DNA of 64,000 bases from positions 1 to 64,000 of the forward strand of contig JAGXFG010000059.1 of the NCBI GenBank assembly GCA_024637395.1, in the 5' to 3' direction. This DNA comes from Burkholderiaceae bacterium. Its GTDB lineage: Bacteria; Pseudomonadota; Gammaproteobacteria; Burkholderiales; Burkholderiaceae_E. The notes under the pieces are model-generated. The model had not been told where the DNA came from and did not search any database. It worked only from the letters and a program-made list of their open reading frames with translations. The position numbers and the translations under genes were made by a program. This document shows, piece after piece, positions 1 to 64,000 of the stretch; the first letter of the stretch is position 1; each line of letters opens with the position of its first letter.

Positions 1-173
1 AAAGGGTCCAAGGCCACCACGTCGGGGCGTCCGAGATACCGCCTGCCGTAGGTGAAGGTCCCTTCAAAGGCGCCAGCGCCGACGGTGCGCACCTTGAGGG
101 ACGCGCAGGGCACCGTCTCCGTGGTCCCGGGAAGCTGGATGTAGACGTAGCAAGCCTGTTCCGAGTTGGCCAT
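1..173 (-). CDS. hipA: HipA-family toxin kinase, N-terminal fragment cut by window edge
   Basis: About 57 residues are visible before the window edge. The fragment shows the N-terminal beta-subdomain typical of HipA kinases: a V-Y-I-x-L-P-G strand near residues 9-15, then a G-x-F-x-Y-G-R-x-Y-L pattern and R-P-D-V-V-A-L-D-P near residues 40-57. The ATG is at 173, three bases after the stop of the upstream antitoxin gene, as in hipBA operons. HipA proteins are serine/threonine kinases that phosphorylate a translation component and are neutralised by HipB. The catalytic half is outside the window, so activity cannot be judged. Confidence 0.8.
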   Translation of the reverse strand, partial: MANSEQACYVYIQLPGTTETVPCASLKVRTVGAGAFEGTFTYGRRYLGRPDVVALDP

Positions 174-176
174 GGT

Positions 177-503
177 TCAGAAGTCGTTGTCGCTGTCTAT
201 CGGGTGGCGTACGCGCTTGGGCCGGCGAGCGGCCTCCAGAATCTTCCCGTGCTCGTCAGCATCAGGGTCGGCAAGCGCAACGGCGGTGCCCAGTAGACCG
301 AGCTTCCAGAGCACGGTGAAGGCAGTGGCGATGGTCGCGCCCGGTGCGCCTTTCTCGAGGACGTACAGGGTCTTGCGGGTGATGTTGCAGGCCTGCGCCA
401 GTTCTTCTTGGCTCAGGCGGCGGCGGACGCGAGCGAGCCGGATGTTCTGGCCCAATCGTTGCGCTGCCGTTGCGACATCCAGCGGAGGAGTCGTAGTCGT
501 CAT
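177..503 (-). CDS. hipB: HipB-like XRE-family antitoxin / transcriptional repressor
   Basis: This is a 108-residue protein. A Cro/C1-type helix-turn-helix spans about residues 12-68: G-x-x-I-R-x-A-R, then R-L-S-Q-E-E-L-A-Q, then T-R-K-T-L-Y-x-L-E-K-G. The basic C-terminal tail (RRPKRVRHP) is the kind of extension that often contacts the toxin. It lies directly upstream of hipA with a 3-bp gap, which supports a HipB antitoxin that binds HipA and represses the operon. Inverted TACCC/GGGTA repeats around its promoter are candidate operators. Confidence 0.85.
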   Translation of the reverse strand: MTTTTPPLDVATAAQRLGQNIRLARVRRRLSQEELAQACNITRKTLYVLEKGAPGATIATAFTVLWKLGLLGTAVALADPDADEHGKILEAARRPKRVRHPIDSDNDF

Positions 504-507
504 TGGC

Positions 508-563
508 TACCCATAAACTCACTTTGTGGGTAGCACTTTACCCTTTACGGCGAATTTCGTCAA
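508..563 (-). promoter_or_regulatory. hipBA promoter with TACCC/GGGTA operator repeats
   Basis: On the minus strand a -35 TTGACG (558-563) is separated by 17 bp from a -10 TAAAGT (535-540). An inverted repeat TACCCA (508-513) / TGGGTA (527-532) lies between the -10 and the hipB start. A further TACCC (539-543) is in the spacer and a GGGTA lies upstream at 582-586. HipB operators in E. coli are inverted pentamers, so these are candidate autoregulatory sites. The motif match is seen; binding is inferred. Confidence 0.6.
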
Positions 564-708
564 CTGCATGGCAACTATAACGGGTAGAATGTTGCCCAAG
601 AGGCGCCATTTAGAGTATCCACTAAAGGCGCGACGGTCGGTGATGTAATTCAACACGCTGTAAGCGAACGCGGCCCCCATCAGCCTCGACCTGGGAAGAT
701 GCGCTGAT

Positions 709-1548
709 TCAGATCGCAACCAGCAGCCCGCCCGCGAAAATGGCGAGCGACAGCAGCGCCATTCCGAGGAGCGCGATCGGAGGCATGGCCGGCGCTGGCA
801 TGTCCGCCGCCGACGCCTTTGCCGGTTCCGCCATTGCGGGATGCCCTGGATACTGGCGTATCGAAGTGGATTTGCTCGACCCGACCCCCGGCGCTGCCGC
901 CGCCGGCCGCACGGTGGTCATTCCGTGCTTCAGGTGGTGGGCCACCAGCCACCAGTTCATCGGATACGCGACAATGAAACCCGCGAGCAAGGACATCGAC
1001 ATCCGAAACCAGAATTCCGGATGCAGAGGATCGCGCGCAGCGTCGAAATAGTGCGCAAACAGGGCGGCCACTGGGACCATGCCCGCCATCAGAATGTTCA
1101 TCGACAGGAATTCGGGGATGAACGTCGTCCTGAGCGAGCGTGAGTACGAGCCCGACATTTCCCGCATGAACAGCGCCTGGAAGACTGTCCATCCGAACAG
1201 GAAGCCGAGCGCATACTCGAGCGCGATTTCGCCGACCCCGACAATTTGAAAGTGGCGCGCGAGCACCGCGCCGACCAGAATTCCCACGCCGTCGCCCGCC
1301 ACACAATGCATCGTCGACCCGAGCACCTGACGCCAGCGCGCGGCGACATATTGCTCGTGCATCCCGGGCCGCGGCTCACGGCAGCCCAGCACGTAGAGGA
1401 ACGCCCCTATCGGCCCGGTGTAGGCGGTAAGCAACACAAATCCCCATTTCATCACGGCGGACTCGGGCGTCGAACGAATGTCGACGATGACGAAAGCAGT
1501 CGACAGCGCGGCAAGCACGAACCACAACAGCATCACGCCTTCAAGCAT
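709..1548 (-). CDS. DUF4396 domain integral membrane protein
   Basis: This is a 279-residue protein with about six hydrophobic segments: near residues 5-22, 35-55, 85-103, 108-126, 150-168 and 182-200. The motif P-M-N-W-W-L-V-x-H-x-L-K-H-G-M near residue 197 is characteristic of DUF4396 proteins. A low-complexity Ala/Pro/Ser linker (about 212-255) leads to one last hydrophobic segment. Function is unknown; members often sit near metal- or copper-handling genes, but nothing nearby supports that here. The ATG is preceded by GGCGGAG. It stands alone between the hip promoter and a divergent small gene. Confidence 0.7.
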   Translation of the reverse strand: MLEGVMLLWFVLAALSTAFVIVDIRSTPESAVMKWGFVLLTAYTGPIGAFLYVLGCREPRPGMHEQYVAARWRQVLGSTMHCVAGDGVGILVGAVLARHFQIVGVGEIALEYALGFLFGWTVFQALFMREMSGSYSRSLRTTFIPEFLSMNILMAGMVPVAALFAHYFDAARDPLHPEFWFRMSMSLLAGFIVAYPMNWWLVAHHLKHGMTTVRPAAAAPGVGSSKSTSIRQYPGHPAMAEPAKASAADMPAPAMPPIALLGMALLSLAIFAGGLLVAI

Positions 1549-1703
1549 ACGAACTCCGCCATTCGATCAATCCGGGCTCAGCCGGCTGCGGTCCATTGTC
1601 CTGTGCGATTATGAACTTGCCAGACAATGACCCCTGCAATTCCGCTAATCACCGAGGCTGGCATGTGACCAAGAAGGACGAGGTTGGGCGAAAGGTTGCC
1701 ACT

Positions 1704-2030
1704 ATGACCCGCCGGAATCATTACCACGTCTACGTCGTCGAGTTATCGACGGACATTCTCTACGAGGCGCGATTCCGGCGCGCCAATCCCGGCTACGTTG
1801 CGGGGCAGCCGTGTATCTACGTCGGCATGACAGGACTCGATCCAGACGTGCGCTTCGACAAGCACAAGGCCGGCATTCAGGCCAATCGCTACGTGCAGCG
1901 CTATGGGCTGCGACTGCGGCCGGATCTCTACGAAGTCTACGATCCGATGTCCTATGACGCCGCCCGCGACCTGGAGGTGGAACTCGCCATCGACTTTCGC
2001 GAGTCAGGATATGGTGTCTGGCAAGCCTAG
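1704..2030 (+). CDS. Small GIY-YIG-nuclease-like protein
   Basis: This is a 108-residue protein. An H-V-Y-V-V-E-L strand near residue 7, followed by C-I-Y-V-G-M-T-G and then R-F-D-K-H-K-A-G, gives the order of short strand, Y-V-G, Arg and His seen in GIY-YIG endonuclease domains. The second half has an acidic helix ending E-L-A-I-D-F-R. No DNA-binding extension is present. I chose the ATG at 1704 because AAAGG lies 8 bp upstream; an in-frame upstream start (1596) would add 36 residues with no domain character. Assignment is by motif pattern only. Confidence 0.55.
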   Translation: MTRRNHYHVYVVELSTDILYEARFRRANPGYVAGQPCIYVGMTGLDPDVRFDKHKAGIQANRYVQRYGLRLRPDLYEVYDPMSYDAARDLEVELAIDFRESGYGVWQA

Positions 2031-2041
2031 TCGCGCGGTCT

Positions 2042-2545
2042 TCAGCCCCGCTCGGGCGAGCCTGTCCCGGCCCTGAAAGCGCCGATCGCATCCAGCAGAA
2101 ACTGAACTGCCAGGGCACCGAAGCCGATCGGCAGCATCGCATACGGGAAGGCTGTGGGCGTGCCGAAGCCCGATGAGACCCGTTCGCCATACTCGATTGC
2201 CTGCATCGTCATCATCCCACCGCGCCACGCCATGATGGTGCAGAAGGCGACGCCGACCAGCCCGATCACGGCGCGAATCACGCGCTGCGTGCCCGGCCCG
2301 GCCCGCGACGTAAAGAACGTGATGCGGATATGTTCATCATCACGCTGGATCGCGGCCGCGGTCATCACCGCGATGTAGATGATCAAGAAGGTGTTGATCT
2401 CGAGGCTCCACGACGTGGGAGCCGCCAGGCCGTAACGCATTAGGGAGTCGTAGCAGATCGTGACCACCATGAAGGCGAGCACGACCTGCCCGACAACCCT
2501 AAGCGCCAGGGTAAGCTTTGCGAAGAAAGCGTCGACGGCACCCAC
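2042..2545 (-). CDS. TRAP transporter small permease (DctQ family), system 1
   Basis: This is a 167-residue protein with four hydrophobic helices (about 15-35, 48-66, 88-108 and 130-150) and the conserved W-S-L-E-I-N motif that follows helix 1 in DctQ subunits. It starts at a GTG with AAGGGAG 7 bp upstream and follows the binding-protein gene by 12 bp. It forms the membrane complex with the DctM subunit and takes up an organic acid brought by the binding protein, driven by an ion gradient. Substrate is unknown. The operon order M-P-Q is less usual than P-Q-M. Confidence 0.87.
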   Translation of the reverse strand: MGAVDAFFAKLTLALRVVGQVVLAFMVVTICYDSLMRYGLAAPTSWSLEINTFLIIYIAVMTAAAIQRDDEHIRITFFTSRAGPGTQRVIRAVIGLVGVAFCTIMAWRGGMMTMQAIEYGERVSSGFGTPTAFPYAMLPIGFGALAVQFLLDAIGAFRAGTGSPERG

Positions 2546-2557
2546 GGTTTGGCTCCC

Positions 2558-3601
2558 TTATTGCCCCAGCGCCAGCGCGATGGCTTTCTTGCCGACATCC
2601 GCCCCGACCTGCGACGCCCACGTGCCACGGACCACCGCGCCGGCAGCGTCGAGCTTGGCAATATCGGCGGCCGTCGGCTCGATGATCCTGACCCCGGCCG
2701 CTTTCACTTTTGGCCAGAATTCCTTCGGATAAATATTGTCGTTGGCCTGCTTCGCTGATTCGACGTCGAACCAGGCGGCAGCGGCCTCCATGCCGGCGCG
2801 CACCTCCGGCGCCATCTTTTCCCAGCGGCTCTTCTGCACAAACACCCCGATTCCATAAGCCGTAATCGGCAGACGATAGCAGCCGCCCGACTGCTCCTGG
2901 AGGCTGCGGCCGATGATGGTCGAGATATTGGCGACCGCCGCGTCGACCGTGCCGCGCTGCATCGCCAGATAGAGTTCGGAAGACGGGATACGGGCCGCCG
3001 CAGCGCCGAATTTCTCCATTACGCCGGTGGCCTCGAAACTGACCACGCGCACGCGCTTGCCCTTGATATCGTCCAGCGACTGGATCAGTGACGACTTGCC
3101 GCTCCACAGGTACTCGGGCTCAAGGATGCCGCCGCCCATGCTCAGCATGTAGAGGTCTTCCTTGGCGAGTTCCTGGTTCATCAAATTGAACAGCGGCGAT
3201 CCCTTTGCGATGCGTGCCGGGTGCTTGTACAACTCCTCCACCACCCCCGGCAAGCCCGTGATGCCCAGAATTGGCGCCGAACGGGTGATGTAGGAAGTCG
3301 TGTGGAACATGAAATCAATGGTGCCGCTGCGCAGCGCTGGCAATTGCTCGTCAGCCTTGAGCAACTTGCCGGAATGGAAGAAGTCGACGGTGATCGCCTT
3401 GCTCGCATTCTTTTGCAGATGTTCGACGAAGCCGTTGGAGCCATAGGACAGGGCCTTGTACGACAGCGGCAAATACGTCACGCCGGTCATCCGGGTGGCT
3501 GCGTTAGCCGAGGTCGGCAAGAATCCCCCGAGCAAGGCAGCTCCGGTGGCGGCGCCGCCATAAACCCGCAAGAAGTCGCGTCGGTTTAGTGTCATGGTCA
3601 T
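2558..3601 (-). CDS. TRAP transporter substrate-binding protein (DctP family), Tat-exported
   Basis: This is a 347-residue periplasmic binding protein. The N-terminus has a twin-arginine motif R-R-D-F-L-R (residues 7-12), a hydrophobic stretch and an A-N-A cleavage region near residue 34, so it is probably exported folded through Tat. Downstream blocks are DctP-like: F-H-S-G-K-L-L-K near 76, R-V-R-V near 180 and a long C-terminal helical region. AGGAG lies 6 bp before the start. The nearby genes do not identify a ligand. Confidence 0.85.
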   Translation of the reverse strand: MTMTLNRRDFLRVYGGAATGAALLGGFLPTSANAATRMTGVTYLPLSYKALSYGSNGFVEHLQKNASKAITVDFFHSGKLLKADEQLPALRSGTIDFMFHTTSYITRSAPILGITGLPGVVEELYKHPARIAKGSPLFNLMNQELAKEDLYMLSMGGGILEPEYLWSGKSSLIQSLDDIKGKRVRVVSFEATGVMEKFGAAAARIPSSELYLAMQRGTVDAAVANISTIIGRSLQEQSGGCYRLPITAYGIGVFVQKSRWEKMAPEVRAGMEAAAAWFDVESAKQANDNIYPKEFWPKVKAAGVRIIEPTAADIAKLDAAGAVVRGTWASQVGADVGKKAIALALGQ

Positions 3602-3622
3602 CTCCTAGTTTCTTGGTTGGAA

Positions 3623-4918
3623 TCAGAAGTGGCCGGGCAGCCAAAGGCTGATCGACGGGAAAAGGACAAATAGCATCAGCATCGCAAACTGCACCACGAC
3701 AAAGGGCATCACGCCCGCGATGATCTCCTCGACCGAGAGCATCGGGCAGACCCCGCGCAGGGCGTAGATGTTCAAGCCCACTGGCGGCGTCACGACTGCG
3801 ATTTCGAGGTTCATCACGAGGATTATCCCGAACCACAGTGGGTCATAGCCGAGCGCCGTGATCAATGGCAGCAGTATGGGCGTGGTCACGACGATCAGCG
3901 ACACTCCATCGACGAGCATCCCCAGGAATACCAGCGCCAGCATCACCAGCGTCAGTATGGCCCACGGTGGCAACGCCGTTGCGATCAGCGCCTCAGTTAC
4001 GTTCTCGGGCAGGCGCACCAGATTGAGGTAGTCGCCGAAGATCTTTGCGCACCCGATGATAAGCATGATCGAGCCCGAAACCTTGACGCTCGATGCGAAG
4101 ACCTCCACCAGCTTCTTGCGGTCGAGGGTGCGGAAGATCACTCCCGCGATGAACCATGCGCCAGCCGCGCCGAAGGCGGCTGATTCGGTCGGCGTGGCGA
4201 GCCCGGTGTAGATCGCGCCAAGAACGATAGCCACCAGCAGCAACGCGTGCCAGATTCCGCCCAGAGCGCGAAATCGCTCGCGCCAGGAATGGACCGAGAT
4301 GGTGTCTGCCGGAGCCAATTCCGGATTGACGAGCACGCGCACGTAGATGAGCAACGCGAGCGCGCCTGCGAGCGCAACGCCGGGAACTAGACCGCCGATG
4401 AACAGCGCCGCGACCGACACGCCCGACATCGCGCCGTAGATGATGAACGGCACGCTGGGAGGAATCAGCATCGCCAGCGCGCCAGCGCTTGCAACGCTGC
4501 CCGCGGCGAGGCGACGGTTGTAGCCGTGCTTGAGCATCTCCGGCACCGCTATCGATCCGACCGCGGCGACCCCGGCGACGCTGACCCCGCTCACCGCGCC
4601 AAAGATGGCCGAAGCGCCGACGGTTGCGATAGCCAGTCCGCCGCGCAACCATTGCAGCCACAAGGCCGCGGCGCGGAACAGGTTGGCGCCGACCGGCGTC
4701 GCCCCCAGGAAGTTGCCCATCAGGATGAACAGCGGCAAGGCGATCAGCTCGAAACTGTTGAGCTGGCCGAAGAACGAGGTCGGCGCGAAGAAGAAGGCCA
4801 GGCTGCCGCGGGCCATGTACAGCCCGGTCATTCCGGCAGCGCCGAGCGCGAGGAAGATCGGTGCGCCGATAGAGATCATCACCAGAAGAATCACGACGAC
4901 GACGGCGGGCTCGATCAT
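3623..4918 (-). CDS. TRAP transporter large permease (DctM family), system 1
   Basis: This is a 431-residue, very hydrophobic protein of the length usual for DctM. Characteristic blocks are P-L-F-I-L-M-G-N-F near 62, A-x-S-G-x-S-V near 110 and I-P-P-S-V-P-x-I near 152 (the conserved I-P-P-S loop), with V-T-P-P-V-G-L-N near 375. It is the ion-coupled transport subunit. It appears to be the first gene of the minus-strand unit dctM-dctP-dctQ. The 232 bp upstream hold no convincing gene or promoter. Confidence 0.9.
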   Translation of the reverse strand: MIEPAVVVVILLVMISIGAPIFLALGAAGMTGLYMARGSLAFFFAPTSFFGQLNSFELIALPLFILMGNFLGATPVGANLFRAAALWLQWLRGGLAIATVGASAIFGAVSGVSVAGVAAVGSIAVPEMLKHGYNRRLAAGSVASAGALAMLIPPSVPFIIYGAMSGVSVAALFIGGLVPGVALAGALALLIYVRVLVNPELAPADTISVHSWRERFRALGGIWHALLLVAIVLGAIYTGLATPTESAAFGAAGAWFIAGVIFRTLDRKKLVEVFASSVKVSGSIMLIIGCAKIFGDYLNLVRLPENVTEALIATALPPWAILTLVMLALVFLGMLVDGVSLIVVTTPILLPLITALGYDPLWFGIILVMNLEIAVVTPPVGLNIYALRGVCPMLSVEEIIAGVMPFVVVQFAMLMLFVLFPSISLWLPGHF

Positions 4919-5150
4919 GGGGCGCTCCGGGCTGCGGGCGAGCCGGTGGTGGCGGCAATCAATGCCGCCATCAAAGCCTCTGTATCTCCGCTTGATCTCA
5001 TGGCTGGACTATTGTGCATGGCGGTGTTGCGCTGGACCTACCGTCTTGCCGACGGTCTGCCAGTTCGCAAGACGGGGGTGGTTGAGAGCAGCCGGCATCA
5101 GGCGCGGGAAGGATAGCATGGTGGTTTTGCCGCACCACCGGCTGGCGCGC

Positions 5151-5636
5151 CTAATCCGCCGAAGGCCACCCCGCCAGGTCGAGCTCGAGATACCTGGTGC
5201 CCTCGATGGGGTTGAAGACATAGGCCGGAATCGGCTTGAAGCCCATCGCCAGGTAGATGTCCTGGGCTGCGGTCATCGTCGCGAGGGTGTCTAGCCGTAT
5301 ACGCTGATAGCCAGCGTCCCTGGCCGCCACGCAGATCGCTTCGGCCAGCCGTCGACCAAGGCCAAGCCCGCGCCCTTCGGGGCGAACATAAAGGCGCTTC
5401 ATCTCGCATGCCCCCTCGCCCATCGGGCGCAGGGCGACGCAGCCCACTGCCGTGCCCTGTTGCCAGGCCAGCAGCACCCGGCCAGTGGGAGCCGAATACT
5501 TGCCGGGCAGTGTCGCCAGCTCCTCCTCGAAATTCTGGAAACAAAGGTCGACCCCGAGACTGTCGGCATATTCCCGGAAGATTTCCCGTATGACCGCGAG
5601 ATCGTCCGGGAAGCGCGCCGCGAATATTTGCGCCAT
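5151..5636 (-). CDS. GNAT-family N-acetyltransferase
   Basis: This is a 161-residue protein. It has the acetyl-CoA-binding motif A signature M-K-R-L-Y-V-R-P-E-G-R-G-L-G-L-G-R-R-L near residue 80, followed by the motif-B helix and a Y-L-A-M-G-F-K motif near 131. I chose the ATG at 5636 over a TTG at 5657. It ends the long minus-strand run, 30 bp after the SDR gene, so it may be co-transcribed with the tetronate genes. The acyl acceptor cannot be inferred. Confidence 0.8.
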   Translation of the reverse strand: MAQIFAARFPDDLAVIREIFREYADSLGVDLCFQNFEEELATLPGKYSAPTGRVLLAWQQGTAVGCVALRPMGEGACEMKRLYVRPEGRGLGLGRRLAEAICVAARDAGYQRIRLDTLATMTAAQDIYLAMGFKPIPAYVFNPIEGTRYLELDLAGWPSAD

Positions 5637-5687
5637 GGCGCTGCTCAGCACCTGCAAGACCGTGTCGCGCCGACGCTCGCAGCAGCG

Positions 5688-6449
5688 TCACACACAGCGT
5701 GCGCCATCGACCTCGATGCAGACGCCCGAGATGAACGCGGCCTCGTCGCTGACCAGGTAAAGCACCGCGTTGCCGACGTCGAGCGCCGTTGAAAAGCGGC
5801 CGAGCGGAATCGTCGCGCGAAACGTGGCGAGACGCTCTTCGGTGAGCTCGCCACCGGCGAACGAGGTGCTCAGGCGGGTCAACGGGTTCATCACCGGGTT
5901 GATGCAGTTGACCCGGATATTGTCCGCGCCGAGTTCCGCCGCCAGCGACTTCGAGGTCGTGATCACCGCCCCCTTGGAACCGTTGTACCAGGTCAGTCCG
6001 GGGCGCGGTCGCACCCCCGCGGTGGAGGCGATATTGACCAGGCTGCCACCGCCATTGCGGCGCAACGCCGGCACCGCATGGATGGTCGAGAGGTAGATGC
6101 TCTTGACGTTGACCGCGTAGACGCGGTCGAACTCTTCTTCGCTGACCTCGAGCGCGCTCTGGTTGCGGTGCGTCCAGCCGGCATTGTTGACCATGGCGTC
6201 GAGCTTGCCGTGGCGCTGCTCCGCGGCCTGCACCAGTGCCTTCATGTCGGCCGAGCTGGTCACGTCGGCTGCAAAGAACGAAGCTCGCCCCCCGGCCGCC
6301 ACGATCTCGGCCACCACTTTCTCGCCGCTCACCACATCGATGTCGTTGACGATGACCTGCGCGCCTTCCTCGGCGAGCCGCCTGGCGATCCCTTCGCCAA
6401 TGCCGCTGCCGGCTCCAGTGACGATGATCGACTTGTCCTGAACCCGCAT
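5688..6449 (-). CDS. SDR-family NAD(P)-dependent oxidoreductase
   Basis: This is a 253-residue classical short-chain dehydrogenase. The cofactor loop T-G-A-G-S-G-I-G is at residues 11-18, D-V near 62, N-N-A-G at 88-91, catalytic Ser142, and Tyr155-x3-Lys159; the C-terminus ends in a Val-Asp-Gly-Ala pattern usual for the family. An acidic residue after beta-2 (N-D-I-D near 35-38) suggests NAD(H) preference. It lies 25 bp after the aldehyde dehydrogenase in the four-carbon acid operon, so it may oxidise a related polyol or hydroxy acid; that substrate is inferred. Confidence 0.87.
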   Translation of the reverse strand: MRVQDKSIIVTGAGSGIGEGIARRLAEEGAQVIVNDIDVVSGEKVVAEIVAAGGRASFFAADVTSSADMKALVQAAEQRHGKLDAMVNNAGWTHRNQSALEVSEEEFDRVYAVNVKSIYLSTIHAVPALRRNGGGSLVNIASTAGVRPRPGLTWYNGSKGAVITTSKSLAAELGADNIRVNCINPVMNPLTRLSTSFAGGELTEERLATFRATIPLGRFSTALDVGNAVLYLVSDEAAFISGVCIEVDGARCV

Positions 6450-6474
6450 ATAGAGAGATCTCCGATCGAGGTGT

Positions 6475-7908
6475 TCAACCGTGCCGAATGGCGACGGTCT
6501 TCATGGTGGTGAAGCCGTAGAGCGCTTCGAAACCTTTTTCACGGCCATAGCCGCTGGCCTTGATGCCGCCAAACGGCAGTTCGACCCCGCCGCCGGCACC
6601 GTAGTTATTGATGAACACCTGTCCGGCCTTGACCCGCCTGGCCATCCGGAACTGGCGCGCGCCATCCTGGGTCCAGACCCCGGCCACCAGCCCGAAATTG
6701 GTGCAGTTGGCCATCTGCACGGCCTGGTCCTCGTCGTCAAAAGCCATCGCCGAGAGCACCGGACCGAAGACTTCTTCCTGCGCAATCCGGTGCTCCATCG
6801 GCACGTCGCGCAGCAGCGTCGGCGCGGCGTAGAAGCCGGTGTCCGGGGCCTCGGCGACGACGCTGCCCTGTGCCACGGTCGCGATGCCGGCGCAGCGCGC
6901 CTCTTCGAGGAAACCGTGCACCCGTTCGAGCTGGGTCTTGCGGATCAGCGGGCCGAGGTCGAGATCCATCTTCGGCGGACCGGCGCGCAGGGCGCTGAAG
7001 GCCTTGCCGACGCGCTCGAGCACTTGCTCGTAGAAGGCGCGCTGCACCAGCAACCGCGAACCGGCGCTGCAGGTCTGGCCGCTGTTTTGGACGATGGCGT
7101 TGATGATGAATGGCAACGCGGCTTCGATGTCGGCATCGGCGAAGACGATCTGCGGCCCCTTGCCGCCGAGTTCGAGGGTCACCGGGCAGTGGCGCTCGGC
7201 AGCGACCTGCTGGATCAGGGTGCCGACCCGGGGGCTGCCGGTGAAGCTGATGTGGTCGATCCCGGGATGGCGAGCCAGGGCATCACCAACCTCGTGGCCG
7301 TAGCCGGTGACGATGTTGATCGCTCCGGGCGGGAACCCCACCTCGGCGGCGAGTTCGGCCACCCTTATCAGTGACAGGCAGGCGTCCTCCGCGGGCTTGA
7401 CCACGCAGACGTTGCCGGCCGCCAGGGCCCCGCCCACGCTGCGGCCGAAGATCTGCATCGGGTAGTTCCAGGGGATCACGTGGCCGGTCACACCGTGTGG
7501 TTCGTACCAGGTCAGCACGCTGTAGCCATTGAGGTAGGGAATGGTCTCGCCGTGGAGCTTGTCGCCGGCGCCGGCGTAGAACTCGAAATAGCGCACCAGC
7601 GCCAGCGCGTCGGCCTTGGCCTGTTTGGTCGGCTTGCCGCAGTCGCGCTGCTCGATGGCAGCCAGCTCGTCGGCGTGCTCGGCCACCTTGGCGCTGAGCT
7701 TCATCAGCAGCCGGCCGCGCTCGGCGGCGGTCAGCTGGCCCCAGGTCTGGTCCAGGCATTCGCGGGCCGCGCGCACCGCGAGGTCGATATCCTCGGCATT
7801 GCTGCGTTCGATGGTGTCGTAGGTTTGGCCGTCAGCGGGGTCGATCACCGGCAGGGTCTGGCCCGAAGCGGAGCGCACAGCGGTATTGGCGATGTGGTTG
7901 AGCGGCAT
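6475..7908 (-). CDS. NAD(P)-dependent aldehyde dehydrogenase
   Basis: This is a 477-residue ALDH. It shows the cofactor region P-W-N-Y-P near residue 146, general base Glu246 in E-L-G-G-K-G-P, and catalytic Cys280 in G-Q-T-C-S-A-G, with the C-terminal P-F-G-G-I-K-x-S-G-Y-G-R-E motif. I chose the start at 7908; an upstream in-frame start would overlap the TRAP gene with a non-ALDH Arg/His-rich tail. The gene follows the TRAP large permease by 19 bp. Context suggests oxidation of a four-carbon hydroxyaldehyde (for example tetrose to tetronate); this is inference. Confidence 0.9.
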   Translation of the reverse strand: MPLNHIANTAVRSASGQTLPVIDPADGQTYDTIERSNAEDIDLAVRAARECLDQTWGQLTAAERGRLLMKLSAKVAEHADELAAIEQRDCGKPTKQAKADALALVRYFEFYAGAGDKLHGETIPYLNGYSVLTWYEPHGVTGHVIPWNYPMQIFGRSVGGALAAGNVCVVKPAEDACLSLIRVAELAAEVGFPPGAINIVTGYGHEVGDALARHPGIDHISFTGSPRVGTLIQQVAAERHCPVTLELGGKGPQIVFADADIEAALPFIINAIVQNSGQTCSAGSRLLVQRAFYEQVLERVGKAFSALRAGPPKMDLDLGPLIRKTQLERVHGFLEEARCAGIATVAQGSVVAEAPDTGFYAAPTLLRDVPMEHRIAQEEVFGPVLSAMAFDDEDQAVQMANCTNFGLVAGVWTQDGARQFRMARRVKAGQVFINNYGAGGGVELPFGGIKASGYGREKGFEALYGFTTMKTVAIRHG

Positions 7909-7927
7909 GAAGTTGGTCCGGTTTGGT

Positions 7928-9301
7928 TTACTGGGGATTGATCGATGGTCCAACCGATGGTCCAACCGATGGCCCGATCGACGGCCCGACCGATGGCCCC
8001 ACGGCCGGCATCGCCGCCAGCGGGGCGGGAAACACCGCGTCACGCAAGCCCAGAGAGATTTGCGGCACGTAGGTGATCAGCCCGAGGCACAAGATGATTA
8101 CCAGCACGAAGGGCAACAGGTGCCCGATGATCCGGTCAATCGAGATCTTGGCCACGGTGCAGGCGGCAAACAGATTGACGCCAAAGGGCGGCGTAATCAT
8201 GCCCATGGCCAGGTTGACTACCATGATCAGGCCGAAGTGCACCGGGTCGACCCCGAAGTGGATCGCTACCGGCACCAGGATCGGCGCCAGCACGATAATC
8301 GCCGCCGAGGTCTCGATGAACATGCCGATGACGAACAGCGCCAGATTGACCCCGAGCAGGAACCAGACGGGCGAGCGCAACACCTCGGTGAGCCAGTGGC
8401 CGATCTGATCGGGGATGCCGGCACGGGTGATCAGGAACGCAAACAGGCCGGCGTTGGCGATGATGAACATGATCACCGCGCTCGAGAGCACCGACCTGCG
8501 CAGCACCATCACGACGTCTGCCGGCTTGAGTTCACGGTGGATCACCAGGCCGACGAGCAGCGCGTAGAACACCGCCACCACCGAAGCCTCGGTGGGCGTG
8601 AACACCCCACCATAAATGCCGCCCAGGATGATCACCGGCATCAGCAGCGCCCAGCCGGCGTCGCGCAGCGCGACCAACACGGTGGTGCGGCCGTCGCCGT
8701 CGTTCATGCCCAGACCCTTGAAGCGGCACCACAGGTGCACGAACAGCATCAGCGAACCGCCGATCAGCAGCCCGGGGCCGAAGCCGGCGACAAACAGTTC
8801 GCCGATCGAAACCTCGGCCGACACGCCGAACAGGATCAAAGGAATTGAGGGTGGAATGACCACGCCCAGTTCGGCCGAAGTGGCCTGGAGCGCAGCCGCA
8901 TAACCCACCGGGTAGCCGTGCTTGACCAGCGCCGGGATCAGGATCGCACCGATCGCGAACGTGGTCGCCACCGACGAGCCCGACACGGCGGCAAAGATCA
9001 TGCAGGTCAGCACCGTGGTCATCGGCAGGCCGCCCTGCACGCCGCCAACCAGCGACTTGGCGAAGTTGACCAGCCGGCGCGAGATGCCGCCGTGCTCCAT
9101 CAGGTTGCCGGCGAGGATAAAGAAAGGGATTGCCGCCAGCGGGAACCTGTCGATGGCGGAAAACATCTCCTTGGGAACAATGATCAGCTTGCCGGGATCG
9201 AAGAGCGCGATGCTCACCACCGCCGAGCCGCCGATCGCCACGGCAATCGAGATGCTGAAGGCGAAACACACCAGCATGGTGACAAGCAGGGTCAGCGGCA
9301 T
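7928..9301 (-). CDS. TRAP transporter large permease (DctM family), tetronate operon
   Basis: This is a 457-residue polytopic protein. It contains the DctM hallmarks F-F-I-L-A-G-N-L-M near 60, A-V-S-G-S-S-V-A-T near 112, I-P-P-S-I-P-L-I near 155 and I-T-P-P-F-G-V-N near 376. It pairs with the DctQ and DctP subunits encoded just upstream and probably imports a tetronate. The C-terminus is odd: after the last helix and an Ala/Pro linker come five Gly-Pro-Ser-(Val/Ile) repeats, ending just 19 bp before the next gene. Confidence 0.9.
   Translation of the reverse strand: MPLTLLVTMLVCFAFSISIAVAIGGSAVVSIALFDPGKLIIVPKEMFSAIDRFPLAAIPFFILAGNLMEHGGISRRLVNFAKSLVGGVQGGLPMTTVLTCMIFAAVSGSSVATTFAIGAILIPALVKHGYPVGYAAALQATSAELGVVIPPSIPLILFGVSAEVSIGELFVAGFGPGLLIGGSLMLFVHLWCRFKGLGMNDGDGRTTVLVALRDAGWALLMPVIILGGIYGGVFTPTEASVVAVFYALLVGLVIHRELKPADVVMVLRRSVLSSAVIMFIIANAGLFAFLITRAGIPDQIGHWLTEVLRSPVWFLLGVNLALFVIGMFIETSAAIIVLAPILVPVAIHFGVDPVHFGLIMVVNLAMGMITPPFGVNLFAACTVAKISIDRIIGHLLPFVLVIILCLGLITYVPQISLGLRDAVFPAPLAAMPAVGPSVGPSIGPSVGPSVGPSINPQ
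7940..7999 (-). repeat. Five tandem 12-bp repeats in the 3' end of the TRAP permease gene
   Basis: Five direct 12-bp units, reading on the plus strand as variants of AACCGATGGCCC, lie back to back at 7940-7951, 7952-7963, 7964-7975, 7976-7987 and 7988-7999. They encode Gly-Pro-Ser-Val/Ile units. The unit length keeps the reading frame, so slippage would change only tail length. Confidence 0.85.
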
Positions 9302-9349
9302 GGGGGTGTTTCCGCTATGCTCAGGTGCTTGCTGCCCGAAACCATGCGT

Positions 9350-9841
9350 CTACTGGGCACTTGCGAGTTCGTTGTTCTGCGGATCGAGGTGGTGGGCCAC
9401 CGTCGCCAGGATCGCCAGCAGCGAGCCCACCGGCAAGGCGGCATAGGCCCAGCCCATGGACAATTCCATGCTGGCAAAGGTCTGGAAGCGCACCCGCCAG
9501 ACCAGGTCTATGCCGTACCAGACGACCACTGAGAAAAAGGCAAGGTGCACGCCGGTGATGACACTACGGACGACGCGCTTCCAGGTGCCGCGCGAAAGCC
9601 GCTCCATCACGTCCACCGACACCAGCGCACCCTTGCGCACTGCCACGACCATTCCCAGCATCACCATCCAGATCAGCAGCCGGCGCATCGATTCCTCGGT
9701 CCAGGTGGTCGGCTGGGAGAACACGAAGCGGCTGACTACCTGCCACATCCCGAGGCAGGCAATCACCGCGAGCAGCCCGCTGGCCAGGGTGTAGCACCAG
9801 GCGGTCACCCAGTTGTCGATGCGCAGAATCAGGTTTTTCAT
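9350..9841 (-). CDS. TRAP transporter small permease (DctQ family), tetronate operon
   Basis: This is a 163-residue protein with four membrane segments (about 15-37, 50-66, 90-110 and 128-148). The F-x-x-P-T-T-W-T-E-E-S motif near residues 40-50 matches the conserved W-(T/S)-E-E signature of DctQ subunits. It lies between the binding protein (84 bp upstream) and the large permease (48 bp downstream), giving a standard P-Q-M order. It is the accessory membrane subunit of the importer serving the erythronate/threonate genes. Confidence 0.88.
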   Translation of the reverse strand: MKNLILRIDNWVTAWCYTLASGLLAVIACLGMWQVVSRFVFSQPTTWTEESMRRLLIWMVMLGMVVAVRKGALVSVDVMERLSRGTWKRVVRSVITGVHLAFFSVVVWYGIDLVWRVRFQTFASMELSMGWAYAALPVGSLLAILATVAHHLDPQNNELASAQ

Positions 9842-9925
9842 GGCAGGTTCCCGCCGGCGCCAGGCGCCGTGGCAATGCTCCCGGTCGAGCTGGCCCGCAA
9901 GCCGCAGACCAGCCCGATCAGGCCT

Positions 9926-10897
9926 TTACTTGACGGCTTGAATGGCCGCGATATTCTCGGCCCCGAACTCGCGTGCGAAATCCGCGTACGCCGGTGCGAC
10001 AGCCTTGCGGAAGCTCTCGCCATCGACCTTCCTGACCACCTGCATGCCTTCCTTCTCGAGCTGGGCAATGCCGGTGTCCTCGTCATCATTGACCTTCTTG
10101 CGCTGGGCCGCTGCGCCTTTCTTGGCAGCTGCGCTGAACGCCTTCTGGTCGGCCGGCGAAAGCTTGTTCCAGACCTGGGGTGAAATGATCAGCGCCGCCG
10201 GGGAGTAGACGTGGCCGGTCAACGACAGGTATTTCTGCACCTGCGAGAACTTCGATGCGAGGATCACCGGAATCGGATTTTCCTGGCCGTCGACGGTGCC
10301 CTGCTGCAGAGCGGTGAACAGCTCCGGAAAGGCCATCGGCGTGGGCAGGATGCCAAAGGTCTTGTAGCCCTCCATGTGCACCTTGTTTTCCATGGTGCGC
10401 ATCTTCAGGCCGGCGGCATCGCTCGCGTGCACGATCGGGCGGATGTTGTTGGTCATGTGGCGGAAGCCGTTCTCGGTCCAGGCGAGGTTGATCAGGCCCT
10501 TGGCCGCCATCTTCTTCTGCAGGTTCTGGCCGATCGGGCCGTCCATGACCTTACGGGCGTGGGCGTAATCACGGAACAGGAACGGGATATCGACGATCTT
10601 GACCTCGGGCACGAAATTGCCCAGCGGACCGGTCGAGGTGTTGACCATGTCCTGGGTGCCAAGCTGCACGGCTTCGATCTGTTCGCGTTCGCCGCCCAGT
10701 GCCGAAGAGGGGAACTGCTGGCACTTGTAACGGCCCTGCGTGCCCTTCTCCATCTCGTCGCAGAACACGGTCGTGCCCACTCCGTAATGCGAGGTCGGCG
10801 AAGTGGCGTAACCGATCTTGATGATGGTCTGGGCGTGGGTCGGGCCAACTGCGGCCAGTAATGCGGCCAGTGCCAGCGGTTTGATCAACGTCTTCAT
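9926..10897 (-). CDS. TRAP transporter substrate-binding protein (DctP family), probable tetronate binder
   Basis: This is a 323-residue protein starting at the ATG at 10897. It has a Sec signal peptide (hydrophobic residues 5-18, cleavage after T-H-A near 22). Family features are the S-S-A-L-G-G-E-R-E block near 65, the M-R-T-M-E-N motif (the Arg that usually binds the ligand carboxylate) near 148, and F-P-E-L-F-T-A-L-Q-Q-G-T-V-D-G-Q-E-N-P near 173-191. It follows denD by 52 bp. Genomic context makes D-erythronate or L-threonate the likely ligand. Confidence 0.88.
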   Translation of the reverse strand: MKTLIKPLALAALLAAVGPTHAQTIIKIGYATSPTSHYGVGTTVFCDEMEKGTQGRYKCQQFPSSALGGEREQIEAVQLGTQDMVNTSTGPLGNFVPEVKIVDIPFLFRDYAHARKVMDGPIGQNLQKKMAAKGLINLAWTENGFRHMTNNIRPIVHASDAAGLKMRTMENKVHMEGYKTFGILPTPMAFPELFTALQQGTVDGQENPIPVILASKFSQVQKYLSLTGHVYSPAALIISPQVWNKLSPADQKAFSAAAKKGAAAQRKKVNDDEDTGIAQLEKEGMQVVRKVDGESFRKAVAPAYADFAREFGAENIAAIQAVK

Positions 10898-10949
10898 GAA
10901 ACTGTCTCCTTGGTCAGGGGTACTGATGGGGTTGGTCAAAACAGGGTAA

Positions 10950-11981
10950 TCAACTGCTATGCAAGCCCAGCCGTGCACGCGCTGCCGGGTGCGTTATGGC
11001 GGCGGGATTGTCCTGCGCGTATTGCCGCAGTACGGTTGCGAAATCCTGATCGGCACGCAGGCCAAGACCAGCGGCACGCCGGTTCTCGAAACGTGCCGGC
11101 CAGCCGGCGACGATGCGCCCAATGGCGGGATCGGGGTCGTGGCTGATCAGCGCGCGCACCTCCGCTCCGGCGAGCTCGCGCAGGGCGCCGAGCATATCAC
11201 CCACGCTCACCGTCAATGCCGGCAGGTTGATCGCCGTGCGCCCACCAAAGGCTGAGCGGCTGGCCTCGGCCACGGCGACGATCCCGGCGACGGTATTGGC
11301 CGGCGACGAGAGCGCCACCATGGTCTCCGGCGCCACCGGGCAATTACTCGGCTGGCCGGCGAGCGGCTCGCGCAACATCCCGGAGAGAAAGCCGGAGGCC
11401 GCGCCGTTGGGGCTGCCGGGTCGCACCGATACGGTCATCAGCCGCGCTGCCCGGCCGTCGATGAAACCCTTGCGGGTGTAGTCGGCGACCAACTGCTCGC
11501 AGATGAACTTGTGCACGCCGTAGCTCGACTGCGGCGTCGGCAGGGTGTGGTCCTGGACGACTTCGGGCAAGGCAATGGTGGGGTCGCTGCCGAAGACCGC
11601 CACTGAGCTCGAGAAGAAGACGAGGGGCGCCGCAGCGCCCGCGAGCGTCTGGGCGCGGCAGGCCTCGAGCAGTTTCCTGGTGGTATCAAGGTTGGCGCGC
11701 AGCCCGAGCTCGAAGTCGCTCTCGCACTCGGCCGACACTGCCGACGAGAGGTGGAACACCGCATCCCAGGGCTCCGCCATCAGGGTGGCTATGCTGGCCA
11801 GCAGGTCGCCGGTGTGGGTGCGCACCCGCGGATCGTGCGCCAGGCCGGGGTCGCGCTGGGGGGCGAGGTCGGTCAGCAGCAACTCACTGATCTGGCGCCC
11901 GCCCAGTTGTCCGCGCTGCAGCAGTTCGCGCGCCAGCCGGCTGCCAAGGAATCCCGCACCGCCGGTGATGAGAACCTTCAT
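10950..11981 (-). CDS. denD: D-erythronate dehydrogenase
   Basis: This is a 343-residue extended SDR. It has the NAD-binding G-G-A-G-F-L-G (residues 7-13), the S-S-S catalytic-serine region near 125, and Y-G-V-H-K (Tyr-x3-Lys) near 155. DenD oxidises D-erythronate to 2-oxo-D-erythronate. The gene overlaps otnI by 4 bp and lies in a complete ltnD-otnK-otnC-otnI-denD set, which distinguishes it from other sugar epimerase-like SDRs. Reaction assignment comes from family and context. Confidence 0.9.
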
Positions 11982-12775
11982 GCCGTGCCCTTGCGGGAAG
12001 CGTGGTAGCTGCGCAGCCAGCCAAGACCCTCGCTGGTGCCGTTTCTCGGGCGGTATTCACAGCCCACGAAACCCTCGTATCCGAGGCTGTCGAGCAAGTC
12101 GAACAGGTAAGGATATGAGACCTCGCCTTCGTCGGGCTCGTGGCGCTCGGGCACCCCGGCAATCTGGATATGGCCGACACCGGCGAAGTGCTTCTTGAGG
12201 CGCATCGCCAGGTCACCTTCCATGACCTGACAGTGGTAGAAGTCCATCTGCACTTTAACGTTCGGCTCGCCGATCTCGGCGACCAGGTCGTGCGCCTGTT
12301 GCTGCCAGTTGAGATAGAACCCCGGCATGTCGCGGGTGTTGATGGGTTCGATCATCAGCGTGATGCCGTGCCCGGCAAACGCGGCCGCGGCGGCGCGCAG
12401 GTTGGCGACGTAGGTGGCACGCAAAGCGGCCGCCGGGACATCGGGGGGAATCAGGCCGGCCATCGCGTGCAGGCTCCGGCAGCCAGTGGCGCGCGCGTAT
12501 TCCAACGCCTGCTCAACGCCGTCGGCAAACTCGCGCTCGCGCCCCGGATGGCAGGCCATGCCGCGCTCGCCCGCAGCCCAGTCGCCGGGCGGCAGGTTGA
12601 ACAACGCCTGGGTCAGCTGGTGCTGTTTCAGCAACGCGCCGAGTTCGGCGGCCGGATACTCGTAGGGGAAGAGGAATTCCACCGCGGTGAAGCCGTCGGC
12701 AGCGGCGGCGGCAAAACGCTCGAGGAATGGCACCTCGGTGTACATCATCGACAGGTTGGCGGCAAAGCGTGGCAT
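11978..12775 (-). CDS. otnI: 2-oxo-tetronate isomerase (hydroxypyruvate isomerase family)
   Basis: This is a 265-residue TIM-barrel protein of the hydroxypyruvate-isomerase-like family. Metal-site motifs visible are [10 protein letters not shown] near 143 (metal Glu), M-D-F-Y-H-C-Q near 180 (Asp and His) and a C-terminal G-C-E-Y-R-P near 245. OtnI interconverts 2-oxo- and 3-oxo-tetronate, allowing the DenD product to enter the OtnK/OtnC route. It overlaps denD by 4 bp and follows otnC by 8 bp. Confidence 0.9.
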
Positions 12776-12783
12776 GGTGTCAG

Positions 12784-13458
12784 TTACCAGGGTGCGTTGA
12801 ATTGGGTGCGCAACTCGGCGATCTGCGCTTCCCCCAACGGGGCGGGGGCACGCGCACAGAGCAACCAGAGTCGGGCGGTTTCTTCCAGCTCTTCCAGCAG
12901 CGCCATCGCCGCTCCCGGCGATTCATGCCAGACGATGGGGCCAAGGCGCTCGATCATAACCGCGCGCAACGGGCTTTGCGCCGCGTTGATCAATGCCGCC
13001 ACTGCATCGGCCACCGCGGGATCACCGGGACGGCGATACGCGACCAGCGGCACGTGGCCTACTTTCATCACCTGGTAAGGCGTAATGGGCGGCAGTACAT
13101 CGTCGCTGCGCCAGACCCCTTGCAGCGTGAGCGCCACCAGGTGGGTCGCATGGGTGTGCAGCACACAGCGGGCAGCGGGCGCGGCTCCGTAGATGCGCCG
13201 GTGCAGCACCAGGGTCTTGCTGGCCAGCGCACCGCCGCGCTGGAGGCCCGCGGCGTCGATCCACGCCAGCTGAGCCGGATCGAGAAAGCCCAGGCAGGCG
13301 TCGGTGGGGGTGATCAGGAAACCGCCACCTTGGGCATCGTCGAGGCTGACGCTGATGTTGCCGGCGGTGGAATGGACGTAGCCACGCTGGAACAACGAGG
13401 CGCCGACGCGCACGATCTCGGCGCGCAGGCTGTCCTGAGCGCTGGGCCAGTCGTTCAT
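12784..13458 (-). CDS. otnC: 3-oxo-tetronate 4-phosphate decarboxylase (class II aldolase family)
   Basis: This is a 224-residue class II aldolase/adducin-fold protein. It has G-N-I-S-V near residue 33 and the zinc motif C-V-L-H-T-H-A-T-H near 98-106, with more metal His expected in the C-terminal third. OtnC decarboxylates 3-oxo-tetronate 4-phosphate to dihydroxyacetone phosphate. Its start overlaps the otnK stop by 4 bp, indicating translational coupling of kinase and decarboxylase. Confidence 0.9.
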
Positions 13459-14726
13459 GACAGCTCCAAGCCGGCCTCGCGCAAGGCCTCGGCGAAGAAG
13501 TCCGGCCCACCAAAATTCCCCGACTTGAGTGCCAGCAACAGTGCTTCGCCGCCATCGGGCAGGAGCGCCTGGGTCCAGGGCACGCCGGGACAGATCGGCG
13601 GGCCGATGCGCAACTGCTGCACGCCCAGGGCCTGCACCACCGCCCCCGAGGTTTCACCGCCCGCCACCACCAGGCGGCGCACCCCGGAGCGGACCAGCCC
13701 CGCGGCGATCGCGGCCAGCGCGCATTCGACCAGCGCGCCGGCGACTTCGGCCCCCAGCGCCTGCTGGATCGCCTGCACGCGCGCCGGCTCGGCCGTCGCG
13801 TAAACCAGCACCGGGCCAGCGAGCAGCGCAGCGCACGCCTGCGCCAGCAATTCGTCCGCACTTTGTTCGCCGTGATGCAGCGCCATCGGGTCGAGCGCGA
13901 TCGCGGTGCGTCCCGCCGCAAGCCAGCGCGCCACCTGGGCGTTGGTGGCCTCGGAGCACGAACCAGAGACAATCGCGGCGGGGCCGGCAACCGTTTCAAG
14001 CTGTGCCGCCGACGAGCTGGGCTGGAACCAGCCGCGACGCTCATAGGCGGGGGGCAGCCCGAGCGCCACGCCCGAACCGGCTGTGACCAGCGGCAGTTCG
14101 GCACAGGCTTCGGCCAGCGCCAGGAGGTCGGTATTGTTCAGGGCGTCGGCCACCGCGACTTCCACGCCCTCGCCCTGGAGTTCGGCAATCCGCCCAGCCG
14201 CATCCTTCTGGATCGCGTCGTAGCGCAGCAGCCCAACCTTGCGTGCAGTCTGCGCCTGCAGCACCCGCACCAGGTTGGCGTCGGTCATCGGCGTCAGCGG
14301 GTGTTGGCGCATGCCCGATTCGCTCAGCAGCTCGTCACCGACAAACAGGTAGCCCCGGAATACGGTGCGGCCGTTTTCGGGAAAAGCCGGGCAGGCGATG
14401 GTGAAACTGCTCTCGAGCGCGGCCATCAGCGCGTCGGTCACCGGGCCGATATTGCCCTTGGCAGTGGAGTCGAAGGTCGAGCAGTATTTGAAATAGATCT
14501 GCCGCGCACCGGCTGCCTGCAATGCCCTGAGCGCCTCCAGGCTTTGTGCGACCGCATCGGTCGCGGCGATGGTGCGGGTCTTGAGCGCCACGACCACGGC
14601 ATCGGCCTCGGGCAGGCCGCCGTCAGGAACACCCAGCACCTGCACGGTATGCATACCGGCACGCACCAGCATGCTGGCCACATCAGTGGCCCCGGTGAAA
14701 TCATCGGCGATCACGCCCAGGATCAT
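13455..14726 (-). CDS. otnK: 3-oxo-tetronate kinase (four-carbon acid sugar kinase)
   Basis: This is a 423-residue DUF1537-family kinase. The N-terminal domain begins G-V-I-A-D-D-F-T-G-A-T-D, the family signature for substrate binding. The C-terminal nucleotide domain holds V-V-A-G-G-E-T-S-G-A-V near 360 and F-G-G-P-D-F-F near 408. It phosphorylates 3-oxo-tetronate at C4 before decarboxylation by OtnC. It overlaps ltnD upstream and otnC downstream by 4 bp each, so the three are almost certainly one transcript. Confidence 0.92.
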   Translation of the reverse strand: MILGVIADDFTGATDVASMLVRAGMHTVQVLGVPDGGLPEADAVVVALKTRTIAATDAVAQSLEALRALQAAGARQIYFKYCSTFDSTAKGNIGPVTDALMAALESSFTIACPAFPENGRTVFRGYLFVGDELLSESGMRQHPLTPMTDANLVRVLQAQTARKVGLLRYDAIQKDAAGRIAELQGEGVEVAVADALNNTDLLALAEACAELPLVTAGSGVALGLPPAYERRGWFQPSSSAAQLETVAGPAAIVSGSCSEATNAQVARWLAAGRTAIALDPMALHHGEQSADELLAQACAALLAGPVLVYATAEPARVQAIQQALGAEVAGALVECALAAIAAGLVRSGVRRLVVAGGETSGAVVQALGVQQLRIGPPICPGVPWTQALLPDGGEALLLALKSGNFGGPDFFAEALREAGLELS

Positions 14727-15634
14727 GACTTGTCCTCCACGATGCCCGGCAGTTCCAGCCCGGCAAGGGCCGCATAGTACTTGACAACGGCGGAATCATC
14801 TTCGCCGCCCAGGCCCATGGCCGAGGTGGACAGGTAGAGCTGGTGCGCCGCTGCGGCCAGCGGCAGCGGGAATTTGAGGTTGCGCGCGGCGTCGAGCACG
14901 ATGCCCAGATCCTTGACGAAGATGTTGACCGCCGAAAGCGGCCGATAGTCTCCTGTCAGGATGTGGGGCACGCGGTTTTCGAACATCCAGCTCATGCCCG
15001 CCGAGTTGCAGATCACCTCGTAGAGCTGGGCCGGATCGGCGCCGGCGCGCATGCCGAGCGCCAGCGCCTCGCAGGCCGCGGCGATATGCACTCCTGCCAG
15101 GTGCTGATTGACCATCTTTACGGTGGAACCGACTCCGGCCCGATCTCCCAACCGATAGACCTTGCCGGCGAATGCCTGCAGCATCTCGCCAGCGGCGGCA
15201 AATGCCTCCGGCGCTCCGGAAGCCATGACCGTCATCTGGCCCTCGGCGGCCTTCTTTGCGCCGCCCGATACGGGGCCGTCGATCAGCCACAGGCCATGAT
15301 CAGCCAGGCGCTTCTCCCAGACCGGGGGCAGCGCCGGATCGACCGTTGCCGAGCAGATCACCACCGACCCAGCCGCCAGCCGCGGCGCTATTCCCTGTTC
15401 GCCGAACAGCACTTCCTCGGTCTGGGCGGCATTGAGCACCAGCACCAGCACCACGTCGCAGTGCGCTGCCAACTCGGCGGCGCTGGCCACTGCCCGACCA
15501 CCGGCCTCGGCAAAGGCCTCGCGTGCCTCGGGGCGCGGATCACAGCCCCAGGTCGTGACGCCGTTGCGCAAAGCCGAGCAGGCCGCGCCCATGCCCATCG
15601 ACCCCAATCCAATCACGCCCAGTGTATTTTGCAT
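14723..15634 (-). CDS. ltnD: L-threonate dehydrogenase
   Basis: This is a 303-residue beta-hydroxyacid dehydrogenase. It has the Rossmann motif G-L-G-S-M-G-M-G near residues 9-16, the substrate loop D-G-P-V-S-G-G near 119, and catalytic Lys in K-M-V-N-Q-H near 168. LtnD oxidises L-threonate at C2. It heads the tetronate core and shares a 4-bp overlap with otnK. With denD also present, the operon can take both L-threonate and D-erythronate to dihydroxyacetone phosphate. Confidence 0.9.
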   Translation of the reverse strand: MQNTLGVIGLGSMGMGAACSALRNGVTTWGCDPRPEAREAFAEAGGRAVASAAELAAHCDVVLVLVLNAAQTEEVLFGEQGIAPRLAAGSVVICSATVDPALPPVWEKRLADHGLWLIDGPVSGGAKKAAEGQMTVMASGAPEAFAAAGEMLQAFAGKVYRLGDRAGVGSTVKMVNQHLAGVHIAAACEALALGMRAGADPAQLYEVICNSAGMSWMFENRVPHILTGDYRPLSAVNIFVKDLGIVLDAARNLKFPLPLAAAAHQLYLSTSAMGLGGEDDSAVVKYYAALAGLELPGIVEDKS

Positions 15635-15682
15635 TGCGACTCTCAGTTAGTTGCGAGGATCCCGACGGGAAGCGGCGCCCCC

Positions 15683-16090
15683 CTATTGCCGGCGCGGGAT
15701 CGAGTAGGTGCCGACGACATGGGCCACCGGCTCGGCGAGCCCCTCCGAGTAGAGTGACACCTCGCCGACCGCCAGCGACTTGCCGATCTTCATCAGCTTG
15801 CACTTCCCGACTATTGCCCGGTCCGCTGCGGGTTTGCGCATGAAGTTGATGCTGAAGCTGGTGGTCACTACCAGGGGGATGATGCCGATTTCAGCCATGA
15901 TCGCCACGTAGAGCGCGACGTCGGCGACGGCCATCAGCACCGGACCCGCCACCGTTGCGCCTGGCCGCAGTTCGTGGACCCCGATCTGGTGTTTGACGGT
16001 TGCCGTCATCGCGCCAACCGACTCGACCGTGCACTTGGTCTGCGGAAATTCCTTGGCGAGGAATTCAGCGAGCTCTGCCCTGGTTGCCAT
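15683..16090 (-). CDS. PaaI-family hotdog-fold thioesterase
   Basis: This is a 135-residue hotdog protein. It has H-E-L-R-P-G-A-T-V-A-G-P near 39-50, the A-D-V-A-L-Y helix near 57, T-T-S-F-S-I-N-F near 76, and G-E-V-S-L-Y-S-E-G near 108, as in PaaI/YigI-type acyl-CoA thioesterases. It lies 18 bp after the sigma-54 regulator and 48 bp before ltnD, so it is likely in the same transcript. No tetronate step needs a thioesterase; a housekeeping role or CoA-ester clearance is possible. Confidence 0.8.
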   Translation of the reverse strand: MATRAELAEFLAKEFPQTKCTVESVGAMTATVKHQIGVHELRPGATVAGPVLMAVADVALYVAIMAEIGIIPLVVTTSFSINFMRKPAADRAIVGKCKLMKIGKSLAVGEVSLYSEGLAEPVAHVVGTYSIPRRQ

Positions 16091-16108
16091 TGGAATGGCT
16101 CTAAGCCC

Positions 16109-18013
16109 TCAGTCGGGGCACGAAGATTCGTTCGCGGCCGCTGCGCGCAGATGGTGGTAGACGGTGTTGCGCGAAATGGCCAGGTTGCGTGCCGTGCGAC
16201 TCACGTTGCCGCCCGATCGCCGATACTCCCGCACCACCTCTTCTGCCACCTTCTCGCGCAATGCTGCCCGGGTCGGCGTGCCGGCTGCCGCCTCGGTGCC
16301 TGGCAACCAGAGCTCGACCTCGGCAAGGCCGATGTTGCGGTCGCGCGCCGCCATCAGTGCTCTGGTCAGAACGGCGCGCAGCTCCCGGAAATTGCCCGGC
16401 CAGGAATGATCCGCCAGACGCGCGGCGGCCTCCGGGGAAATTGTCGCGGTCGCATCGATCTTCGCCAACGTGAAGTGCAGCGCGGCCGCAAAGTCGGCCC
16501 GGGCACGCAGCGGCGGGACCACTGCCTTGATCATGTCGAGACGATAGAGAAGATCGGCGCGGAAACGTCCGGCAGCGACTTCGGCAGCAAGGTCGGCGTT
16601 GGTGGCCGCGAGGATCTGCAGGTCAACTACCCGTTCGCCCCGGCCACCCACTGTTCGCACCATGTGATCGTCGAGGAACCGCAATAGAGTTGCCTGCAGG
16701 CGCGGCGGCAGGGCGATGATTTCGTCCAGCAGCAAGGTGCCCCGGTCGGCGCTCGCGATCAGCCCCTCGGCCCCGCCTTTGCGCGCCCCCGTAAATGCCC
16801 CCGCGGCGTAGCCGAAGAGTTCCGACTCGAAGAGGTTCTCGGGCATCGCCGCGCAATTGATGGCGACGAAATTCCCTTTCCGGCCACTGACACTATGGGC
16901 GTAGCGCGCCAGCATTTCCTTGCCGCTGCCGGTCTCACCCTGGATCAGGATCGGGGCATTGACGCGAACGGCAGCGGCGACCAGGGCCAACGTTTCCCGG
17001 ACTCCGGGATCGTCGGCAACAAATTCGGGCTCGACCTGGACTCGTCCCGGCCGACGCACCGCACCCACATTGGCAGAAGCGCGAACCTCGATGTTACGGG
17101 TCATCGGCAAGGCCCGATTGACCCAGGCCACGGCATGCAGACTGCCCAGCGCATCGCGCACGAATGCCGGCTGGCCCGAGCGCACCCGCCTCAGCAACTG
17201 TTCGAGCGGTTCGGTGAATACCTGCTCGAAGCGCGCCCCCGGCAACACCGGCAAGCCGGTCATGATGCTCGTGGCGCGGCCATTGACGGCGCTGATCCCG
17301 CCATCTTCGTCGATCGCCATCATGCCCGCGCTGATCGTGCCCAGGAACTCGGCACGGGGGTGGATGGCGAGGATCGTGTGTGCCCCCATCTGCTGCGCGA
17401 ACAGACCGTCCTCGATGTGCATCGCGGCCATCTTCACGAGCGCGAGCGTATGGCGCTGTCGCGACACGCAGTCCGACGAGGCGTCCAGCACTCCGATCAA
17501 TTCACCGCTGGCGGTGCGCACCGGGGCGGCGGAGCAGCAAATCTGCCCGTAGCCGGAATAGAAATGCTCTGCCCCGTGCACCACGATCGGCCGACCGGTG
17601 GCAATCACCGTGCCCAGGGCATTGGTCCCACTGACCGCCTCCGACCATTGGCTGCCGGCAATGATGCGACGGCCGGCGGCGCTGTCGCCAAACTGGCTGT
17701 CGGACACCGATGCCAGCACCGTGCCGTCGGCATCGGAAAACGCGATCAGGAAGTTTGAACCGGCGATCTGATGGTAAAGCGTCTCGATCTCCGCGAGCGC
17801 CAGGTGATGAACCGGGCCGATCGCTTCGCGCCGGCATTCAAGTGCGCTACTGTCGAGCACCACCATCTGGGGAGGTCGGGTCGGGTCAAGACCGGCGTCA
17901 AGACAGCGCGACCAGCTGGCGGCGATCTCGGGCGGCAACAGATCCCCCACCGCCACGCGGCGACGCTCGAGCACCAGCCGAGCACGCACCATACGTTCCG
18001 CGTTGGTCAACAA
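16109..18013 (-). CDS. Sigma-54-dependent transcriptional activator, AcoR type
   Basis: This is a 634-residue activator. An N-terminal GAF-like sensor spans about 60-195, a PAS-like segment about 220-300, and the AAA+ domain about 330-560. The AAA+ domain has Walker A G-E-T-G-S-G-K-E (359-366), an intact sigma-54 contact loop G-A-F-T-G-A (405-410), Walker B L-L-L-D-E-I (427-432) and a Fis-type HTH (about 603-620). The order matches AcoR. It is divergent from a good -24/-12 promoter (18223-18238), making that alcohol dehydrogenase/ABC operon its probable target. It may also head the tetronate run on its own strand. Confidence 0.92.
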   Translation of the reverse strand: MLTNAERMVRARLVLERRRVAVGDLLPPEIAASWSRCLDAGLDPTRPPQMVVLDSSALECRREAIGPVHHLALAEIETLYHQIAGSNFLIAFSDADGTVLASVSDSQFGDSAAGRRIIAGSQWSEAVSGTNALGTVIATGRPIVVHGAEHFYSGYGQICCSAAPVRTASGELIGVLDASSDCVSRQRHTLALVKMAAMHIEDGLFAQQMGAHTILAIHPRAEFLGTISAGMMAIDEDGGISAVNGRATSIMTGLPVLPGARFEQVFTEPLEQLLRRVRSGQPAFVRDALGSLHAVAWVNRALPMTRNIEVRASANVGAVRRPGRVQVEPEFVADDPGVRETLALVAAAVRVNAPILIQGETGSGKEMLARYAHSVSGRKGNFVAINCAAMPENLFESELFGYAAGAFTGARKGGAEGLIASADRGTLLLDEIIALPPRLQATLLRFLDDHMVRTVGGRGERVVDLQILAATNADLAAEVAAGRFRADLLYRLDMIKAVVPPLRARADFAAALHFTLAKIDATATISPEAAARLADHSWPGNFRELRAVLTRALMAARDRNIGLAEVELWLPGTEAAAGTPTRAALREKVAEEVVREYRRSGGNVSRTARNLAISRNTVYHHLRAAAANESSCPD

Positions 18014-18034
18014 CTTGCTGCCCCTCCGATCGTT

Positions 18035-18048
18035 CTAGTTATAACTAG
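18035..18048. promoter_or_regulatory. 14-bp perfect palindrome upstream of the activator gene
   Basis: CTAGTTATAACTAG reads identically on both strands and is centred about 28 bp upstream of the activator start. Its TATAAC/GTTATA core could serve as a -10 element for either strand, or the palindrome could be an operator for a dimer. CTAG is scarce in proteobacterial DNA, so two copies in 14 bp are notable. Function is inferred. Confidence 0.45.
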
Positions 18049-18109
18049 CCGGTCCCTGATTTCACCAAGGCGCGAGTCAATTCTATCCCCTGCCTGGGTG
18101 CTTGGCACA

Positions 18110-18156
18110 TGTTCAGTATTTGCACAGATGACAGCGGGAACTGTTCAGTGCGAACA
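18110..18156 (+). promoter_or_regulatory. Candidate upstream activator sites (TGTTCAGT, two copies)
   Basis: TGTTCAGT occurs at 18110-18117 and again at 18142-18149, exactly 32 bp apart (about three helical turns). The second copy is half of a perfect inverted repeat TGTTC-N5-GAACA (18142-18156). The sites lie 74-113 bp upstream of the -24/-12 promoter, a normal distance for a sigma-54 activator binding site. Binding by the divergent activator is inferred. Confidence 0.55.
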
Positions 18157-18222
18157 TCAGCACCAAGGGCTCTCCCAAAAAGAAAATTAACAAAAACAGC
18201 GATTTGAAATGCTGTGGGATGC

Positions 18223-18238
18223 TGGCACGAAACTTGTA
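18223..18238 (+). promoter_or_regulatory. Sigma-54 (-24/-12) promoter
   Basis: TGGCACGAAACTTGTA matches the consensus TGGCACG-N4-TTGCA with one mismatch (GC to GT at -12). The invariant GG is at 18224-18225. It is 41 bp before the alcohol dehydrogenase start and divergent from a sigma-54 activator gene, so position and context agree. Confidence 0.85.
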
Positions 18239-18279
18239 TGTAGTAGTTAGTACATCTACCACCAGAAGGAGAATCAACG

Positions 18280-19323
18280 ATGAAAGCGGCAGTGCTCCAT
18301 ACCTATGATCCGACGCTGACGAACAAGCATTTCGTCAGCTACGAGACGGTCCCTGATCCGGTAATCGAGAAGCCCACGGATGTCATTGTGCGCATCGGCG
18401 GCGCCGGCGTCTGCCGGACCGACCTGCACATCGTTGAAGGAATCTGGCGCTCGAAGGTCGACATCGCCCTGCCCTACATCATGGGTCACGAAAACGCCGG
18501 CTGGGTCGAGGCGGTCGGTTCGGCTGTCACCTCGGTGCAGCCCGGTGACGCGGTCATCTGTCACCCCCTCGTTACCAGCGGCCACTGCCTCGCCTGCCGC
18601 CGCGGCAATGACATGCACGCCGCGGACGCCAGTTTTCCCGGCATCAACGCCAACGGCGGCTATGCCGAGTTCCTGCTTACCGGCGAGCGCACGCTCATCA
18701 AGCTTCCCAAGGGCCTGTCCCCGGCGGCGGTCGCGCCATACACTGACGCCGGACTGACCGCCTACCGGGCGGCCAAGAAAGCGTCGCGTCATCTCCTGCC
18801 AGGGCAGTTCGCGGTAGTCGTCGGCGTGGGCGGCCTCGGCCACATTGGCATCCAGGTCCTGAAGGCGATGTGCGCGGCCGAGATCATTGCCATCGATCGC
18901 TCCGACATCGCGCTGGAGTTGGCCAAGGAGTGCGGCGCCCACCATGTCATCAAGTCCACCGACAAGGATGTTGAAGAGGTGCTGGCGATGACCAACGGCA
19001 GCGGCGCGGAAGCGGTGATCGACTTCGTCGCCGAAGGCGACGCCGTGGCCAAGGGCCTGGCGATGACCCGCAACGACGGCTTCTACTACATCGTCGGCTA
19101 CGGCGGCAAGGTCGACATCCCGACCATCGACATGATCTTCTCCGAGAAGACCATCGTCGGCAATCTGGTCGGCACCTATGCCGAACTGGTCGAACTGATG
19201 GCCCTCGCTGATCGCGGGATCGTCAAGTTGGCCACCCGTGAATACAGTCTGGCCGATGCTGACCAGGCGTTGCACGACCTTCATGCCGGCACGATCAAGG
19301 GGCGCGCCGTCCTGATTCCCTGA
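18280..19323 (+). CDS. Zinc-dependent alcohol dehydrogenase (MDR family)
   Basis: This is a 347-residue protein. Catalytic zinc ligands are Cys45 (G-V-C-R-T-D) and His70-Glu71 (G-H-E-N-A-G). The coenzyme loop G-V-G-G-L-G-H-I-G lies near 186. The structural-zinc lobe is incomplete: Cys103 and Cys106 remain, but the first and fourth ligand positions appear as Ser100 and Ala114. AAGGAG lies 8 bp before the ATG. It is the first gene behind the sigma-54 promoter and precedes a polyol-type ABC importer, so it probably oxidises the imported alcohol; the substrate is unknown. Confidence 0.9.
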   Translation: MKAAVLHTYDPTLTNKHFVSYETVPDPVIEKPTDVIVRIGGAGVCRTDLHIVEGIWRSKVDIALPYIMGHENAGWVEAVGSAVTSVQPGDAVICHPLVTSGHCLACRRGNDMHAADASFPGINANGGYAEFLLTGERTLIKLPKGLSPAAVAPYTDAGLTAYRAAKKASRHLLPGQFAVVVGVGGLGHIGIQVLKAMCAAEIIAIDRSDIALELAKECGAHHVIKSTDKDVEEVLAMTNGSGAEAVIDFVAEGDAVAKGLAMTRNDGFYYIVGYGGKVDIPTIDMIFSEKTIVGNLVGTYAELVELMALADRGIVKLATREYSLADADQALHDLHAGTIKGRAVLIP

Positions 19324-19378
19324 GAGCCACCCCGGCCACATTGACTTCAACGCACCAGACAACCAGGAGACAAGTGTC

Positions 19379-20908
19379 ATGTATGCAATCAAGTACACGT
19401 TGCTCGCCACGTCAGTTGCACTGGCGCTCGGCAGCACTATCGCCTCGGCGCAGGACTTCAAGAAATACGGCATCGACAAGGACGTTCCCGGCGCCTGTTC
19501 CTACGATTCAATTTCCAAGAAGAAATACCAGGGACGCACGCTGAGCATCATCACCCATGCCGTTCCGGTCATCGGCGAGCCTACCGACCTGCACGCCAAG
19601 CAGTTCGAAGAGCTCACCGGCGCCAAGGTCAACGTGGTCCACGTGCCCTTTGGCGAACTGTTCCAGAAGATCATGATCCCGTTCCAGACGGGACAGAGCG
19701 CCTATGACGTGCTGTTCTTCGGTTCGTTGTGGATCGGCGATTTTCATAACTACCTCGCGCCGGTTCCGGCCTCCTACCAGAACACGCCCGGCATGAAGGA
19801 CGTGACCCTCAACTATCGCGGCGTGGCGACCTGGGGCAACCAGATGGTCCAGTACCCGGTCGATGGTGACCGGCACTACCTGAAATATCGCAAGGATGTC
19901 TTCGAAAACCCCGAGTACCAGAAGAAGTTCAAGGACAAGACGGGACGCGACCTTTCCGTTCCCAAGACCTGGGAGGAATACGACGAGGTCGCCAACTTCT
20001 TCAATAACTGGGACTGGGCTGGCGACGGCAAGCCGCATTTCGGCTCGGCTGAGGTAACCAAGCGCGATGACCTGATGTTCTCGGCGTTCATCAGTCGGGC
20101 GGCAGCTTACGCCAAGAACCCGAACGTCCAGGGCGGATTCTTCTTCGACCTGAAGACCATGGAACCGCAGATCAACAACCCGGGCTTCGTCAAGGCGCTC
20201 GAGATGTTCGTCAAGGCCAAGCGTTACTTCCCGCCGGGTGGCGACAGCTTCGGCCTGGGCGACGAGATCTTCTCGTTTGGTGGTGGCCAGACGATGATGA
20301 GCTACTCGTGGGACGATGCGTTCATCCAGGCGATGGAGTCCAAGAGCGCGATCCGCAACAAGGTCCTGGCCGCGCCATTGCCGGGCAGCAAGGAAGTGTG
20401 GAACCGCATCACCAAGAAGTGGGACAAGTTCGCTGAGCCGAGTACCGCGCCCTACATCACCTGGGGCTGGACATCGGCAGTGGCCAAGGCATCGAAGAGC
20501 AAGGACATGGCCTTCGACTACCTGTGCTTCTTCAGCAATGAGGCCAACGCCCTGCACGACCTGCAGATCGGCCGCTTCGGTGTGAACCCGTACCGCAATA
20601 GCCACTTCGAAGCGAGCTTCTGGACCGACAAACTCGGCTGGGACAAGAACGTAGCGACGCAATATGTCAATACGCTCTCGGGTATGGACAAGAGCAAGAA
20701 TCGCGTCTTCGACCTTCGTGTCCCGGGTGTCAACCAGTTCATGAGTTCAATGGCGGCCGGCGTATCGGAAGCGATGGCCGGACAGAAGACGGCTCAGCAG
20801 GCACTGGACGGCGTGGCCAAGGAATGGAAGCAGATCGTTGATCGCATCGGCAAGGACAAGGTGCGGGCGGCGTATGCCAACGTTGTTGCGCTGGAAGACA
20901 ACAAGTAG
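19379..20908 (+). CDS. ABC transporter substrate-binding protein, sugar/polyol (family 1)
   Basis: This is a 509-residue exported protein with signal peptide residues 1-24 (A-S-A cleavage). The mature part resembles MalE-type family 1 binding proteins, with G-A-K-V-N-V-V-H near 75, Y-D-V-L-F-F-G near 104, and S-Y-S-W-D-D-A-F near 311. Its length and the following gene order (permease, permease, ATPase, ATPase) resemble the rhizobial glycerol system GlpV-P-Q-S-T. The ligand is likely a polyol or other small alcohol handled by the preceding dehydrogenase. Ligand assignment is inference. Confidence 0.85.
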   Translation: MYAIKYTLLATSVALALGSTIASAQDFKKYGIDKDVPGACSYDSISKKKYQGRTLSIITHAVPVIGEPTDLHAKQFEELTGAKVNVVHVPFGELFQKIMIPFQTGQSAYDVLFFGSLWIGDFHNYLAPVPASYQNTPGMKDVTLNYRGVATWGNQMVQYPVDGDRHYLKYRKDVFENPEYQKKFKDKTGRDLSVPKTWEEYDEVANFFNNWDWAGDGKPHFGSAEVTKRDDLMFSAFISRAAAYAKNPNVQGGFFFDLKTMEPQINNPGFVKALEMFVKAKRYFPPGGDSFGLGDEIFSFGGGQTMMSYSWDDAFIQAMESKSAIRNKVLAAPLPGSKEVWNRITKKWDKFAEPSTAPYITWGWTSAVAKASKSKDMAFDYLCFFSNEANALHDLQIGRFGVNPYRNSHFEASFWTDKLGWDKNVATQYVNTLSGMDKSKNRVFDLRVPGVNQFMSSMAAGVSEAMAGQKTAQQALDGVAKEWKQIVDRIGKDKVRAAYANVVALEDNK

Positions 20909-20970
20909 ACTGAGCACACCAGGGGGCGGAACACCGGCATGCCAAGTTTGCCCGATCAAGGAGCTGTCTT

Positions 20971-21849
20971 TTGTCGATAGGCCGAAGCAAGCTGGGCTTC
21001 CTTTTGCCGGGGCTGATCGTGCTGGTTGCGATCATCCTGTTCCCCCTCCTGTTCACGATCCGGGTGAGTTTCTCCGGCTGGGACGTATCCCAGCCGGGGC
21101 TTGACTGGATAGGGCTGACCAACTACCTGCGGCTCGCAGAGGATATGCGTTTCTGGGAGTCGTTCGGACGGCTGGCGGTAATGGCCGTCGGCTCCGTTGC
21201 GCTGCAATACCTGCTGGGCTTCGGCCTCGCACTACTGGTGTGGCGTGACTTCCGCGCCGGCCGCTTCTTCCGGGTGCTGTTCCTGATCCCGATGATGACC
21301 ACGCCGGTGATCATGGCGGTCATCTGGCGCACCGTATTCCATGAGTCCCTCGGACCGGCCAACGACCTGATGGGCCTGCTCGGCATGGCCCCGCTGCCCT
21401 GGCTTTCCCAGGCCGGCCTGGCGATGACCAGCGTCATCATCGTCGAGGTCTGGCAGTGGACGCCATTCATGTTCCTGATGCTGCTCGCCGGCTTGCTGTC
21501 GCTGCCACGCGAGCCTTTTCTTGCCGCGGCTATCGACGGCGCCGGACCGATCCGGACGTTCATGCGGGTGACGTTTCCGATGATCGCGCCGATATCGATC
21601 GGCGCAATCGTGATCCGGCTAATAGAAGCGTCCAAGATCATGGACACCGTCTACGTGATCACCTCGGGCGGGCCGGGCACCGCGACCGAAACATCGAGCT
21701 ACTACATCTTCATCCGCGGCCTGCGCGACTTCCAGATCGGCTACGCCGCGTCGCTGTCTTTCACTTACCTGGTCATCATGGCAATCTCGCTAACCATCAT
21801 TGCCAAAGTGCTCGCGCGCACCTTGCTCGTCAGGGACCGCCCGGCATGA
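20971..21849 (+). CDS. ABC transporter permease (MalF/GlpP-like)
   Basis: This is a 292-residue protein with six membrane helices. The cytoplasmic EAA-type loop A-A-I-D-G-A-G-P-I-R-T-F lies near 188-199 and couples to an ATPase. I chose the TTG at 20971 because AAGGAG (20958-20963) is 7 bp upstream and the first residues (S-I-G-R-S-K) are a normal permease N-terminus. It overlaps the next permease gene by 4 bp (ATGA). Confidence 0.88.
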   Translation: MSIGRSKLGFLLPGLIVLVAIILFPLLFTIRVSFSGWDVSQPGLDWIGLTNYLRLAEDMRFWESFGRLAVMAVGSVALQYLLGFGLALLVWRDFRAGRFFRVLFLIPMMTTPVIMAVIWRTVFHESLGPANDLMGLLGMAPLPWLSQAGLAMTSVIIVEVWQWTPFMFLMLLAGLLSLPREPFLAAAIDGAGPIRTFMRVTFPMIAPISIGAIVIRLIEASKIMDTVYVITSGGPGTATETSSYYIFIRGLRDFQIGYAASLSFTYLVIMAISLTIIAKVLARTLLVRDRPA

Positions 21850-22691
21850 GGACTCTGTACCGCCTCCTCAAGTATGGCGCGATCCTGCTCTGGTCGGCCT
21901 TCGTGATCGCCCCGTTCCTGTGGGCGCTGACCACCTCATTCAAGACTGCCAACGGCATCACCTCCGGGCCAACCTATATCCCCTGGCTGCAATACGAGCC
22001 CTCGCTCGAGGGCTGGGGGTCGCTGTTTCGCAGCGGAGGCGGCGGCATCCAGATTGGCGGCCCATACCTGTCGAGCCTGATCGTGACCATCAGCGCCAGC
22101 CTGATCAGCCTGGTGCTGGGAACGCTCGCCGCCTACGGCCTGTCGCGCTTTACCTACCGCGCGGGGTTCGTGCGCAATGCCGATATCACCTTCTTCTTCA
22201 TCTCCCAGCGGATCATGCCGCCGGTGGTGCTGGCGATCCCGTTCTTTCTGATGCTGCAGTTTCTGGGGCTGCTGGACACCGAGCTCGGACTCATCATCGT
22301 GTACATCGCGCTGCTGATGCCGATTGCGGTCTGGGTCATGGTCGACTTCTTCAACACGGTGCCCCGCGAGCTCGATGAAAGCGCATTGCTCGATGGCTGC
22401 AGCCCGTTTGAGGCTTTCTGGCGGATCATCCTGCCCAACTCCAAGGCCGGCCTGGTGGTGGCGGGGCTGTTCTGCCTGATCTTCGGCTGGAATGACTTCT
22501 TTTTCGCCTTCACGCTCACCTTTACCCAGACCCAACTGTTGCCGGTGGCGATCGTGGCGCTCAACTCTTCGGTAACGCCCTGGTGGAGTCTCTCGGCGGC
22601 GGCATTGGTATCGATCGCGCCGCTGGTGGCTGTCGCGTTTGTCCTTGAGAGTTATCTTTCGCGGGGCAATCTCGCGGGCGCGATCAGGTAA
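21846..22691 (+). CDS. ABC transporter permease (MalG/GlpQ-like)
   Basis: This is a 281-residue protein with six predicted helices. The EAA-type loop S-A-L-L-D-G-C-S-P-F-E-A-F lies near 178-190, with P-(N/L)-S-K-A-G following as in MalG relatives. The ATG at 21846 overlaps the stop of the preceding permease (ATGA); a longer in-frame reading from 21456 is only a shadow inside the first permease. The two permeases form the transmembrane heterodimer. Confidence 0.88.
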   Translation: MRTLYRLLKYGAILLWSAFVIAPFLWALTTSFKTANGITSGPTYIPWLQYEPSLEGWGSLFRSGGGGIQIGGPYLSSLIVTISASLISLVLGTLAAYGLSRFTYRAGFVRNADITFFFISQRIMPPVVLAIPFFLMLQFLGLLDTELGLIIVYIALLMPIAVWVMVDFFNTVPRELDESALLDGCSPFEAFWRIILPNSKAGLVVAGLFCLIFGWNDFFFAFTLTFTQTQLLPVAIVALNSSVTPWWSLSAAALVSIAPLVAVAFVLESYLSRGNLAGAIR

Positions 22692-22700
22692 GGGGGGCGG

Positions 22701-23777
22701 ATGTCACTGGTCGCGAACAATATCGGATTGGGTGTCGACGGCGTCGCACACCTTGACGACATCTCCTGCACGCTCGAACGCGGCAAGTTCTACACGGTCG
22801 TAGGACCAACGATGGCGGGCAAGACTTCGCTGCTGCACGCGCTCGCCGGCCTCAATGACCCGGACACGGGCACGATCACGCTGGCAGGTGTTGACCTCGC
22901 CACAGTTCCCGTCTGGTCGCGCAGCGTTTCGATGGTGTATCAGCAGTTCATCAACTACCCGCACCTCAGCGTCTACGAGAACATCGCCTTCCCGCTGCGC
23001 CGTCGGCGCCTGCCCCGGGCCGAGATCGACCAGAGGGTGCTGGCGATCGCCGAGACGGTCGGGCTCGGCAAGCTGCTCGAGCGTCGGCCAGGCGCGCTCT
23101 CCGGGGGGCAGCAGCAGCGCGTGGCCATCGCCCGCTCGCTGGTCAAGAGATCCGACCTGCTGCTGCTGGACGAGCCGCTGGTCAACCTCGACTACAAGCT
23201 GCGCGAACAGTTGCGCGAGGAGTTTCTCAATATCTTTGCCGGTCAGAGCGAGTCGATCGTGGTCTACACCACGGCCGATCCCAACGAGGCGCTGCTCTTT
23301 GACGCCGAGGTTCTGGTGATGCACGAAGGCCGCCTGCTGCAGGTCGGCCCGGCCCAGGAGGTCTATGCCAGCCCTGCGACCACGGCAGTAGCGCAGATTT
23401 TCAGTGATCCGCCGATGAATCTCCTGCCAGCGACTCTTGACGAAACCGGACTGCGTCTCGCTGACGATGTACGGCTGCCCCGAGCGCCGCACCTGCATGC
23501 GCTGCCCCCGGGGCCATACGTATTGGGGATTCACCCGGGAGACGTTGCTCTGGACCCTGCCGGCCTCACCGCCGAGGTGGAACTGGCCGAGATCAGCGGT
23601 TCCGAGACCTTCCTGCACGTGCGCCACGCCGAGATGACTTTCGTCGCCCATCTCTCCCGCGTGCACACCCACGCCGAGGGAGAAAACGTTCAGATCGCGC
23701 TCGACCCGGAGCGCACCTTTCTGTTCACGCCCGACGGCAAGCTCGCCGCGGCACCTGCTCCCGCGAGCGGAGGGTAG
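22701..23777 (+). CDS. ABC transporter ATP-binding protein, GlpS-like (H-loop His missing)
   Basis: This is a 358-residue protein. Walker A G-P-T-M-A-G-K-T is at 35-42, signature L-S-G-G-Q at 133-137, and Walker B L-L-L-L-D-E at 153-158. The switch-loop segment reads Y-T-T-A-D (189-193), so Ala192 replaces the usual His. A regulatory OB-fold extension follows to residue 358. The same features are typical of rhizobial GlpS. Together with the next protein it forms an asymmetric ATPase pair with one complete ATP site. Confidence 0.87.
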   Translation: MSLVANNIGLGVDGVAHLDDISCTLERGKFYTVVGPTMAGKTSLLHALAGLNDPDTGTITLAGVDLATVPVWSRSVSMVYQQFINYPHLSVYENIAFPLRRRRLPRAEIDQRVLAIAETVGLGKLLERRPGALSGGQQQRVAIARSLVKRSDLLLLDEPLVNLDYKLREQLREEFLNIFAGQSESIVVYTTADPNEALLFDAEVLVMHEGRLLQVGPAQEVYASPATTAVAQIFSDPPMNLLPATLDETGLRLADDVRLPRAPHLHALPPGPYVLGIHPGDVALDPAGLTAEVELAEISGSETFLHVRHAEMTFVAHLSRVHTHAEGENVQIALDPERTFLFTPDGKLAAAPAPASGG

Positions 23778-23779
23778 GC

Positions 23780-24865
23780 ATGGCACGCATCGATCTTGAC
23801 CATCTCGGTCACAGCTATGACAGTTCGGGGCCGCAGGCCACCTATGCGCTGAAGCCATTCACCCATACCTGGGAGGATGGAGAAACCTACGCCATCCTCG
23901 GTCCATCGGGTTGCGGCAAGACCACACTGCTGAATGCGATATCCGGGATCATCAGGCCGAGTGAAGGGCGGGTGCTCTTCGACGGTCGCGATGTCACCGG
24001 ACTGCCCACGGCCCAGCGCAACATCGCCCAGGTCTTCCAGTTCCCTGTCATCTATCGCACCATGACCGTGTTCGAAAATCTGGCGTTTCCGCTGGTTTGC
24101 CGGGGCTTGCCGGACCAAGTGATCAAGGACCGTGTCCGTGAGGTCGCTGAGTTGCTGAACCTCACCAGCTCGCTGCACTTGGCTGCGCTGCGCCTGAGCG
24201 CCGACGCCAAGCAGCTGATTTCCCTGGGTCGTGGTTTGGTGCGCAACGACGTCGCCGCGATCTTGCTTGACGAACCGTTGACCGTGATCGATCCGCAACT
24301 CAAGTTCGAACTGCGCCGCAAGTTGAAGGAAGTCAATCGGCGCTATGGCCTCACGCTGGTCTACGTGACCCACGACCAGACCGAAGCTATGACGCTCGCC
24401 AATAAGGTGGTCGTGATGAACCGGGGGAGTGTCGTCCAGATCGGCACGCCGCAGGAGCTGTTCGAGCGGCCCGAGGATGCCTTCGTCGGATATTTCATCG
24501 GTTCGCCGTCGATGAACATGCTCGAGTGCCGGCTGGCAGACGGTGGCGTCGCCGTCGGGGACCTCAGAGTCGCGTTGCCGGGCCTGGATCAATCGGCGGT
24601 TCCGGCCGGGGCCAGGCTGGCGCTTGGCGTGCGGCCCGAGTACGTGTCGATCACCGGCCAGGAGAGCGCCGACACCGTGCCGGCCACCCTCGTCGACCTG
24701 AAGTCGGTCGGCGCGTTCCGCATCGCCACGCTCACGGTCGCCGGCCAGACCGTCAAGGCCAAGATCAGGGCCGACGCGCCGATCCCGGCCGATCGCATCC
24801 TGGCCCAGTTCGAGAGCGGCCGACGGGTGCTCTACGCCAACGATCGTCTGGCTGCCGTAGGCTGA
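23780..24865 (+). CDS. ABC transporter ATP-binding protein, GlpT-like (degenerate signature)
   Basis: This is a 361-residue protein. Walker A G-P-S-G-C-G-K-T is at 41-48, Walker B A-I-L-L-D-E at 160-165, and the switch His198 is present in Y-V-T-H-D. The ABC signature reads L-S-A-D-A (139-143) instead of L-S-G-G-Q. This is the mirror image of the defect in its partner. It starts 2 bp after the preceding gene and closes the operon that began at 18280. Confidence 0.88.
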   Translation: MARIDLDHLGHSYDSSGPQATYALKPFTHTWEDGETYAILGPSGCGKTTLLNAISGIIRPSEGRVLFDGRDVTGLPTAQRNIAQVFQFPVIYRTMTVFENLAFPLVCRGLPDQVIKDRVREVAELLNLTSSLHLAALRLSADAKQLISLGRGLVRNDVAAILLDEPLTVIDPQLKFELRRKLKEVNRRYGLTLVYVTHDQTEAMTLANKVVVMNRGSVVQIGTPQELFERPEDAFVGYFIGSPSMNMLECRLADGGVAVGDLRVALPGLDQSAVPAGARLALGVRPEYVSITGQESADTVPATLVDLKSVGAFRIATLTVAGQTVKAKIRADAPIPADRILAQFESGRRVLYANDRLAAVG

Positions 24866-25058
24866 CAGCTGCGGCCTGCAAGCGCCTGCCGGCGCCGCCG
24901 CGCATTTCGACACACGCCGCGCGACAGCGCCGTAATACAATGCGCAACAGAACTGGGGGAGTCCCGCCAGTCCCGCCGTGAAGCCAGCCATGAGTGCTCA
25001 GGCAAGAGCTGCCGGCGAGATTGAACCGTTTATTTCCGTTGCTGCCCGAGATCACGAG

Positions 25059-26240
25059 ATGACCATCGTTCCTCACTTGCGGCCCGCATTCGCCTGCCTG
25101 TTTCTGGTGACGCTGCTGGCTGGCTGCGGCGGCAAGGCCGACAAACCCGGCAAGGCTGCCGCCGGCAGCGCAGCGCCAGTCAGCATCACCACGGTCGAGG
25201 TGCGCCAGCGCGACCTGGCGGTGCAACTCGAGGCTACCGGCACGGTAGTGCCCGTTGCCAGCGTCGAGGTGCGCTCGCAACTGACCAGCGTGGTCCGCAA
25301 AGTCCACATCAAGGAAGGCCAGTTCGTGCGCGCCGGCGAGCTAATGTTCACGCTCGACGTGCGCACCGATGAGGCCAACGTCGCGAAGCTGCGCGCGCAG
25401 ATGGCGCGCGACGAGGCGGCGCTGGCCGACGCCCGGCGCCAGCTCGCCCGCAGCCGGGACCTGCTGGCCAAGAATTTCGTCAGTCAGGCCGGCGTGGACT
25501 CGGCGCAAGCCCAGGTCGATTCGCAGACCGCGCTGGTGGCGGTCGACCGCGCAGCGCTCGACGCCGCGCGCGTCTCCCTGGACTACGGTCGCATCACCGC
25601 CCCGAGCGCCGGCAGGGTTGGCGCCGTGCCAATCTTCCCGGGCAGCGCGGTCCAGGCCAACATTACGACCCTGGTCACGATCACCCAGCTCGATCCGATC
25701 GATGTCTCTTTCAGCGTGCCCCAACGCTACCTCGGGGACGTAATCAACGCCCTCAAGGGAGCGGGAGCGGTGGTTACCGCCACCCTGCCGGGGGCGACCA
25801 CCACGCTGACGGGCCGCCTGCAATTCGTCGACAGCTCGGTGGACGCCGGATCGGGAGCCATCAGGGTCAAGGCCCGGTTCGAGAATCGCGACCAGACCCT
25901 CTGGCCCGGCGCCTTCGTCAAGGCCGCCCTGACGGTCAGGACTCTGAAGGATGCGCTGATAGTGCCTGAGGCCGCGATCGTGCAGAACGCGCGCGGCACC
26001 ATTGTCTACACGGTCGAAAATGACAAGGCAGTCTTGCGCAAGATCGAGGTGCTCGCGTCCCAGGCTGGCGAGGCGGCGGTTACCGGCGTCGCGGCGGGAG
26101 ATCGCGTGGTACTCGACGGCCGCCAGAACCTGCGTCCCGACGCTGCGGTCGTGGAACGCACCGGCAAGCCCGGCGCCAATCCCGATGGTGGTGGCGTGGC
26201 CCCGGCCGGCACCAAACCCCGCGCCAAGAAAGCGCCGTGA
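25059..26240 (+). CDS. RND efflux periplasmic adaptor subunit (MFP), lipoprotein
   Basis: This is a 393-residue protein. The signal peptide ends in a lipobox L-L-A-G-C near residue 22, so it should be lipid-anchored. It then shows the adaptor layout: a lipoyl half (V-V-P-V-A-S-V-E-V-R near 65), a coiled-coil hairpin (about 100-165) and a second lipoyl half, then beta-barrel and membrane-proximal domains. I chose the ATG at 25059 because it begins the lipoprotein signal. It is translationally coupled to the pump gene. No outer-membrane channel gene is nearby. Confidence 0.88.
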   Translation: MTIVPHLRPAFACLFLVTLLAGCGGKADKPGKAAAGSAAPVSITTVEVRQRDLAVQLEATGTVVPVASVEVRSQLTSVVRKVHIKEGQFVRAGELMFTLDVRTDEANVAKLRAQMARDEAALADARRQLARSRDLLAKNFVSQAGVDSAQAQVDSQTALVAVDRAALDAARVSLDYGRITAPSAGRVGAVPIFPGSAVQANITTLVTITQLDPIDVSFSVPQRYLGDVINALKGAGAVVTATLPGATTTLTGRLQFVDSSVDAGSGAIRVKARFENRDQTLWPGAFVKAALTVRTLKDALIVPEAAIVQNARGTIVYTVENDKAVLRKIEVLASQAGEAAVTGVAAGDRVVLDGRQNLRPDAAVVERTGKPGANPDGGGVAPAGTKPRAKKAP

Positions 26241-29200
26241 ACCTCTCCGAGATCTTCATCCGCCGTCCGGTGATGACGGTGCTGCTCAACGCCGCCATGG
26301 TGGTGGCGGGCGTGATCGGCTATCTCAACATCCCGGTGGCCGCACTGCCGAGCTACGACCGGCCGATCATTACCGTTTATGCCGCGCTGCCGGGAGCCGG
26401 GCCCGAAACAATGGCCAGCTCGGTCGCGCTGCCGCTGGAGAAGCAATTCCAGACCATTCCCGGGCTGAGCCTGATCAGTTCGATCAGCACGCTGGGCAGC
26501 ACCTCGCTGACGCTGGAATTCGACGACGGTCGCGACATCGATAGCGCCTCGCTCGACGTTCAGGCGGGGCTGCTGCGCGTGCAGCGCAGCCTGCCGCAGG
26601 ACATGACGATTCCGCCGTCTTACCGCAAGGTCAACCCGGCCGATTCCTCGATCCTGCTGATCGCCATGACCTCCCCGGCGCTGTCGATGTCCGACCTGCA
26701 GGACTTCGCCGAGCACGTCATCTCTCCGACGCTATCAATGGTCGACGGGGTCGCGGACGTAAACATCTATGGGGCCAAGCGCTTTGCGGTCCGGGTGCGG
26801 GTGCGCCCCGATGCCCTCTCGGCGCGCAACATCGGCTTCGATGAACTGTCGGCGGCGCTGCGCGCGGCCAACGTCAACACCCCGATGGGCACGCTCGAGG
26901 GCGAGAAGCAGATGCTGACGCTGCAGGCCAACCAGCAGCTGCGCAACGCCGCCGAATTCGCCGAGCTGATCATCAGCAGCCGGGGCGGCAACACCGTTCG
27001 GCTCAAGGACGTCGCCGATGTCGAGGACAGCCTGGAGCGCTTCCAGACCCAGGCCAACTTGAACGGCGAGCCCTCGATAACGCTCGCCATCCGGCGCCAG
27101 CCCGGGGCCAATACCGTGCGGGTGGTCGACGCGGTGCGCGCGATGCTGCCGGCGCTCAAGGAACAGATGCCGCAGTCGGTGCAACTGACGCCCATCAACG
27201 ATCGCTCGGTGTCGGTGCGCGATGCCATCCACGACGTGAGCCTGACGCTGATGGGCACGATCGCACTGGTGGTGATGGTGATCTTCCTGTTCCTGCGCCG
27301 CTTGGTGGCCACGGTGATTCCGACCCTGTCGCTGCCGGTCTCGCTGGTCGGGGCCGTGGCGCTGCTATGGGGACTGGGCTACAGCCTGGACAACATCTCG
27401 CTGCTGGGCCTGACGATCTCGGTCGGGCTGGTGGTGGACGACGCGGTCGTGATGCTCGAGAACATCGTCCGCCACGTCGAGAATGGCGTGCCCCCGTTCA
27501 GGGCAGCGCTGCGCGGTTCGCGTGAAGTGGGTTTCACGATCATCTCGATTTCGTCATCGCTGGTGGCGGTGTTCAGCCCGATCTTCTTCATGCCGGGAGT
27601 GATCGGACTGCTGTTTCACGAGTTCGCGGTGGCGGTGGGACTTGCGATCCTGGTGTCGGCCTTCGTTTCGCTGACCCTGGTGCCGATGATGGCGGCGCGC
27701 TTTCTCACTGACGAGGCGCACAAGAAGCGGCCGGGCCTGCTGGTGCGAACGTTCGAGCGGATCTTCAACTCGGTGCTGGCCGTTTACACCCGCACGCTCG
27801 ATTTCGCATTGGCGCACCGCAAGAGCGTGCTGCTGATCGGGCTGCTGACGTTCGTTGCCACCGCCTGGCTGTTCGTCACGATACCCAAGGGTTTCTTTCC
27901 CGAGGAAGACATCGGGCAGATCATCGCCAGCACCGAGGCCGCCGAGGACGTTTCCTTCACCGAGATGGTGCGGCTGCAGGACCAGGCGGCGACGATCGTG
28001 CGCGCCGATCCGAACGTCGCCGCGGTCAGCTCGTTCAATGGCGGCTTCGGGGCGCACAACACCGGCCGCATGTTCATCACTCTCAAGGACCAGGGTGAAC
28101 GCCAGCCCATGAAGCAGGTGGTCGAGGGGCTGCGCCGCGACCTGCGCAAGGTCGCCGGGATCAACGTCTTCATGCGCCCGATCCAGAACCTGCAGCTCGG
28201 CGGGCGCTCGAGCAAGGCCCAGTACCAGTACATCCTGCGCAGCGTGCGCGCCGATGAGATCAACGACTGGGCCAACAAGCTCCAGGAGAAGCTGCGCGCC
28301 GACCCGATCTTCCGCGACGTCACCAGCGATTCGCAATTGCGCGGCTTGGAAGCGCGGCTGAACATCGACCGCGAGCGCGCCAATACGCTGGGGGTTTCGA
28401 TCGACACGATCCGCTCGGCGCTCTACAGCGCGTTTGGCGAGCGCCAGGTCTCGACCATCTACCTGCCGACCGACAGCTATCAGGTGATCATGGAAGTCGC
28501 GCCCGAGGCCAAGCGCGACGAAAGCGCATTCAACGACATCAAGGTACGCTCATCGACCGGGGCACTGGTGCCGCTTTCGAGCTTCACCACGGTCTCGCGC
28601 GGGGTCGGCCCGTCGGCGATCAACCACGTCGGCCAGCTCCAGGCGGTGACCGTATCCTTCAACCTTGCCCCCGGGGCGGCGCTCGGCGACGCCACCGCGA
28701 AGATCGACGAGGCGCGCGCGGCACTGCAGATGCCCTCGTCGATCATCACCAGCTACGGCGGCGACGCGGCCGTCTTCCAGAGCTCCCAGGGCAGCCAGGC
28801 AGTTCTGATCATCGGTGCCCTGCTGGTGATCTACGTGCTGCTGGGCGTGCTCTACGAGAGCTTCATTCACCCGCTGACGATCCTGGCCGGCCTGCCGTCG
28901 GCCGCGGTCGGCGCGCTGGCCACGCTGATGATCTTCGGCCAGGACCTGACGTTGATCGCGACCGTGGGCATCCTGCTGCTGATCGGCATCGTCAAGAAGA
29001 ACGCGATCATGATGATCGACTTCGCGCTCGACGCTCAGCGCGCTCAGGGCATGGCTCCAACGGAGGCAATCCGCAGCGCCTGCCTGCTGCGTTTCCGGCC
29101 GATCATGATCACCACCCTGGCGGCCATGATGGGGGCGTTGCCCATCGCGCTGGGCATCGGTGCCGGCGCAGAGTTGCGCCAGCCGCTGGGTCTGGCGGTG

Positions 29201-29323
29201 GTGGGCGGACTGGTGTTCTCGCAGGCCGTCACGCTCTACCTGACACCAGTGCTCTATCTCGCCCTGGACCGTTTCAGCGGCAGTGGGCCGATCACAATCC
29301 CCGAGGACGGTACATTGTCCTGA
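26237..29323 (+). CDS. RND efflux pump permease (HAE1 / MdtB-MdtC type)
   Basis: This is a 1,028-residue pump of usual family length. The proton-relay pair Asp401-Asp402 sits in G-L-V-V-D-D-A-V-V-M-L-E-N, and the TM10 region I-V-K-K-N-A-I-M-M-I-D-F near residue 919 supplies the relay Lys. The N-terminus I-F-I-R-R-P-V-M-T is typical. It starts at a GTG overlapping the adaptor stop by 4 bp. It resembles MdtBC-type drug/bile-salt pumps more than metal pumps; the substrate cannot be told from sequence. Confidence 0.92.
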   Translation: MNLSEIFIRRPVMTVLLNAAMVVAGVIGYLNIPVAALPSYDRPIITVYAALPGAGPETMASSVALPLEKQFQTIPGLSLISSISTLGSTSLTLEFDDGRDIDSASLDVQAGLLRVQRSLPQDMTIPPSYRKVNPADSSILLIAMTSPALSMSDLQDFAEHVISPTLSMVDGVADVNIYGAKRFAVRVRVRPDALSARNIGFDELSAALRAANVNTPMGTLEGEKQMLTLQANQQLRNAAEFAELIISSRGGNTVRLKDVADVEDSLERFQTQANLNGEPSITLAIRRQPGANTVRVVDAVRAMLPALKEQMPQSVQLTPINDRSVSVRDAIHDVSLTLMGTIALVVMVIFLFLRRLVATVIPTLSLPVSLVGAVALLWGLGYSLDNISLLGLTISVGLVVDDAVVMLENIVRHVENGVPPFRAALRGSREVGFTIISISSSLVAVFSPIFFMPGVIGLLFHEFAVAVGLAILVSAFVSLTLVPMMAARFLTDEAHKKRPGLLVRTFERIFNSVLAVYTRTLDFALAHRKSVLLIGLLTFVATAWLFVTIPKGFFPEEDIGQIIASTEAAEDVSFTEMVRLQDQAATIVRADPNVAAVSSFNGGFGAHNTGRMFITLKDQGERQPMKQVVEGLRRDLRKVAGINVFMRPIQNLQLGGRSSKAQYQYILRSVRADEINDWANKLQEKLRADPIFRDVTSDSQLRGLEARLNIDRERANTLGVSIDTIRSALYSAFGERQVSTIYLPTDSYQVIMEVAPEAKRDESAFNDIKVRSSTGALVPLSSFTTVSRGVGPSAINHVGQLQAVTVSFNLAPGAALGDATAKIDEARAALQMPSSIITSYGGDAAVFQSSQGSQAVLIIGALLVIYVLLGVLYESFIHPLTILAGLPSAAVGALATLMIFGQDLTLIATVGILLLIGIVKKNAIMMIDFALDAQRAQGMAPTEAIRSACLLRFRPIMITTLAAMMGALPIALGIGAGAELRQPLGLAVVGGLVFSQAVTLYLTPVLYLALDRFSGSGPITIPEDGTLS

Positions 29324-29354
29324 GCGCGCCAGTGGTGCTGGAAGGCTTGTCGAT

Positions 29355-29852
29355 ATGACTTCGATCGTTCTGATGGGTGTTGCTGGTTGTGGCAAATCGA
29401 CCCTCGGGGTCGATCTTGCCCGCATCCTCGAGTGCCCGCTGATCGAGGGCGACGAGTTCCACCCCAGCGCCAACGTGGCGAAGATGCGCTCGGGAATCCC
29501 GCTCGACGACGTCGACCGGCACGGCTGGCTCGCGGCGCTGGGCACGGAACTGCGGCGGTACCCCGATGGTGCGCTGCTGGCCTGTTCGGCGCTCAAGAAA
29601 GCCTATCGCGACCAGCTCCGGGAAGCGGCGCCGGGACTGCTCTTCGTCTATCTCGAACTAAGCCCGGAAGAAGCGCGCCGGCGCCTGGAGATCCGCGCCG
29701 AAAGGCATTTCTTCCAGGCCAACCTGGTCACCAGCCAGTTCGAGGCCCTGGAACCGCCGCTGGCCGAACCCGGCATTCTGGCGCTGGATGCGACGCTGCC
29801 CCTGGCCGAACTCACGCAACGCGTGCTCGAGTGGCTCGCTACACCAGCGTAA
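29355..29852 (+). CDS. gntK: Gluconokinase
   Basis: This is a 165-residue small P-loop kinase. Walker A is G-V-A-G-C-G-K-S-T (residues 8-16), followed by G-D-E-F-H-P (about 33-38), N-V-A-K-M-x-x-G-I-P-L-D-D near 42-54, and C-S-A-L-K-K-A-Y-R near 77. These are the GntK/IdnK motifs. It phosphorylates D-gluconate to 6-phosphogluconate. Transcriptional partners are unclear: it follows the RND pump by 31 bp. The ATG at 29355 gives the normal family N-terminus. Confidence 0.9.
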   Translation: MTSIVLMGVAGCGKSTLGVDLARILECPLIEGDEFHPSANVAKMRSGIPLDDVDRHGWLAALGTELRRYPDGALLACSALKKAYRDQLREAAPGLLFVYLELSPEEARRRLEIRAERHFFQANLVTSQFEALEPPLAEPGILALDATLPLAELTQRVLEWLATPA

Positions 29853-29913
29853 GGAGCCCCGACCACCGCCTCCGTGTGGCAGACTTCAGCGCTGAGTGTC
29901 GAGGGGAACAAAC

Positions 29914-31765
29914 ATGCACCGCTGGATCGCTGCTGCGCTGACCGCTGGGCTGTGCCTGAGTGCTGCGGCGGGGCAGGGATACCGTCGCCGAGCGCTGGAA
30001 CCTCGCTGACGTGTACGCGTCGCCGCAAGCCTGGCAGGCCGACGCCGACAAACTCGACGGGCAGCTCACCGAATTTGCTCGCTGCCAAGGTCACCTCGGG
30101 GAGAGTGCGGCGCGGCTGCGAGCGTGCCTGGACCTGCGCGCCGACCTTGCCAAACGCTTCCTGCGCTTGCGCCTGTTCTCTGATCAGCAGCTGGCCCAGG
30201 ACGTCGGCGCAGCGGCCAGTCTGGCGCTCAGTCAGAAGGCCGAACTGCTGGGCAACCAGGTCCAGCTGGCCACGGCGTTCGTCGATCCCGAGATGCTTGG
30301 CATCGGCTCGGAGCGGATCAAGACCTTCATGGCCGAGGACCCCGGGCTACGCATCCACGCGTTTCCGATCGAGCGGATCCTGCGCCGGGCGCCGCATACG
30401 CTCGACGGCACCGGCGAAGAGCTGGTGGCGCAATTCGGCAACATGAGGAACGCTGGTGGATCGGTTTACGGCGTCCTCTCGAACGCCGACATGCCTTGGC
30501 CGAAGTTGAAGCTCGCCTCAGGCGAAGAGATCGTGCTGGATCAGTCCGCCTACACCAAGGCGCGCGAGGCGGCCAATCGCGACGATCGCAAGCGGGTGAT
30601 GGACACCTTCTTTGGCACTTTCAAGAGCTTCGAGCGTTCGCTCGGCGTGATGTTGTATTCACAACTCAAGCAGGATGCGGTCTACAGCAAGGTGCGCAAA
30701 TACCCCGATTCGATCACCCGCATTCTCGACGGGAATCGCATTCCGGTGGCGGTGGTCGACACGCTGATCGCGCAGACCGCGGACAACCTGCCCACCCTGT
30801 GGCGTTACTTCCGGCTGCGCGCCAAGATGCTGGGCGTGCAGCACATGGCCTATTACGACATCTATCCGCCATTGGTGAAAGGCGACTACCAGTTTCCGAT
30901 CGCCCAGGGTCGGGAGTTGGTGATCGAGGCCGTGGCGCCATTGGGCAAGGACTATGTGAAGGCGCTGACCACCGGCCTGGACAGTCGCTGGATGGACACC
31001 TATCCGCGACCGCGCAAGCAGTCCGGGGCGCACATGGCGGGCTACGCCTACGACGTGCACCCCTACGTGCTGATGAATTACAACGACGACTACGAGTCGG
31101 TCACCACGCTCGCCCACGAGTGGGGCCACGCGCTGCACTCCTACCTGGCCAATCGCGCCCAGCCTTTCGTGACCGCTAATTACGCGACCTTCGTCGCCGA
31201 AATAGCCTCGACCTTCAACGAGGCCTTGCTGCTGGACCGCATGCTCAAGGCCGCCAGGAGCGACGACGAGCGGGTGTTCTACCTGGGCCACGCGCTCGAG
31301 AACCTGCGCGGAACGTTCTTTCGCCAAGCCATGTTTGCCGAGTTCGAGCGCAAGATCCACACCGCGGTCGATGCCGGCGAATCGCTCACCGGCGAGCAGC
31401 TGTCAAAGGACTACTGTGGGTTGCTCAAACGCTACCATGGGGTGGCCGAAGGAGTGATGAGCATCGACGAGAACTACTGCGTCGAATGGGCCTACATCCC
31501 GCACTTCTACAGTTCGTTCTACGTCTATCAGTACGCCACCGCCATTGCAGCCAGTTCGCTGTTTGCCGATCGGGTGGTCAGGGGCGAGCCGGGCGCGCTG
31601 GATCGCTACCTCGAACTGCTGCGCGCCGGCGGCTCCAACGACCCGTACGAACTCGTCAAAACTGCCGGCGTCGACCTCGCCAGCCCCGCGCCGTACCAGT
31701 CGCTGGTGGCGCGGATGAATCGGATCATGGACGAGATCGAGGCGATTCTGGCCAAGAAAGGTTGA
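29914..31765 (+). pseudogene. pepF: Secreted oligoendopeptidase F (M3 family), frameshifted near the N-terminus
   Basis: The body (reading frame open from 29960) is an M3 oligopeptidase of about 600 residues with the zinc motif H-E-W-G-H near residue 386 and C-terminal family blocks (Y-Q-Y-A-T-A-I-A). A GAGGGG site 7 bp before an ATG at 29914 starts a signal peptide in a different frame (M-H-R-W-I-A-A-A-L...), which runs into a stop at 30007-30009. Shifting by one base inside the G-rich stretch about 29961-29982 would join the signal peptide to D-T-V-A-E-R-W-N-L, the normal mature start. Either the gene is broken or a base is miscalled. Confidence 0.8.
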
Positions 31766-31817
31766 GTAAGGGAAACGCCACGAAAACGCAGTAAGCGGGC
31801 CGTTGGCATTGCGATAC

Positions 31818-32285
31818 TCAGTACTTCACCTTGATCTTGTCCATCGCTTCCTTGGTGATGGCTGGTACATCGCCTTTGGCGTTCCAGCGATTCAAGTTCC
31901 AGGCACCCTCCCCGACCCACGCCTTGAAGAGAGCCAGATTCTTCTGGCGCTCTTCCTCGGAGGAACCCAGGCGCTTGTACATGTTGCCCGCCTTGCCACC
32001 AGCGTTTTTCCCATCGTCAAGCCTGCGCATCAGGGCGCCAGTGTCGGGCCAGCCAACGAAGAAAATCAGATCCGCATAGGTGTCCATTCTCGGCCCCTGG
32101 AGATCGGCCTCGAATTTCGCCTTGTTCTCGCTGAAGTCACCGAGATAGGGCGACTCAGCCCCATGACAGGTACCGCATTTCGCCTTGACCAGCGGCGCGA
32201 TATCTTTTCGGTAGGTCACATCGGCGGCGAAACCGGGAATCGAAATACCGAGCGCAACACCAGCCGCAATCACAGTCTTCAACAT
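31818..32285 (-). CDS. Periplasmic monohaem c-type cytochrome
   Basis: This is a 155-residue protein with a signal peptide (cleavage near residue 20-21, G-F-A-A-D). A single haem motif C-G-T-C-H lies at 37-41, preceded by Y-R-K-D-I-A-P-L-V-K-A-K as in many terminal-oxidase-like small cytochromes. The rest is helical and Lys-rich at the C-terminus. The distal ligand is not obvious. It follows the carboxymuconolactone-decarboxylase-family gene by 83 bp on the same strand. It could be a periplasmic electron shuttle for the haem-rich systems downstream; that link is positional only. Confidence 0.82.
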   Translation of the reverse strand: MLKTVIAAGVALGISIPGFAADVTYRKDIAPLVKAKCGTCHGAESPYLGDFSENKAKFEADLQGPRMDTYADLIFFVGWPDTGALMRRLDDGKNAGGKAGNMYKRLGSSEEERQKNLALFKAWVGEGAWNLNRWNAKGDVPAITKEAMDKIKVKY

Positions 32286-32368
32286 GACTCGTCTCCTCTC
32301 TTGTTATGAAATCGAAACATACAACCGATCCCGCCATAGGGGACTTTCGCTTCCCCGTTCCTCTTGAA

Positions 32369-32764
32369 TCAGATGCCCCGTTCCTTGAACACCTCGCGCG
32401 CCACCCGAAAGCTGTCGATCGCCGCCGGCACCCCGCAGTAAATGGCCGTTTGCAGGAAGACCTCCGAAATCTCGGTCTTGCTCAGGCCGTTGTTCAGTGC
32501 ACCGACCACGTGCAGCTTGATCTCGTGCGGGCGGTTCAGCGCGGTGAGCATCGCCAGGTTGATGATGCTGCGCGTACGCCGGTCCAGCCCCGGCCGATTC
32601 CAGATCTCGTGCCAGCAATATTCGGTGACGAGTTCCTGCATGGGGCGATTGAAATCGTCGGCACTGGCGATCGACTTGTCGACATGCTCGGCACCGAGTA
32701 CCTCGCGGCGCGTGGCAAGGCCCTTATTGAAACGTTCCTGATCCATGAATACGGTCTCCGGCAA
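32369..32764 (-). CDS. Carboxymuconolactone decarboxylase family protein
   Basis: This is a 131-residue protein matching the PcaC-type layout. It has F-N-x-G-L-A-T-R-R-E-V-L-G near 12-24, the R-S-I-I-N-L-A-M-L-T-A-L block near 65, H-V-x-G-A-L-N-N-G near 84-92, and Q-T-A-I-Y-C-G-V-P-A-A near 104. True PcaC decarboxylates 4-carboxymuconolactone in protocatechuate degradation, but no other pca gene is present, so a related role is just as possible. An internal ATG at 32746 is an alternative start. Confidence 0.82.
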   Translation of the reverse strand: MPETVFMDQERFNKGLATRREVLGAEHVDKSIASADDFNRPMQELVTEYCWHEIWNRPGLDRRTRSIINLAMLTALNRPHEIKLHVVGALNNGLSKTEISEVFLQTAIYCGVPAAIDSFRVAREVFKERGI

Positions 32765-32844
32765 ATGGGTTGTGATCGAAATGCTTGCTGCAGACGCAGC
32801 GTATCATCGCCTGGCGTACCCGATCGACCTGTGGAGCCCGAGGC

Positions 32845-33723
32845 ATGAATTTCGCCGGCGTTTACCCTTATCTGGTCTCTCCCATCGCCAGCGACGGCAG
32901 CGTCGACGCTCCGGTTCTGACACGCCTGTGTGACGATCTGATCGCCGCGGGCGTCCACGGCCTGGTGCCGCTGGGTTCGACCGGCGAGTTTGCCTACCTG
33001 TCATGGCCGCAACGCCGCCGGGTGGTCGAGGTGGTAATCGCCGCGGCGCGCGGCCGGGTGCCGGTTATCGCCGGGGTCGCGGCCACCACCACCGCGGAGG
33101 CGGTGCGCCAGGCACAGGAACTGGCGCAGCTGGGCTGCGACGGCATTCTGGCGATTCTCGAAGCCTATTTCCCGCTCGACGACGACGCGATCCATTCCTA
33201 TTTCAGCGCCATCGCCGCGGCCACGCCGTTGCCGGTGGTGCTCTATACCAACCCCAATTTCCAGCGTGCCGATCTCTCGCTGCCGGTGATCGACCGGCTC
33301 AGCCGGATCGGCAACATCCGCGCCATCAAGGACGCATCGAACAATACCGGGCGGCTGCTCTCGATCATCAACCTGGTGGAGGGCCGGATCCAGGTCTGCG
33401 CCGCCTCGGCCCACATCCCGGCCTGCGTGATGCTGATCGGCGGGGTCGGCTGGATGGCCGGACCGGCTTGCCTGGTGCCGCGCCAGAGCGTGACGCTCTA
33501 TGAGCACTGCCGCGCCGGCCGCTGGGACGAAGCGATGGCCCTGCAAGCCCGGCTCTGGGCGCTGAACCAGGCCTTCGCGCGCCACAACCTGGCGGCCTGC
33601 ATCAAAGGTGGACTTATCATGCAGGGCTACCCGGTCGGCGAACCGCTGCCGCCGCAGGCACCTTTGTCCGCGCCGGGACAACTCGAGGTGCGCCAGGCGC
33701 TTGAAGCGGTTGGCGCGCTGTAG
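32845..33723 (+). CDS. Dihydrodipicolinate synthase (DapA) family aldolase
   Basis: This is a 292-residue TIM-barrel class I aldolase. It has G-S-T-G-E-F near 42-47 (substrate loop), Y-T-N-P near 132 (catalytic Tyr) and the Schiff-base Lys in A-I-K-D-A-S near 161. Genuine DapA is usually adjacent to lysine or nlpB-type genes. Here it begins a plus-strand run leading to the Ehr-type complex, so it more likely acts on another 2-oxo acid. The start at 32845 has G-A-G upstream; an upstream in-frame ATG would add a non-family extension. Confidence 0.85.
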
Positions 33724-33754
33724 CGCCGCACCAATTTTCTCCACGAGGCAAGGG

Positions 33755-34123
33755 ATGACCCGCCACATTCTCGACGAAGACCACATCCACCCGGCAATTC
33801 GTGAGCGCATCGCCAACCTCAACCGCGACATCGTCGAGGAAGTGCAGCAGGCGCTGGCCGCCCACAAGGTGGTAGTCGTGGGGATGAGGCAAAACCCCGT
33901 GGTCAAGAAGGCGCGCCAGGCGCTCGAAGCGCAGGGCATCGCCTTCCACTACCTGGAGTACGGCAGCTACCTCAACACCTGGCGCCGGCGCAATGCGCTC
34001 AAGATGTGGACCGGCTGGCCGACCTTGCCGATGGTGTTCGTCAAGGGTGTGCTGGTCGGTGGCGCGGCCGAACTCAATGCCCTGCTCGCCAGCGGCGATC
34101 TGATCCACATGATGCAGTCATGA
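33755..34123 (+). CDS. Cysteine-free glutaredoxin-fold protein
   Basis: This is a 122-residue protein. Its C-terminal two-thirds follow the monothiol glutaredoxin pattern: strand V-V-V-V-G near residue 42, helix K-K-A-R-Q-A-L-E, a W-x-x-W-P-T-L-P-M-V-F-V-K-G segment with the cis-Pro, then V-G-G-A-A-E-L. Where C-G-F-S or C-P-Y-C should be, the sequence is M-R-Q-N-P, and the protein has no cysteine at all. It cannot act as a thiol redox enzyme. The ATG at 33755 follows AAGGG. It lies 31 bp after the DapA-like gene and 66 bp before the membrane-complex genes. Confidence 0.8.
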   Translation: MTRHILDEDHIHPAIRERIANLNRDIVEEVQQALAAHKVVVVGMRQNPVVKKARQALEAQGIAFHYLEYGSYLNTWRRRNALKMWTGWPTLPMVFVKGVLVGGAAELNALLASGDLIHMMQS

Positions 34124-34189
34124 CGCGTCGCTGCATGACAACGACTAGAGGTCTAGACTAGCGGGCTTAGCCGAGCCAGGGACAACGTT

Positions 34190-36187
34190 GTGCTTCACAT
34201 CGATTGGATGCTGTTGATCGTTGGCGGCTGGCTCGCACTGGGCCTTGCCGGCATCGCGGCGCCGCACAACACGCCGTTCGTAGCCCGCGTCCTTTTCCCC
34301 CTGGGCGCGGCGCTTGCTGGCCTGCTGGCGCTCTTCGCCGGCTTCGCGCTGTTCGACACCCCCGAGACCGCGGTGCTGGCGGTGGGCCTGCCAAACTTGC
34401 CGTTTCATCTGCGCCTCGACGCGCTCTCGGCCTTCTTCCTGCTGCTGATCGGCGCTGCCAGCGCCGGCATCTCGATCTTCGCCGCCGGCTATTTCCGCCA
34501 GGGTGAAGGCACCCCGCCGGGCCTGCTGTGCCTCGAGTACCACCTGTTCCTGGCCAGCATGGCCATGGTTGTGCTGGCCGACGACGCCTACGCGTTCATG
34601 GTGATGTGGGAGACGATGGCGCTGTCCTCGTTCTTCCTGGTCATCGCCAACCACCGCGCGGCCAGCATCCGCCAGGCCGGCTTCCTCTACCTGCTGGTGG
34701 CGCACATCGGCGCCATCGGGATCCTGTTGTCGTTTGCGATCCTGCGCGCCAACACCGGCGACTACACCTTCGCCAACATGCGCGGCCATTCGCTCGAGCC
34801 GTTCTGGGCCTCGGCGGCGTTCCTGCTGGCGGTGTTCGGCTTTGGCGCCAAGGCCGGGATCGTGCCGCTGCACGTCTGGCTTCCCGAAGCCCATCCTGCG
34901 GCGCCCTCGCCGGTGTCGGCGCTGATGAGCGGCGTGATGTTGAAGACCGCGATCTACGGCATCCTGCGGGTGAGCTTCGACCTGCTCTCGCAACAGATCT
35001 GGTGGTGGGGCGCGGTGCTGCTCGCCGTGGGGCTGATAACGGCGCTCTTCGGGGTGGTCTACAGCGCGGTTCAGACCGACATGAAACGGCTGCTGGCGTA
35101 CTCGTCAATCGAGAACATCGGGCTGATCTGCGTCGGGATCGGACTCGGCCTGCTGTTCAAGTCGTACGCGATGGGGGGGCTGGCGGCGCTCGCGCTCACC
35201 GCGGCTCTCTACCACGCCATCAGCCATGCCTTCTTCAAGAGTCTGCTGTTCCTGGGCACCGGTTCGGTGCTGCACGCCACCGGCGAGCGCAGCCTGGGCA
35301 AGCTGGGCGGCCTGTTGCGGCGGATGCCCTGGGTGGGCTGGCTGATGCTGATCGGCATGCTGGCCAGCTCCGGCCTGCCGCCGTTTTCCGGTTTCGTGGC
35401 CGAATGGCTGCTGCTGCAAAGTTTCCTGTTCACCACCGGACTGCCCAATTCCTTCCTCAACATGCTGGTGCCGGTGGTGGCAGCGGCGATCGCACTGGTC
35501 GCCGCGCTGGCCGCCTACGCGATGGTGAAGTTCTACGGCATCATTTTCCTGGGCCAGCACCGCGAACCCCATCTCGAGCAGGCCCACGACGCCTCGCTAC
35601 TGGAACGCAGCGGGCTGATCTGGCTGGGCGCTGGCTGCGTGCTGATGGGCCTGATGCCGGTGCCGGTGATCGAGGCCATCGACCGGGTCACCCAAGTGCT
35701 GGTCAAAACCGGCATCGCCACCACGGTGCGCGCGCACGGCTGGCTGGTGCTGGCCCCCACCGACGTGGCCCGGGCCAGCTACGCGCCGCTCTTGTTCCTG
35801 CTGCTGGTGCTCGGTTGCACGCTGCTGGCGTCGCTGATCGTGCGCCGGCTCTATCACGGCGGGATCCGCCGGGCACCGCCATGGGATTGCGGATTCCCGG
35901 GGCAGACGGCACGCATGCAGGACACCTCGGAAGGCTTCGGCCAGCCGATCCGGCAGATGTTCGAGCCGGTATTCAGGATGAGTCGCCAGCTGCCCTCGGC
36001 GGCCGACGACCACCCGGTCTACAAGGTGACGATCGATGATCACTTCTGGCACTGGCTCTACCTGCCGATCGCCACGGCGAGCCACTTCGTCGCCAGCCTG
36101 GTCGGCCGGCTGCAGCACGGTCGGATCGCGATCTACCTGCTCTACAGCTTCGTCACCCTGATCCTGCTCCTGATGGTGGTGATGTAA
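34190..36187 (+). CDS. hyfB: Hydrogenase-4-type membrane subunit B (antiporter-like, NuoL family)
   Basis: This is a 665-residue polytopic protein of the NuoL/MrpA/HyfB family. The W-L-P-E-A-H-P-A-A-P-S-P-V-S-A-L-M-S-G block near 226-244 and following Lys (M-L-K-T) are the ion-channel residues. L-A-Y-S-S-I-E-N-I-G near 302 and a discontinuous-helix region follow. The C-terminal extension (P-W-D-C-G-F near 563) is HyfB-like. The start is a GTG with AGGGA 7 bp upstream. It is the first of six genes encoding a complex-I-related membrane module; its stop overlaps the next start (TAATG). Confidence 0.9.
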   Translation: MLHIDWMLLIVGGWLALGLAGIAAPHNTPFVARVLFPLGAALAGLLALFAGFALFDTPETAVLAVGLPNLPFHLRLDALSAFFLLLIGAASAGISIFAAGYFRQGEGTPPGLLCLEYHLFLASMAMVVLADDAYAFMVMWETMALSSFFLVIANHRAASIRQAGFLYLLVAHIGAIGILLSFAILRANTGDYTFANMRGHSLEPFWASAAFLLAVFGFGAKAGIVPLHVWLPEAHPAAPSPVSALMSGVMLKTAIYGILRVSFDLLSQQIWWWGAVLLAVGLITALFGVVYSAVQTDMKRLLAYSSIENIGLICVGIGLGLLFKSYAMGGLAALALTAALYHAISHAFFKSLLFLGTGSVLHATGERSLGKLGGLLRRMPWVGWLMLIGMLASSGLPPFSGFVAEWLLLQSFLFTTGLPNSFLNMLVPVVAAAIALVAALAAYAMVKFYGIIFLGQHREPHLEQAHDASLLERSGLIWLGAGCVLMGLMPVPVIEAIDRVTQVLVKTGIATTVRAHGWLVLAPTDVARASYAPLLFLLLVLGCTLLASLIVRRLYHGGIRRAPPWDCGFPGQTARMQDTSEGFGQPIRQMFEPVFRMSRQLPSAADDHPVYKVTIDDHFWHWLYLPIATASHFVASLVGRLQHGRIAIYLLYSFVTLILLLMVVM

Positions 36188-37137
36188 TGGTCACGTTCGC
36201 CGGGGTCTTCTCGCAACTGCTCGAGTTGGCGTGCGCGCTCGCGTTCGCACCGTTGCTGCTGGGCTGGGTCAACCAGTGGCGGGCCTGGCTGCAGAATCGC
36301 ACCGGACCGGGCGTGCTCCAGCCCTATCGGGTGCTGCACAAGCTGTTCCAGAAGGAATCGGTGATCGCCTACCCGGCTACCAAGCTGTTCCGGGGCGCGC
36401 CCTACATCGTGTTTGGCTGCATGGCGCTGGTGAGCGCGATCGTCCCCAGCCTCTCGACCGATCTGGCGCTGGCCTCGGCCGCGGACGCCATCGCGCTGGT
36501 TGGGCTGTTCGCGCTGGCGCGGGTGTTCATTTCGCTGGCGGCGATGGATATCGGCACTGCGTTCGGCACGCTCGGCGCGCGCCGCGAGATGATGGTCGGC
36601 TTCCTGGCTGAACCGGCGCTGCTGATGGTGCTGTTCTCGGCCTCGCTGATCTCGCAATCGACTTCGCTGGCCACCATCGTCGGCCACATCGCCAACCAGC
36701 CCTTCGCGATCCACCCCAGCCTGGCGATCGCCGGGATTGCCTTCACCTTCGTGTCGCTGGCCGAGAACGCCCGGATCCCGGTCGACAATCCGGCCACGCA
36801 CCTCGAACTGACCATGATCCATGAGGCCCTGATCCTGGAATATTCCGGGCGGCACCTGGCGCTGATGGAGTGGGCCGCGGCGCTCAAGCTCTACGCCTAC
36901 TCCTGCATCGGCCTGGCGATCTTCTTCCCCTGGGGCGTGGCCTCCAGCGGCCGGGCGATCGACGTGGTGCTGGCGATTCCGGCGCTGGCGCTCAAGCTGG
37001 TACTGGGCGGCATCGGGCTGGCGGTGATCGAAACCATCAATGCCAAGATGCGGCTGTTCCGGATCCCGGAGTTTCTCGCGACTGCCTTCCTGCTGGCGGT
37101 GATCGCACTGCTCACCCACATCCTGCTGGGCAGTTGA
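36187..37137 (+). CDS. hyfC: Hydrogenase-4-type membrane subunit C (NuoH family)
   Basis: This is a 316-residue protein of the NuoH/HyfC/EchB family that links the soluble arm to the ion-pumping arm. It has the N-R-x-G-P-G-V-L-Q-P-Y-R-V-L-H-K-L motif near 37-53, G-A-R-R-E near 134-138, and the acidic loop R-I-P-V-D-N-P-A-T-H-L-E-L-T-M-I-H-E near 197-214. About eight helices are visible. It starts one base inside the hyfB stop. Confidence 0.92.
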   Translation: MVTFAGVFSQLLELACALAFAPLLLGWVNQWRAWLQNRTGPGVLQPYRVLHKLFQKESVIAYPATKLFRGAPYIVFGCMALVSAIVPSLSTDLALASAADAIALVGLFALARVFISLAAMDIGTAFGTLGARREMMVGFLAEPALLMVLFSASLISQSTSLATIVGHIANQPFAIHPSLAIAGIAFTFVSLAENARIPVDNPATHLELTMIHEALILEYSGRHLALMEWAAALKLYAYSCIGLAIFFPWGVASSGRAIDVVLAIPALALKLVLGGIGLAVIETINAKMRLFRIPEFLATAFLLAVIALLTHILLGS

Positions 37138-37138
37138 G

Positions 37139-37798
37139 ATGAACGACCTGCTGTCCCAAAGCATCAATTTCTTCGCCTCAATGCTGCTGGTGCTGGCCTT
37201 CGCGATGATCGCCCAGCGCCGGGTACTGACGCTGATTCGCCTCTTCACGCTCCAGGGTGCGGCACTGGTGGCGGCAACCGCGGTGGTCGCGCACCTGACC
37301 GGCGAACACGAGATGTATTACTCGGCGGCGATCACCTTCGTCGTCAAGGTCGTGGTCATCCCGATCATCCTGACCCGGCTCATCAACCGCCTGAACGTGC
37401 GCTGGGACGTGGAAACGCTGTTCAACATTCCCACCACGATGCTGATCGGCATCCTGCTGGTGATCTTCGCCTTCAACCTGGCCGCTCCGGTTGCGAGCCT
37501 GTCGAAGTCGCTCGCGCGCGGCACGCTGGGAATCGCCATGGCCTGCGTGCTGCTCTCATTCCTGATGATGATCGTGCGCTCCAAGGCCGTGCCGCAGGTG
37601 ATCGGCTTCCTGTCGATGGAAAACGGCCTGTTCTTCGCCGCCACCGCGGCCACCGGCGGCATGCCGATGGTCGTCGAGCTGGGCATCGCCTTCGACGTGC
37701 TGGTCGGGATCCTGATTCTCGGCGTGTTCATGTTCCAGATTCGCGAGCAGTTCGAGAGCCTGGACATCCGCCACCTCGAGAACCTCAAGGAAAAGTGA
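37139..37798 (+). CDS. hyfE: Hydrogenase-4-type membrane subunit E
   Basis: This is a 219-residue membrane protein with about six helices. The C-terminal half, V-P-Q-V-I-G-F-L-S-M-E-N-G-L-F-F near 156-171, resembles NuoK/MnhC-type subunits, the usual HyfE arrangement. It begins one base after the hyfC stop and ends just before the hyfF start, keeping the B-C-E-F order of formate hydrogenlyase-type clusters. Confidence 0.88.
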   Translation: MNDLLSQSINFFASMLLVLAFAMIAQRRVLTLIRLFTLQGAALVAATAVVAHLTGEHEMYYSAAITFVVKVVVIPIILTRLINRLNVRWDVETLFNIPTTMLIGILLVIFAFNLAAPVASLSKSLARGTLGIAMACVLLSFLMMIVRSKAVPQVIGFLSMENGLFFAATAATGGMPMVVELGIAFDVLVGILILGVFMFQIREQFESLDIRHLENLKEK

Positions 37799-37800
37799 GC

Positions 37801-39255
37801 ATGGAGACCCTCCTGATGCTGGTGCTGGCCATGCCGATAGCGGGCGGGGTCACGCTGGGTCTGGTCGGCCACCTGCCGCGGGCGCGCGACGTCAACGCGG
37901 TGTTCAGCCTGGGCACGCTGCTCGCCGCCATCGCGCTGACCAGCATGGTGATCGAGAACGGCCCGTTCCTGGCGGTTGGCCAATGGTTCTTCGTCGACCC
38001 GCTCAACGTCTTCCTGGTGACGCTCACCGCTTTCGTGGGCTTCACCACGTCGCTCTTCTCGCGGCCCTACATGCAGGTCGAGGTCGACCGGGGCAAGATG
38101 ACTCCACGGCGCATGCGGCTCTACCACAGCATGTATCAGTTCTTCAACGGCATGATGCTGCTGGCGCTCACCACCAACAACCTGGGCATCATGTGGGTCG
38201 CGATGGAAGCCGCCACGCTCACCACCGTGCTGCTGGTCTCGGTATACCGCACCGCCGCCAGCCTGGAGGCGGCCTGGAAGTACTTCATCCTCTGCGGCGT
38301 GGGCATCGCGCAGGCGCTCTTTGGCACGATCGTGGTCTATCTCGCGGCCGAAAACGCCATCGGCCCCGCCGATGCCCTGACCTGGACCAAGCTGGCCGAG
38401 GCCCGCAACCTGCTCGACCCCAACATCCTGGCGATTGCCTTTGCCTTCCTGCTGCTGGGCTACGGCACCAAGGTCGGCCTGGTGCCGGTGCACAACTGGC
38501 TTCCCGACGCCCACGCCGAGGGGCCGACGCCAATTTCGGCGGTGCTCTCCGGCTTGCTGCTCAACGTCGCGCTCTATGCGGTGCTGCGCTGCAAGGTGCT
38601 CGCCGACGGCGCGATGCAAAACGGCCTGCCCGGCCGGATGATGGTGGGCCTGGGACTGCTTAGCGTGCTGGTCGCGGCGTTCTTCCGGTTCCGCTAGAAA
38701 GACGCCAAGCGCATGTTCGCCTACTCGTCGATCGAGCACATGGGCCTGATGACCTTCGCCTTTGGCATTGGCGGCACGATCGCCAACTTCGCCGGCCTGC
38801 TCCACATGACGGTCCACGCGCTGGTCAAGTCGGGGATCTTCTTCGCCGTTGGCCACGCCGCGCAGAAGGCCGGGACCCAGACCATGGCCGACATTCGCGG
38901 CCTGGTGACGACCAGCCCGACCGTCGGCTGGGGACTGATGCTCGGTTCGCTGGCGATCCTCGGGATGCCGCCGTTCGGCGTCTTCGCCAGCGAGTTCCTG
39001 ATCCTCACCTCGGCGATGGAGTCAGCCCCCTGGACCACCCCCTTCCTGTTGCTGGGCCTGGGAGTAGCCTTTGCGGCGATCTTCAGCCGGGTCCTGCCGA
39101 TGGTCTTCGGCGAGCCTTCGTCGAGCCGGCTGCCGCACCCGCCGGCACTGGTCCCGGTGTTCATTCACCTCGGCCTGGGATTGATGCTCGGGCTCTACAT
39201 TCCGCCCTACCTCAACGGCTGGTACGAAGCGGCCGCGCGGATGATCGGAGGCTGA
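37801..39255 (+). pseudogene. hyfF: Hydrogenase-4-type membrane subunit F interrupted by an in-frame amber codon
   Basis: This is a second antiporter-like NuoN/HyfF subunit. The first part (37801-38697, 298 residues) contains W-L-P-D-A-H-A-E-G-P-T-P-I-S-A-V-L near 237-253. It ends at TAG (38695-38697) within F-R-F-R-stop-K-D-A-K-R-M-F-A-Y-S-S-I-E-H-M-G. The same frame stays open to 39255, giving about 485 codons, the normal HyfF length. Relatives have Gln (CAG) or another residue there. One C-to-T change explains it. The ATG at 37801 is preceded by AAGGAAA; an in-frame GTG is 6 bp upstream. The break lies in the loop before a key transmembrane segment, so the truncated product is unlikely to work. 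Confidence 0.85.
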
Positions 39256-39258
39256 GCG

Positions 39259-40794
39259 ATGCGGATTCCCGGGCTCGATATCGAATTCCAGCGGCTCGAC
39301 GCGCCGCTGCCGATCCATTTCGCGCGCGTGGCGCCCCCGGACTGGTCGGCGCTGGCGCACGCGCTGGCCGCCAACCAGGGCCAGATCGTGAGCCTGTGGG
39401 GCAGCGACCATGGCGCCGGGGGCAAGACGGTCAGCGCGGCCTACCAGAGCGCCGAGGGCCTGGTGGTCGCCGAACTCGCGCTCGAGCCCGCTGCCCGTTA
39501 CCCCGATATCGCCAGCCACTTCCCGGCGGCGATCAGGATGCAGCGCGCTGCCCGTGACCTGGTCGGCGTTGCCGCCGAGGGCGCGACCGATCAGCGCCCA
39601 TGGCTGCGCCACGGTGCCTGGCCAGCCGATTACCTACCGCTCGCGGCCGAAAACACCGGTGCCGAGAACTTTACCCAGGAGAGCGAGGACTACGACTTCG
39701 TGCGGGTCCAGGGTGATGGCGTGCACGAGATTCCAGTCGGTCCGGTGCACGCCGGGATCATCGAACCGGGGCATTTCCGCTTTTCGGTGGTCGGCGAGAA
39801 AGTGCTCCGGCTCGAGGAGCGCCTGGGCTACACCCACAAGGGGATCGAGCGCCGCTTCGCGGGACTAGATATCGCCACCGGCGCGCGGCTGGCCGGCCGG
39901 GTCAGCGGCGACAGCACGGTGGCCTATGCCTGGGGCTATGCGATGGCCGCCGAGTCGCTGGCCGGGGTCCGGATCCCCGATCGGGCGATCTGGCTGCGCG
40001 CGCTGCTGCTCGAGCGTGAGCGCATCGCCAATCATCTCGGCGATCTCGGTGCGCTCGGCAACGATGCGGCGTTCGGCTTCGCGCTGACCCAGTTCTCACT
40101 GCTGCGCGAGGAGTGGCAGCGCAACAGCCAGGCCGCTTTCGGGCATCGCCTGCTGATGGATCAGGTCGTTCCCGGCGGCGTCGCGCGTGATCTCGACGAG
40201 CCGGCGATCGCGGCCCAGCTCGAGCAGATCCGCAGCTTGCGCGAGATGATCGCCCGGCTGCGGCGAATCTTCGACGAGCACGCCGGCATGCAGGATCGCT
40301 TCGTCACCACCGGCCGCGTCGACCAGGAGCTCGCCCTGCGGCTCGGGCTGACCGGCTTCGCGCTGCGCGCCAGCGGCATTGCCCGCGACCTGCGCAGCGA
40401 TTTCCCGTTCGCCCCCTACCCGCAGGTCGACTTCAAGTGCATGACCCGCACCAATGGCGACGTCGGGGCTCGCGTCAACCAGCGCTTCGACGAGATTTCG
40501 GAGTCGCTGCGCCTGCTGTTGCGGCTGCTGCGCGGCCTGCCGCCGGGAGCCATTGCAGCGCCGCTGGCGGCCACCGGCCCCGGCCGCGGCTTCGGGTGGG
40601 TCGAGGGCTGGCGCGGTCCGGTCATGGTGGCGCTCGAAACCGGCGGCGAGGGCTCGATCACCCGCTGCCATTGCCACGACCCATCGTGGCAGAACTGGCC
40701 GGTGCTCGAACACGCGATCATCGGCAACATCGTGGCCGACTTTCCGCTGATCAACAAATCGTTCAACCTCAGCTATTCAGGGCAGGATCTGTGA
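39259..40794 (+). CDS. HyfG-like (NuoC-NuoD-type) large subunit lacking the [NiFe] cysteines
   Basis: This is a 511-residue protein. A NuoC-like domain (about 1-125) is fused to a NuoD/hydrogenase-large-subunit domain (about 145-511), as in HycE/HyfG. P-V-G-P-V-H-A-G near 160 and G-I-E-R-R-F near 195 are conserved. The N-terminal C-x2-C position reads R-V-S-G-D-S-T (Ser216, Ser219), and the C-terminal one reads S-F-N-L-S-Y-S-G (Ser505, Gly508). Only three Cys exist in total (394, 470, 472). No Ni-Fe site can form. This places it with energy-converting hydrogenase-related (Ehr) complexes. Confidence 0.88.
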   Translation: MRIPGLDIEFQRLDAPLPIHFARVAPPDWSALAHALAANQGQIVSLWGSDHGAGGKTVSAAYQSAEGLVVAELALEPAARYPDIASHFPAAIRMQRAARDLVGVAAEGATDQRPWLRHGAWPADYLPLAAENTGAENFTQESEDYDFVRVQGDGVHEIPVGPVHAGIIEPGHFRFSVVGEKVLRLEERLGYTHKGIERRFAGLDIATGARLAGRVSGDSTVAYAWGYAMAAESLAGVRIPDRAIWLRALLLERERIANHLGDLGALGNDAAFGFALTQFSLLREEWQRNSQAAFGHRLLMDQVVPGGVARDLDEPAIAAQLEQIRSLREMIARLRRIFDEHAGMQDRFVTTGRVDQELALRLGLTGFALRASGIARDLRSDFPFAPYPQVDFKCMTRTNGDVGARVNQRFDEISESLRLLLRLLRGLPPGAIAAPLAATGPGRGFGWVEGWRGPVMVALETGGEGSITRCHCHDPSWQNWPVLEHAIIGNIVADFPLINKSFNLSYSGQDL

Positions 40795-41324
40795 TGTGGC
40801 AGGTGCTCAAACACATCGCGCGCACCGGCTTCCCGACCGAATCGGCGCCTGAGCCCGCGACCGAATGGCGCACCGCCGAGGCACAGGAAATCCAGCAGCG
40901 CATCCTGCAGGTGCTGGGGCGTGCCCTGGCCATCAGGCAGGTCGATGCCGGTTCGTGCAACGGTTGCGAGCTGGAAATCAATGCGCTCAGCAATCCACGC
41001 TACAACATCGAGGGGCTGGGCATCCGCTTCGTGGCCAGTCCGCGCCACGCCGACATGCTGCTGGTGACCGGACCGGTGAGCCGCCACATGGAAGTGGCGC
41101 TGCGCCGGACCTACGATGCCACCCCTGCGCCCAAGCTGGTGGTCGCGGTCGGGGACTGTGGCTGCAACGGCGGGGTCTTCGGCACCAGCTACGCCTCGCT
41201 GGGCGCGGTGGCCAATGTGCTGCCGGTGGACGTCGCGATTCCCGGATGTCCGCCGACGCCGGTCGACCTGATGCGCGGCATCCTGGCCGCGCTCCAGATG
41301 AAGACGCCCGAACCGGGAAGTTGA
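40794..41324 (+). CDS. HyfI-like (NuoB-type) iron-sulfur small subunit
   Basis: This is a 176-residue protein. It keeps all ligands of the proximal [4Fe-4S] cluster: Cys55 and Cys58 in S-C-N-G-C-E, Cys122 or Cys124 in D-C-G-C-N-G-G, and Cys152 in P-G-C-P-P. It should therefore accept or donate one electron next to the large subunit. The ATG at 40794 overlaps the large-subunit stop. No ferredoxin-type subunit (HyfA/HyfH-like), formate dehydrogenase or maturation gene follows; the cluster ends here. Confidence 0.9.
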   Translation: MWQVLKHIARTGFPTESAPEPATEWRTAEAQEIQQRILQVLGRALAIRQVDAGSCNGCELEINALSNPRYNIEGLGIRFVASPRHADMLLVTGPVSRHMEVALRRTYDATPAPKLVVAVGDCGCNGGVFGTSYASLGAVANVLPVDVAIPGCPPTPVDLMRGILAALQMKTPEPGS

Positions 41325-41344
41325 ACTGGCTGGCCTGCTGGCCC

Positions 41345-41371
41345 GGGGCTCGCGGTCAGACCGCAAGCCCC
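41345..41371. terminator. Hairpin between convergent hyfI-like and mtrB-like genes
   Basis: GGGGCT (41345-41350) pairs with AGCCCC (41366-41371) and GCGGT (41352-41356) with ACCGC (41360-41364), with one c/a mismatch and a 3-nt loop. There is no T run. Its place between two converging operons suggests a bidirectional terminator. Confidence 0.6.
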
Positions 41372-41378
41372 GTGCCGG

Positions 41379-43463
41379 CTAGAAGCTGTAGCGCAGCGAC
41401 GCCCGCAGGACGTGGACCCGGTAGTTCGGGGCGGTTTCGCCCAGGGTCAACACGTTCTCGATGGTGCCGGGCAAGACGCCGTCCAGCAGCCAGCTCTTGC
41501 TGGTGTAGCGCTGGTAGCCGTAATCGCCCCGCAGCGTGACGTTGTCCTTCAGGCGATAGACCGCGTAGAAGCGCAGGCTGTCGAGATTGGCGGTCAGCGT
41601 CGGGAAAGAAGGTGCACTGATGCCGGTGAATACCGCAACGTCACCCTTGGAGCGTGAGAAGCTGAGGTCGGCGCCGACGTTGAACTTGTCCTCGATCACC
41701 ACGTGCTTGACGCCGACGCCGATGAAATCAACGGTGTCGCGGTTGTTGGCGGTCCAGTCGGGAGTCGAGAACGACGAACTGCCGGCCTGGGTCGAGCGGA
41801 TCTGCTGGCGGTTGACGAAGAAGGTGAACCGGGTCTCGTCGGACATCGCCCACGAGGCATCGCCGCTCAAGGTCAGTTCGCGCCCGTCGGTAAGCCCGAT
41901 GGTCGAATCCTGGTAGTCGTCACGCGCTGCGTCCAGCCCCAGGCCAAAGTGCAGTTCGTCGCTCACCGCGACGTCCGCGCGCAGCCCCAGCGTGTCACGC
42001 TGGCGATTGGCGAGGTTGTACTTGCGCATCAGGGGGTTCTCCGGCGGAATCACTTCCGCCAGCGCCTGGTAACCGCTGTTGCGCCGTTCGCCATGGGCGG
42101 CCTTGACACTCAGTTCGACGTCTTCGATCGCGCCCCTGCTGCTCAGTCGCGCCCAAACGGTCTGGTCACGGGTCCGGTCGACTTCCTGGTAGGTACGCCT
42201 GGTCGTGTCATGGTCGTAACCGGCCGCAGCCCCGGTGTCTTCGTCGATGCGATAGTCGGCGCGCAGCTTGAACTTGTCCGAGGTGAAGCTGAAGGGCGTG
42301 TTGCTGCGCGGGACACCAGTGAACACGTCGGTGATCAGCGACGGATAGAGCAGGCTCGCCGTCTGGTTGTCACGATCGTTGTGGGTATAGGCAGCGTTGA
42401 CGCGCAGATCGTCGTTGACCTGGGTGTTCATGCGCAACGACGCATTGACGGTGGCGACACGGCCGTCGAGTGACGCGGCCGGCAGGCTATCCAACGCCAG
42501 GGCGGCGTTGGTGGTCTGCGCCTGGTAAGCCTGGTTCTGCGTCATCCGGCCGACTGCCAGGTCGGCGTTCAGGCGCGTCCTGGCGCTATAGCGATAGCCG
42601 ACCGCGGCCGAGAGCTGATGGAACTGGCTGTCAGGTGGCAGCCCCAGGCTGCCGGAGTCAGCCCCCGCGATCACCGGGGTGAACGGGTTCGCCCAGGTCA
42701 GCGAAGGATTGCCGTTGCGGAACTGGGAGCCGTAGTAACCGAACCTGAGCTGCCAGCGACTGCCGGCATAGGAGGCGAAGGCATCGACCTGATCGGTGGT
42801 GTAATCGATCGGCTCGAGGAACTGCGCCGACTGCACGAATAACGAGCCGGCGCCGCGCTTGGTCCCGTCCTTGGTCTCGTGGCGTACGTTGACCGAATAT
42901 TCCCATTGCGGCGATGCCAGCAGCAAGGCGCCGACGTCAAGCCGCTTGCGTTCGGTGCCGATGGTCACCGGCACCAGCGTCGTGCCCAGCGGCATCAGCG
43001 CGGTGTCCGCCGCCGGATAGCCGGCCGGCAAGGTCAGGACTCCGGTGCCCGAACCAAGAAACGGGGTGCTCGCGCTGTCGGACGAGAGCGCCGGCAGCTG
43101 GTTATAGCGCAGCCACATCCGGTAACTGCGGGCGTTGCCGGCTTCGATCGCCAGCGAACGGGTGTCGATTCCGAGGTCGGCGGCCTTGAGGTTCCAGTAG
43201 GCGCCATTCTCGCCGTCACTGCGCACGTTCGCGCCGCCGATCAGGAACCCGCCCTTGTCGCCCAGGCCATTGAACTGGCCGAACTTCGCGGACGAGTCCG
43301 ACACAACGCCCACGCCGACATCGACCGAACCGGTGCGCCCCTCAAGGAACTCGCAGGATTCGCACTTCCACTCGGAGGTATCGACCGCAGGGCCTGCCGC
43401 AGCCACGACAGTTGGCAGGGCAGCAATCAGGCTGATCAACAATAGCGGTTTCGAGGTCTTCAT
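41379..43463 (-). CDS. MtrB/PioB-family outer-membrane beta-barrel protein
   Basis: This is a 694-residue protein with a signal peptide (cleavage near 22) followed by the diagnostic MtrB C-x2-C pair (Cys34, Cys37, in K-C-E-S-C). The remainder is alternating beta-strand sequence ending L-R-Y-S-F, the aromatic C-terminus of outer-membrane barrels. MtrB forms a sheath around a decahaem MtrA/DmsE cytochrome and docks an outer-surface MtrC/OmcA cytochrome. All three partner types are encoded in this operon. It is the last gene of the run. Confidence 0.9.
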   Translation of the reverse strand: MKTSKPLLLISLIAALPTVVAAAGPAVDTSEWKCESCEFLEGRTGSVDVGVGVVSDSSAKFGQFNGLGDKGGFLIGGANVRSDGENGAYWNLKAADLGIDTRSLAIEAGNARSYRMWLRYNQLPALSSDSASTPFLGSGTGVLTLPAGYPAADTALMPLGTTLVPVTIGTERKRLDVGALLLASPQWEYSVNVRHETKDGTKRGAGSLFVQSAQFLEPIDYTTDQVDAFASYAGSRWQLRFGYYGSQFRNGNPSLTWANPFTPVIAGADSGSLGLPPDSQFHQLSAAVGYRYSARTRLNADLAVGRMTQNQAYQAQTTNAALALDSLPAASLDGRVATVNASLRMNTQVNDDLRVNAAYTHNDRDNQTASLLYPSLITDVFTGVPRSNTPFSFTSDKFKLRADYRIDEDTGAAAGYDHDTTRRTYQEVDRTRDQTVWARLSSRGAIEDVELSVKAAHGERRNSGYQALAEVIPPENPLMRKYNLANRQRDTLGLRADVAVSDELHFGLGLDAARDDYQDSTIGLTDGRELTLSGDASWAMSDETRFTFFVNRQQIRSTQAGSSSFSTPDWTANNRDTVDFIGVGVKHVVIEDKFNVGADLSFSRSKGDVAVFTGISAPSFPTLTANLDSLRFYAVYRLKDNVTLRGDYGYQRYTSKSWLLDGVLPGTIENVLTLGETAPNYRVHVLRASLRYSF

Positions 43464-43558
43464 GTTCCGGTCCCGTTCTGACTTTGCTTCTTCACTCGTT
43501 CATGCTCGGAATTGCCGCCAACCAGCGCCGTGCCAATGCACGGCGCAACCGCGACAGG

Positions 43559-44538
43559 CTAGCGCATCAGTTTCGCGCCCGCTGGGTGATTCGACCCGTG
43601 GATCCGGCTGTGGCAGTTGATGCAGCCGCCCGCCAGCAGGAAGCCCTGGCCCCCGGCAGTACCGCCCGGCAGCGCTGCACCGGTGTGGGCAATCGCCGGA
43701 TGACCAGCTGCGGCGTGGCACTGCTGGCACAACAGCGGCGAATTCTTCTTGAGCAGCGCCGGATTGGTCGAGCCGTGGGGCGAGTGGCAGTTGGTGCAGT
43801 CCTCGGCCACTGGCTGGTGTTCCCACAGGAACGGGCCGCGCTTCTCGGCGTGGCAGGTGTAGCAGACCTGGTTGACCGTCGGCTTGACCAGCAACTTCTC
43901 CACGTTCGAGCCGTGGACGTTGTGACAATCACTGCAGACGACCTTGCCGGCCAGAATCGGATGCGACCAGGGCTTGCGGATCTCCGCCATCTGCTTCTTG
44001 TGGCACTTGCCGCAAACGTCCACCTGGGTCGCGGCCGAAAGCACCGGGTCATTGCCGGAATGGACGCTGTGACAGGTCGCGCACGCCAGTTGGTTGACTT
44101 CGTGGGTGCTGCCCTGCCAGGCGATCCGCGCCTTGTTCTCATGACACGTGAGGCAGGGTGCGTTCAGCTCTGCGGGAGCACGGGTGGCCGGCGGGTTGAA
44201 GGCGATGATCTTGTCGCGCTTGCCCTTCTTGGTCTTGACGTGATCGGCGCCAGGGCCGTGGCAGGCCTCGCACTGCAACTGGCCCTTCCAAAGGGCGTGC
44301 GCGCGTCATCAGGCCGGGCGTGACGCGACAGGAAGATCGCGCCCTCCTTGGTGGTGTGGTCAGCGTCGTGACATCCCAGGCAGGTATCGGCACCCTGTGG
44401 GCTGTAACCCCCGTTCACCTCTGCTGCGGTCGCCGCCTCATCCTTGGCCTTGTCCTGCGCCGCGACGGCGCCCGAGAACGCCAGCCCTGCCAGCAACAAC
44501 AGCGCCGCGCCGAGTGATTTCGTGTTCTTCATCGTCAT
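43559..44538 (-). pseudogene. Decahaem periplasmic cytochrome (DmsE/MtrA type), single-base frameshift
   Basis: The start at 44538 gives a signal peptide (A-V-A-A-Q near 25-28) and haem motif 1, C-L-G-C-H, at 53-57. The reading frame then derails. The second reading frame (43559-44278) continues with nine C-x2-C-H motifs (C-E-A-C-H to C-I-N-C-H). Joined, they give ten haems and about 325 residues, the DmsE/MtrA length. The switch falls in 44283-44295 (CCCTTCCAAAGGG), where one missing base would restore T-P-F-G-K-G-Q-L-Q-C. It is the periplasmic/transmembrane wire for the MtrB-type barrel; as read, it would not be made. Confidence 0.87.
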
Positions 44539-44543
44539 CTGCC

Positions 44544-46811
44544 CTATTTGACCCCGTGCATTACCTTGACGTCATAGACCCGGCCAACGCCGTGGCACAC
44601 CGAACAGGTCTCGATCTGGGTGCTCGCCACCGCGAGCGTCTGGTCGAACGCGCCACCGTTGAGAATCATGTGGTACTTGGCGGTCGCGCCGTCATGGCAC
44701 GAGGCGCAGACCGCTGCCGTCGATGTTGTCTTCAGGTCATCGGCAGCGTCGTCCGGGATCGTGCCGGTGCTGGTGGTGGTGGTCAGCAGACCGCTTGACC
44801 AGGTGCTGACCCACTGGCCGCCAAGCTGGTAGGAAGTGGCGGTGTGGCAGGCCGTGCAGTTGGCCAGATTGCCGGGGAAGACGACATCGGCGAACGACAC
44901 CGCCCGGCCACCAAAGCCATAAACCGTTATTCCAGTCTCGCGGAAGCCACCCTTGGCAGCCTCGCCAGCGTGGATGGCGTGGATCATGGTGCGGAAATTG
45001 ATCGACTCCTCGAGCTTGCCATCGACGCCGCCGGTGAGCACGCCGGCCGTCGTCGGGCGCTGGGCCGCGTCGGTGGCGTTGGGGTTGTGGCAGACCACGC
45101 AGACCCCAGGCTCATCAGTGCGATTGCCGCCGTGCAGGCTCAGCGTGTCGTGGCAAACGGCGCACTTGGCAAAGTCGACCACAGTGCGCCGCGCCACCAC
45201 GTTGCCCGCAATCGCGAAGTCCTTGAACGCGCTCTTGACGGCGAGGCGATCGGTGAAAGTGCCGCCTGTAGTCACGTCACCCATCACCCGGCCGTCCATC
45301 GCCACCCGCAGCGAGGCCGCCTGGTTGGGCAGCATTGCCGGGACCGCCACCGGTGAGGTCACCGTGTAGGTTCCGGCAGCCGCGCCGGCCATTGCCGTGG
45401 TGAGCGCATTGATGCTCACCGGCTGGCCGAAGTTGGCGCCGCTCGCGTGGTTGCCGAAGTCAGTCGTGCTCCAGGCAATCTTGATTCCCAATGACGCCCC
45501 GGCCGAGGTGAAGCCGGCAGCGCTGGCGAGGTCATACGGCGCACCGCCATTGGTGGGATCGGTGACCGAGAAGGTAACGACCGGGAACTGGCCGACCGCC
45601 GTCGCGGTGGCGCTGATCACGTTGAACTGGTATTTCGCCGCGGCCGCCTTCAACCGCCCCGGGAAATTGTGGGCGATCGCGATGTCCTTGGCGTCGGTGA
45701 AGCGGCCGGCACCGTGGCACAGCGCACAGCGACTGTCGTCGCCCTGGACACCGCCCGTGTGGGCGATCGTCTGGTAGGGCTTGGTGGCATCCGGGGTGGT
45801 GCCAAAGTAGACGTTGTCGTGGCACGACCCGCAGGCCGCCACACTGGGAGTGGTCTTCCAGTGGTCACCGAGCGCCGTGAAGTTGCTCGCGCCCGCTGTG
45901 CCGTCATGACAACGGGTGCAGTTGCGCACGTCCTGCGTGAACACCACCTTCGAAAAGTCAGCGTCGCCGATCATGTATGGCGTACCGGCGATCACGCTTG
46001 GCAGTTGCACACCGCCGTTGTTGTAGTGAATCCGGTGGATCATCGCCTTCAGATCCACCGTGGTGTTGGCGCTGCCCGCCGTGCCCGCTACCCACGAGCC
46101 GCGGTTGTGGCAGGTCGCGCAGAGCCGCACGTCGACGCGCGTGCCGTGGGCGCTCAGCTGAGTGTGGCAGCTGTTGCAGGTGGAATTGGCCACCACGTCG
46201 GGCTGGGCCGCGGCCCCGCCGGCGGGTACGAAGTCGTAGATGCCCGAGGCCTTCGGATAGCCCGAATTGCCCTGCTGAATCGTGACCCGGTGGGTCAGGG
46301 ACGGCGCGAAACTGATGTCGAGCGCGTTGCCGTCGGCATCGGTGCACGGCGGCGGGCAGACATTGGCGGCGGCACTCTTGATGTCGGTGGCAAAGGTATA
46401 GGTGTAGGTGCCGTCACCGTGGTTGTCGAGCGTCCCGAAGGGATAGCCATCACGCAGCCGCTCCTGGCTGCCCTGTACCGCGCCGGCGTTGGCGCGATTG
46501 ATGTAGTTTTGCCAGTGTCCGCCGGTACCGTCGGTGGCGGGCATCCACTTGGCGATGTTGAAGCGCAGGTCGGCGGCGGCCAGAGCCGTGAAAGCAGCGC
46601 CGGCCTGGGTCTTGACCGTGAAATTGACCGCCGGGGTGTTCACCAGGCCGACGTCCGTGACCGTAATCTTCAGCTCGGTCAGCGCCGCCTCGGCCGGTGG
46701 CGTGGTGCCGCCAGCGCCCGAACCTCCGCCGCCGCATCCGGCCAGTGCCAGCGCCAATGCGCCCGCCGCCACGATCCTGCCCCACATTCCGGACACCCGA
46801 TTCCGACTCAT
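44544..46811 (-). CDS. OmcA/MtrC-family decahaem outer-surface lipoprotein cytochrome (copy 1)
   Basis: This is a 755-residue protein. The signal peptide ends in the lipobox L-A-G-C (Cys26) and is followed by a Gly-rich linker. Ten C-x2-C-H haem motifs are present: C-N-S-C-H, C-A-T-C-H, C-T-R-C-H, C-G-S-C-H, C-A-L-C-H, then after a beta-rich domain C-A-V-C-H, C-V-V-C-H, C-T-A-C-H, C-A-S-C-H and C-S-V-C-H. The five-plus-five arrangement with flanking beta-domains is that of MtrC/OmcA. It likely passes electrons between the barrel complex and extracellular acceptors or donors. It starts at the ATG at 46811. Confidence 0.92.
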   Translation of the reverse strand: MSRNRVSGMWGRIVAAGALALALAGCGGGGSGAGGTTPPAEAALTELKITVTDVGLVNTPAVNFTVKTQAGAAFTALAAADLRFNIAKWMPATDGTGGHWQNYINRANAGAVQGSQERLRDGYPFGTLDNHGDGTYTYTFATDIKSAAANVCPPPCTDADGNALDISFAPSLTHRVTIQQGNSGYPKASGIYDFVPAGGAAAQPDVVANSTCNSCHTQLSAHGTRVDVRLCATCHNRGSWVAGTAGSANTTVDLKAMIHRIHYNNGGVQLPSVIAGTPYMIGDADFSKVVFTQDVRNCTRCHDGTAGASNFTALGDHWKTTPSVAACGSCHDNVYFGTTPDATKPYQTIAHTGGVQGDDSRCALCHGAGRFTDAKDIAIAHNFPGRLKAAAAKYQFNVISATATAVGQFPVVTFSVTDPTNGGAPYDLASAAGFTSAGASLGIKIAWSTTDFGNHASGANFGQPVSINALTTAMAGAAAGTYTVTSPVAVPAMLPNQAASLRVAMDGRVMGDVTTGGTFTDRLAVKSAFKDFAIAGNVVARRTVVDFAKCAVCHDTLSLHGGNRTDEPGVCVVCHNPNATDAAQRPTTAGVLTGGVDGKLEESINFRTMIHAIHAGEAAKGGFRETGITVYGFGGRAVSFADVVFPGNLANCTACHTATSYQLGGQWVSTWSSGLLTTTTSTGTIPDDAADDLKTTSTAAVCASCHDGATAKYHMILNGGAFDQTLAVASTQIETCSVCHGVGRVYDVKVMHGVK

Positions 46812-46904
46812 CACATCCCCACTTTCGCGGGCGCGTAGCCCCCGAACAAGATAAACCTGTGCCACCCGCGCGGGCGACACGCCTGTTGCGATCGAGACAA
46901 GGCC

Positions 46905-47303
46905 TTACTTCGGCGCCTTGTCACCCAAGAGTTCCTTGAGATCCTTCTTCGTGAACCTGACCGTCACCCTATTCTTGATCCGGCCGTAGAGTTCGGCCGA
47001 TATGATTTCGCGGGAAACCAGTTGCGCCTTGCTGCCGAAGGGGCGGTTGGCCATGATTCGTCCGGCCAGCGCCGTGGTAATTCCGGGGACGCTCTTCAAC
47101 TCGGTGCGCGAGGCATGGTTGATGTCCACCAGATTTCCTGCGGGCGCCATCAGGTTCCGGTGACCCTTCTGCGCCTGAGGAACAGCCGGAGCAGACGGGG
47201 CCGGCTCAGCCTGTGTCTGCGCCTGCGCCATGCCAACCGACACGGCCAGTACCACTGCGACAAGTCCAGATTCAACGATGTTGCGGGCGATGCTGCGATT
47301 CAC
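46905..47303 (-). CDS. Exported helix-hairpin-helix (ComEA-like) protein
   Basis: This is a 132-residue protein with a signal peptide (A-Q-A cleavage near 28) and a Pro/Ala-rich linker. The helix-hairpin-helix core V-D-I-N-H-A-S-R-T-E-L-K-S-V-P-G-I-T lies near 59-76, followed by a second helix pair. The GTG start has AGGAG about 7 bp upstream. ComEA-type proteins bind DNA in the periplasm; an HhH fold can also be structural. It sits inside the cytochrome operon, 93 bp before the OmcA-like gene, which is unusual. Confidence 0.8.
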   Translation of the reverse strand: MNRSIARNIVESGLVAVVLAVSVGMAQAQTQAEPAPSAPAVPQAQKGHRNLMAPAGNLVDINHASRTELKSVPGITTALAGRIMANRPFGSKAQLVSREIISAELYGRIKNRVTVRFTKKDLKELLGDKAPK

Positions 47304-47381
47304 GAAAACTCTCCTGTTCTTGCCAGTGCCGCAGGTTTAAGACATCTTATATTTTGACACATTGACGGGGAGACACACGTT

Positions 47382-47416
47382 AAAAAAAACAACCCGGACG
47401 ATTGCGCGTCCGGGTT
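47382..47416 (-). terminator. Rho-independent terminator downstream of the cytochrome relic
   Basis: On the minus strand a perfect 10-bp stem (AACCCGGACG at 47391-47400 / CGTCCGGGTT at 47407-47416, loop of 6) is followed by eight T residues (A run at 47382-47389 on the plus strand). It terminates transcription arriving from the relic and marks the break before the HhH gene. Confidence 0.85.
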
Positions 47417-47488
47417 GCGTCTCTACTGGCCTGCCGGAGGACACGCCGTAGCGCATCCCCGAGCAGACTGGTCATTCAACTCAACACG

Positions 47489-47710
47489 TTACTGCCCGTG
47501 CATCACCTTGATGTCGGCGATCTTGCCCGGACCGTGGCACAGCAGGCAGGATTCGGGACCCTTAGCCTTGGCAGCCACACGCGTCTCGTAGAACGAACCA
47601 CCTCGCGACTTGATGTGGCTGATCGCCAGCGCATCGTCGTGGCCGGCCGTGCAAGCAGCCGTCATTGGCGAGCTCACCAGGTTAGTGTCGGCGCCTACCG
47701 GGCCAGCCGG
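47489..47710 (-). pseudogene. C-terminal relic of a third OmcA/MtrC-family cytochrome
   Basis: About 73 codons remain, opening directly after a TAA and resembling the last part of copy 2: T-N-L-V-S-S-P near the start, a decayed haem motif C-T-A-G-H (second Cys replaced by Gly), S-H-I-K, then an intact C-L-L-C-H-G-P-G-K-I-A-D-I-K-V-M-H end. The full-length copies end the same way (C-H-G-A-G-K-I-A-D-V). A Met is present 12 residues in, but no ribosome site fits. It keeps its own terminator (47382-47416). It reads as a deletion remnant. Confidence 0.75.
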
Positions 47711-47719
47711 TTAATCGGA

Positions 47720-47753
47720 CAAAAAGAAACCCCGGATGCTTGCGCACCCGGGG
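47720..47753 (-). terminator. Terminator hairpin with T-rich tail after OmcA-like copy 2
   Basis: CCCCGG (47730-47735) pairs with CCGGGG (47748-47753) and TGC (47737-47739) with GCA (47744-47746). On the minus strand it is followed by TTTCTTTTT (plus-strand 47721-47729). This is the end of the 47810-50455 transcript. Confidence 0.8.
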
Positions 47754-47772
47754 TCGGTGATGGCTTGCTCAG

Positions 47773-47798
47773 CCGGGGCGCTTACCGAAGCGCCCCGG
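47773..47798 (-). terminator. Second, stronger hairpin directly after OmcA-like copy 2
   Basis: A perfect 11-bp GC-rich stem (CCGGGGCGCTT at 47773-47783 / AAGCGCCCCGG at 47788-47798) has a 4-nt loop and no T run. It lies 11 bp after the stop codon and 20 bp before the T-tailed hairpin. Two hairpins in series suggest strict termination or 3'-end protection. Confidence 0.65.
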
Positions 47799-47809
47799 AG
47801 AGGTACTTG

Positions 47810-50455
47810 CTACTTGTGAACCACCGTCACGTCGGCAATCTTGCCGGCGCCATGGCACAGCGCGCAGGTCTCGGCGCCCGGTCCGCCCTTGGAATTCATC
47901 AGGGCACGGGTGTCGGTCTGCGAATCTGCCGCCACGTTACGCTTGCTCACCGGAGCACCGACCTGCCCGCCGTTCAGACCGATGTGGGTCTTCGTCAGCG
48001 AACTGTCGTGGCAGGTGACGCAGGCTGCCGCGAACGGCGTGGCCACCACGTCTCCGGCGTTGAGCTGCGCGAGCGAGGCCTTGGCAGCGGCCGCCGTGGT
48101 GAGCGGAGCCACCACCATGGCTGCATCAACCGCCGAGTTGCGGAACTCATTGGTCGTCGCCAGGGCGTTCGCCGGCACACTGGCGTACGTTCCAGGCTTG
48201 TGACAGGTCTCGCAGTTGCTGAGCACACCCGGGAAGGCGATGCGCGAGAAGTCCAGCAACGTGATCGCACTCGTTGTGCGATCACGCGCATCGCGGAACG
48301 GGAAGGCCCGATCCTTCTGCGCATGCATGCCGTGGATCATGTCCTTCATGTTGTTGCTGTCCACGGGGAACTGCAACGCCCTGTTCGTCAAACTCAGATC
48401 CATGCCCCACAACTTCATGATCTGGAAGTCCTGAGCAGTGAAGGTGCTCGTGGGCTTGGCGGCATAGGCGTCCCACACCTCATCCGTGATTCCGCGACCG
48501 CTGGTCGCCTTGGACGGGTTGTGGCACATCACGCATACCTGGATCTCGTAGACACGGCTGCCGCCATGCAACGCGAGCCGGTCATGGCAGTTCGCGCACT
48601 TGGCGTTGTCCACCACCGAACGTCGTGGCGTCTCACCCGTGACGGTCTTGACGACCGAAACGGCATGACGACCGGATTCGATCGAAGTCTGCGTGTAGTA
48701 GCTCTGCAAGCCCACCGTACGCATCTTCGCCCCAGCCGGGAACTGGTACGCGGTAGCCTTCACCGTCGCCGTGTTCAACCCGGTGGCTGGGTCATAGGTC
48801 AACGTATTCGGAGCCGTACGCAGCTGCGCGAGCGACCGTCCCATCGCATCCCCACGGGTGGCGTTCAGGAACGCACCGTTGGCTGCCGCGAGGTTGTTGA
48901 AGTCGGCCGGCGAAACCACGCCGTCCTGCTCCATCGCCCACGCAAACAGGAATGACGGCCCTTCGGTGAAGCCGGCAGGAGGCCCAGCGCTCACATCGAG
49001 GTTGACGCCGTCCTTCTTGATGCGGAATTTGATCACCGTCGCATTCGGATCGATCGTGGCCGTCGCCGAATTGACCGTTGCCGAGGCAATCTCGTAGTCG
49101 AAGTTCGCCGCGCCGACCGGAACGGTCAGGTTGTTCGGCGTCGAGTCACCCGTCACGTGAACCAACTTGACCGCGAGACCATTGTCAGCGCCGTGGCACA
49201 ACGTGCATGACGAATCGTCGCTCAGCGAGAAGGCGCCCGAAGTGTGGATATTGGGCTCGCCGGAAAGGGTCGTGCCGGTGCTGGTGGCGAAGTCGATACC
49301 GTCATGGCACGAACCGCAGGCAGCGCGATTGGGCTTGTTGAACCAGTTGTTGCCCTGCGCAGTCTGGACGGCTACCAGCGGGTCGGTCGAGGTGTCACCC
49401 GTATGGCACTTGGTGCAGTTGCGCACGTCCTGCGGGAAACCTATGGGCGAGAAGTCGTAGAACCTCTCTATGCCTCTAAAACGATAGAAGTAGTACGGCT
49501 CGGTCAGGTCATGGGCCGCATGGATCTTGTGGACCAAGTGCATCATGTCGATGGTTTCACCCGTGCCCTTGTCGATCGAACCTGGCTGGTGGCACTGGAT
49601 GCAGATCGTCACGTCGTTGCGGCTGCCACCGTGTAGTTCGAGCTTCTCGTGGCAGCTGTTGCAGCTGCGAATGTCCGCAACCTGCTTCGGATTGGCCGCG
49701 TCAATCGACTTGCCATCCGCGCCGACCGTAAAGTCGTAGTACGGATTGACCCGCACCCGCTCACCGGCAGCGTTGTTGTAGTCGAGTTGCAGCGAGAGTC
49801 GATGTGTGCGGCCCGGCTCGTAGACCACCGCGCTGCCGCTCGAATCCTTGGCGCTCGCCAGCGTCGCGTCGGTAATGTCGGTGCCGAACGTATAGGTGTA
49901 GTAACCGGCAGCATTTTCGACCAGCGCGCCCCCCGAGTCAGCACCGGCAGTGCGCGCCTTGGCCGCGTCGGTGATGACCGGGGTACCTACGAAGTTGTCA
50001 CCAACCCACACGCCGTCGACCATGCCCCAGGTACCGGCATCGTCGGACCAGATGTAGTTGACCCACTTGTCGGGCGAACCGTTGGTGCCCGGAACCAGCT
50101 TCGAGAGAAACAAGGTGGCACTGGTCAGGCCCTTCTTGACTGCGCCATCCGAGAACACCGTGAAATTGACCACGGGTGCGTTGTTGATCGTCACCTTCGC
50201 CAAACCGGTCCCATTCAGGCCACTGAAAGCCGAGGCCATGTTGGTCGACGAATCGTTGGCCGGATTGGCTGCCGCAGCCGCGATTACCGCGGCAACGTCA
50301 CTCTCCACCGGCGGCGGGGGCGGGGGCGGGGGCGGCGCGCTGTCGCTGTCGCTGCCACCACAACCATACAAAGTGAACGACAGCAGACCCGCTGCCACCA
50401 GGCTTCCCCAGCGGCGCGAGACCACGCCCTTGCTCAAACTATCGAATACGGCCAC
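47810..50455 (-). CDS. OmcA/MtrC-family decahaem outer-surface lipoprotein cytochrome (copy 2)
   Basis: This is an 881-residue protein. The start is the GTG at 50455, with AAGGAG (50462-50467) 6 bp upstream; an upstream TTG at 50482 would place that ribosome site inside the gene. The lipobox Cys is residue 32 (L-Y-G-C), followed by Ser/Asp and a nine-proline run from G-rich DNA. Ten haem motifs are present: C-N-S-C-H, C-I-Q-C-H, C-T-K-C-H, C-G-S-C-H, C-T-L-C-H, C-A-N-C-H, C-V-M-C-H, C-E-T-C-H, C-V-T-C-H and C-A-L-C-H. It is probably its own transcript, closed by two hairpins. Confidence 0.92.
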   Translation of the reverse strand: MAVFDSLSKGVVSRRWGSLVAAGLLSFTLYGCGGSDSDSAPPPPPPPPPVESDVAAVIAAAAANPANDSSTNMASAFSGLNGTGLAKVTINNAPVVNFTVFSDGAVKKGLTSATLFLSKLVPGTNGSPDKWVNYIWSDDAGTWGMVDGVWVGDNFVGTPVITDAAKARTAGADSGGALVENAAGYYTYTFGTDITDATLASAKDSSGSAVVYEPGRTHRLSLQLDYNNAAGERVRVNPYYDFTVGADGKSIDAANPKQVADIRSCNSCHEKLELHGGSRNDVTICIQCHQPGSIDKGTGETIDMMHLVHKIHAAHDLTEPYYFYRFRGIERFYDFSPIGFPQDVRNCTKCHTGDTSTDPLVAVQTAQGNNWFNKPNRAACGSCHDGIDFATSTGTTLSGEPNIHTSGAFSLSDDSSCTLCHGADNGLAVKLVHVTGDSTPNNLTVPVGAANFDYEIASATVNSATATIDPNATVIKFRIKKDGVNLDVSAGPPAGFTEGPSFLFAWAMEQDGVVSPADFNNLAAANGAFLNATRGDAMGRSLAQLRTAPNTLTYDPATGLNTATVKATAYQFPAGAKMRTVGLQSYYTQTSIESGRHAVSVVKTVTGETPRRSVVDNAKCANCHDRLALHGGSRVYEIQVCVMCHNPSKATSGRGITDEVWDAYAAKPTSTFTAQDFQIMKLWGMDLSLTNRALQFPVDSNNMKDMIHGMHAQKDRAFPFRDARDRTTSAITLLDFSRIAFPGVLSNCETCHKPGTYASVPANALATTNEFRNSAVDAAMVVAPLTTAAAAKASLAQLNAGDVVATPFAAACVTCHDSSLTKTHIGLNGGQVGAPVSKRNVAADSQTDTRALMNSKGGPGAETCALCHGAGKIADVTVVHK

Positions 50456-50751
50456 AGCTGGCTCCTTATTGTTAATGCTCAATCGCTTAAGACCAAGACA
50501 ACCATTTGTTTCTTAATGACTTTGTGCTTCAGTTACGGATTCAAAGGCAACCTTTAGTGGAGACGGGCGCGAAAATACTTAAGCCAATCATCATAAGAAT
50601 TAGCACGAATTAGGTTATTGATCTTATTCCCGAGGCCCCACCCGGTCAACGAAGCACTCCGGTCTTTACTCAGGGTTTACAAGGCTTTACATATAATTGT
50701 TGGCTCACGGGACAAACAGCGAGCCTTGCCCCTGGGTGCGGCGACAGGCTC
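50456..50751 (-). other. AT-rich leader upstream of OmcA-like copy 2
   Basis: These 296 bp hold no gene. The part at about 50,500-50,700 is clearly more AT-rich than its surroundings and probably carries the promoter of the cytochrome gene. A minus-strand TATGAT lies near 50,596-50,601 but has no good -35, and I see no convincing FNR or Fur box. GAGCCT/AGGCTC near 50,710-50,750 could form a weak stem. Confidence 0.4.
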
Positions 50752-51105
50752 CTAGCTTGAATCGCGCCCCGTGATGCGGGGACATGTCGGGATGCGCAGC
50801 ACCACGAGAGCACCGGCGGCAATCAGCGCGAGACCGGCAATCTGCAGCGCCGGTTTCTGAACCGCATGCAGGACCGAGAACCCGCCTACTCCGAGCATGG
50901 AGATCAGCGCGATCGCCTTAACCCGGCGGCTGACACAGCGCTGTTCTTCCCAGCGCCTGATCATCGGCCCGAAGCTGCGGTTGCCCAGTAGCCACTGGTG
51001 CCACTTAGGCGAGGAGCGGGCAAAGCACGCCGCCGCTACCAGTACGAATGGCGTGGTGGGCAAGATAGGCAGAAACACCCCGGCGAGCGCGAGGGTGAGA
51101 AACAA
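50752..51105 (-). CDS. YbaN/DUF454 family inner-membrane protein, start uncertain
   Basis: This is a 117-residue protein with the family signature F-L-P-I-L-P-T-T-P-F-V-L-V-A-A-A-C-F-A-R-S near 11-31 and two or three further membrane segments. Function is unknown. The only usual start codon is a TTG at 51105, which is inside the first helix. The upstream in-frame codons (V-F-Y-K-A-L-G-F) fit the family N-terminus, and AAAGGAG lies upstream, but no ATG/GTG/TTG stands between. A mutated or non-standard start is possible. Confidence 0.7.
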   Translation of the reverse strand: MFLTLALAGVFLPILPTTPFVLVAAACFARSSPKWHQWLLGNRSFGPMIRRWEEQRCVSRRVKAIALISMLGVGGFSVLHAVQKPALQIAGLALIAAGALVVLRIPTCPRITGRDSS

Positions 51106-51229
51106 AAAACCGAGCGCCTTGTAGAAAACCGTCTCCTTTCCGACTGTTCACCCACCCCACCCACCTTGACCACCCCTGCCCGCACTGCTACAAGATTAGC
51201 CCCTCCGCCTTCCGCGCAAGCATATCCTG

Positions 51230-52510
51230 ATGGACCATGTCCTGCACCTGACCTGCCTGGTGTGCGGTCGTACCCACGCCCCCGAGGCGCTCGCCTACGT
51301 GTGCCCGGACCACGGCAACGAGGGCATCCTCGACGTCGCTTACGACTACGACCTGATCGGGACGCGGATTTCGCGCGCAACGCTGGCCCGCAGTCCGGAT
51401 CCGACGATCTGGCGCTACAAGCCCTTGCTGCCGGTAGAGGCGTACGCCCCGGTACCGCCACTCACGGTCGGCGGCACTCCGCTCTACGCCGCGCCCCGGC
51501 TCGCCGCCGACATCGGGTTGCGCCACCTGTGGGTCAAGGACGAGGGCCGGGAACCGAGCGCCTCATTCAAGGATCGCGCCAGCGCCATTGCACTCGTAAG
51601 GGCGCAGGCCCAGGGCGCGGCGGTGATCACCACCGCCAGCACCGGCAACGCCGCGGCGGCGCTCGCCGGTTTGTGCGCAAGCGTCGGCCAGGAGAACGTG
51701 ATCTTCGTGCCCGCGGCCGCGCCGCCGGCCAAAGTGGCGCAGCTGCTCGCCTATGGCTCGCGGGTGGTGCTGGTTCAGGGCAGCTACGACCAGGCCTTCG
51801 AGCTCTGCCTCGAGGCCGCCGCCGAGTACGGCTGGTACAACCGCAATACGGCCTTCAACCCGTACATGACCGAGGGCAAGAAGACCGCCAGCTATGAGAT
51901 CTGCGAGCAGCTGGGCTGGAACGCCCCCGACGCGGTCTTCGTCGGGGTTGGCGACGGCTGCATCATCGGCGGCCTGCACAAGGGCTTCCGCGACCTCCTG
52001 GCGCTGGGCTGGATCGACCACATTCCCCGGCTCTACGGAGTGCAGGCACTGGGCAGCTCCTTCCTGCTGCAGGCCTGGGAGAACAACGAGGACGTGCTGA
52101 CCAAGGCCCCGACCCCGGCCGACACCATCGCCGATTCGATCAGCGCCGGATTGCCACGCGACCGAATCAAGGCGATGGCCGCGGTGCGCGACACCGGTGG
52201 CGCCTATCTCGGGGTTTCCGACGACGAGATCCTCGCCGCGATCCCGGCGCTGGCGCGCGGCTCGGGCGTGTTCGCCGAGCCGGCCGCGGCCGCCGCCTGG
52301 GCGGGCTGCATCAAGGCCGCCGAGCGCGCCCTGGTGAGCGGCGCCGAGCGCGTGGTGGTGGTGAGCACCGGCAGCGGCCTCAAGGACGTCGCCAGCGCCC
52401 GCAAGGCGGTGGCGGCGATCGGCCCCGAACCGCTCACGATCGCCCCCGACATGGACTCACTGCGCACCGCGTTCGCTGCCAGCCCCAGTGGGGCGCCAGC
52501 GGCACGGTAA
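51230..52510 (+). CDS. Threonine-synthase-like PLP enzyme with N-terminal zinc-ribbon
   Basis: This is a 426-residue fold-type-II PLP enzyme. An N-terminal C-L-V-C-G near 9-13 and a later C-P-D-H form a short zinc-ribbon as in one class of threonine synthases. The PLP Lys is in A-S-F-K-D-R-A near 107, and T-G-N-A-A-A-A near 141 binds the phosphate. Threonine synthase is the best guess, but the gene sits 82 bp before a second PLP enzyme and a bd oxidase operon and away from hom or thrB. Related diaminopropionate or other lyase activity is possible. Confidence 0.8.
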   Translation: MDHVLHLTCLVCGRTHAPEALAYVCPDHGNEGILDVAYDYDLIGTRISRATLARSPDPTIWRYKPLLPVEAYAPVPPLTVGGTPLYAAPRLAADIGLRHLWVKDEGREPSASFKDRASAIALVRAQAQGAAVITTASTGNAAAALAGLCASVGQENVIFVPAAAPPAKVAQLLAYGSRVVLVQGSYDQAFELCLEAAAEYGWYNRNTAFNPYMTEGKKTASYEICEQLGWNAPDAVFVGVGDGCIIGGLHKGFRDLLALGWIDHIPRLYGVQALGSSFLLQAWENNEDVLTKAPTPADTIADSISAGLPRDRIKAMAAVRDTGGAYLGVSDDEILAAIPALARGSGVFAEPAAAAAWAGCIKAAERALVSGAERVVVVSTGSGLKDVASARKAVAAIGPEPLTIAPDMDSLRTAFAASPSGAPAAR

Positions 52511-52592
52511 AATAGCTCGCTCGGGCACTCGCCCCACATCTTCCCGGGAGAGCGGCCAAGACCTCTCTCCTGTTTCACGAGCTGGAGTCTTC

Positions 52593-54050
52593 ATGATCGA
52601 TCTGAGCATCAACGAGAAGGGCCTCGCCGGGGCCGTACGTCAGGCGCGCGCGCGCGGCATCGTGGTCCCCACTCTGCGCCAGATGCAGGATCCGTCGCTG
52701 ATCCCGGCTTCAGTGGTCGCCAAACTGGCCGATGTCGGCCTCTGGGACCTCAACCCGCTCAATCTGTTCCGGATCAGCTGGCGCAACCAGCCCCTCGCCA
52801 AGGGCGGCGGCTTTGGTGATGTCAACGTGTTGGTGCTGCCGCCCGAGCTGACCGGGGTGCAGGCACGCATCGCGGTTCTGGTGGGCAAGTGGTTCCCGAC
52901 CGGGGCCCACAAGGTCGGCGCGGCTTTCGGCTGCCTCGCCCCAAGGCTCGTCACCGGGCAGTTCGACCCGACCACCCAGAAGGCGGTGTGGCCGTCGACC
53001 GGCAACTACTGCCGGGGCGGGGCGTACGACTCGCACCTGCTGGGCTGCGAGTCGATCGCGATCCTCCCGGAGGGCATGAGCCGCGAGCGTTTCGACTGGC
53101 TTTCCAAGGTGGCCGGCGAGGTTATCAAGACGCCCGGCTCGGAGAGCAACGTCAAGGAGATCTTCGACAAGTGCTGGGAACTGCGCAAGTCGGGCCAGGA
53201 CCTGGTGATCTTCAACCAGTTCGAGGAAATGGGGAACTACCTCTGGCACTACGCCGTCACCGGACGGGCGATGGCGAATGCGCTCGGCCAGGTGATGGGC
53301 GAAGGCGATCGTTACCGCGGCCTGGCCGTGACCACCGGGTCGGCCGGCACGATCGGCGCCGGCGATTACCTCAAACAGCGTTTCCCCACGAGCAAGATCA
53401 TCGCCAGCGAGGCGCTGCAGTGCCCGACGCTGCTCAACAACGGCTTCGGGGCCCATCGCATCGAGGGCATCGGCGACAAGCACGTGCCCTGGGTGCACAA
53501 CGTCAAGAATACCGACTTCGTCACCGCCATCGACGACAACGACCCGATGGCGCTGATCCGTCTCTACAACGAACCGGTCGGGCAGGAGTACCTGCGCTCG
53601 CTCGGCATTTCCGCAGACCTGATCGAACAGCTGCCGCTCTTGGGCATCTCGGGAGTGGCCAACGTGCTCTCGGCGGTGAAATTCGCCAAGTACTACGAGA
53701 TGGACGCCAACGACATCGTGCTCACCGTAGGCACCGACTCGATGGAGATGTACGGCAGCCGGATCGACGAGCTGCGCGAGATCCATGGCGCACTGACCAC
53801 GGTCGACGCCACGGTCGCCCACCACGGCTCGATGCTCAAGCAAGGCACCGACAACATCGTCGAGTTGAGCTACCAGGACCGGCGCCGCATCCACAACCTC
53901 AAGTACTACACCTGGGTGGAGCAACAGGGCCGCACGGTCGACGAGCTCGAAGCCCAGTGGTATGACGAGACCTACTGGACCAGCGTGCAGGGCCAGATCG
54001 ACGCGGTCGATGCCGCGATCGTGGCCTTCAACTCGATGGTCAGCCAATAA
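52593..54050 (+). CDS. PLP-dependent enzyme, cysteine-synthase-like fold, function unknown
   Basis: This is a 485-residue protein. The PLP Lys lies in T-G-A-H-K-V-G-A-A-F-G near 105, the asparagine loop in S-T-G-N-Y-C-R-G-G near 136-144, and a Gly-rich phosphate site in T-T-G-S-A-G-T-I-G-A-G near 249. It is longer than CysK (about 310) or TrpB (about 400). A well-conserved group of this kind exists but I know of no firm function. The ATG at 52593 follows GGAG. Its stop overlaps the cydA start by one base, so it is translationally coupled to the oxidase. Confidence 0.8.
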   Translation: MIDLSINEKGLAGAVRQARARGIVVPTLRQMQDPSLIPASVVAKLADVGLWDLNPLNLFRISWRNQPLAKGGGFGDVNVLVLPPELTGVQARIAVLVGKWFPTGAHKVGAAFGCLAPRLVTGQFDPTTQKAVWPSTGNYCRGGAYDSHLLGCESIAILPEGMSRERFDWLSKVAGEVIKTPGSESNVKEIFDKCWELRKSGQDLVIFNQFEEMGNYLWHYAVTGRAMANALGQVMGEGDRYRGLAVTTGSAGTIGAGDYLKQRFPTSKIIASEALQCPTLLNNGFGAHRIEGIGDKHVPWVHNVKNTDFVTAIDDNDPMALIRLYNEPVGQEYLRSLGISADLIEQLPLLGISGVANVLSAVKFAKYYEMDANDIVLTVGTDSMEMYGSRIDELREIHGALTTVDATVAHHGSMLKQGTDNIVELSYQDRRRIHNLKYYTWVEQQGRTVDELEAQWYDETYWTSVQGQIDAVDAAIVAFNSMVSQ

Positions 54051-55372
54051 TGGACGTCGCCGACCCGCTGCTGCTGTCCCGAATCCAGTTCGGGCTCAAC
54101 ATCGGGTTCCACATCCTGTTCCCGACGCTGACGATCGCGCTCGCCTGGTTCCTGCTCTACTTCCGGTTGCGCCACGCCCGCAGCGGCGATGCGCACTGGA
54201 TGGACGCGTACCGGCTGTGGGTGAAGATCTTCGCGCTGACCTTCGCGATGGGCGTGGTCACCGGCATCACCATGTCGTTCCAGTTCGGCACCAACTGGCC
54301 GGGCTTCATGGGCACGGTGGGCAACGTCGCCGGGCCGCTCTTGGCCTACGAGGTGCTGGTGGCATTCTTCCTCGAGGCCACCTTCCTCGGGGTGATGCTC
54401 TTCGGCATGAAGCGGGTGTCGACGCGGGTGCATCTGTTCGCGACCCTGATGGTGGCGATCGGCACCACGCTGTCGGCCTTCTGGATCATCGCGCTCAATT
54501 CCTGGATGCAAACCCCCACGGGCCAAATCATCGCCGACGGACAATTCATCGCGGGCGACTGGCTGGCCGTGATCTTCTCGCCTTCGATGCCCTACCGACT
54601 GACCCATGTGTTGCTCTCGTCGACGCTCACAGCGGCGTTCGTGATCGCCGGTCTCTCGGCGTGGCGGCTGCTGCGCAGCGCCACTGACGAGGTGGCATTG
54701 CGCGCCCTGCGCACCGCCGTGGTGGTGGCCGCGGTGGCGGCGCCGCTGCAGGTGGTGGTCGGCGACCAGCACGGGCTGAACACGCTCGAACACCAGCCGG
54801 CCAAGGTCGCGGCAATGGAAGCGCTCTGGCACACCCAGAAAGGCGCGCCGCTGGTGCTCTTCGCAATCCCCAACGAACGCGAGCAGCGCAACGATTTCGC
54901 CATCGAGATTCCCCGCGTTGCCAGCCTGATCCTGACCCATGATCTCGACGGCGAGGTCAAGGGCATCGAGCATTTCGCGCCTGATACGCCGCCCGTTGCG
55001 CCGGTGTTCTTCGCATTCCGCGTGATGCTGGCAATCGGCATGGCAATGGTTGGCCTGGGCTGGCTGGGCGCCTGGTACCTGCGCCGCCGCGGCATGTTGC
55101 CGCGCTGGCTGCTGTGGACTTTCACCGCCTTCACGTTCTCGGGCTGGGCCGCGACTCTGGCGGGCTGGATCGTGACCGAGATCGGCCGCCAACCCTGGCT
55201 GGTCACCGGTCTGCTGCGCACGGCCGACGCGGTCGGACCGATCAGCGAAGGCCAGCTGGGCGCTAGCCTGGGGGCCTATGGCTTCACCTACGCCGGGATG
55301 CTGATCGCCTACATCGCGGTGATCACGCGACTCGCCGGCCATGGCGCACCAAGCACGGAGATGCACCGATGA
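54050..55372 (+). CDS. cydA: Cytochrome bd-type quinol oxidase subunit I (short Q-loop, CIO-like)
   Basis: This is a 440-residue polytopic protein. It has His21 in G-F-H-I-L-F-P (haem ligand), M-S-F-Q-F-G-T-N-W near 80-88, the R-L-T-H-V His near 186, E-H-Q-P-A-K near 244, and G-R-Q-P-W near 382. It is clearly shorter than E. coli CydA (522) with a compact Q-loop, as in the cyanide-insensitive oxidase branch. It oxidises quinol and reduces O2 to water. It overlaps the PLP gene by one base and cydB by 4 bp. Confidence 0.93.
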   Translation: MDVADPLLLSRIQFGLNIGFHILFPTLTIALAWFLLYFRLRHARSGDAHWMDAYRLWVKIFALTFAMGVVTGITMSFQFGTNWPGFMGTVGNVAGPLLAYEVLVAFFLEATFLGVMLFGMKRVSTRVHLFATLMVAIGTTLSAFWIIALNSWMQTPTGQIIADGQFIAGDWLAVIFSPSMPYRLTHVLLSSTLTAAFVIAGLSAWRLLRSATDEVALRALRTAVVVAAVAAPLQVVVGDQHGLNTLEHQPAKVAAMEALWHTQKGAPLVLFAIPNEREQRNDFAIEIPRVASLILTHDLDGEVKGIEHFAPDTPPVAPVFFAFRVMLAIGMAMVGLGWLGAWYLRRRGMLPRWLLWTFTAFTFSGWAATLAGWIVTEIGRQPWLVTGLLRTADAVGPISEGQLGASLGAYGFTYAGMLIAYIAVITRLAGHGAPSTEMHR

Positions 55373-56364
55373 TGGCTCTCGACCTGCCGCTGATCTTTGC
55401 CGCGCTGATGGGGCTGGCCGTGCTGATGTACGTGCTGCTCGACGGCTATGACCTCGGGGTGGCGATGCTGATGCCCGCGGGCAACGCGCACGAACAGGGT
55501 CTGATGGTGGCCTCGATCGGCCCATTCTGGGACGCCAACGAGACCTGGCTGGTGCTGGGCGTGGGAATCCTGCTGGTGGCCTTCCCGGTCGCGCACGGCA
55601 TCGTGCTGGGCGCGCTCTACCTGCCGGTGGCAGCGATGCTGGTCGGCCTGATGCTGCGCGGCGTCGCGTTCGAATTCCGCGTCAAGGCCAACGGCTGGCA
55701 CCGCGAACTGTGGAACTGGCTGTTCTGGGGCGGATCGTTCATCGCCTCCTTCGCGCAGGGCTTCATGCTCGGGCGCTACATCACCGGCTTCGAGTCCGGG
55801 TTCGGCTACTTCCTGTTCGCTGCCCTGACCGGTGCTGCGCTGTGCGGCGGCTACGTGCTGCTCGGTGCCGCGTGGCTGATCCTGCGCACCGAGGACGATC
55901 TCCAGCGCAAGGCGCTCGCGTGGGCAAAATGGGGCATGCTGTGGGTGGCCCTGGGCGTTGTGCTGATCAGTGCCGCCACCCCGCTGGTGAGCGAAACCGT
56001 GCGCGAGCGCTGGTTCAGCTTTCCTAATGCGCTGCTGCTGACGCCGCTGCCCCTGGGCTGCATCGCCGGTGGCGTTTGGGTCTGGCGCTGCGTCGGCAGG
56101 CTGCAACGCGGCGAATCCGTCGCCGACTGGCAGCCGTTTGCCGGCAGCGTGGTGATCTTCGTGCTGGCCTTCATCGGGCTCGCGTACAGCCTGTTCCCGT
56201 TCGTCGTGATCGACCGCCTGACCATCTGGCAGGCCGCGGCGCATCCCTCTTCACTACGCTTCGTGCTGGTCGGGGCGCTGATAGTGATGCCGATTCTCAT
56301 CGCCTACACGGTGTTTGCCTACCGGGTGTTTCGCGGCAAGGTCCGCGAGCTGAGCTACGACTGA
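55369..56364 (+). CDS. cydB: Cytochrome bd-type quinol oxidase subunit II
   Basis: This is a 331-residue membrane protein. The N-terminal block V-L-L-D-G-Y-D-L-G-V-A-M-L near 23-35 and W-D-A-N-E-T-W-L-V near 57-65 are the CydB hallmarks, and R-G-V-A-F-E-F-R near 98 follows. It starts in a 4-bp overlap with cydA. No cydX-like short ORF was seen before the terminator hairpin. It completes the oxidase with subunit I. Confidence 0.93.
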   Translation: MMALDLPLIFAALMGLAVLMYVLLDGYDLGVAMLMPAGNAHEQGLMVASIGPFWDANETWLVLGVGILLVAFPVAHGIVLGALYLPVAAMLVGLMLRGVAFEFRVKANGWHRELWNWLFWGGSFIASFAQGFMLGRYITGFESGFGYFLFAALTGAALCGGYVLLGAAWLILRTEDDLQRKALAWAKWGMLWVALGVVLISAATPLVSETVRERWFSFPNALLLTPLPLGCIAGGVWVWRCVGRLQRGESVADWQPFAGSVVIFVLAFIGLAYSLFPFVVIDRLTIWQAAAHPSSLRFVLVGALIVMPILIAYTVFAYRVFRGKVRELSYD

Positions 56365-56365
56365 G

Positions 56366-56398
56366 CAGCCGTCCCGCCCCGAAAGAGCGGGACGGCTG
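56366..56398. terminator. Hairpin between cydB and the convergent dctM
   Basis: A perfect 12-bp stem CAGCCGTCCCGC (56366-56377) / GCGGGACGGCTG (56387-56398) has a 9-nt loop and starts 1 bp after the cydB stop. There is no T run. It is placed to stop transcription from both converging operons. Confidence 0.7.
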
Positions 56399-56403
56399 AG
56401 CAC

Positions 56404-57681
56404 CTAGAAGAGAGCGTTCGGCAGGAACATCGTGATCTGCGGCACGTAGGTGACGATCACCAGGAAGGCGACCAGCACCATCAGCCACGGCAGCGCCGCT
56501 CGAACCACCTTGAAGAGCGGCATCCCGGTGATACCCGAGGCCACGAACAGGTTGAGCCCCACCGGCGGCGTCACCATGCCGATCTCGAGGTTCACCACCA
56601 TGATGATCCCAAGGTGCACCGGATCGATGCCCAGTTCGGTGGCGATCGGGAACAGGATCGGCGCCAGGATCAGGATGATCCCGGTCGGCTCCATGAAGTT
56701 GCCGGCGATAAGCAACAGGATATTCACCACGATCAGGAACTGCCATGCCGGCATCCCCATCGCGACGATCTGCTCGGTGATCGCCTGCGGAATCCGTTCG
56801 GTGGTCAGCACGTGGGCGAACAGCAGCGCGTTGGCCACGATGAACATCAGCATCACCGTGACCTTGGACGCCTCGACCAGCACGTGGGGGACTTTCTTGA
56901 GACCGAGGTCGCGGTACACGTAGACCGCGACGAAGAAGGCATAGACAGCCGCGACCGCGGCCGCCTCGGTCGGCGTGAAGATGCCGCCGTAAATCCCGCC
57001 GAGGATGATCACCAACAGCATTAGGCCCCAGATCGAATCACGCCCGGCTTTGAGAACCTCGCCCAGCGATGCCTTCGGCTGGCGTGGAATGTTGAGGTAG
57101 CGCGCCCGGAAGTAGATCGCGACCATCAGCATCAGCCCGAGGATGATGCCCGGGATGACGCCGGCCATGAACAGCTTGCCCACCGAGGTCTCGGTGGCAG
57201 CCGCGTAAACCACCATCACGATCGACGGCGGAATCAGGATCCCCAGCGTGCCGGCATTGGTGATCACGCCGGTGGCGAACTCCTTGGTGTAGCCGTTGCG
57301 CACCATGCCGGCGATCACGATCGAACCGACCGCGACCACGGTCGCCGGAGAGGACCCGGACACCGCAGCGAAGAGCATGCACGCCAGCACCGATGCCATC
57401 GCCAGCCCGCCGCGCAGATGGCCGATGCAGGCATTGGCAAAGCTGATCATGCGCTTGGCCACGCCGCCGGTGGTCATGAACGCACCCGAGAGGATGAAGA
57501 ACGGGATCGCCAGCAGCGTGAACGCCTCGGAGGTCTCGAACATCTTCAGCGCCAGCGATGCCAGTGAGTCCTGCCCGAAGAACAGGATCGTCAACACCGA
57601 CGACAGGCCGAGCGCAATGGCGATCGGAATGCCGAGCAGCATGAACGCGAACAACATGACGAACAGCATCACAGTGGTCAT
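56404..57681 (-). CDS. dctM: TRAP transporter large permease, dicarboxylate type
   Basis: This is a 425-residue permease. It has P-F-F-I-L-S-G-A-F near 59, A-V-S-G-S-S-P-A-T near 110, I-P-P-S-I-V-M-V near 151, F-T-P-T-E-A-A-A-V near 234 and V-T-P-P-V-G-L-N near 374, all typical of DctM. It overlaps dctQ by 4 bp. It belongs to the complete dctPQM operon behind the promoter at 59330-59359. Confidence 0.93.
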   Translation of the reverse strand: MTTVMLFVMLFAFMLLGIPIAIALGLSSVLTILFFGQDSLASLALKMFETSEAFTLLAIPFFILSGAFMTTGGVAKRMISFANACIGHLRGGLAMASVLACMLFAAVSGSSPATVVAVGSIVIAGMVRNGYTKEFATGVITNAGTLGILIPPSIVMVVYAAATETSVGKLFMAGVIPGIILGLMLMVAIYFRARYLNIPRQPKASLGEVLKAGRDSIWGLMLLVIILGGIYGGIFTPTEAAAVAAVYAFFVAVYVYRDLGLKKVPHVLVEASKVTVMLMFIVANALLFAHVLTTERIPQAITEQIVAMGMPAWQFLIVVNILLLIAGNFMEPTGIILILAPILFPIATELGIDPVHLGIIMVVNLEIGMVTPPVGLNLFVASGITGMPLFKVVRAALPWLMVLVAFLVIVTYVPQITMFLPNALF

Positions 57682-58226
57682 GGCGCCACCTTCGCGTCAT
57701 CCGCGTCCATCACCTCGGCCCTGAGCCTCAGGGCGTCGGCGGCCTCGTCGGCAAGGTGCAGTCCGCGCTCCTTGCCGGTAACGATACGGTAGAACAGTTG
57801 CGAGAACCGCAGGATCAGGATGCCGAACCCGATCGGTAGCACGGTTCGCGGCACCCACTGCGGAATCGGCATGTCCTGCGCCAGGATGCCGATCGAATAC
57901 ATCTTCTCTACATAGACCAGGCCACCCCAGAACAGAATGACCGAGTAGACGATGCACAGTGCCGCGCCGAGCGCCGCGCAAAATTGCGCGGCGCGCGGCC
58001 CGAGCGATCTCACCAGGGCGTCAACCCCGATGTGCGACCCCATCCTGACCCCGTAAGCCATGCCCAGGAATATCTGCCAGGCAAACAGGAAGGTAACGAG
58101 TTCAAGCGCCCAAACAAAGCTGTAGTTGAAGACGTAACGTGCGATCACCTGACCGAACGTGACAATCGTCATTACTGCCAGGAGGGTGGCGATCAGCCAC
58201 TCCTCCAGCCGATGGAGCCAGGCCAT
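57678..58226 (-). CDS. dctQ: TRAP transporter small permease, dicarboxylate type
   Basis: This is a 182-residue protein with four membrane helices (about 10-30, 42-60, 85-107 and 128-150). The F-V-W-A-L-E-L segment near 38 corresponds to the conserved W-x-E-E/L-E region of DctQ. Its C-terminus is longer than in the other two systems, with an acidic cytoplasmic tail. It lies 42 bp after dctP and overlaps dctM by 4 bp. Confidence 0.9.
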   Translation of the reverse strand: MAWLHRLEEWLIATLLAVMTIVTFGQVIARYVFNYSFVWALELVTFLFAWQIFLGMAYGVRMGSHIGVDALVRSLGPRAAQFCAALGAALCIVYSVILFWGGLVYVEKMYSIGILAQDMPIPQWVPRTVLPIGFGILILRFSQLFYRIVTGKERGLHLADEAADALRLRAEVMDADDAKVAP

Positions 58227-58268
58227 ATTGGGCGCCCCCGTGTCAGGTCGTGATGATCGCTAGGCTAA

Positions 58269-59359
<1,091 letters not shown>

Positions 59360-59410
59360 ATTAGCCGACCAAGCGCGTGGGGCAACGGCGCGGCGCGGCG
59401 GGACGGCAGA

Positions 59411-59653
59411 CTAGCGCCGCGCGAGCCAGCGCCAGGGCGGCAGCATCGATGCAAGGACACCGTCCTTGAGCACCAGATGATGGTAGATCGCGGCAGCCGC
59501 GTGCATCCCCGCCAGCCACAGGATCGCGTCGCCCAGCAGGGTCAGCGGATGGCCGCCCAGCCCCAGGGTGAATGCCGCCAGCACCAGAATCGCGGTGAGC
59601 CAATGAATGCTCAGGCCGACTGTGCTGTAGCGGGTTTTCGAACTTGCTTGCAT
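59411..59653 (-). CDS. Internally shortened cytochrome b561-like membrane protein
   Basis: This is an 80-residue protein. The start R-Y-S-T-V-G-L-S-I-H-W-L-T-A with His17 is the first helix of a cytochrome b561. The end, G-M-H-A-A-A-A-I-Y-H-H-L-V-L-K-D-G-V-L near 49-67, is the last helix and tail. The family is usually about 175-190 residues with four helices, so the middle two are missing in frame. His from helix 1 and helix 4 remain, but the full two-haem core cannot form as a monomer. Either a deletion product or a functional small variant. Confidence 0.7.
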   Translation of the reverse strand: MQASSKTRYSTVGLSIHWLTAILVLAAFTLGLGGHPLTLLGDAILWLAGMHAAAAIYHHLVLKDGVLASMLPPWRWLARR

Positions 59654-59804
59654 ATCGTCATTGCTCCCAATCGCGCAATGGAGCCGCTGATTCGCCTGCC
59701 GCGAATGCGAAGGCTCAAGCATAACGCTACTCTTGTCGAGTCGATCTGGAACGCACTGAAGGCAGCGATCCCACCGGCCCCACCACAACGGAGAGCCACT
59801 GACC

Positions 59805-60638
59805 ATGAATACCCAAGGCACCAAGAAGATTCTGCTGGTTCCGCTACTGGCACTATTGCTGATCCTGGTCTGGTCGCGTCCCCTGGATACCTTCGCCGAA
59901 GAGCACGCCGAGGCGGGTTTCAAGCGGGCACTGGTGACCTTCGCATCAGCCCGGGCGTTGAATGCGCTGATCAGTTTTGCCCAGGAAGCCGAGGTTGGGG
60001 TCCAGATCGGCGCGGGCGCTTCCATCAAGCCGGGGGCAGTGCTCGATCCGCTCGATGACCTGGTGGAACAGTTCTCGGCGATCATGCTTGCCGCCACCTT
60101 GTCGTTCGCCGCTCAGCGCACCCTGATCCTGCTGTTCAGCGCCTGGCCGCTGGGCTTGTTGCTGTCGCTCGCGCTGGTCGCGTGGTCGATTCAGCGCTGG
60201 CGCAACCGGGACGCGCCATGGTGGTTGCCGAAAGTCGCCCTGGCGCTCCTGTGTCTGCGCCTGGCCATCCCCGTGGTCGCCCTGGCCAGCGAGGCGACCT
60301 ACCAGCTGCTGCTCAACGACGGCAAGTACCAGGAAGCGCAGGCGCAGTTGCAGTCAGTCGAAGAGCCAGACGCGGCGGGCGCCGCCGACGAGGGCTTCCT
60401 GGAGCGCAGCAGGCGTTGGTGGGCGCAAGGCGCGGACATTGGCAAGCGGATCAGCGCAGTGAAGGCGCAGGTCCAGGGGCTGGTCGAACATCTGACACGG
60501 GTCGCGGCGGTGTTCATCGTCCAGACCATCGTGCTGCCGATTGTCTTCCTGTGGGGCGTCTGGTGGCTGTACCGGATCCTCGCGGGGATGCCATTGTTCC
60601 AGTCAACCAGGCGCGGGGCCGGGCTTCAGCGGTACTGA
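59805..60638 (+). CDS. Hypothetical inner-membrane protein
   Basis: This is a 277-residue protein I do not recognise. It has an N-terminal hydrophobic segment (residues 9-23), two central helices (about 112-133 and 142-165), an amphipathic Gln/Glu-rich helical region (about 170-225) with coiled-coil character, and a last hydrophobic helix (about 238-258). No enzymatic motif is visible. It begins 151 bp from the divergent b561-like gene and its 3' end overlaps the convergent WYL regulator by 13 bp. Confidence 0.65.
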   Translation: MNTQGTKKILLVPLLALLLILVWSRPLDTFAEEHAEAGFKRALVTFASARALNALISFAQEAEVGVQIGAGASIKPGAVLDPLDDLVEQFSAIMLAATLSFAAQRTLILLFSAWPLGLLLSLALVAWSIQRWRNRDAPWWLPKVALALLCLRLAIPVVALASEATYQLLLNDGKYQEAQAQLQSVEEPDAAGAADEGFLERSRRWWAQGADIGKRISAVKAQVQGLVEHLTRVAAVFIVQTIVLPIVFLWGVWWLYRILAGMPLFQSTRRGAGLQRY

Positions 60639-61603
60639 GCGCGCGCCCGCTCCAGTTCGGCCGCGACCCGCTCGACCAGCGCCGGTGGCGCGAGGACGCT
60701 GCAATCGGCGCCGTACTTCATGATGTCCATGATCAGTTCGCGATCGTCGGCGTAGGGCACCTTGAGTTCATAACTGCCGTCTTTGAGCAGCCGCCCCTCT
60801 TGGCGCGGATGCCAGCGCTCGGCCGCCACCCAGCGCGCGCGCTCGGGGCTGAAGCGCAACGTCGCCCACGAAAGATCGCCGCCGGAAAAGATTCCGTACC
60901 CCGCGCCCAGCACCGCGTCGAGGCGGCGCTCGGCGACGTCTTTCGCGCCCTGGTCGAGGATCTCGGCGTGCCCGATGGCGTCGACCGCGAAGGCACGCAG
61001 ATCGTCGCGCAGATGGCACCAGGCATCGAGATACCAGTTGTCGCGATAGTGCACCAGGCGCTGGGGCGAGATCTCGCGTTCGGTGGCCTCGTTGGTGCCG
61101 CGGGCGTGGTAACGGATCATCAGGCGCTTGCGCCGCAGGAGTGCCGAGCCCACCGCCTGGAAGTGGTCGAGGTGGAACTCGCGCGCCCCGACGGTCAGGA
61201 TGCGGATGCGACGCTGGACCTCCTCGGAGGGATTGTCGGCCGTGCCCAGCAAGCCGGTGAGGCGCGCCAGCAGGGGCTTGATCTGGGGCCCGAGCAACCC
61301 GCCGGTGTCGAGGTTGGAGAGCAGGTGCTGCATGGTGAGCAGCGCGTGGATTTCTTCGGCCGAGAACCACAGCCCTGGCAGCTCGTACTGCGGTCCGACC
61401 TTGCTTCCTGCGGACTCGAAACGGTAACCGCCGAGCGCGCGGCCGAAGACGATCGGCGCGTTGAGCCGGTCCTTGAGGTAGCTGAGGTCGCGCTTGAGCG
61501 TGGCCCATGAAACCCCGAGGCGCTCCTGCAGCTCCTGGCGGGTGACGAAACGGCGATCGCCCAGGATCTGGTCGATCTGGTAGATCCGTTCCATGGCGCT
61601 CAT
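60626..61603 (-). CDS. WYL-domain transcriptional regulator with DeoR-type HTH
   Basis: This is a 325-residue protein. The N-terminal winged HTH (about 5-58) has Q-E-L-Q-E-R-L-G-V-S-W-A-T-L-K-R-D-L. The WYL domain (about 140-215) includes I-R-Y-H near 162 and R-L-V-H-Y-R-D-N-W-Y-L-D-A-W near 182, then a C-terminal WCX region. WYL regulators sense nucleic-acid or nucleotide ligands and often control stress or defence genes. No defence genes are visible here. It is divergent from the two-component system. Confidence 0.85.
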   Translation of the reverse strand: MSAMERIYQIDQILGDRRFVTRQELQERLGVSWATLKRDLSYLKDRLNAPIVFGRALGGYRFESAGSKVGPQYELPGLWFSAEEIHALLTMQHLLSNLDTGGLLGPQIKPLLARLTGLLGTADNPSEEVQRRIRILTVGAREFHLDHFQAVGSALLRRKRLMIRYHARGTNEATEREISPQRLVHYRDNWYLDAWCHLRDDLRAFAVDAIGHAEILDQGAKDVAERRLDAVLGAGYGIFSGGDLSWATLRFSPERARWVAAERWHPRQEGRLLKDGSYELKVPYADDRELIMDIMKYGADCSVLAPPALVERVAAELERARAQYR

Positions 61604-61767
61604 GCGAATCTCCGGCGGGGCGTGGAAAGGCAGAAGCTTACGGCATGAGCCCGAGTAATTGCAGCGCAGGGCGGCGATCGGGCCAAGCCGTGCGGCGCCG
61701 CCAGATTCCCGGCATGATTGCGGGGTGACGCGGAAAGCGTCGGAAATGCGCGCCGGGGAGAAGTTAG

Positions 61768-62439
61768 ATGCGCCTACTGCTGGCCGAGGACGAGACTCAC
61801 GCAGGGCAATACCTGGTCAAGGGGCTGGGCGAAAATGGTTTTGTCGTCGACTGGGTCCGTTCCGGGGACGAGGCCCTGCATCTGGCTTTGCACGGCAACC
61901 ACGATCTGATCGTGCTCGACGTCGGGTTGCCGGTAATGGACGGCTGGGAGGTACTGCGCGCTCTGCGCCTGCAACGGCGCACGCCGGTGTTGTTCCTGAC
62001 CGCTCACGACCGGGTCGAGGATCGCGTCAAGGGCCTCGAGCTCGGCGCTGACGACTATCTGGTCAAGCCGTTTGCATTTTCGGAATTGCTGGCCCGGGTG
62101 CGTGCGCTGTTGCGCCGCGGCAATGTATCGGATCGAGACTCGCTTGAACTGGCCGACCTGGTCGTGCACCAGATGCGGCGGCGCGTCGAGCGCGGCGGCC
62201 AGCGCATCGACCTGACCGCGAAGGAATACGCGCTGCTAACGCTGCTGCTGCGGCGCACGGGCGAGATCCTGTCGCGCACGCTGATTGCCGAGCAGGTCTG
62301 GGACATGAACTTTGACAGCGACACCAACGTCGTGGAGGTCGCAGTACGCCGATTGCGGGCGAAGATCGACGATCCGTTTGCCGAGAAGCTGATCCACACG
62401 GTGCGCGGCTTTGGCTATGTGATGGAACGGCGCAGCTGA
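61768..62439 (+). CDS. Heavy-metal-type response regulator (OmpR family, CusR/CopR-like)
   Basis: This is a 223-residue protein. The receiver domain has Asp8/Glu7, the phosphoacceptor Asp51 in L-D-V-G-L-P, and Lys101 region V-K-P-F. The C-terminal winged helix (about 125-220) shows L-T-A-K-E-Y-A-L-L near 150 and R-R-L-R-A-K-I-D near 196. This layout and length match CusR, CopR and CzcR. A GGGGAGAAG site precedes the ATG. An inverted GACGC-N5-GCGTC (61727-61741) upstream is a possible operator. It is followed after 2 bp by its kinase. Confidence 0.9.
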
Positions 62440-62441
62440 CG

Positions 62442-63884
62442 ATGCGCGCGCTGCTGTCCCGCGTCCGCGCCCCCGGGGCGCTTCTGCCGCACTCGCTGTC
62501 CACGCGCCTGGTTCTTTTGTTCACGGTCTCCACCACGATCGTATTCCTGCTGCTCGGCGTGAGCTTGCAGCAGATGTTGCGCATCGAACTGAGGCAACGC
62601 GACGTCGAGGAACTAGGGAGCCGGGTCAAGGTCGTGGTCCATCACTTCGATGAAATTCGCTCACCGGAAGACCTGCGGCGCAGCATTCCCCGCTTTGCCG
62701 ACGTTGCCATCGAACAGGCGCGGATGCAGATCGGACTGCTGCAAGGGGGCAACTGGCTGCTGCGCCCCGCCACTGCGGTTATGCGCATCGTCGAACGCAA
62801 TGGGGTCGAGCGGCTCGCCGGCCACGCGGCGGTCGAATATGTGGGCCCGATGGGCCGGCGCTGGTGGCTGGTGGTCGTCGCTCACCAGTGGGACTGGAAC
62901 CCCGGGCCGCCGGTGCATGCGGTGATTGCGATCGACGTTACCGACGCGACCAATGTCCAGAAACACTTCCAGAACGCATTGCTGATCAGCGGGGTCGCGG
63001 GAATCCTGCTGATGGCAGCGCTCGCATGGTGGGTGACGCGCCAGGGCCTCGCGCCCCTGGGGCGGATCGCCGCCGAGGCCGAGCGCGTCACCGCCCAGCG
63101 CCTCGGACACGCGCTCTCGATCGAGGACGCACCGGCCGAAGTGCGGGGCATAGTGGCGAGCATCAACCGGATGCTCGAACGGCTTGGCGAGTCGTTCCGC
63201 TCGCTCGAACAGTTCAGCGCCGACATCGCGCACGAGTTGCGCACACCGGTCAACAGCCTGCTGCTGCAAACCCAGGTCACCTTGTCACGCGAGCGCAGCA
63301 GCGCCGAATACCGCGAGACCCTGCACGCCAGTCTGGAGGAGCTCGAGCACCTGCACCGCATGGTCTCGGACATGCTGTTCATCGCGCGCGCCGAGCGTGA
63401 CATGACGCAGATCACCCGCGAGTTGGTGCCGCTACGCGCCGAGGCCGAAGCCCTGACCGAGTACTTCGAGATGCTCGCCTCGGAGCGCGGCCAGGTGATC
63501 ACCATCACCGGGGAAGCACAGGTCCGGGGCGATCGGGCGATGATTCGCCGCGCGATCACCAACCTGCTCTCCAACGCGGTGCGCTACGCCCCCCAGGACA
63601 CCGCCGTTGCGGTGCGCATCGATCGCACCGCCGACGACGTCGTGCTCACCGTCGAGAACCGCTGCCCGCCGATCCCGGAGGCCGAGCTCGAGAGACTGTT
63701 CGACCGCTTCGTGAGGCGCGGTGATGCGCCCGGCATTGCGGCCGAGGGTACCGGTCTGGGGCTGGCAATAGTGCGCTCGATCATGACCCTGCACGGCGGC
63801 AGCGTGCGCGCCCGCGCACTCCCCGACGGGGTTGCCTTCGAGTTGCGCTGGCCGGCAGCCGGCGCGGAGATGACGGAAATGTAA
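62442..63884 (+). CDS. Heavy-metal-type sensor histidine kinase (CusS-like)
   Basis: This is a 480-residue kinase. TM1 (about 22-42) and TM2 (about 178-198) bracket a roughly 135-residue periplasmic sensor domain. A HAMP segment (about 199-250) follows, then the phosphoacceptor His264 in D-I-A-H-E-L-R-T-P, an N-box (L-L-S-N-A-V-R-Y near 372) and a G-L-G-L-A-I-V G2-box near 443. It matches the CusS/CopS/CzcS group by layout. The start directly follows the regulator stop. Confidence 0.9.
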   Translation: MRALLSRVRAPGALLPHSLSTRLVLLFTVSTTIVFLLLGVSLQQMLRIELRQRDVEELGSRVKVVVHHFDEIRSPEDLRRSIPRFADVAIEQARMQIGLLQGGNWLLRPATAVMRIVERNGVERLAGHAAVEYVGPMGRRWWLVVVAHQWDWNPGPPVHAVIAIDVTDATNVQKHFQNALLISGVAGILLMAALAWWVTRQGLAPLGRIAAEAERVTAQRLGHALSIEDAPAEVRGIVASINRMLERLGESFRSLEQFSADIAHELRTPVNSLLLQTQVTLSRERSSAEYRETLHASLEELEHLHRMVSDMLFIARAERDMTQITRELVPLRAEAEALTEYFEMLASERGQVITITGEAQVRGDRAMIRRAITNLLSNAVRYAPQDTAVAVRIDRTADDVVLTVENRCPPIPEAELERLFDRFVRRGDAPGIAAEGTGLGLAIVRSIMTLHGGSVRARALPDGVAFELRWPAAGAEMTEM

Positions 63885-63960
63885 TCTGAGCGTCAGCCTG
63901 GTGACGGGTGCGGTGGGCAGAATGGCGGCTCCGACCCACTGAGCACCAAGGAACATCGCA

Positions 63961-64000
63961 ATGAAGCACCCCCTGCTCGCCGCCCTCCTCGCTGCACTGG
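63961..64000 (+). CDS. Start of an exported protein, cut by the window edge
   Basis: Only 13 codons are visible, beginning M-K-H-P-L-L-A-A-L-L-A-A-L, the start of a signal peptide. AAGGAA lies 6 bp upstream. It follows the metal-type two-component system by 76 bp and may be a target of it, for example a periplasmic metal protein or efflux component. The identity cannot be decided. Confidence 0.5.
   Translation, partial: MKHPLLAALLAAL

What the first reader, a model, noticed from the sequence alone, without database searches (positions are those of the whole stretch)
34190..41324. Hydrogenase-4-like membrane complex whose [NiFe] ligands are all replaced
Seen: the HyfG-like protein has Ser216/Ser219 at the first C-x2-C and Ser505/Gly508 at the second, and only three Cys overall. 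The HyfI-like partner keeps its [4Fe-4S] Cys, and the ion-pump subunits B, C, E and F are all encoded. No ferredoxin-type subunit, formate dehydrogenase or maturation gene is in the cluster. Known: Ehr-type complexes of this kind exist, and their electron donors and acceptors are largely unknown. Inference: this is an ion-translocating oxidoreductase of unknown partner.
Basis: partly seen in the sequence, partly recalled or inferred. Interest (0 to 1): 0.82.

Follow-up and report, generated by a model that had tools for sequence, protein, structure and literature searches.

The report
Hydrogenase-like ion pump without nickel-iron site
This is a six-part bacterial membrane machine that looks like a hydrogen-making enzyme but has lost the parts that hold its metals; it belongs to a widespread, already described but functionally unexplained family, and some relatives sit beside genes for carbon dioxide uptake, which gives a lead on what it does.

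Summary
The cluster is real: hyfB-C-E-F-G-I, 34190-41324 (+). The large subunit has Ser216/Ser219 and Ser505/Gly508 where [NiFe] enzymes have four Cys, and Cys only at 394, 470, 472. One correction: hyfF is not intact in this assembly. Codon 301 is TAG (38695-38697), where all 160 relatives covering it have Gln or Arg. The Ser-type large subunits form one clade outside HycE/HyfG. Pump residues and HyfI [4Fe-4S] cysteines are conserved, and the old metal site has become a conserved non-cysteine pocket. The genome has no HypD or NiFeSe_Hases match, but has a formate dehydrogenase elsewhere. This is a known kind (Ehr, "hyfBCEFGI"), already called non-hydrogenase in print (PMC7735108, PMC10284858; passages seen). 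Best reading: ion-translocating oxidoreductase, partner untested. Lead: in the window's order, 11 of 42 Ehr loci have a SulP transporter or gamma-carbonic-anhydrase-like gene upstream on the same strand, against 0 of 30 control loci, and only in RuBisCO genomes. It is not general: 0 of 40 loci outside the order, and the window's own genome shows no RuBisCO.

The parts
34190..36187 (+). hyfB-like: large antiporter-like (NuoL/M type) membrane subunit, 665 aa
   Evidence: NCBIfam hydrogenase 4 subunit B 914.5 bits, cutoff 667; Proton_antipo_M
36187..37137 (+). hyfC-like: NuoH-type membrane subunit, 316 aa
   Evidence: Pfam NADHdh 116.1 bits, cutoff 27
37139..37798 (+). hyfE-like: membrane subunit, 219 aa
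   Evidence: NCBIfam hydrogenase 4 membrane subunit 91.2 bits, below its cutoff of 136; no Pfam match; homologues in the same place in relatives
37795..39255 (+). hyfF-like: second antiporter-like subunit, 486 codons, interrupted by TAG
   Evidence: both halves match hydrogenase 4 subunit F end to end; frame read
38695..38697 (+). in-frame TAG, codon 301 of hyfF
   Evidence: Q or R in 160 of 160 relatives covering it
39259..40794 (+). hyfG-like large subunit, NuoC-type domain fused to a NuoD/HycE-type domain, 511 aa
   Evidence: Complex1_49kDa and Complex1_30kDa; best solved relative HycE, 7z0s_E
39904..39915 (+). first former [NiFe] motif, residues 216-219 S-G-D-S instead of C-x2-C
40771..40782 (+). 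second former [NiFe] motif, residues 505-508 S-Y-S-G instead of C-x2-C
40791..41324 (+). hyfI-like small subunit (NuoB type) with a [4Fe-4S] cysteine set, 177 aa
   Evidence: Oxidored_q6; cysteines kept in relatives

Best explanation
A NiFe-free relative of hydrogenase-4 (Ehr class): a membrane complex that couples electron transfer to H+ (or Na+) movement. SHOWN from sequence: the six-subunit core, one [4Fe-4S] cysteine set in HyfI, conserved charged residues in HyfB, HyfF and HyfC at the places used for ion pumping in complex I, and a conserved Asp/Tyr/Ser pocket in place of the metal site. INFERRED: a soluble low-potential carrier (ferredoxin, flavodoxin or an unfused dehydrogenase) docks directly on HyfI, since the complex has no ferredoxin-type subunit; the pocket beside the cluster handles an organic partner, most likely the membrane quinone; ion movement is driven by, or drives, that transfer. 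In this assembly the hyfF stop would truncate one of the two antiporter-like subunits; I take it as very recent or an error.
For: Homology of all six subunits. AlphaFold model of HyfG (pLDDT 89.1, pTM 0.91) matches HycE in 7z0s best, then E. coli complex I. Among alignments covering each site: HyfI Cys56 165 of 165, Cys59 165 of 165, Cys123 164 of 164, Cys153 163 of 163; HyfB Lys221 141 of 141; HyfF Lys226 158 of 158; HyfG Asp218 168 of 168, Tyr506 168 of 168. dN/dS 0.04-0.19 in the genus. Co-occurrence with RuBisCO, NifD, MtrB and SoxB in 150 genomes of the order, lifestyles in which uphill electron transfer is needed.
Against: No activity data. The NuoD quinone ligands recalled from complex I (T. 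thermophilus His38, Tyr87) align with Ile168 and Gly217, so a quinone site of the known kind is not supported. No partner is encoded beside the unit. With one genome per family the MtrB and SoxB associations are not significant (p 0.18, 0.09). The hyfF stop, if real, would argue against function in this strain.
Confidence: 0.5

Rival explanations
1. Inorganic-carbon module: the complex energises bicarbonate uptake or vectorial CO2 hydration together with a SulP transporter and a carbonic anhydrase, in the way complex-I-like NDH-1 does in cyanobacteria (recalled).
For: In 42 Ehr loci of the order, SulP in 9 and a gamma-CA-like (hexapeptide) gene in 6, 11 loci together, each upstream on the same strand; CsoSCA-like carbonic anhydrase downstream in 3; 0 of 30 CcoN control loci (p 0.002). 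All 11 in RuBisCO genomes (11 of 28 against 0 of 14, p 0.007). RuBisCO beside the unit in L033 and L079. An A. caldus hyf cluster lies beside a beta-carbonic anhydrase (PMC3826726, passages).
Against: 0 of 40 loci outside the order. 31 of 42 loci in the order lack it. The window's locus lacks it, and its genome has no RuBisCO match at 1e-60. Adjacency is not function.
Confidence: 0.18
2. Part of an extracellular electron transfer chain with the neighbouring Mtr conduit.
For: Convergent Mtr cluster kept in two same-genus genomes. MtrB and Ehr co-occur in 12 of 16 MtrB genomes (OR 9.6), also within RuBisCO-positive (OR 10.4, p 0.025) and -negative (OR 8.4, p 0.014) genomes.
Against: Opposite strands, so not one operon. 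No MtrA or MtrB hit in the 42 Ehr loci of the order outside the window's genus, nor in the 40 loci outside the order. One genome per family: p 0.18.
Confidence: 0.08
3. Dead or dying gene cluster in this strain.
For: In-frame TAG in hyfF and a frameshift in mtrA nearby.
Against: No relaxed constraint behind the stop and dN/dS 0.04-0.19 for all six genes. Same-genus copies are intact. Two single-base oddities in one MAG-like assembly are what errors look like.
Confidence: 0.1
4. A true formate hydrogenlyase / hydrogenase-4.
For: Subunit families are named hydrogenase 4; a formate dehydrogenase alpha subunit over the cutoff exists elsewhere in the genome.
Against: All four ligands missing, no HyfA or HyfH seen beside the unit, no HypD match in the genome, and placement outside HycE/HyfG.
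Confidence: 0.02

Closest known systems
Ehr (energy-converting hydrogenase-related) complexes and the published six-gene hyfBCEFGI clusters (Cupriavidus, Nitrospira, vent Epsilonproteobacteria, Acidithiobacillus)
   Same: Same six genes; for Nitrospira and A. ferrooxidans the large subunit is stated to lack CxxC or to be classed non-hydrogenase (PMC10284858, PMC7735108; passages)
   Different: hyfF interrupted in this assembly; convergent Mtr genes; no SulP or carbonic anhydrase beside it. I did not align the published proteins themselves
E. coli formate hydrogenlyase (HycB-G) and hydrogenase-4 (HyfA-J)
   Same: Core subunits and large-subunit fold
   Different: No [NiFe] ligands, no ferredoxin-type subunits HyfA/HyfH, no HyfD, no C-terminal extension behind the second motif
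Respiratory complex I
   Same: Homologous core (Pfam families NADHdh, Proton_antipo_M, Complex1_49kDa, Complex1_30kDa, Oxidored_q6)
   Different: No NADH module or NuoI in the cluster; NuoD quinone ligands not conserved (roles recalled). The genome has a separate NuoD
MBS, membrane-bound sulfane sulfur reductase of Pyrococcus (6u8y)
   Same: A hydrogenase-like complex that is not a hydrogenase; large subunits homologous
   Different: Falls outside, below Mbh, in the trees

Membership tests
Ehr (energy-converting hydrogenase-related complex) | Group-4-hydrogenase-like large subunit without the Ni-Fe coordinating residues | tested here: met
   definition from passages of PMC6349859 and PMC10284858
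Ehr (energy-converting hydrogenase-related complex) | Antiporter-like membrane subunits | tested here: met
   (hyfF in two pieces)
Ehr (energy-converting hydrogenase-related complex) | Coupled redox reaction and ion translocation | not testable with these tools
   needs biochemistry
[NiFe] group 4 hydrogenase / formate hydrogenlyase | Two C-x2-C motifs in the large subunit | tested here: not met
[NiFe] group 4 hydrogenase / formate hydrogenlyase | Hyp maturation machinery in the genome | tested here: not met
   HypD: no match in G000, 95.5% complete; other Hyp proteins not searched
[NiFe] group 4 hydrogenase / formate hydrogenlyase | Phylogenetic placement with HycE/HyfG | tested here: not met
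Respiratory complex I | NuoD His and Tyr quinone ligands (recalled) | tested here: not met
   aligned with Ile168 and Gly217; Ile168 in 167 of 167, Gly217 in 165 of 168 covered
CO2-uptake complexes of the NDH-1MS or DAB type | Dedicated CO2-hydrating subunit (CupA/CupB or DabA; recalled) | not tested
   CupA and DabA were not searched for; carbonic-anhydrase-like genes lie beside some relatives only

The most novel reading that the evidence does not exclude
In betaproteobacterial autotrophs the NiFe-free Hyf complex is part of an unrecognised inorganic-carbon uptake machine (SulP, carbonic anhydrase and a redox-driven complex-I-like pump), a non-cyanobacterial counterpart of NDH-1-driven CO2 uptake; the window's copy is the same engine used without the carbon parts.
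Probability: 0.15. Interest if true: 0.75.

Novelty: new member of a known kind. Interest (0 to 1): 0.38.

Why it matters
Such clusters are annotated as hydrogenase-4 or formate hydrogenlyase in several published genomes (PMC3958643, PMC5596200, PMC2864759; passages), which misleads predictions of H2 metabolism. The conserved replacement of both C-x2-C motifs gives a simple sequence test, and the SulP / carbonic anhydrase / RuBisCO neighbourhood in one order gives a directly testable physiological role for a family whose reaction is unknown.

Tried and rejected
Formate hydrogenlyase: rejected on ligands, subunits, HypD and tree. Mtr partnership: linkage seen only in the window's genus. Carbon-uptake link: taken outside the order and not reproduced there (0 of 40); 7 of those 40 stretches are shorter than 10 kb and others end near the unit, and my queries were betaproteobacterial, so divergent transporters could be missed. 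The same limits of flank apply to some of the 42.

Neighbour tallies: my script cut the upstream list at 100 and 93 of these were scanned; 108 of 151 downstream genes were scanned. Only Sulfate_transp/STAS recurred as an upstream transporter (Sulfate_transp 6 of 93); spermine-synthase-like methyltransferases, methionyl-tRNA synthetase and others recurred too. Two of the 46 genomes hit were dropped from the co-occurrence counts: G040 carries C-G-I-C, G165 only because of its similar score. From (56 genomes hit) 40 loci were fetched; left out were 6 in-order genomes, 8 hits of 295-326 bits taken to be hydrogenases by score only, a fragment (G310) and G230. Of the 44 Ehr genomes of the order, the window's own locus and G159 (contig edge) are not among the 42; second copies were not fetched. 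In L034 the gene upstream of the gamma-CA-like one is not SulP; L034 counts for gamma-CA only. RuBisCO matches of about 1e-60 to 1e-70 were treated as form IV and not counted. In one search, HyfB and HyfF alignments under 34% identity were dropped (148 and 161 kept; 169 loci searched). The A. ferrooxidans hyf cluster (AFE2149-54, PMC2621215) would touch its cbb5 operon (AFE_2155-2158, PMC6458275) only if both papers use one tag series; not checked. PMC11540253 (C. necator fitness) has no 'hyf'. RNA, promoter, repeat, PADLOC and PHROGs tools were not used.
Full report
What is there. Six co-directional genes, 34190-41324, match hydrogenase-4 / complex I subunits B, C, E, F, G and I (E only below its NCBIfam cutoff). 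HyfG (511 aa) has Ser216, Ser219, Ser505 and Gly508 at the positions of the four [NiFe] cysteines and three Cys in all. It ends three residues after position 508, without the C-terminal extension seen in E. coli HycE and HyfG. HyfI keeps the [4Fe-4S] cysteines.

A correction. The hyfF frame has TAG at 38695-38697. In both same-genus relatives the codon is CAG; in 160 of 160 relatives covering it the residue is Gln (130) or Arg (30). Read as written, HyfF would lose codons 301-486, with the conserved Lys345. The part behind the stop shows no relaxed constraint (window-only codon changes: 10 synonymous, 1 nonsynonymous; in front of it 24 and 5). mtrA, 5.6 kb away, has a frameshift near 44285, while a same-genus copy is one open frame. 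I take the stop as an assembly error or a very recent lesion.

Conservation. Against up to 169 loci (named and unnamed sets may overlap): Asp218 in 168 of 168 covered, Gly217 165 of 168, position 216 Ser 151 / Cys 10 / Ala 7, position 219 Ser 143 / Thr 15 / Ala 8 / Cys 2, Ser505 153 with Ala 11 and Asn 4, Tyr506 168 of 168, Gly508 163 with Ala 3, Asp510 165 of 165. In a separate set of 97 large subunits from the loci then held, 96 are of this type: 9 keep one of the four Cys, none keeps two or more, one lacks the C-terminus; the 97th (L067_b) has all four. The metal site was thus replaced by a conserved non-cysteine site. Charged residues of HyfB, HyfF and HyfC and the HyfI cysteines are nearly invariant (their pump role is recalled from complex I). 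In the genus, dN/dS is 0.04-0.19 over the six genes.

Placement. In trees with E. coli HycE and HyfG, a four-Cys hydrogenase of a relative (L020), Mbh, Mbs and NuoD, the Ser-type proteins form one clade (FastTree 0.996; UFBoot 100 with 34 sequences). The four-Cys protein L067_b, encoded directly upstream of a Ser-type cluster in a groundwater betaproteobacterial MAG, is their sister (0.93 / UFBoot 97). The grouping of L020 with HycE/HyfG is weak (UFBoot 78). The AlphaFold model (pLDDT 89.1, pTM 0.91) matches HycE in 7z0s best (TMq 0.91), then E. coli complex I; residues 509-511 have pLDDT under 50.

Genome. G000 (95.5% complete) gives no HypD and no NiFeSe_Hases match, a formate dehydrogenase alpha over the cutoff on another contig, a separate NuoD and no RuBisCO match at 1e-60. 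Downstream and convergent lie MtrB, MtrA (frameshifted), OmcA/MtrC and a second MtrC-like gene; upstream lie a glutaredoxin-like gene and DHDPS, CMD and PccH cytochrome genes. The Hyf-Mtr neighbourhood is kept in two of the three other same-genus genomes searched; the third shows no such large subunit.

Distribution. A capped scan gave 583 confirmed relatives, the best 80 kept: beta- and gammaproteobacteria above all, with Bradyrhizobium, Mesorhizobium, Azospirillum, Mariprofundus, Nitrospirae and acidobacterial MAGs. Most loci that span the unit read B-C-E-F-G-I; outside the order 36 of 40 do, the rest being cut or missing one gene in my screen. In the window's order 44 of 150 genomes have it (46 hits less 2). 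Co-occurrence: RuBisCO I/II 28 of 55 (OR 5.1, p 1.6e-5), MtrB 12 of 16 (OR 9.6, p 8e-5), NifD 15 of 21 (OR 8.6, p 2e-5), SoxB 32 of 73 (OR 4.2, p 2e-4), CcoN 36 of 115 (OR 1.5, p 0.4). With one genome per family (50 genomes, chosen by handle order): NifD p 0.003, RuBisCO p 0.02, SoxB p 0.09, CcoN p 0.10 (OR 4.1), MtrB p 0.18. So these are lifestyle correlations only crudely controlled for kinship.

Neighbourhood lead. In 42 Ehr loci of the order, SulP was found in 9 and a gamma-CA-like gene in 6 (11 loci together), all within 3 kb upstream on the same strand, and a CsoSCA-like carbonic anhydrase downstream in 3. Pfam supports SulP and CsoSCA_cat on the query loci; for the gamma-CA-like gene it gives only hexapeptide repeats, so that label is recalled. 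None of 30 CcoN loci from Ehr genomes has any of these (p 0.002). All 11 are RuBisCO genomes (11 of 28 against 0 of 14, p 0.007). L033 reads SulP - hyfBCEFGI - CsoSCA-like - LysR-type regulator - RuBisCO, and L079 (Thiomonas MAG) hyfBCEFGI - RuBisCO. In the named set 7 of 80 loci, many cut by contig ends, had SulP, gamma-CA or RuBisCO, and the carriers fall in several places of the tree. Outside the order 0 of 40 loci show it. It is a lineage-restricted association with autotrophy and does not explain the window's own copy.

Literature (passages seen, not whole papers). PMC2864759 lists hyfBCEFGI in C. metallidurans and strain H16 and finds a role in lithotrophic growth very unlikely. PMC7735108 classes the A. 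ferrooxidans hyfBCEFGI large subunit as non-hydrogenase and found no group 4 subunits in H2-grown cells. PMC10284858 says Nitrospira Ehr lack CxxC and that their function is unknown. PMC6349859 describes Ehr and proposes a formate dehydrogenase partner; PMC7894505 reports more of a Geobacter Ehr with formate. PMC3958643 and PMC5596200 call hyfBCEFGI a putative hydrogenase-4. PMC3826726 notes an A. caldus hyf cluster beside a beta-carbonic anhydrase and proposes a pH/CO2 role through H2 evolution. PMC10880623, a review of carbon-uptake toolkits, has none of the terms Hyf, hydrogenase, NDH-1, NuoL or complex I in its main text. My ten paper searches brought up no description of a SulP-hyfBCEFGI linkage; the library is open-access only and the listings were capped.

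Mechanism. Shown: core anatomy, one cluster motif, conserved charged membrane residues, a conserved ligand-free pocket. Inferred: electron exchange between a soluble carrier docked on HyfI and a small organic partner, probably quinone, in the pocket, coupled to ion movement. The weak point is that the complex I quinone residues are not conserved.

Noticed in passing
window 41379-50482 (-): Metal-reduction/oxidation type extracellular electron transfer cluster: MtrB/PioB porin, MtrA-like multihaem cytochrome, OmcA/MtrC, a helix-hairpin-helix protein and a second MtrC-like cytochrome; mostly kept in two same-genus genomes.
   Followed up: partly
window about 44285 (-): mtrA is split by a frameshift in this assembly (frames 44164-44538 and 43559-44278) while a same-genus copy is a single open frame.
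   Followed up: partly
window 33608-34123 (+): Glutaredoxin-like gene ending 67 bases before hyfB, kept in the two same-genus genomes (Pfam Glutaredoxin seen for the L026 copy).
   Followed up: no
window 31818-32285 (-): PccH-family cytochrome c close upstream, also present in L025.
   Followed up: no
L067 2280-4389 and 4849-12197: Tandem arrangement: a hyf cluster with a four-Cys large subunit directly upstream of a Ser-type cluster; the four-Cys protein is sister to the whole Ser-type clade.
   Followed up: partly
L053 4822-12072 and 12388-19518; G003 (L025 and L037): Two different Ser-type clusters in one genome, in tandem in L053; a second, more distant subtype.
   Followed up: no
L033 10310-11371 (-), L078 12301-13359 (+): Stand-alone proteins with a weak CsoSCA catalytic-domain match (carboxysome shell carbonic anhydrase) beside hyfBCEFGI.
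   Followed up: partly
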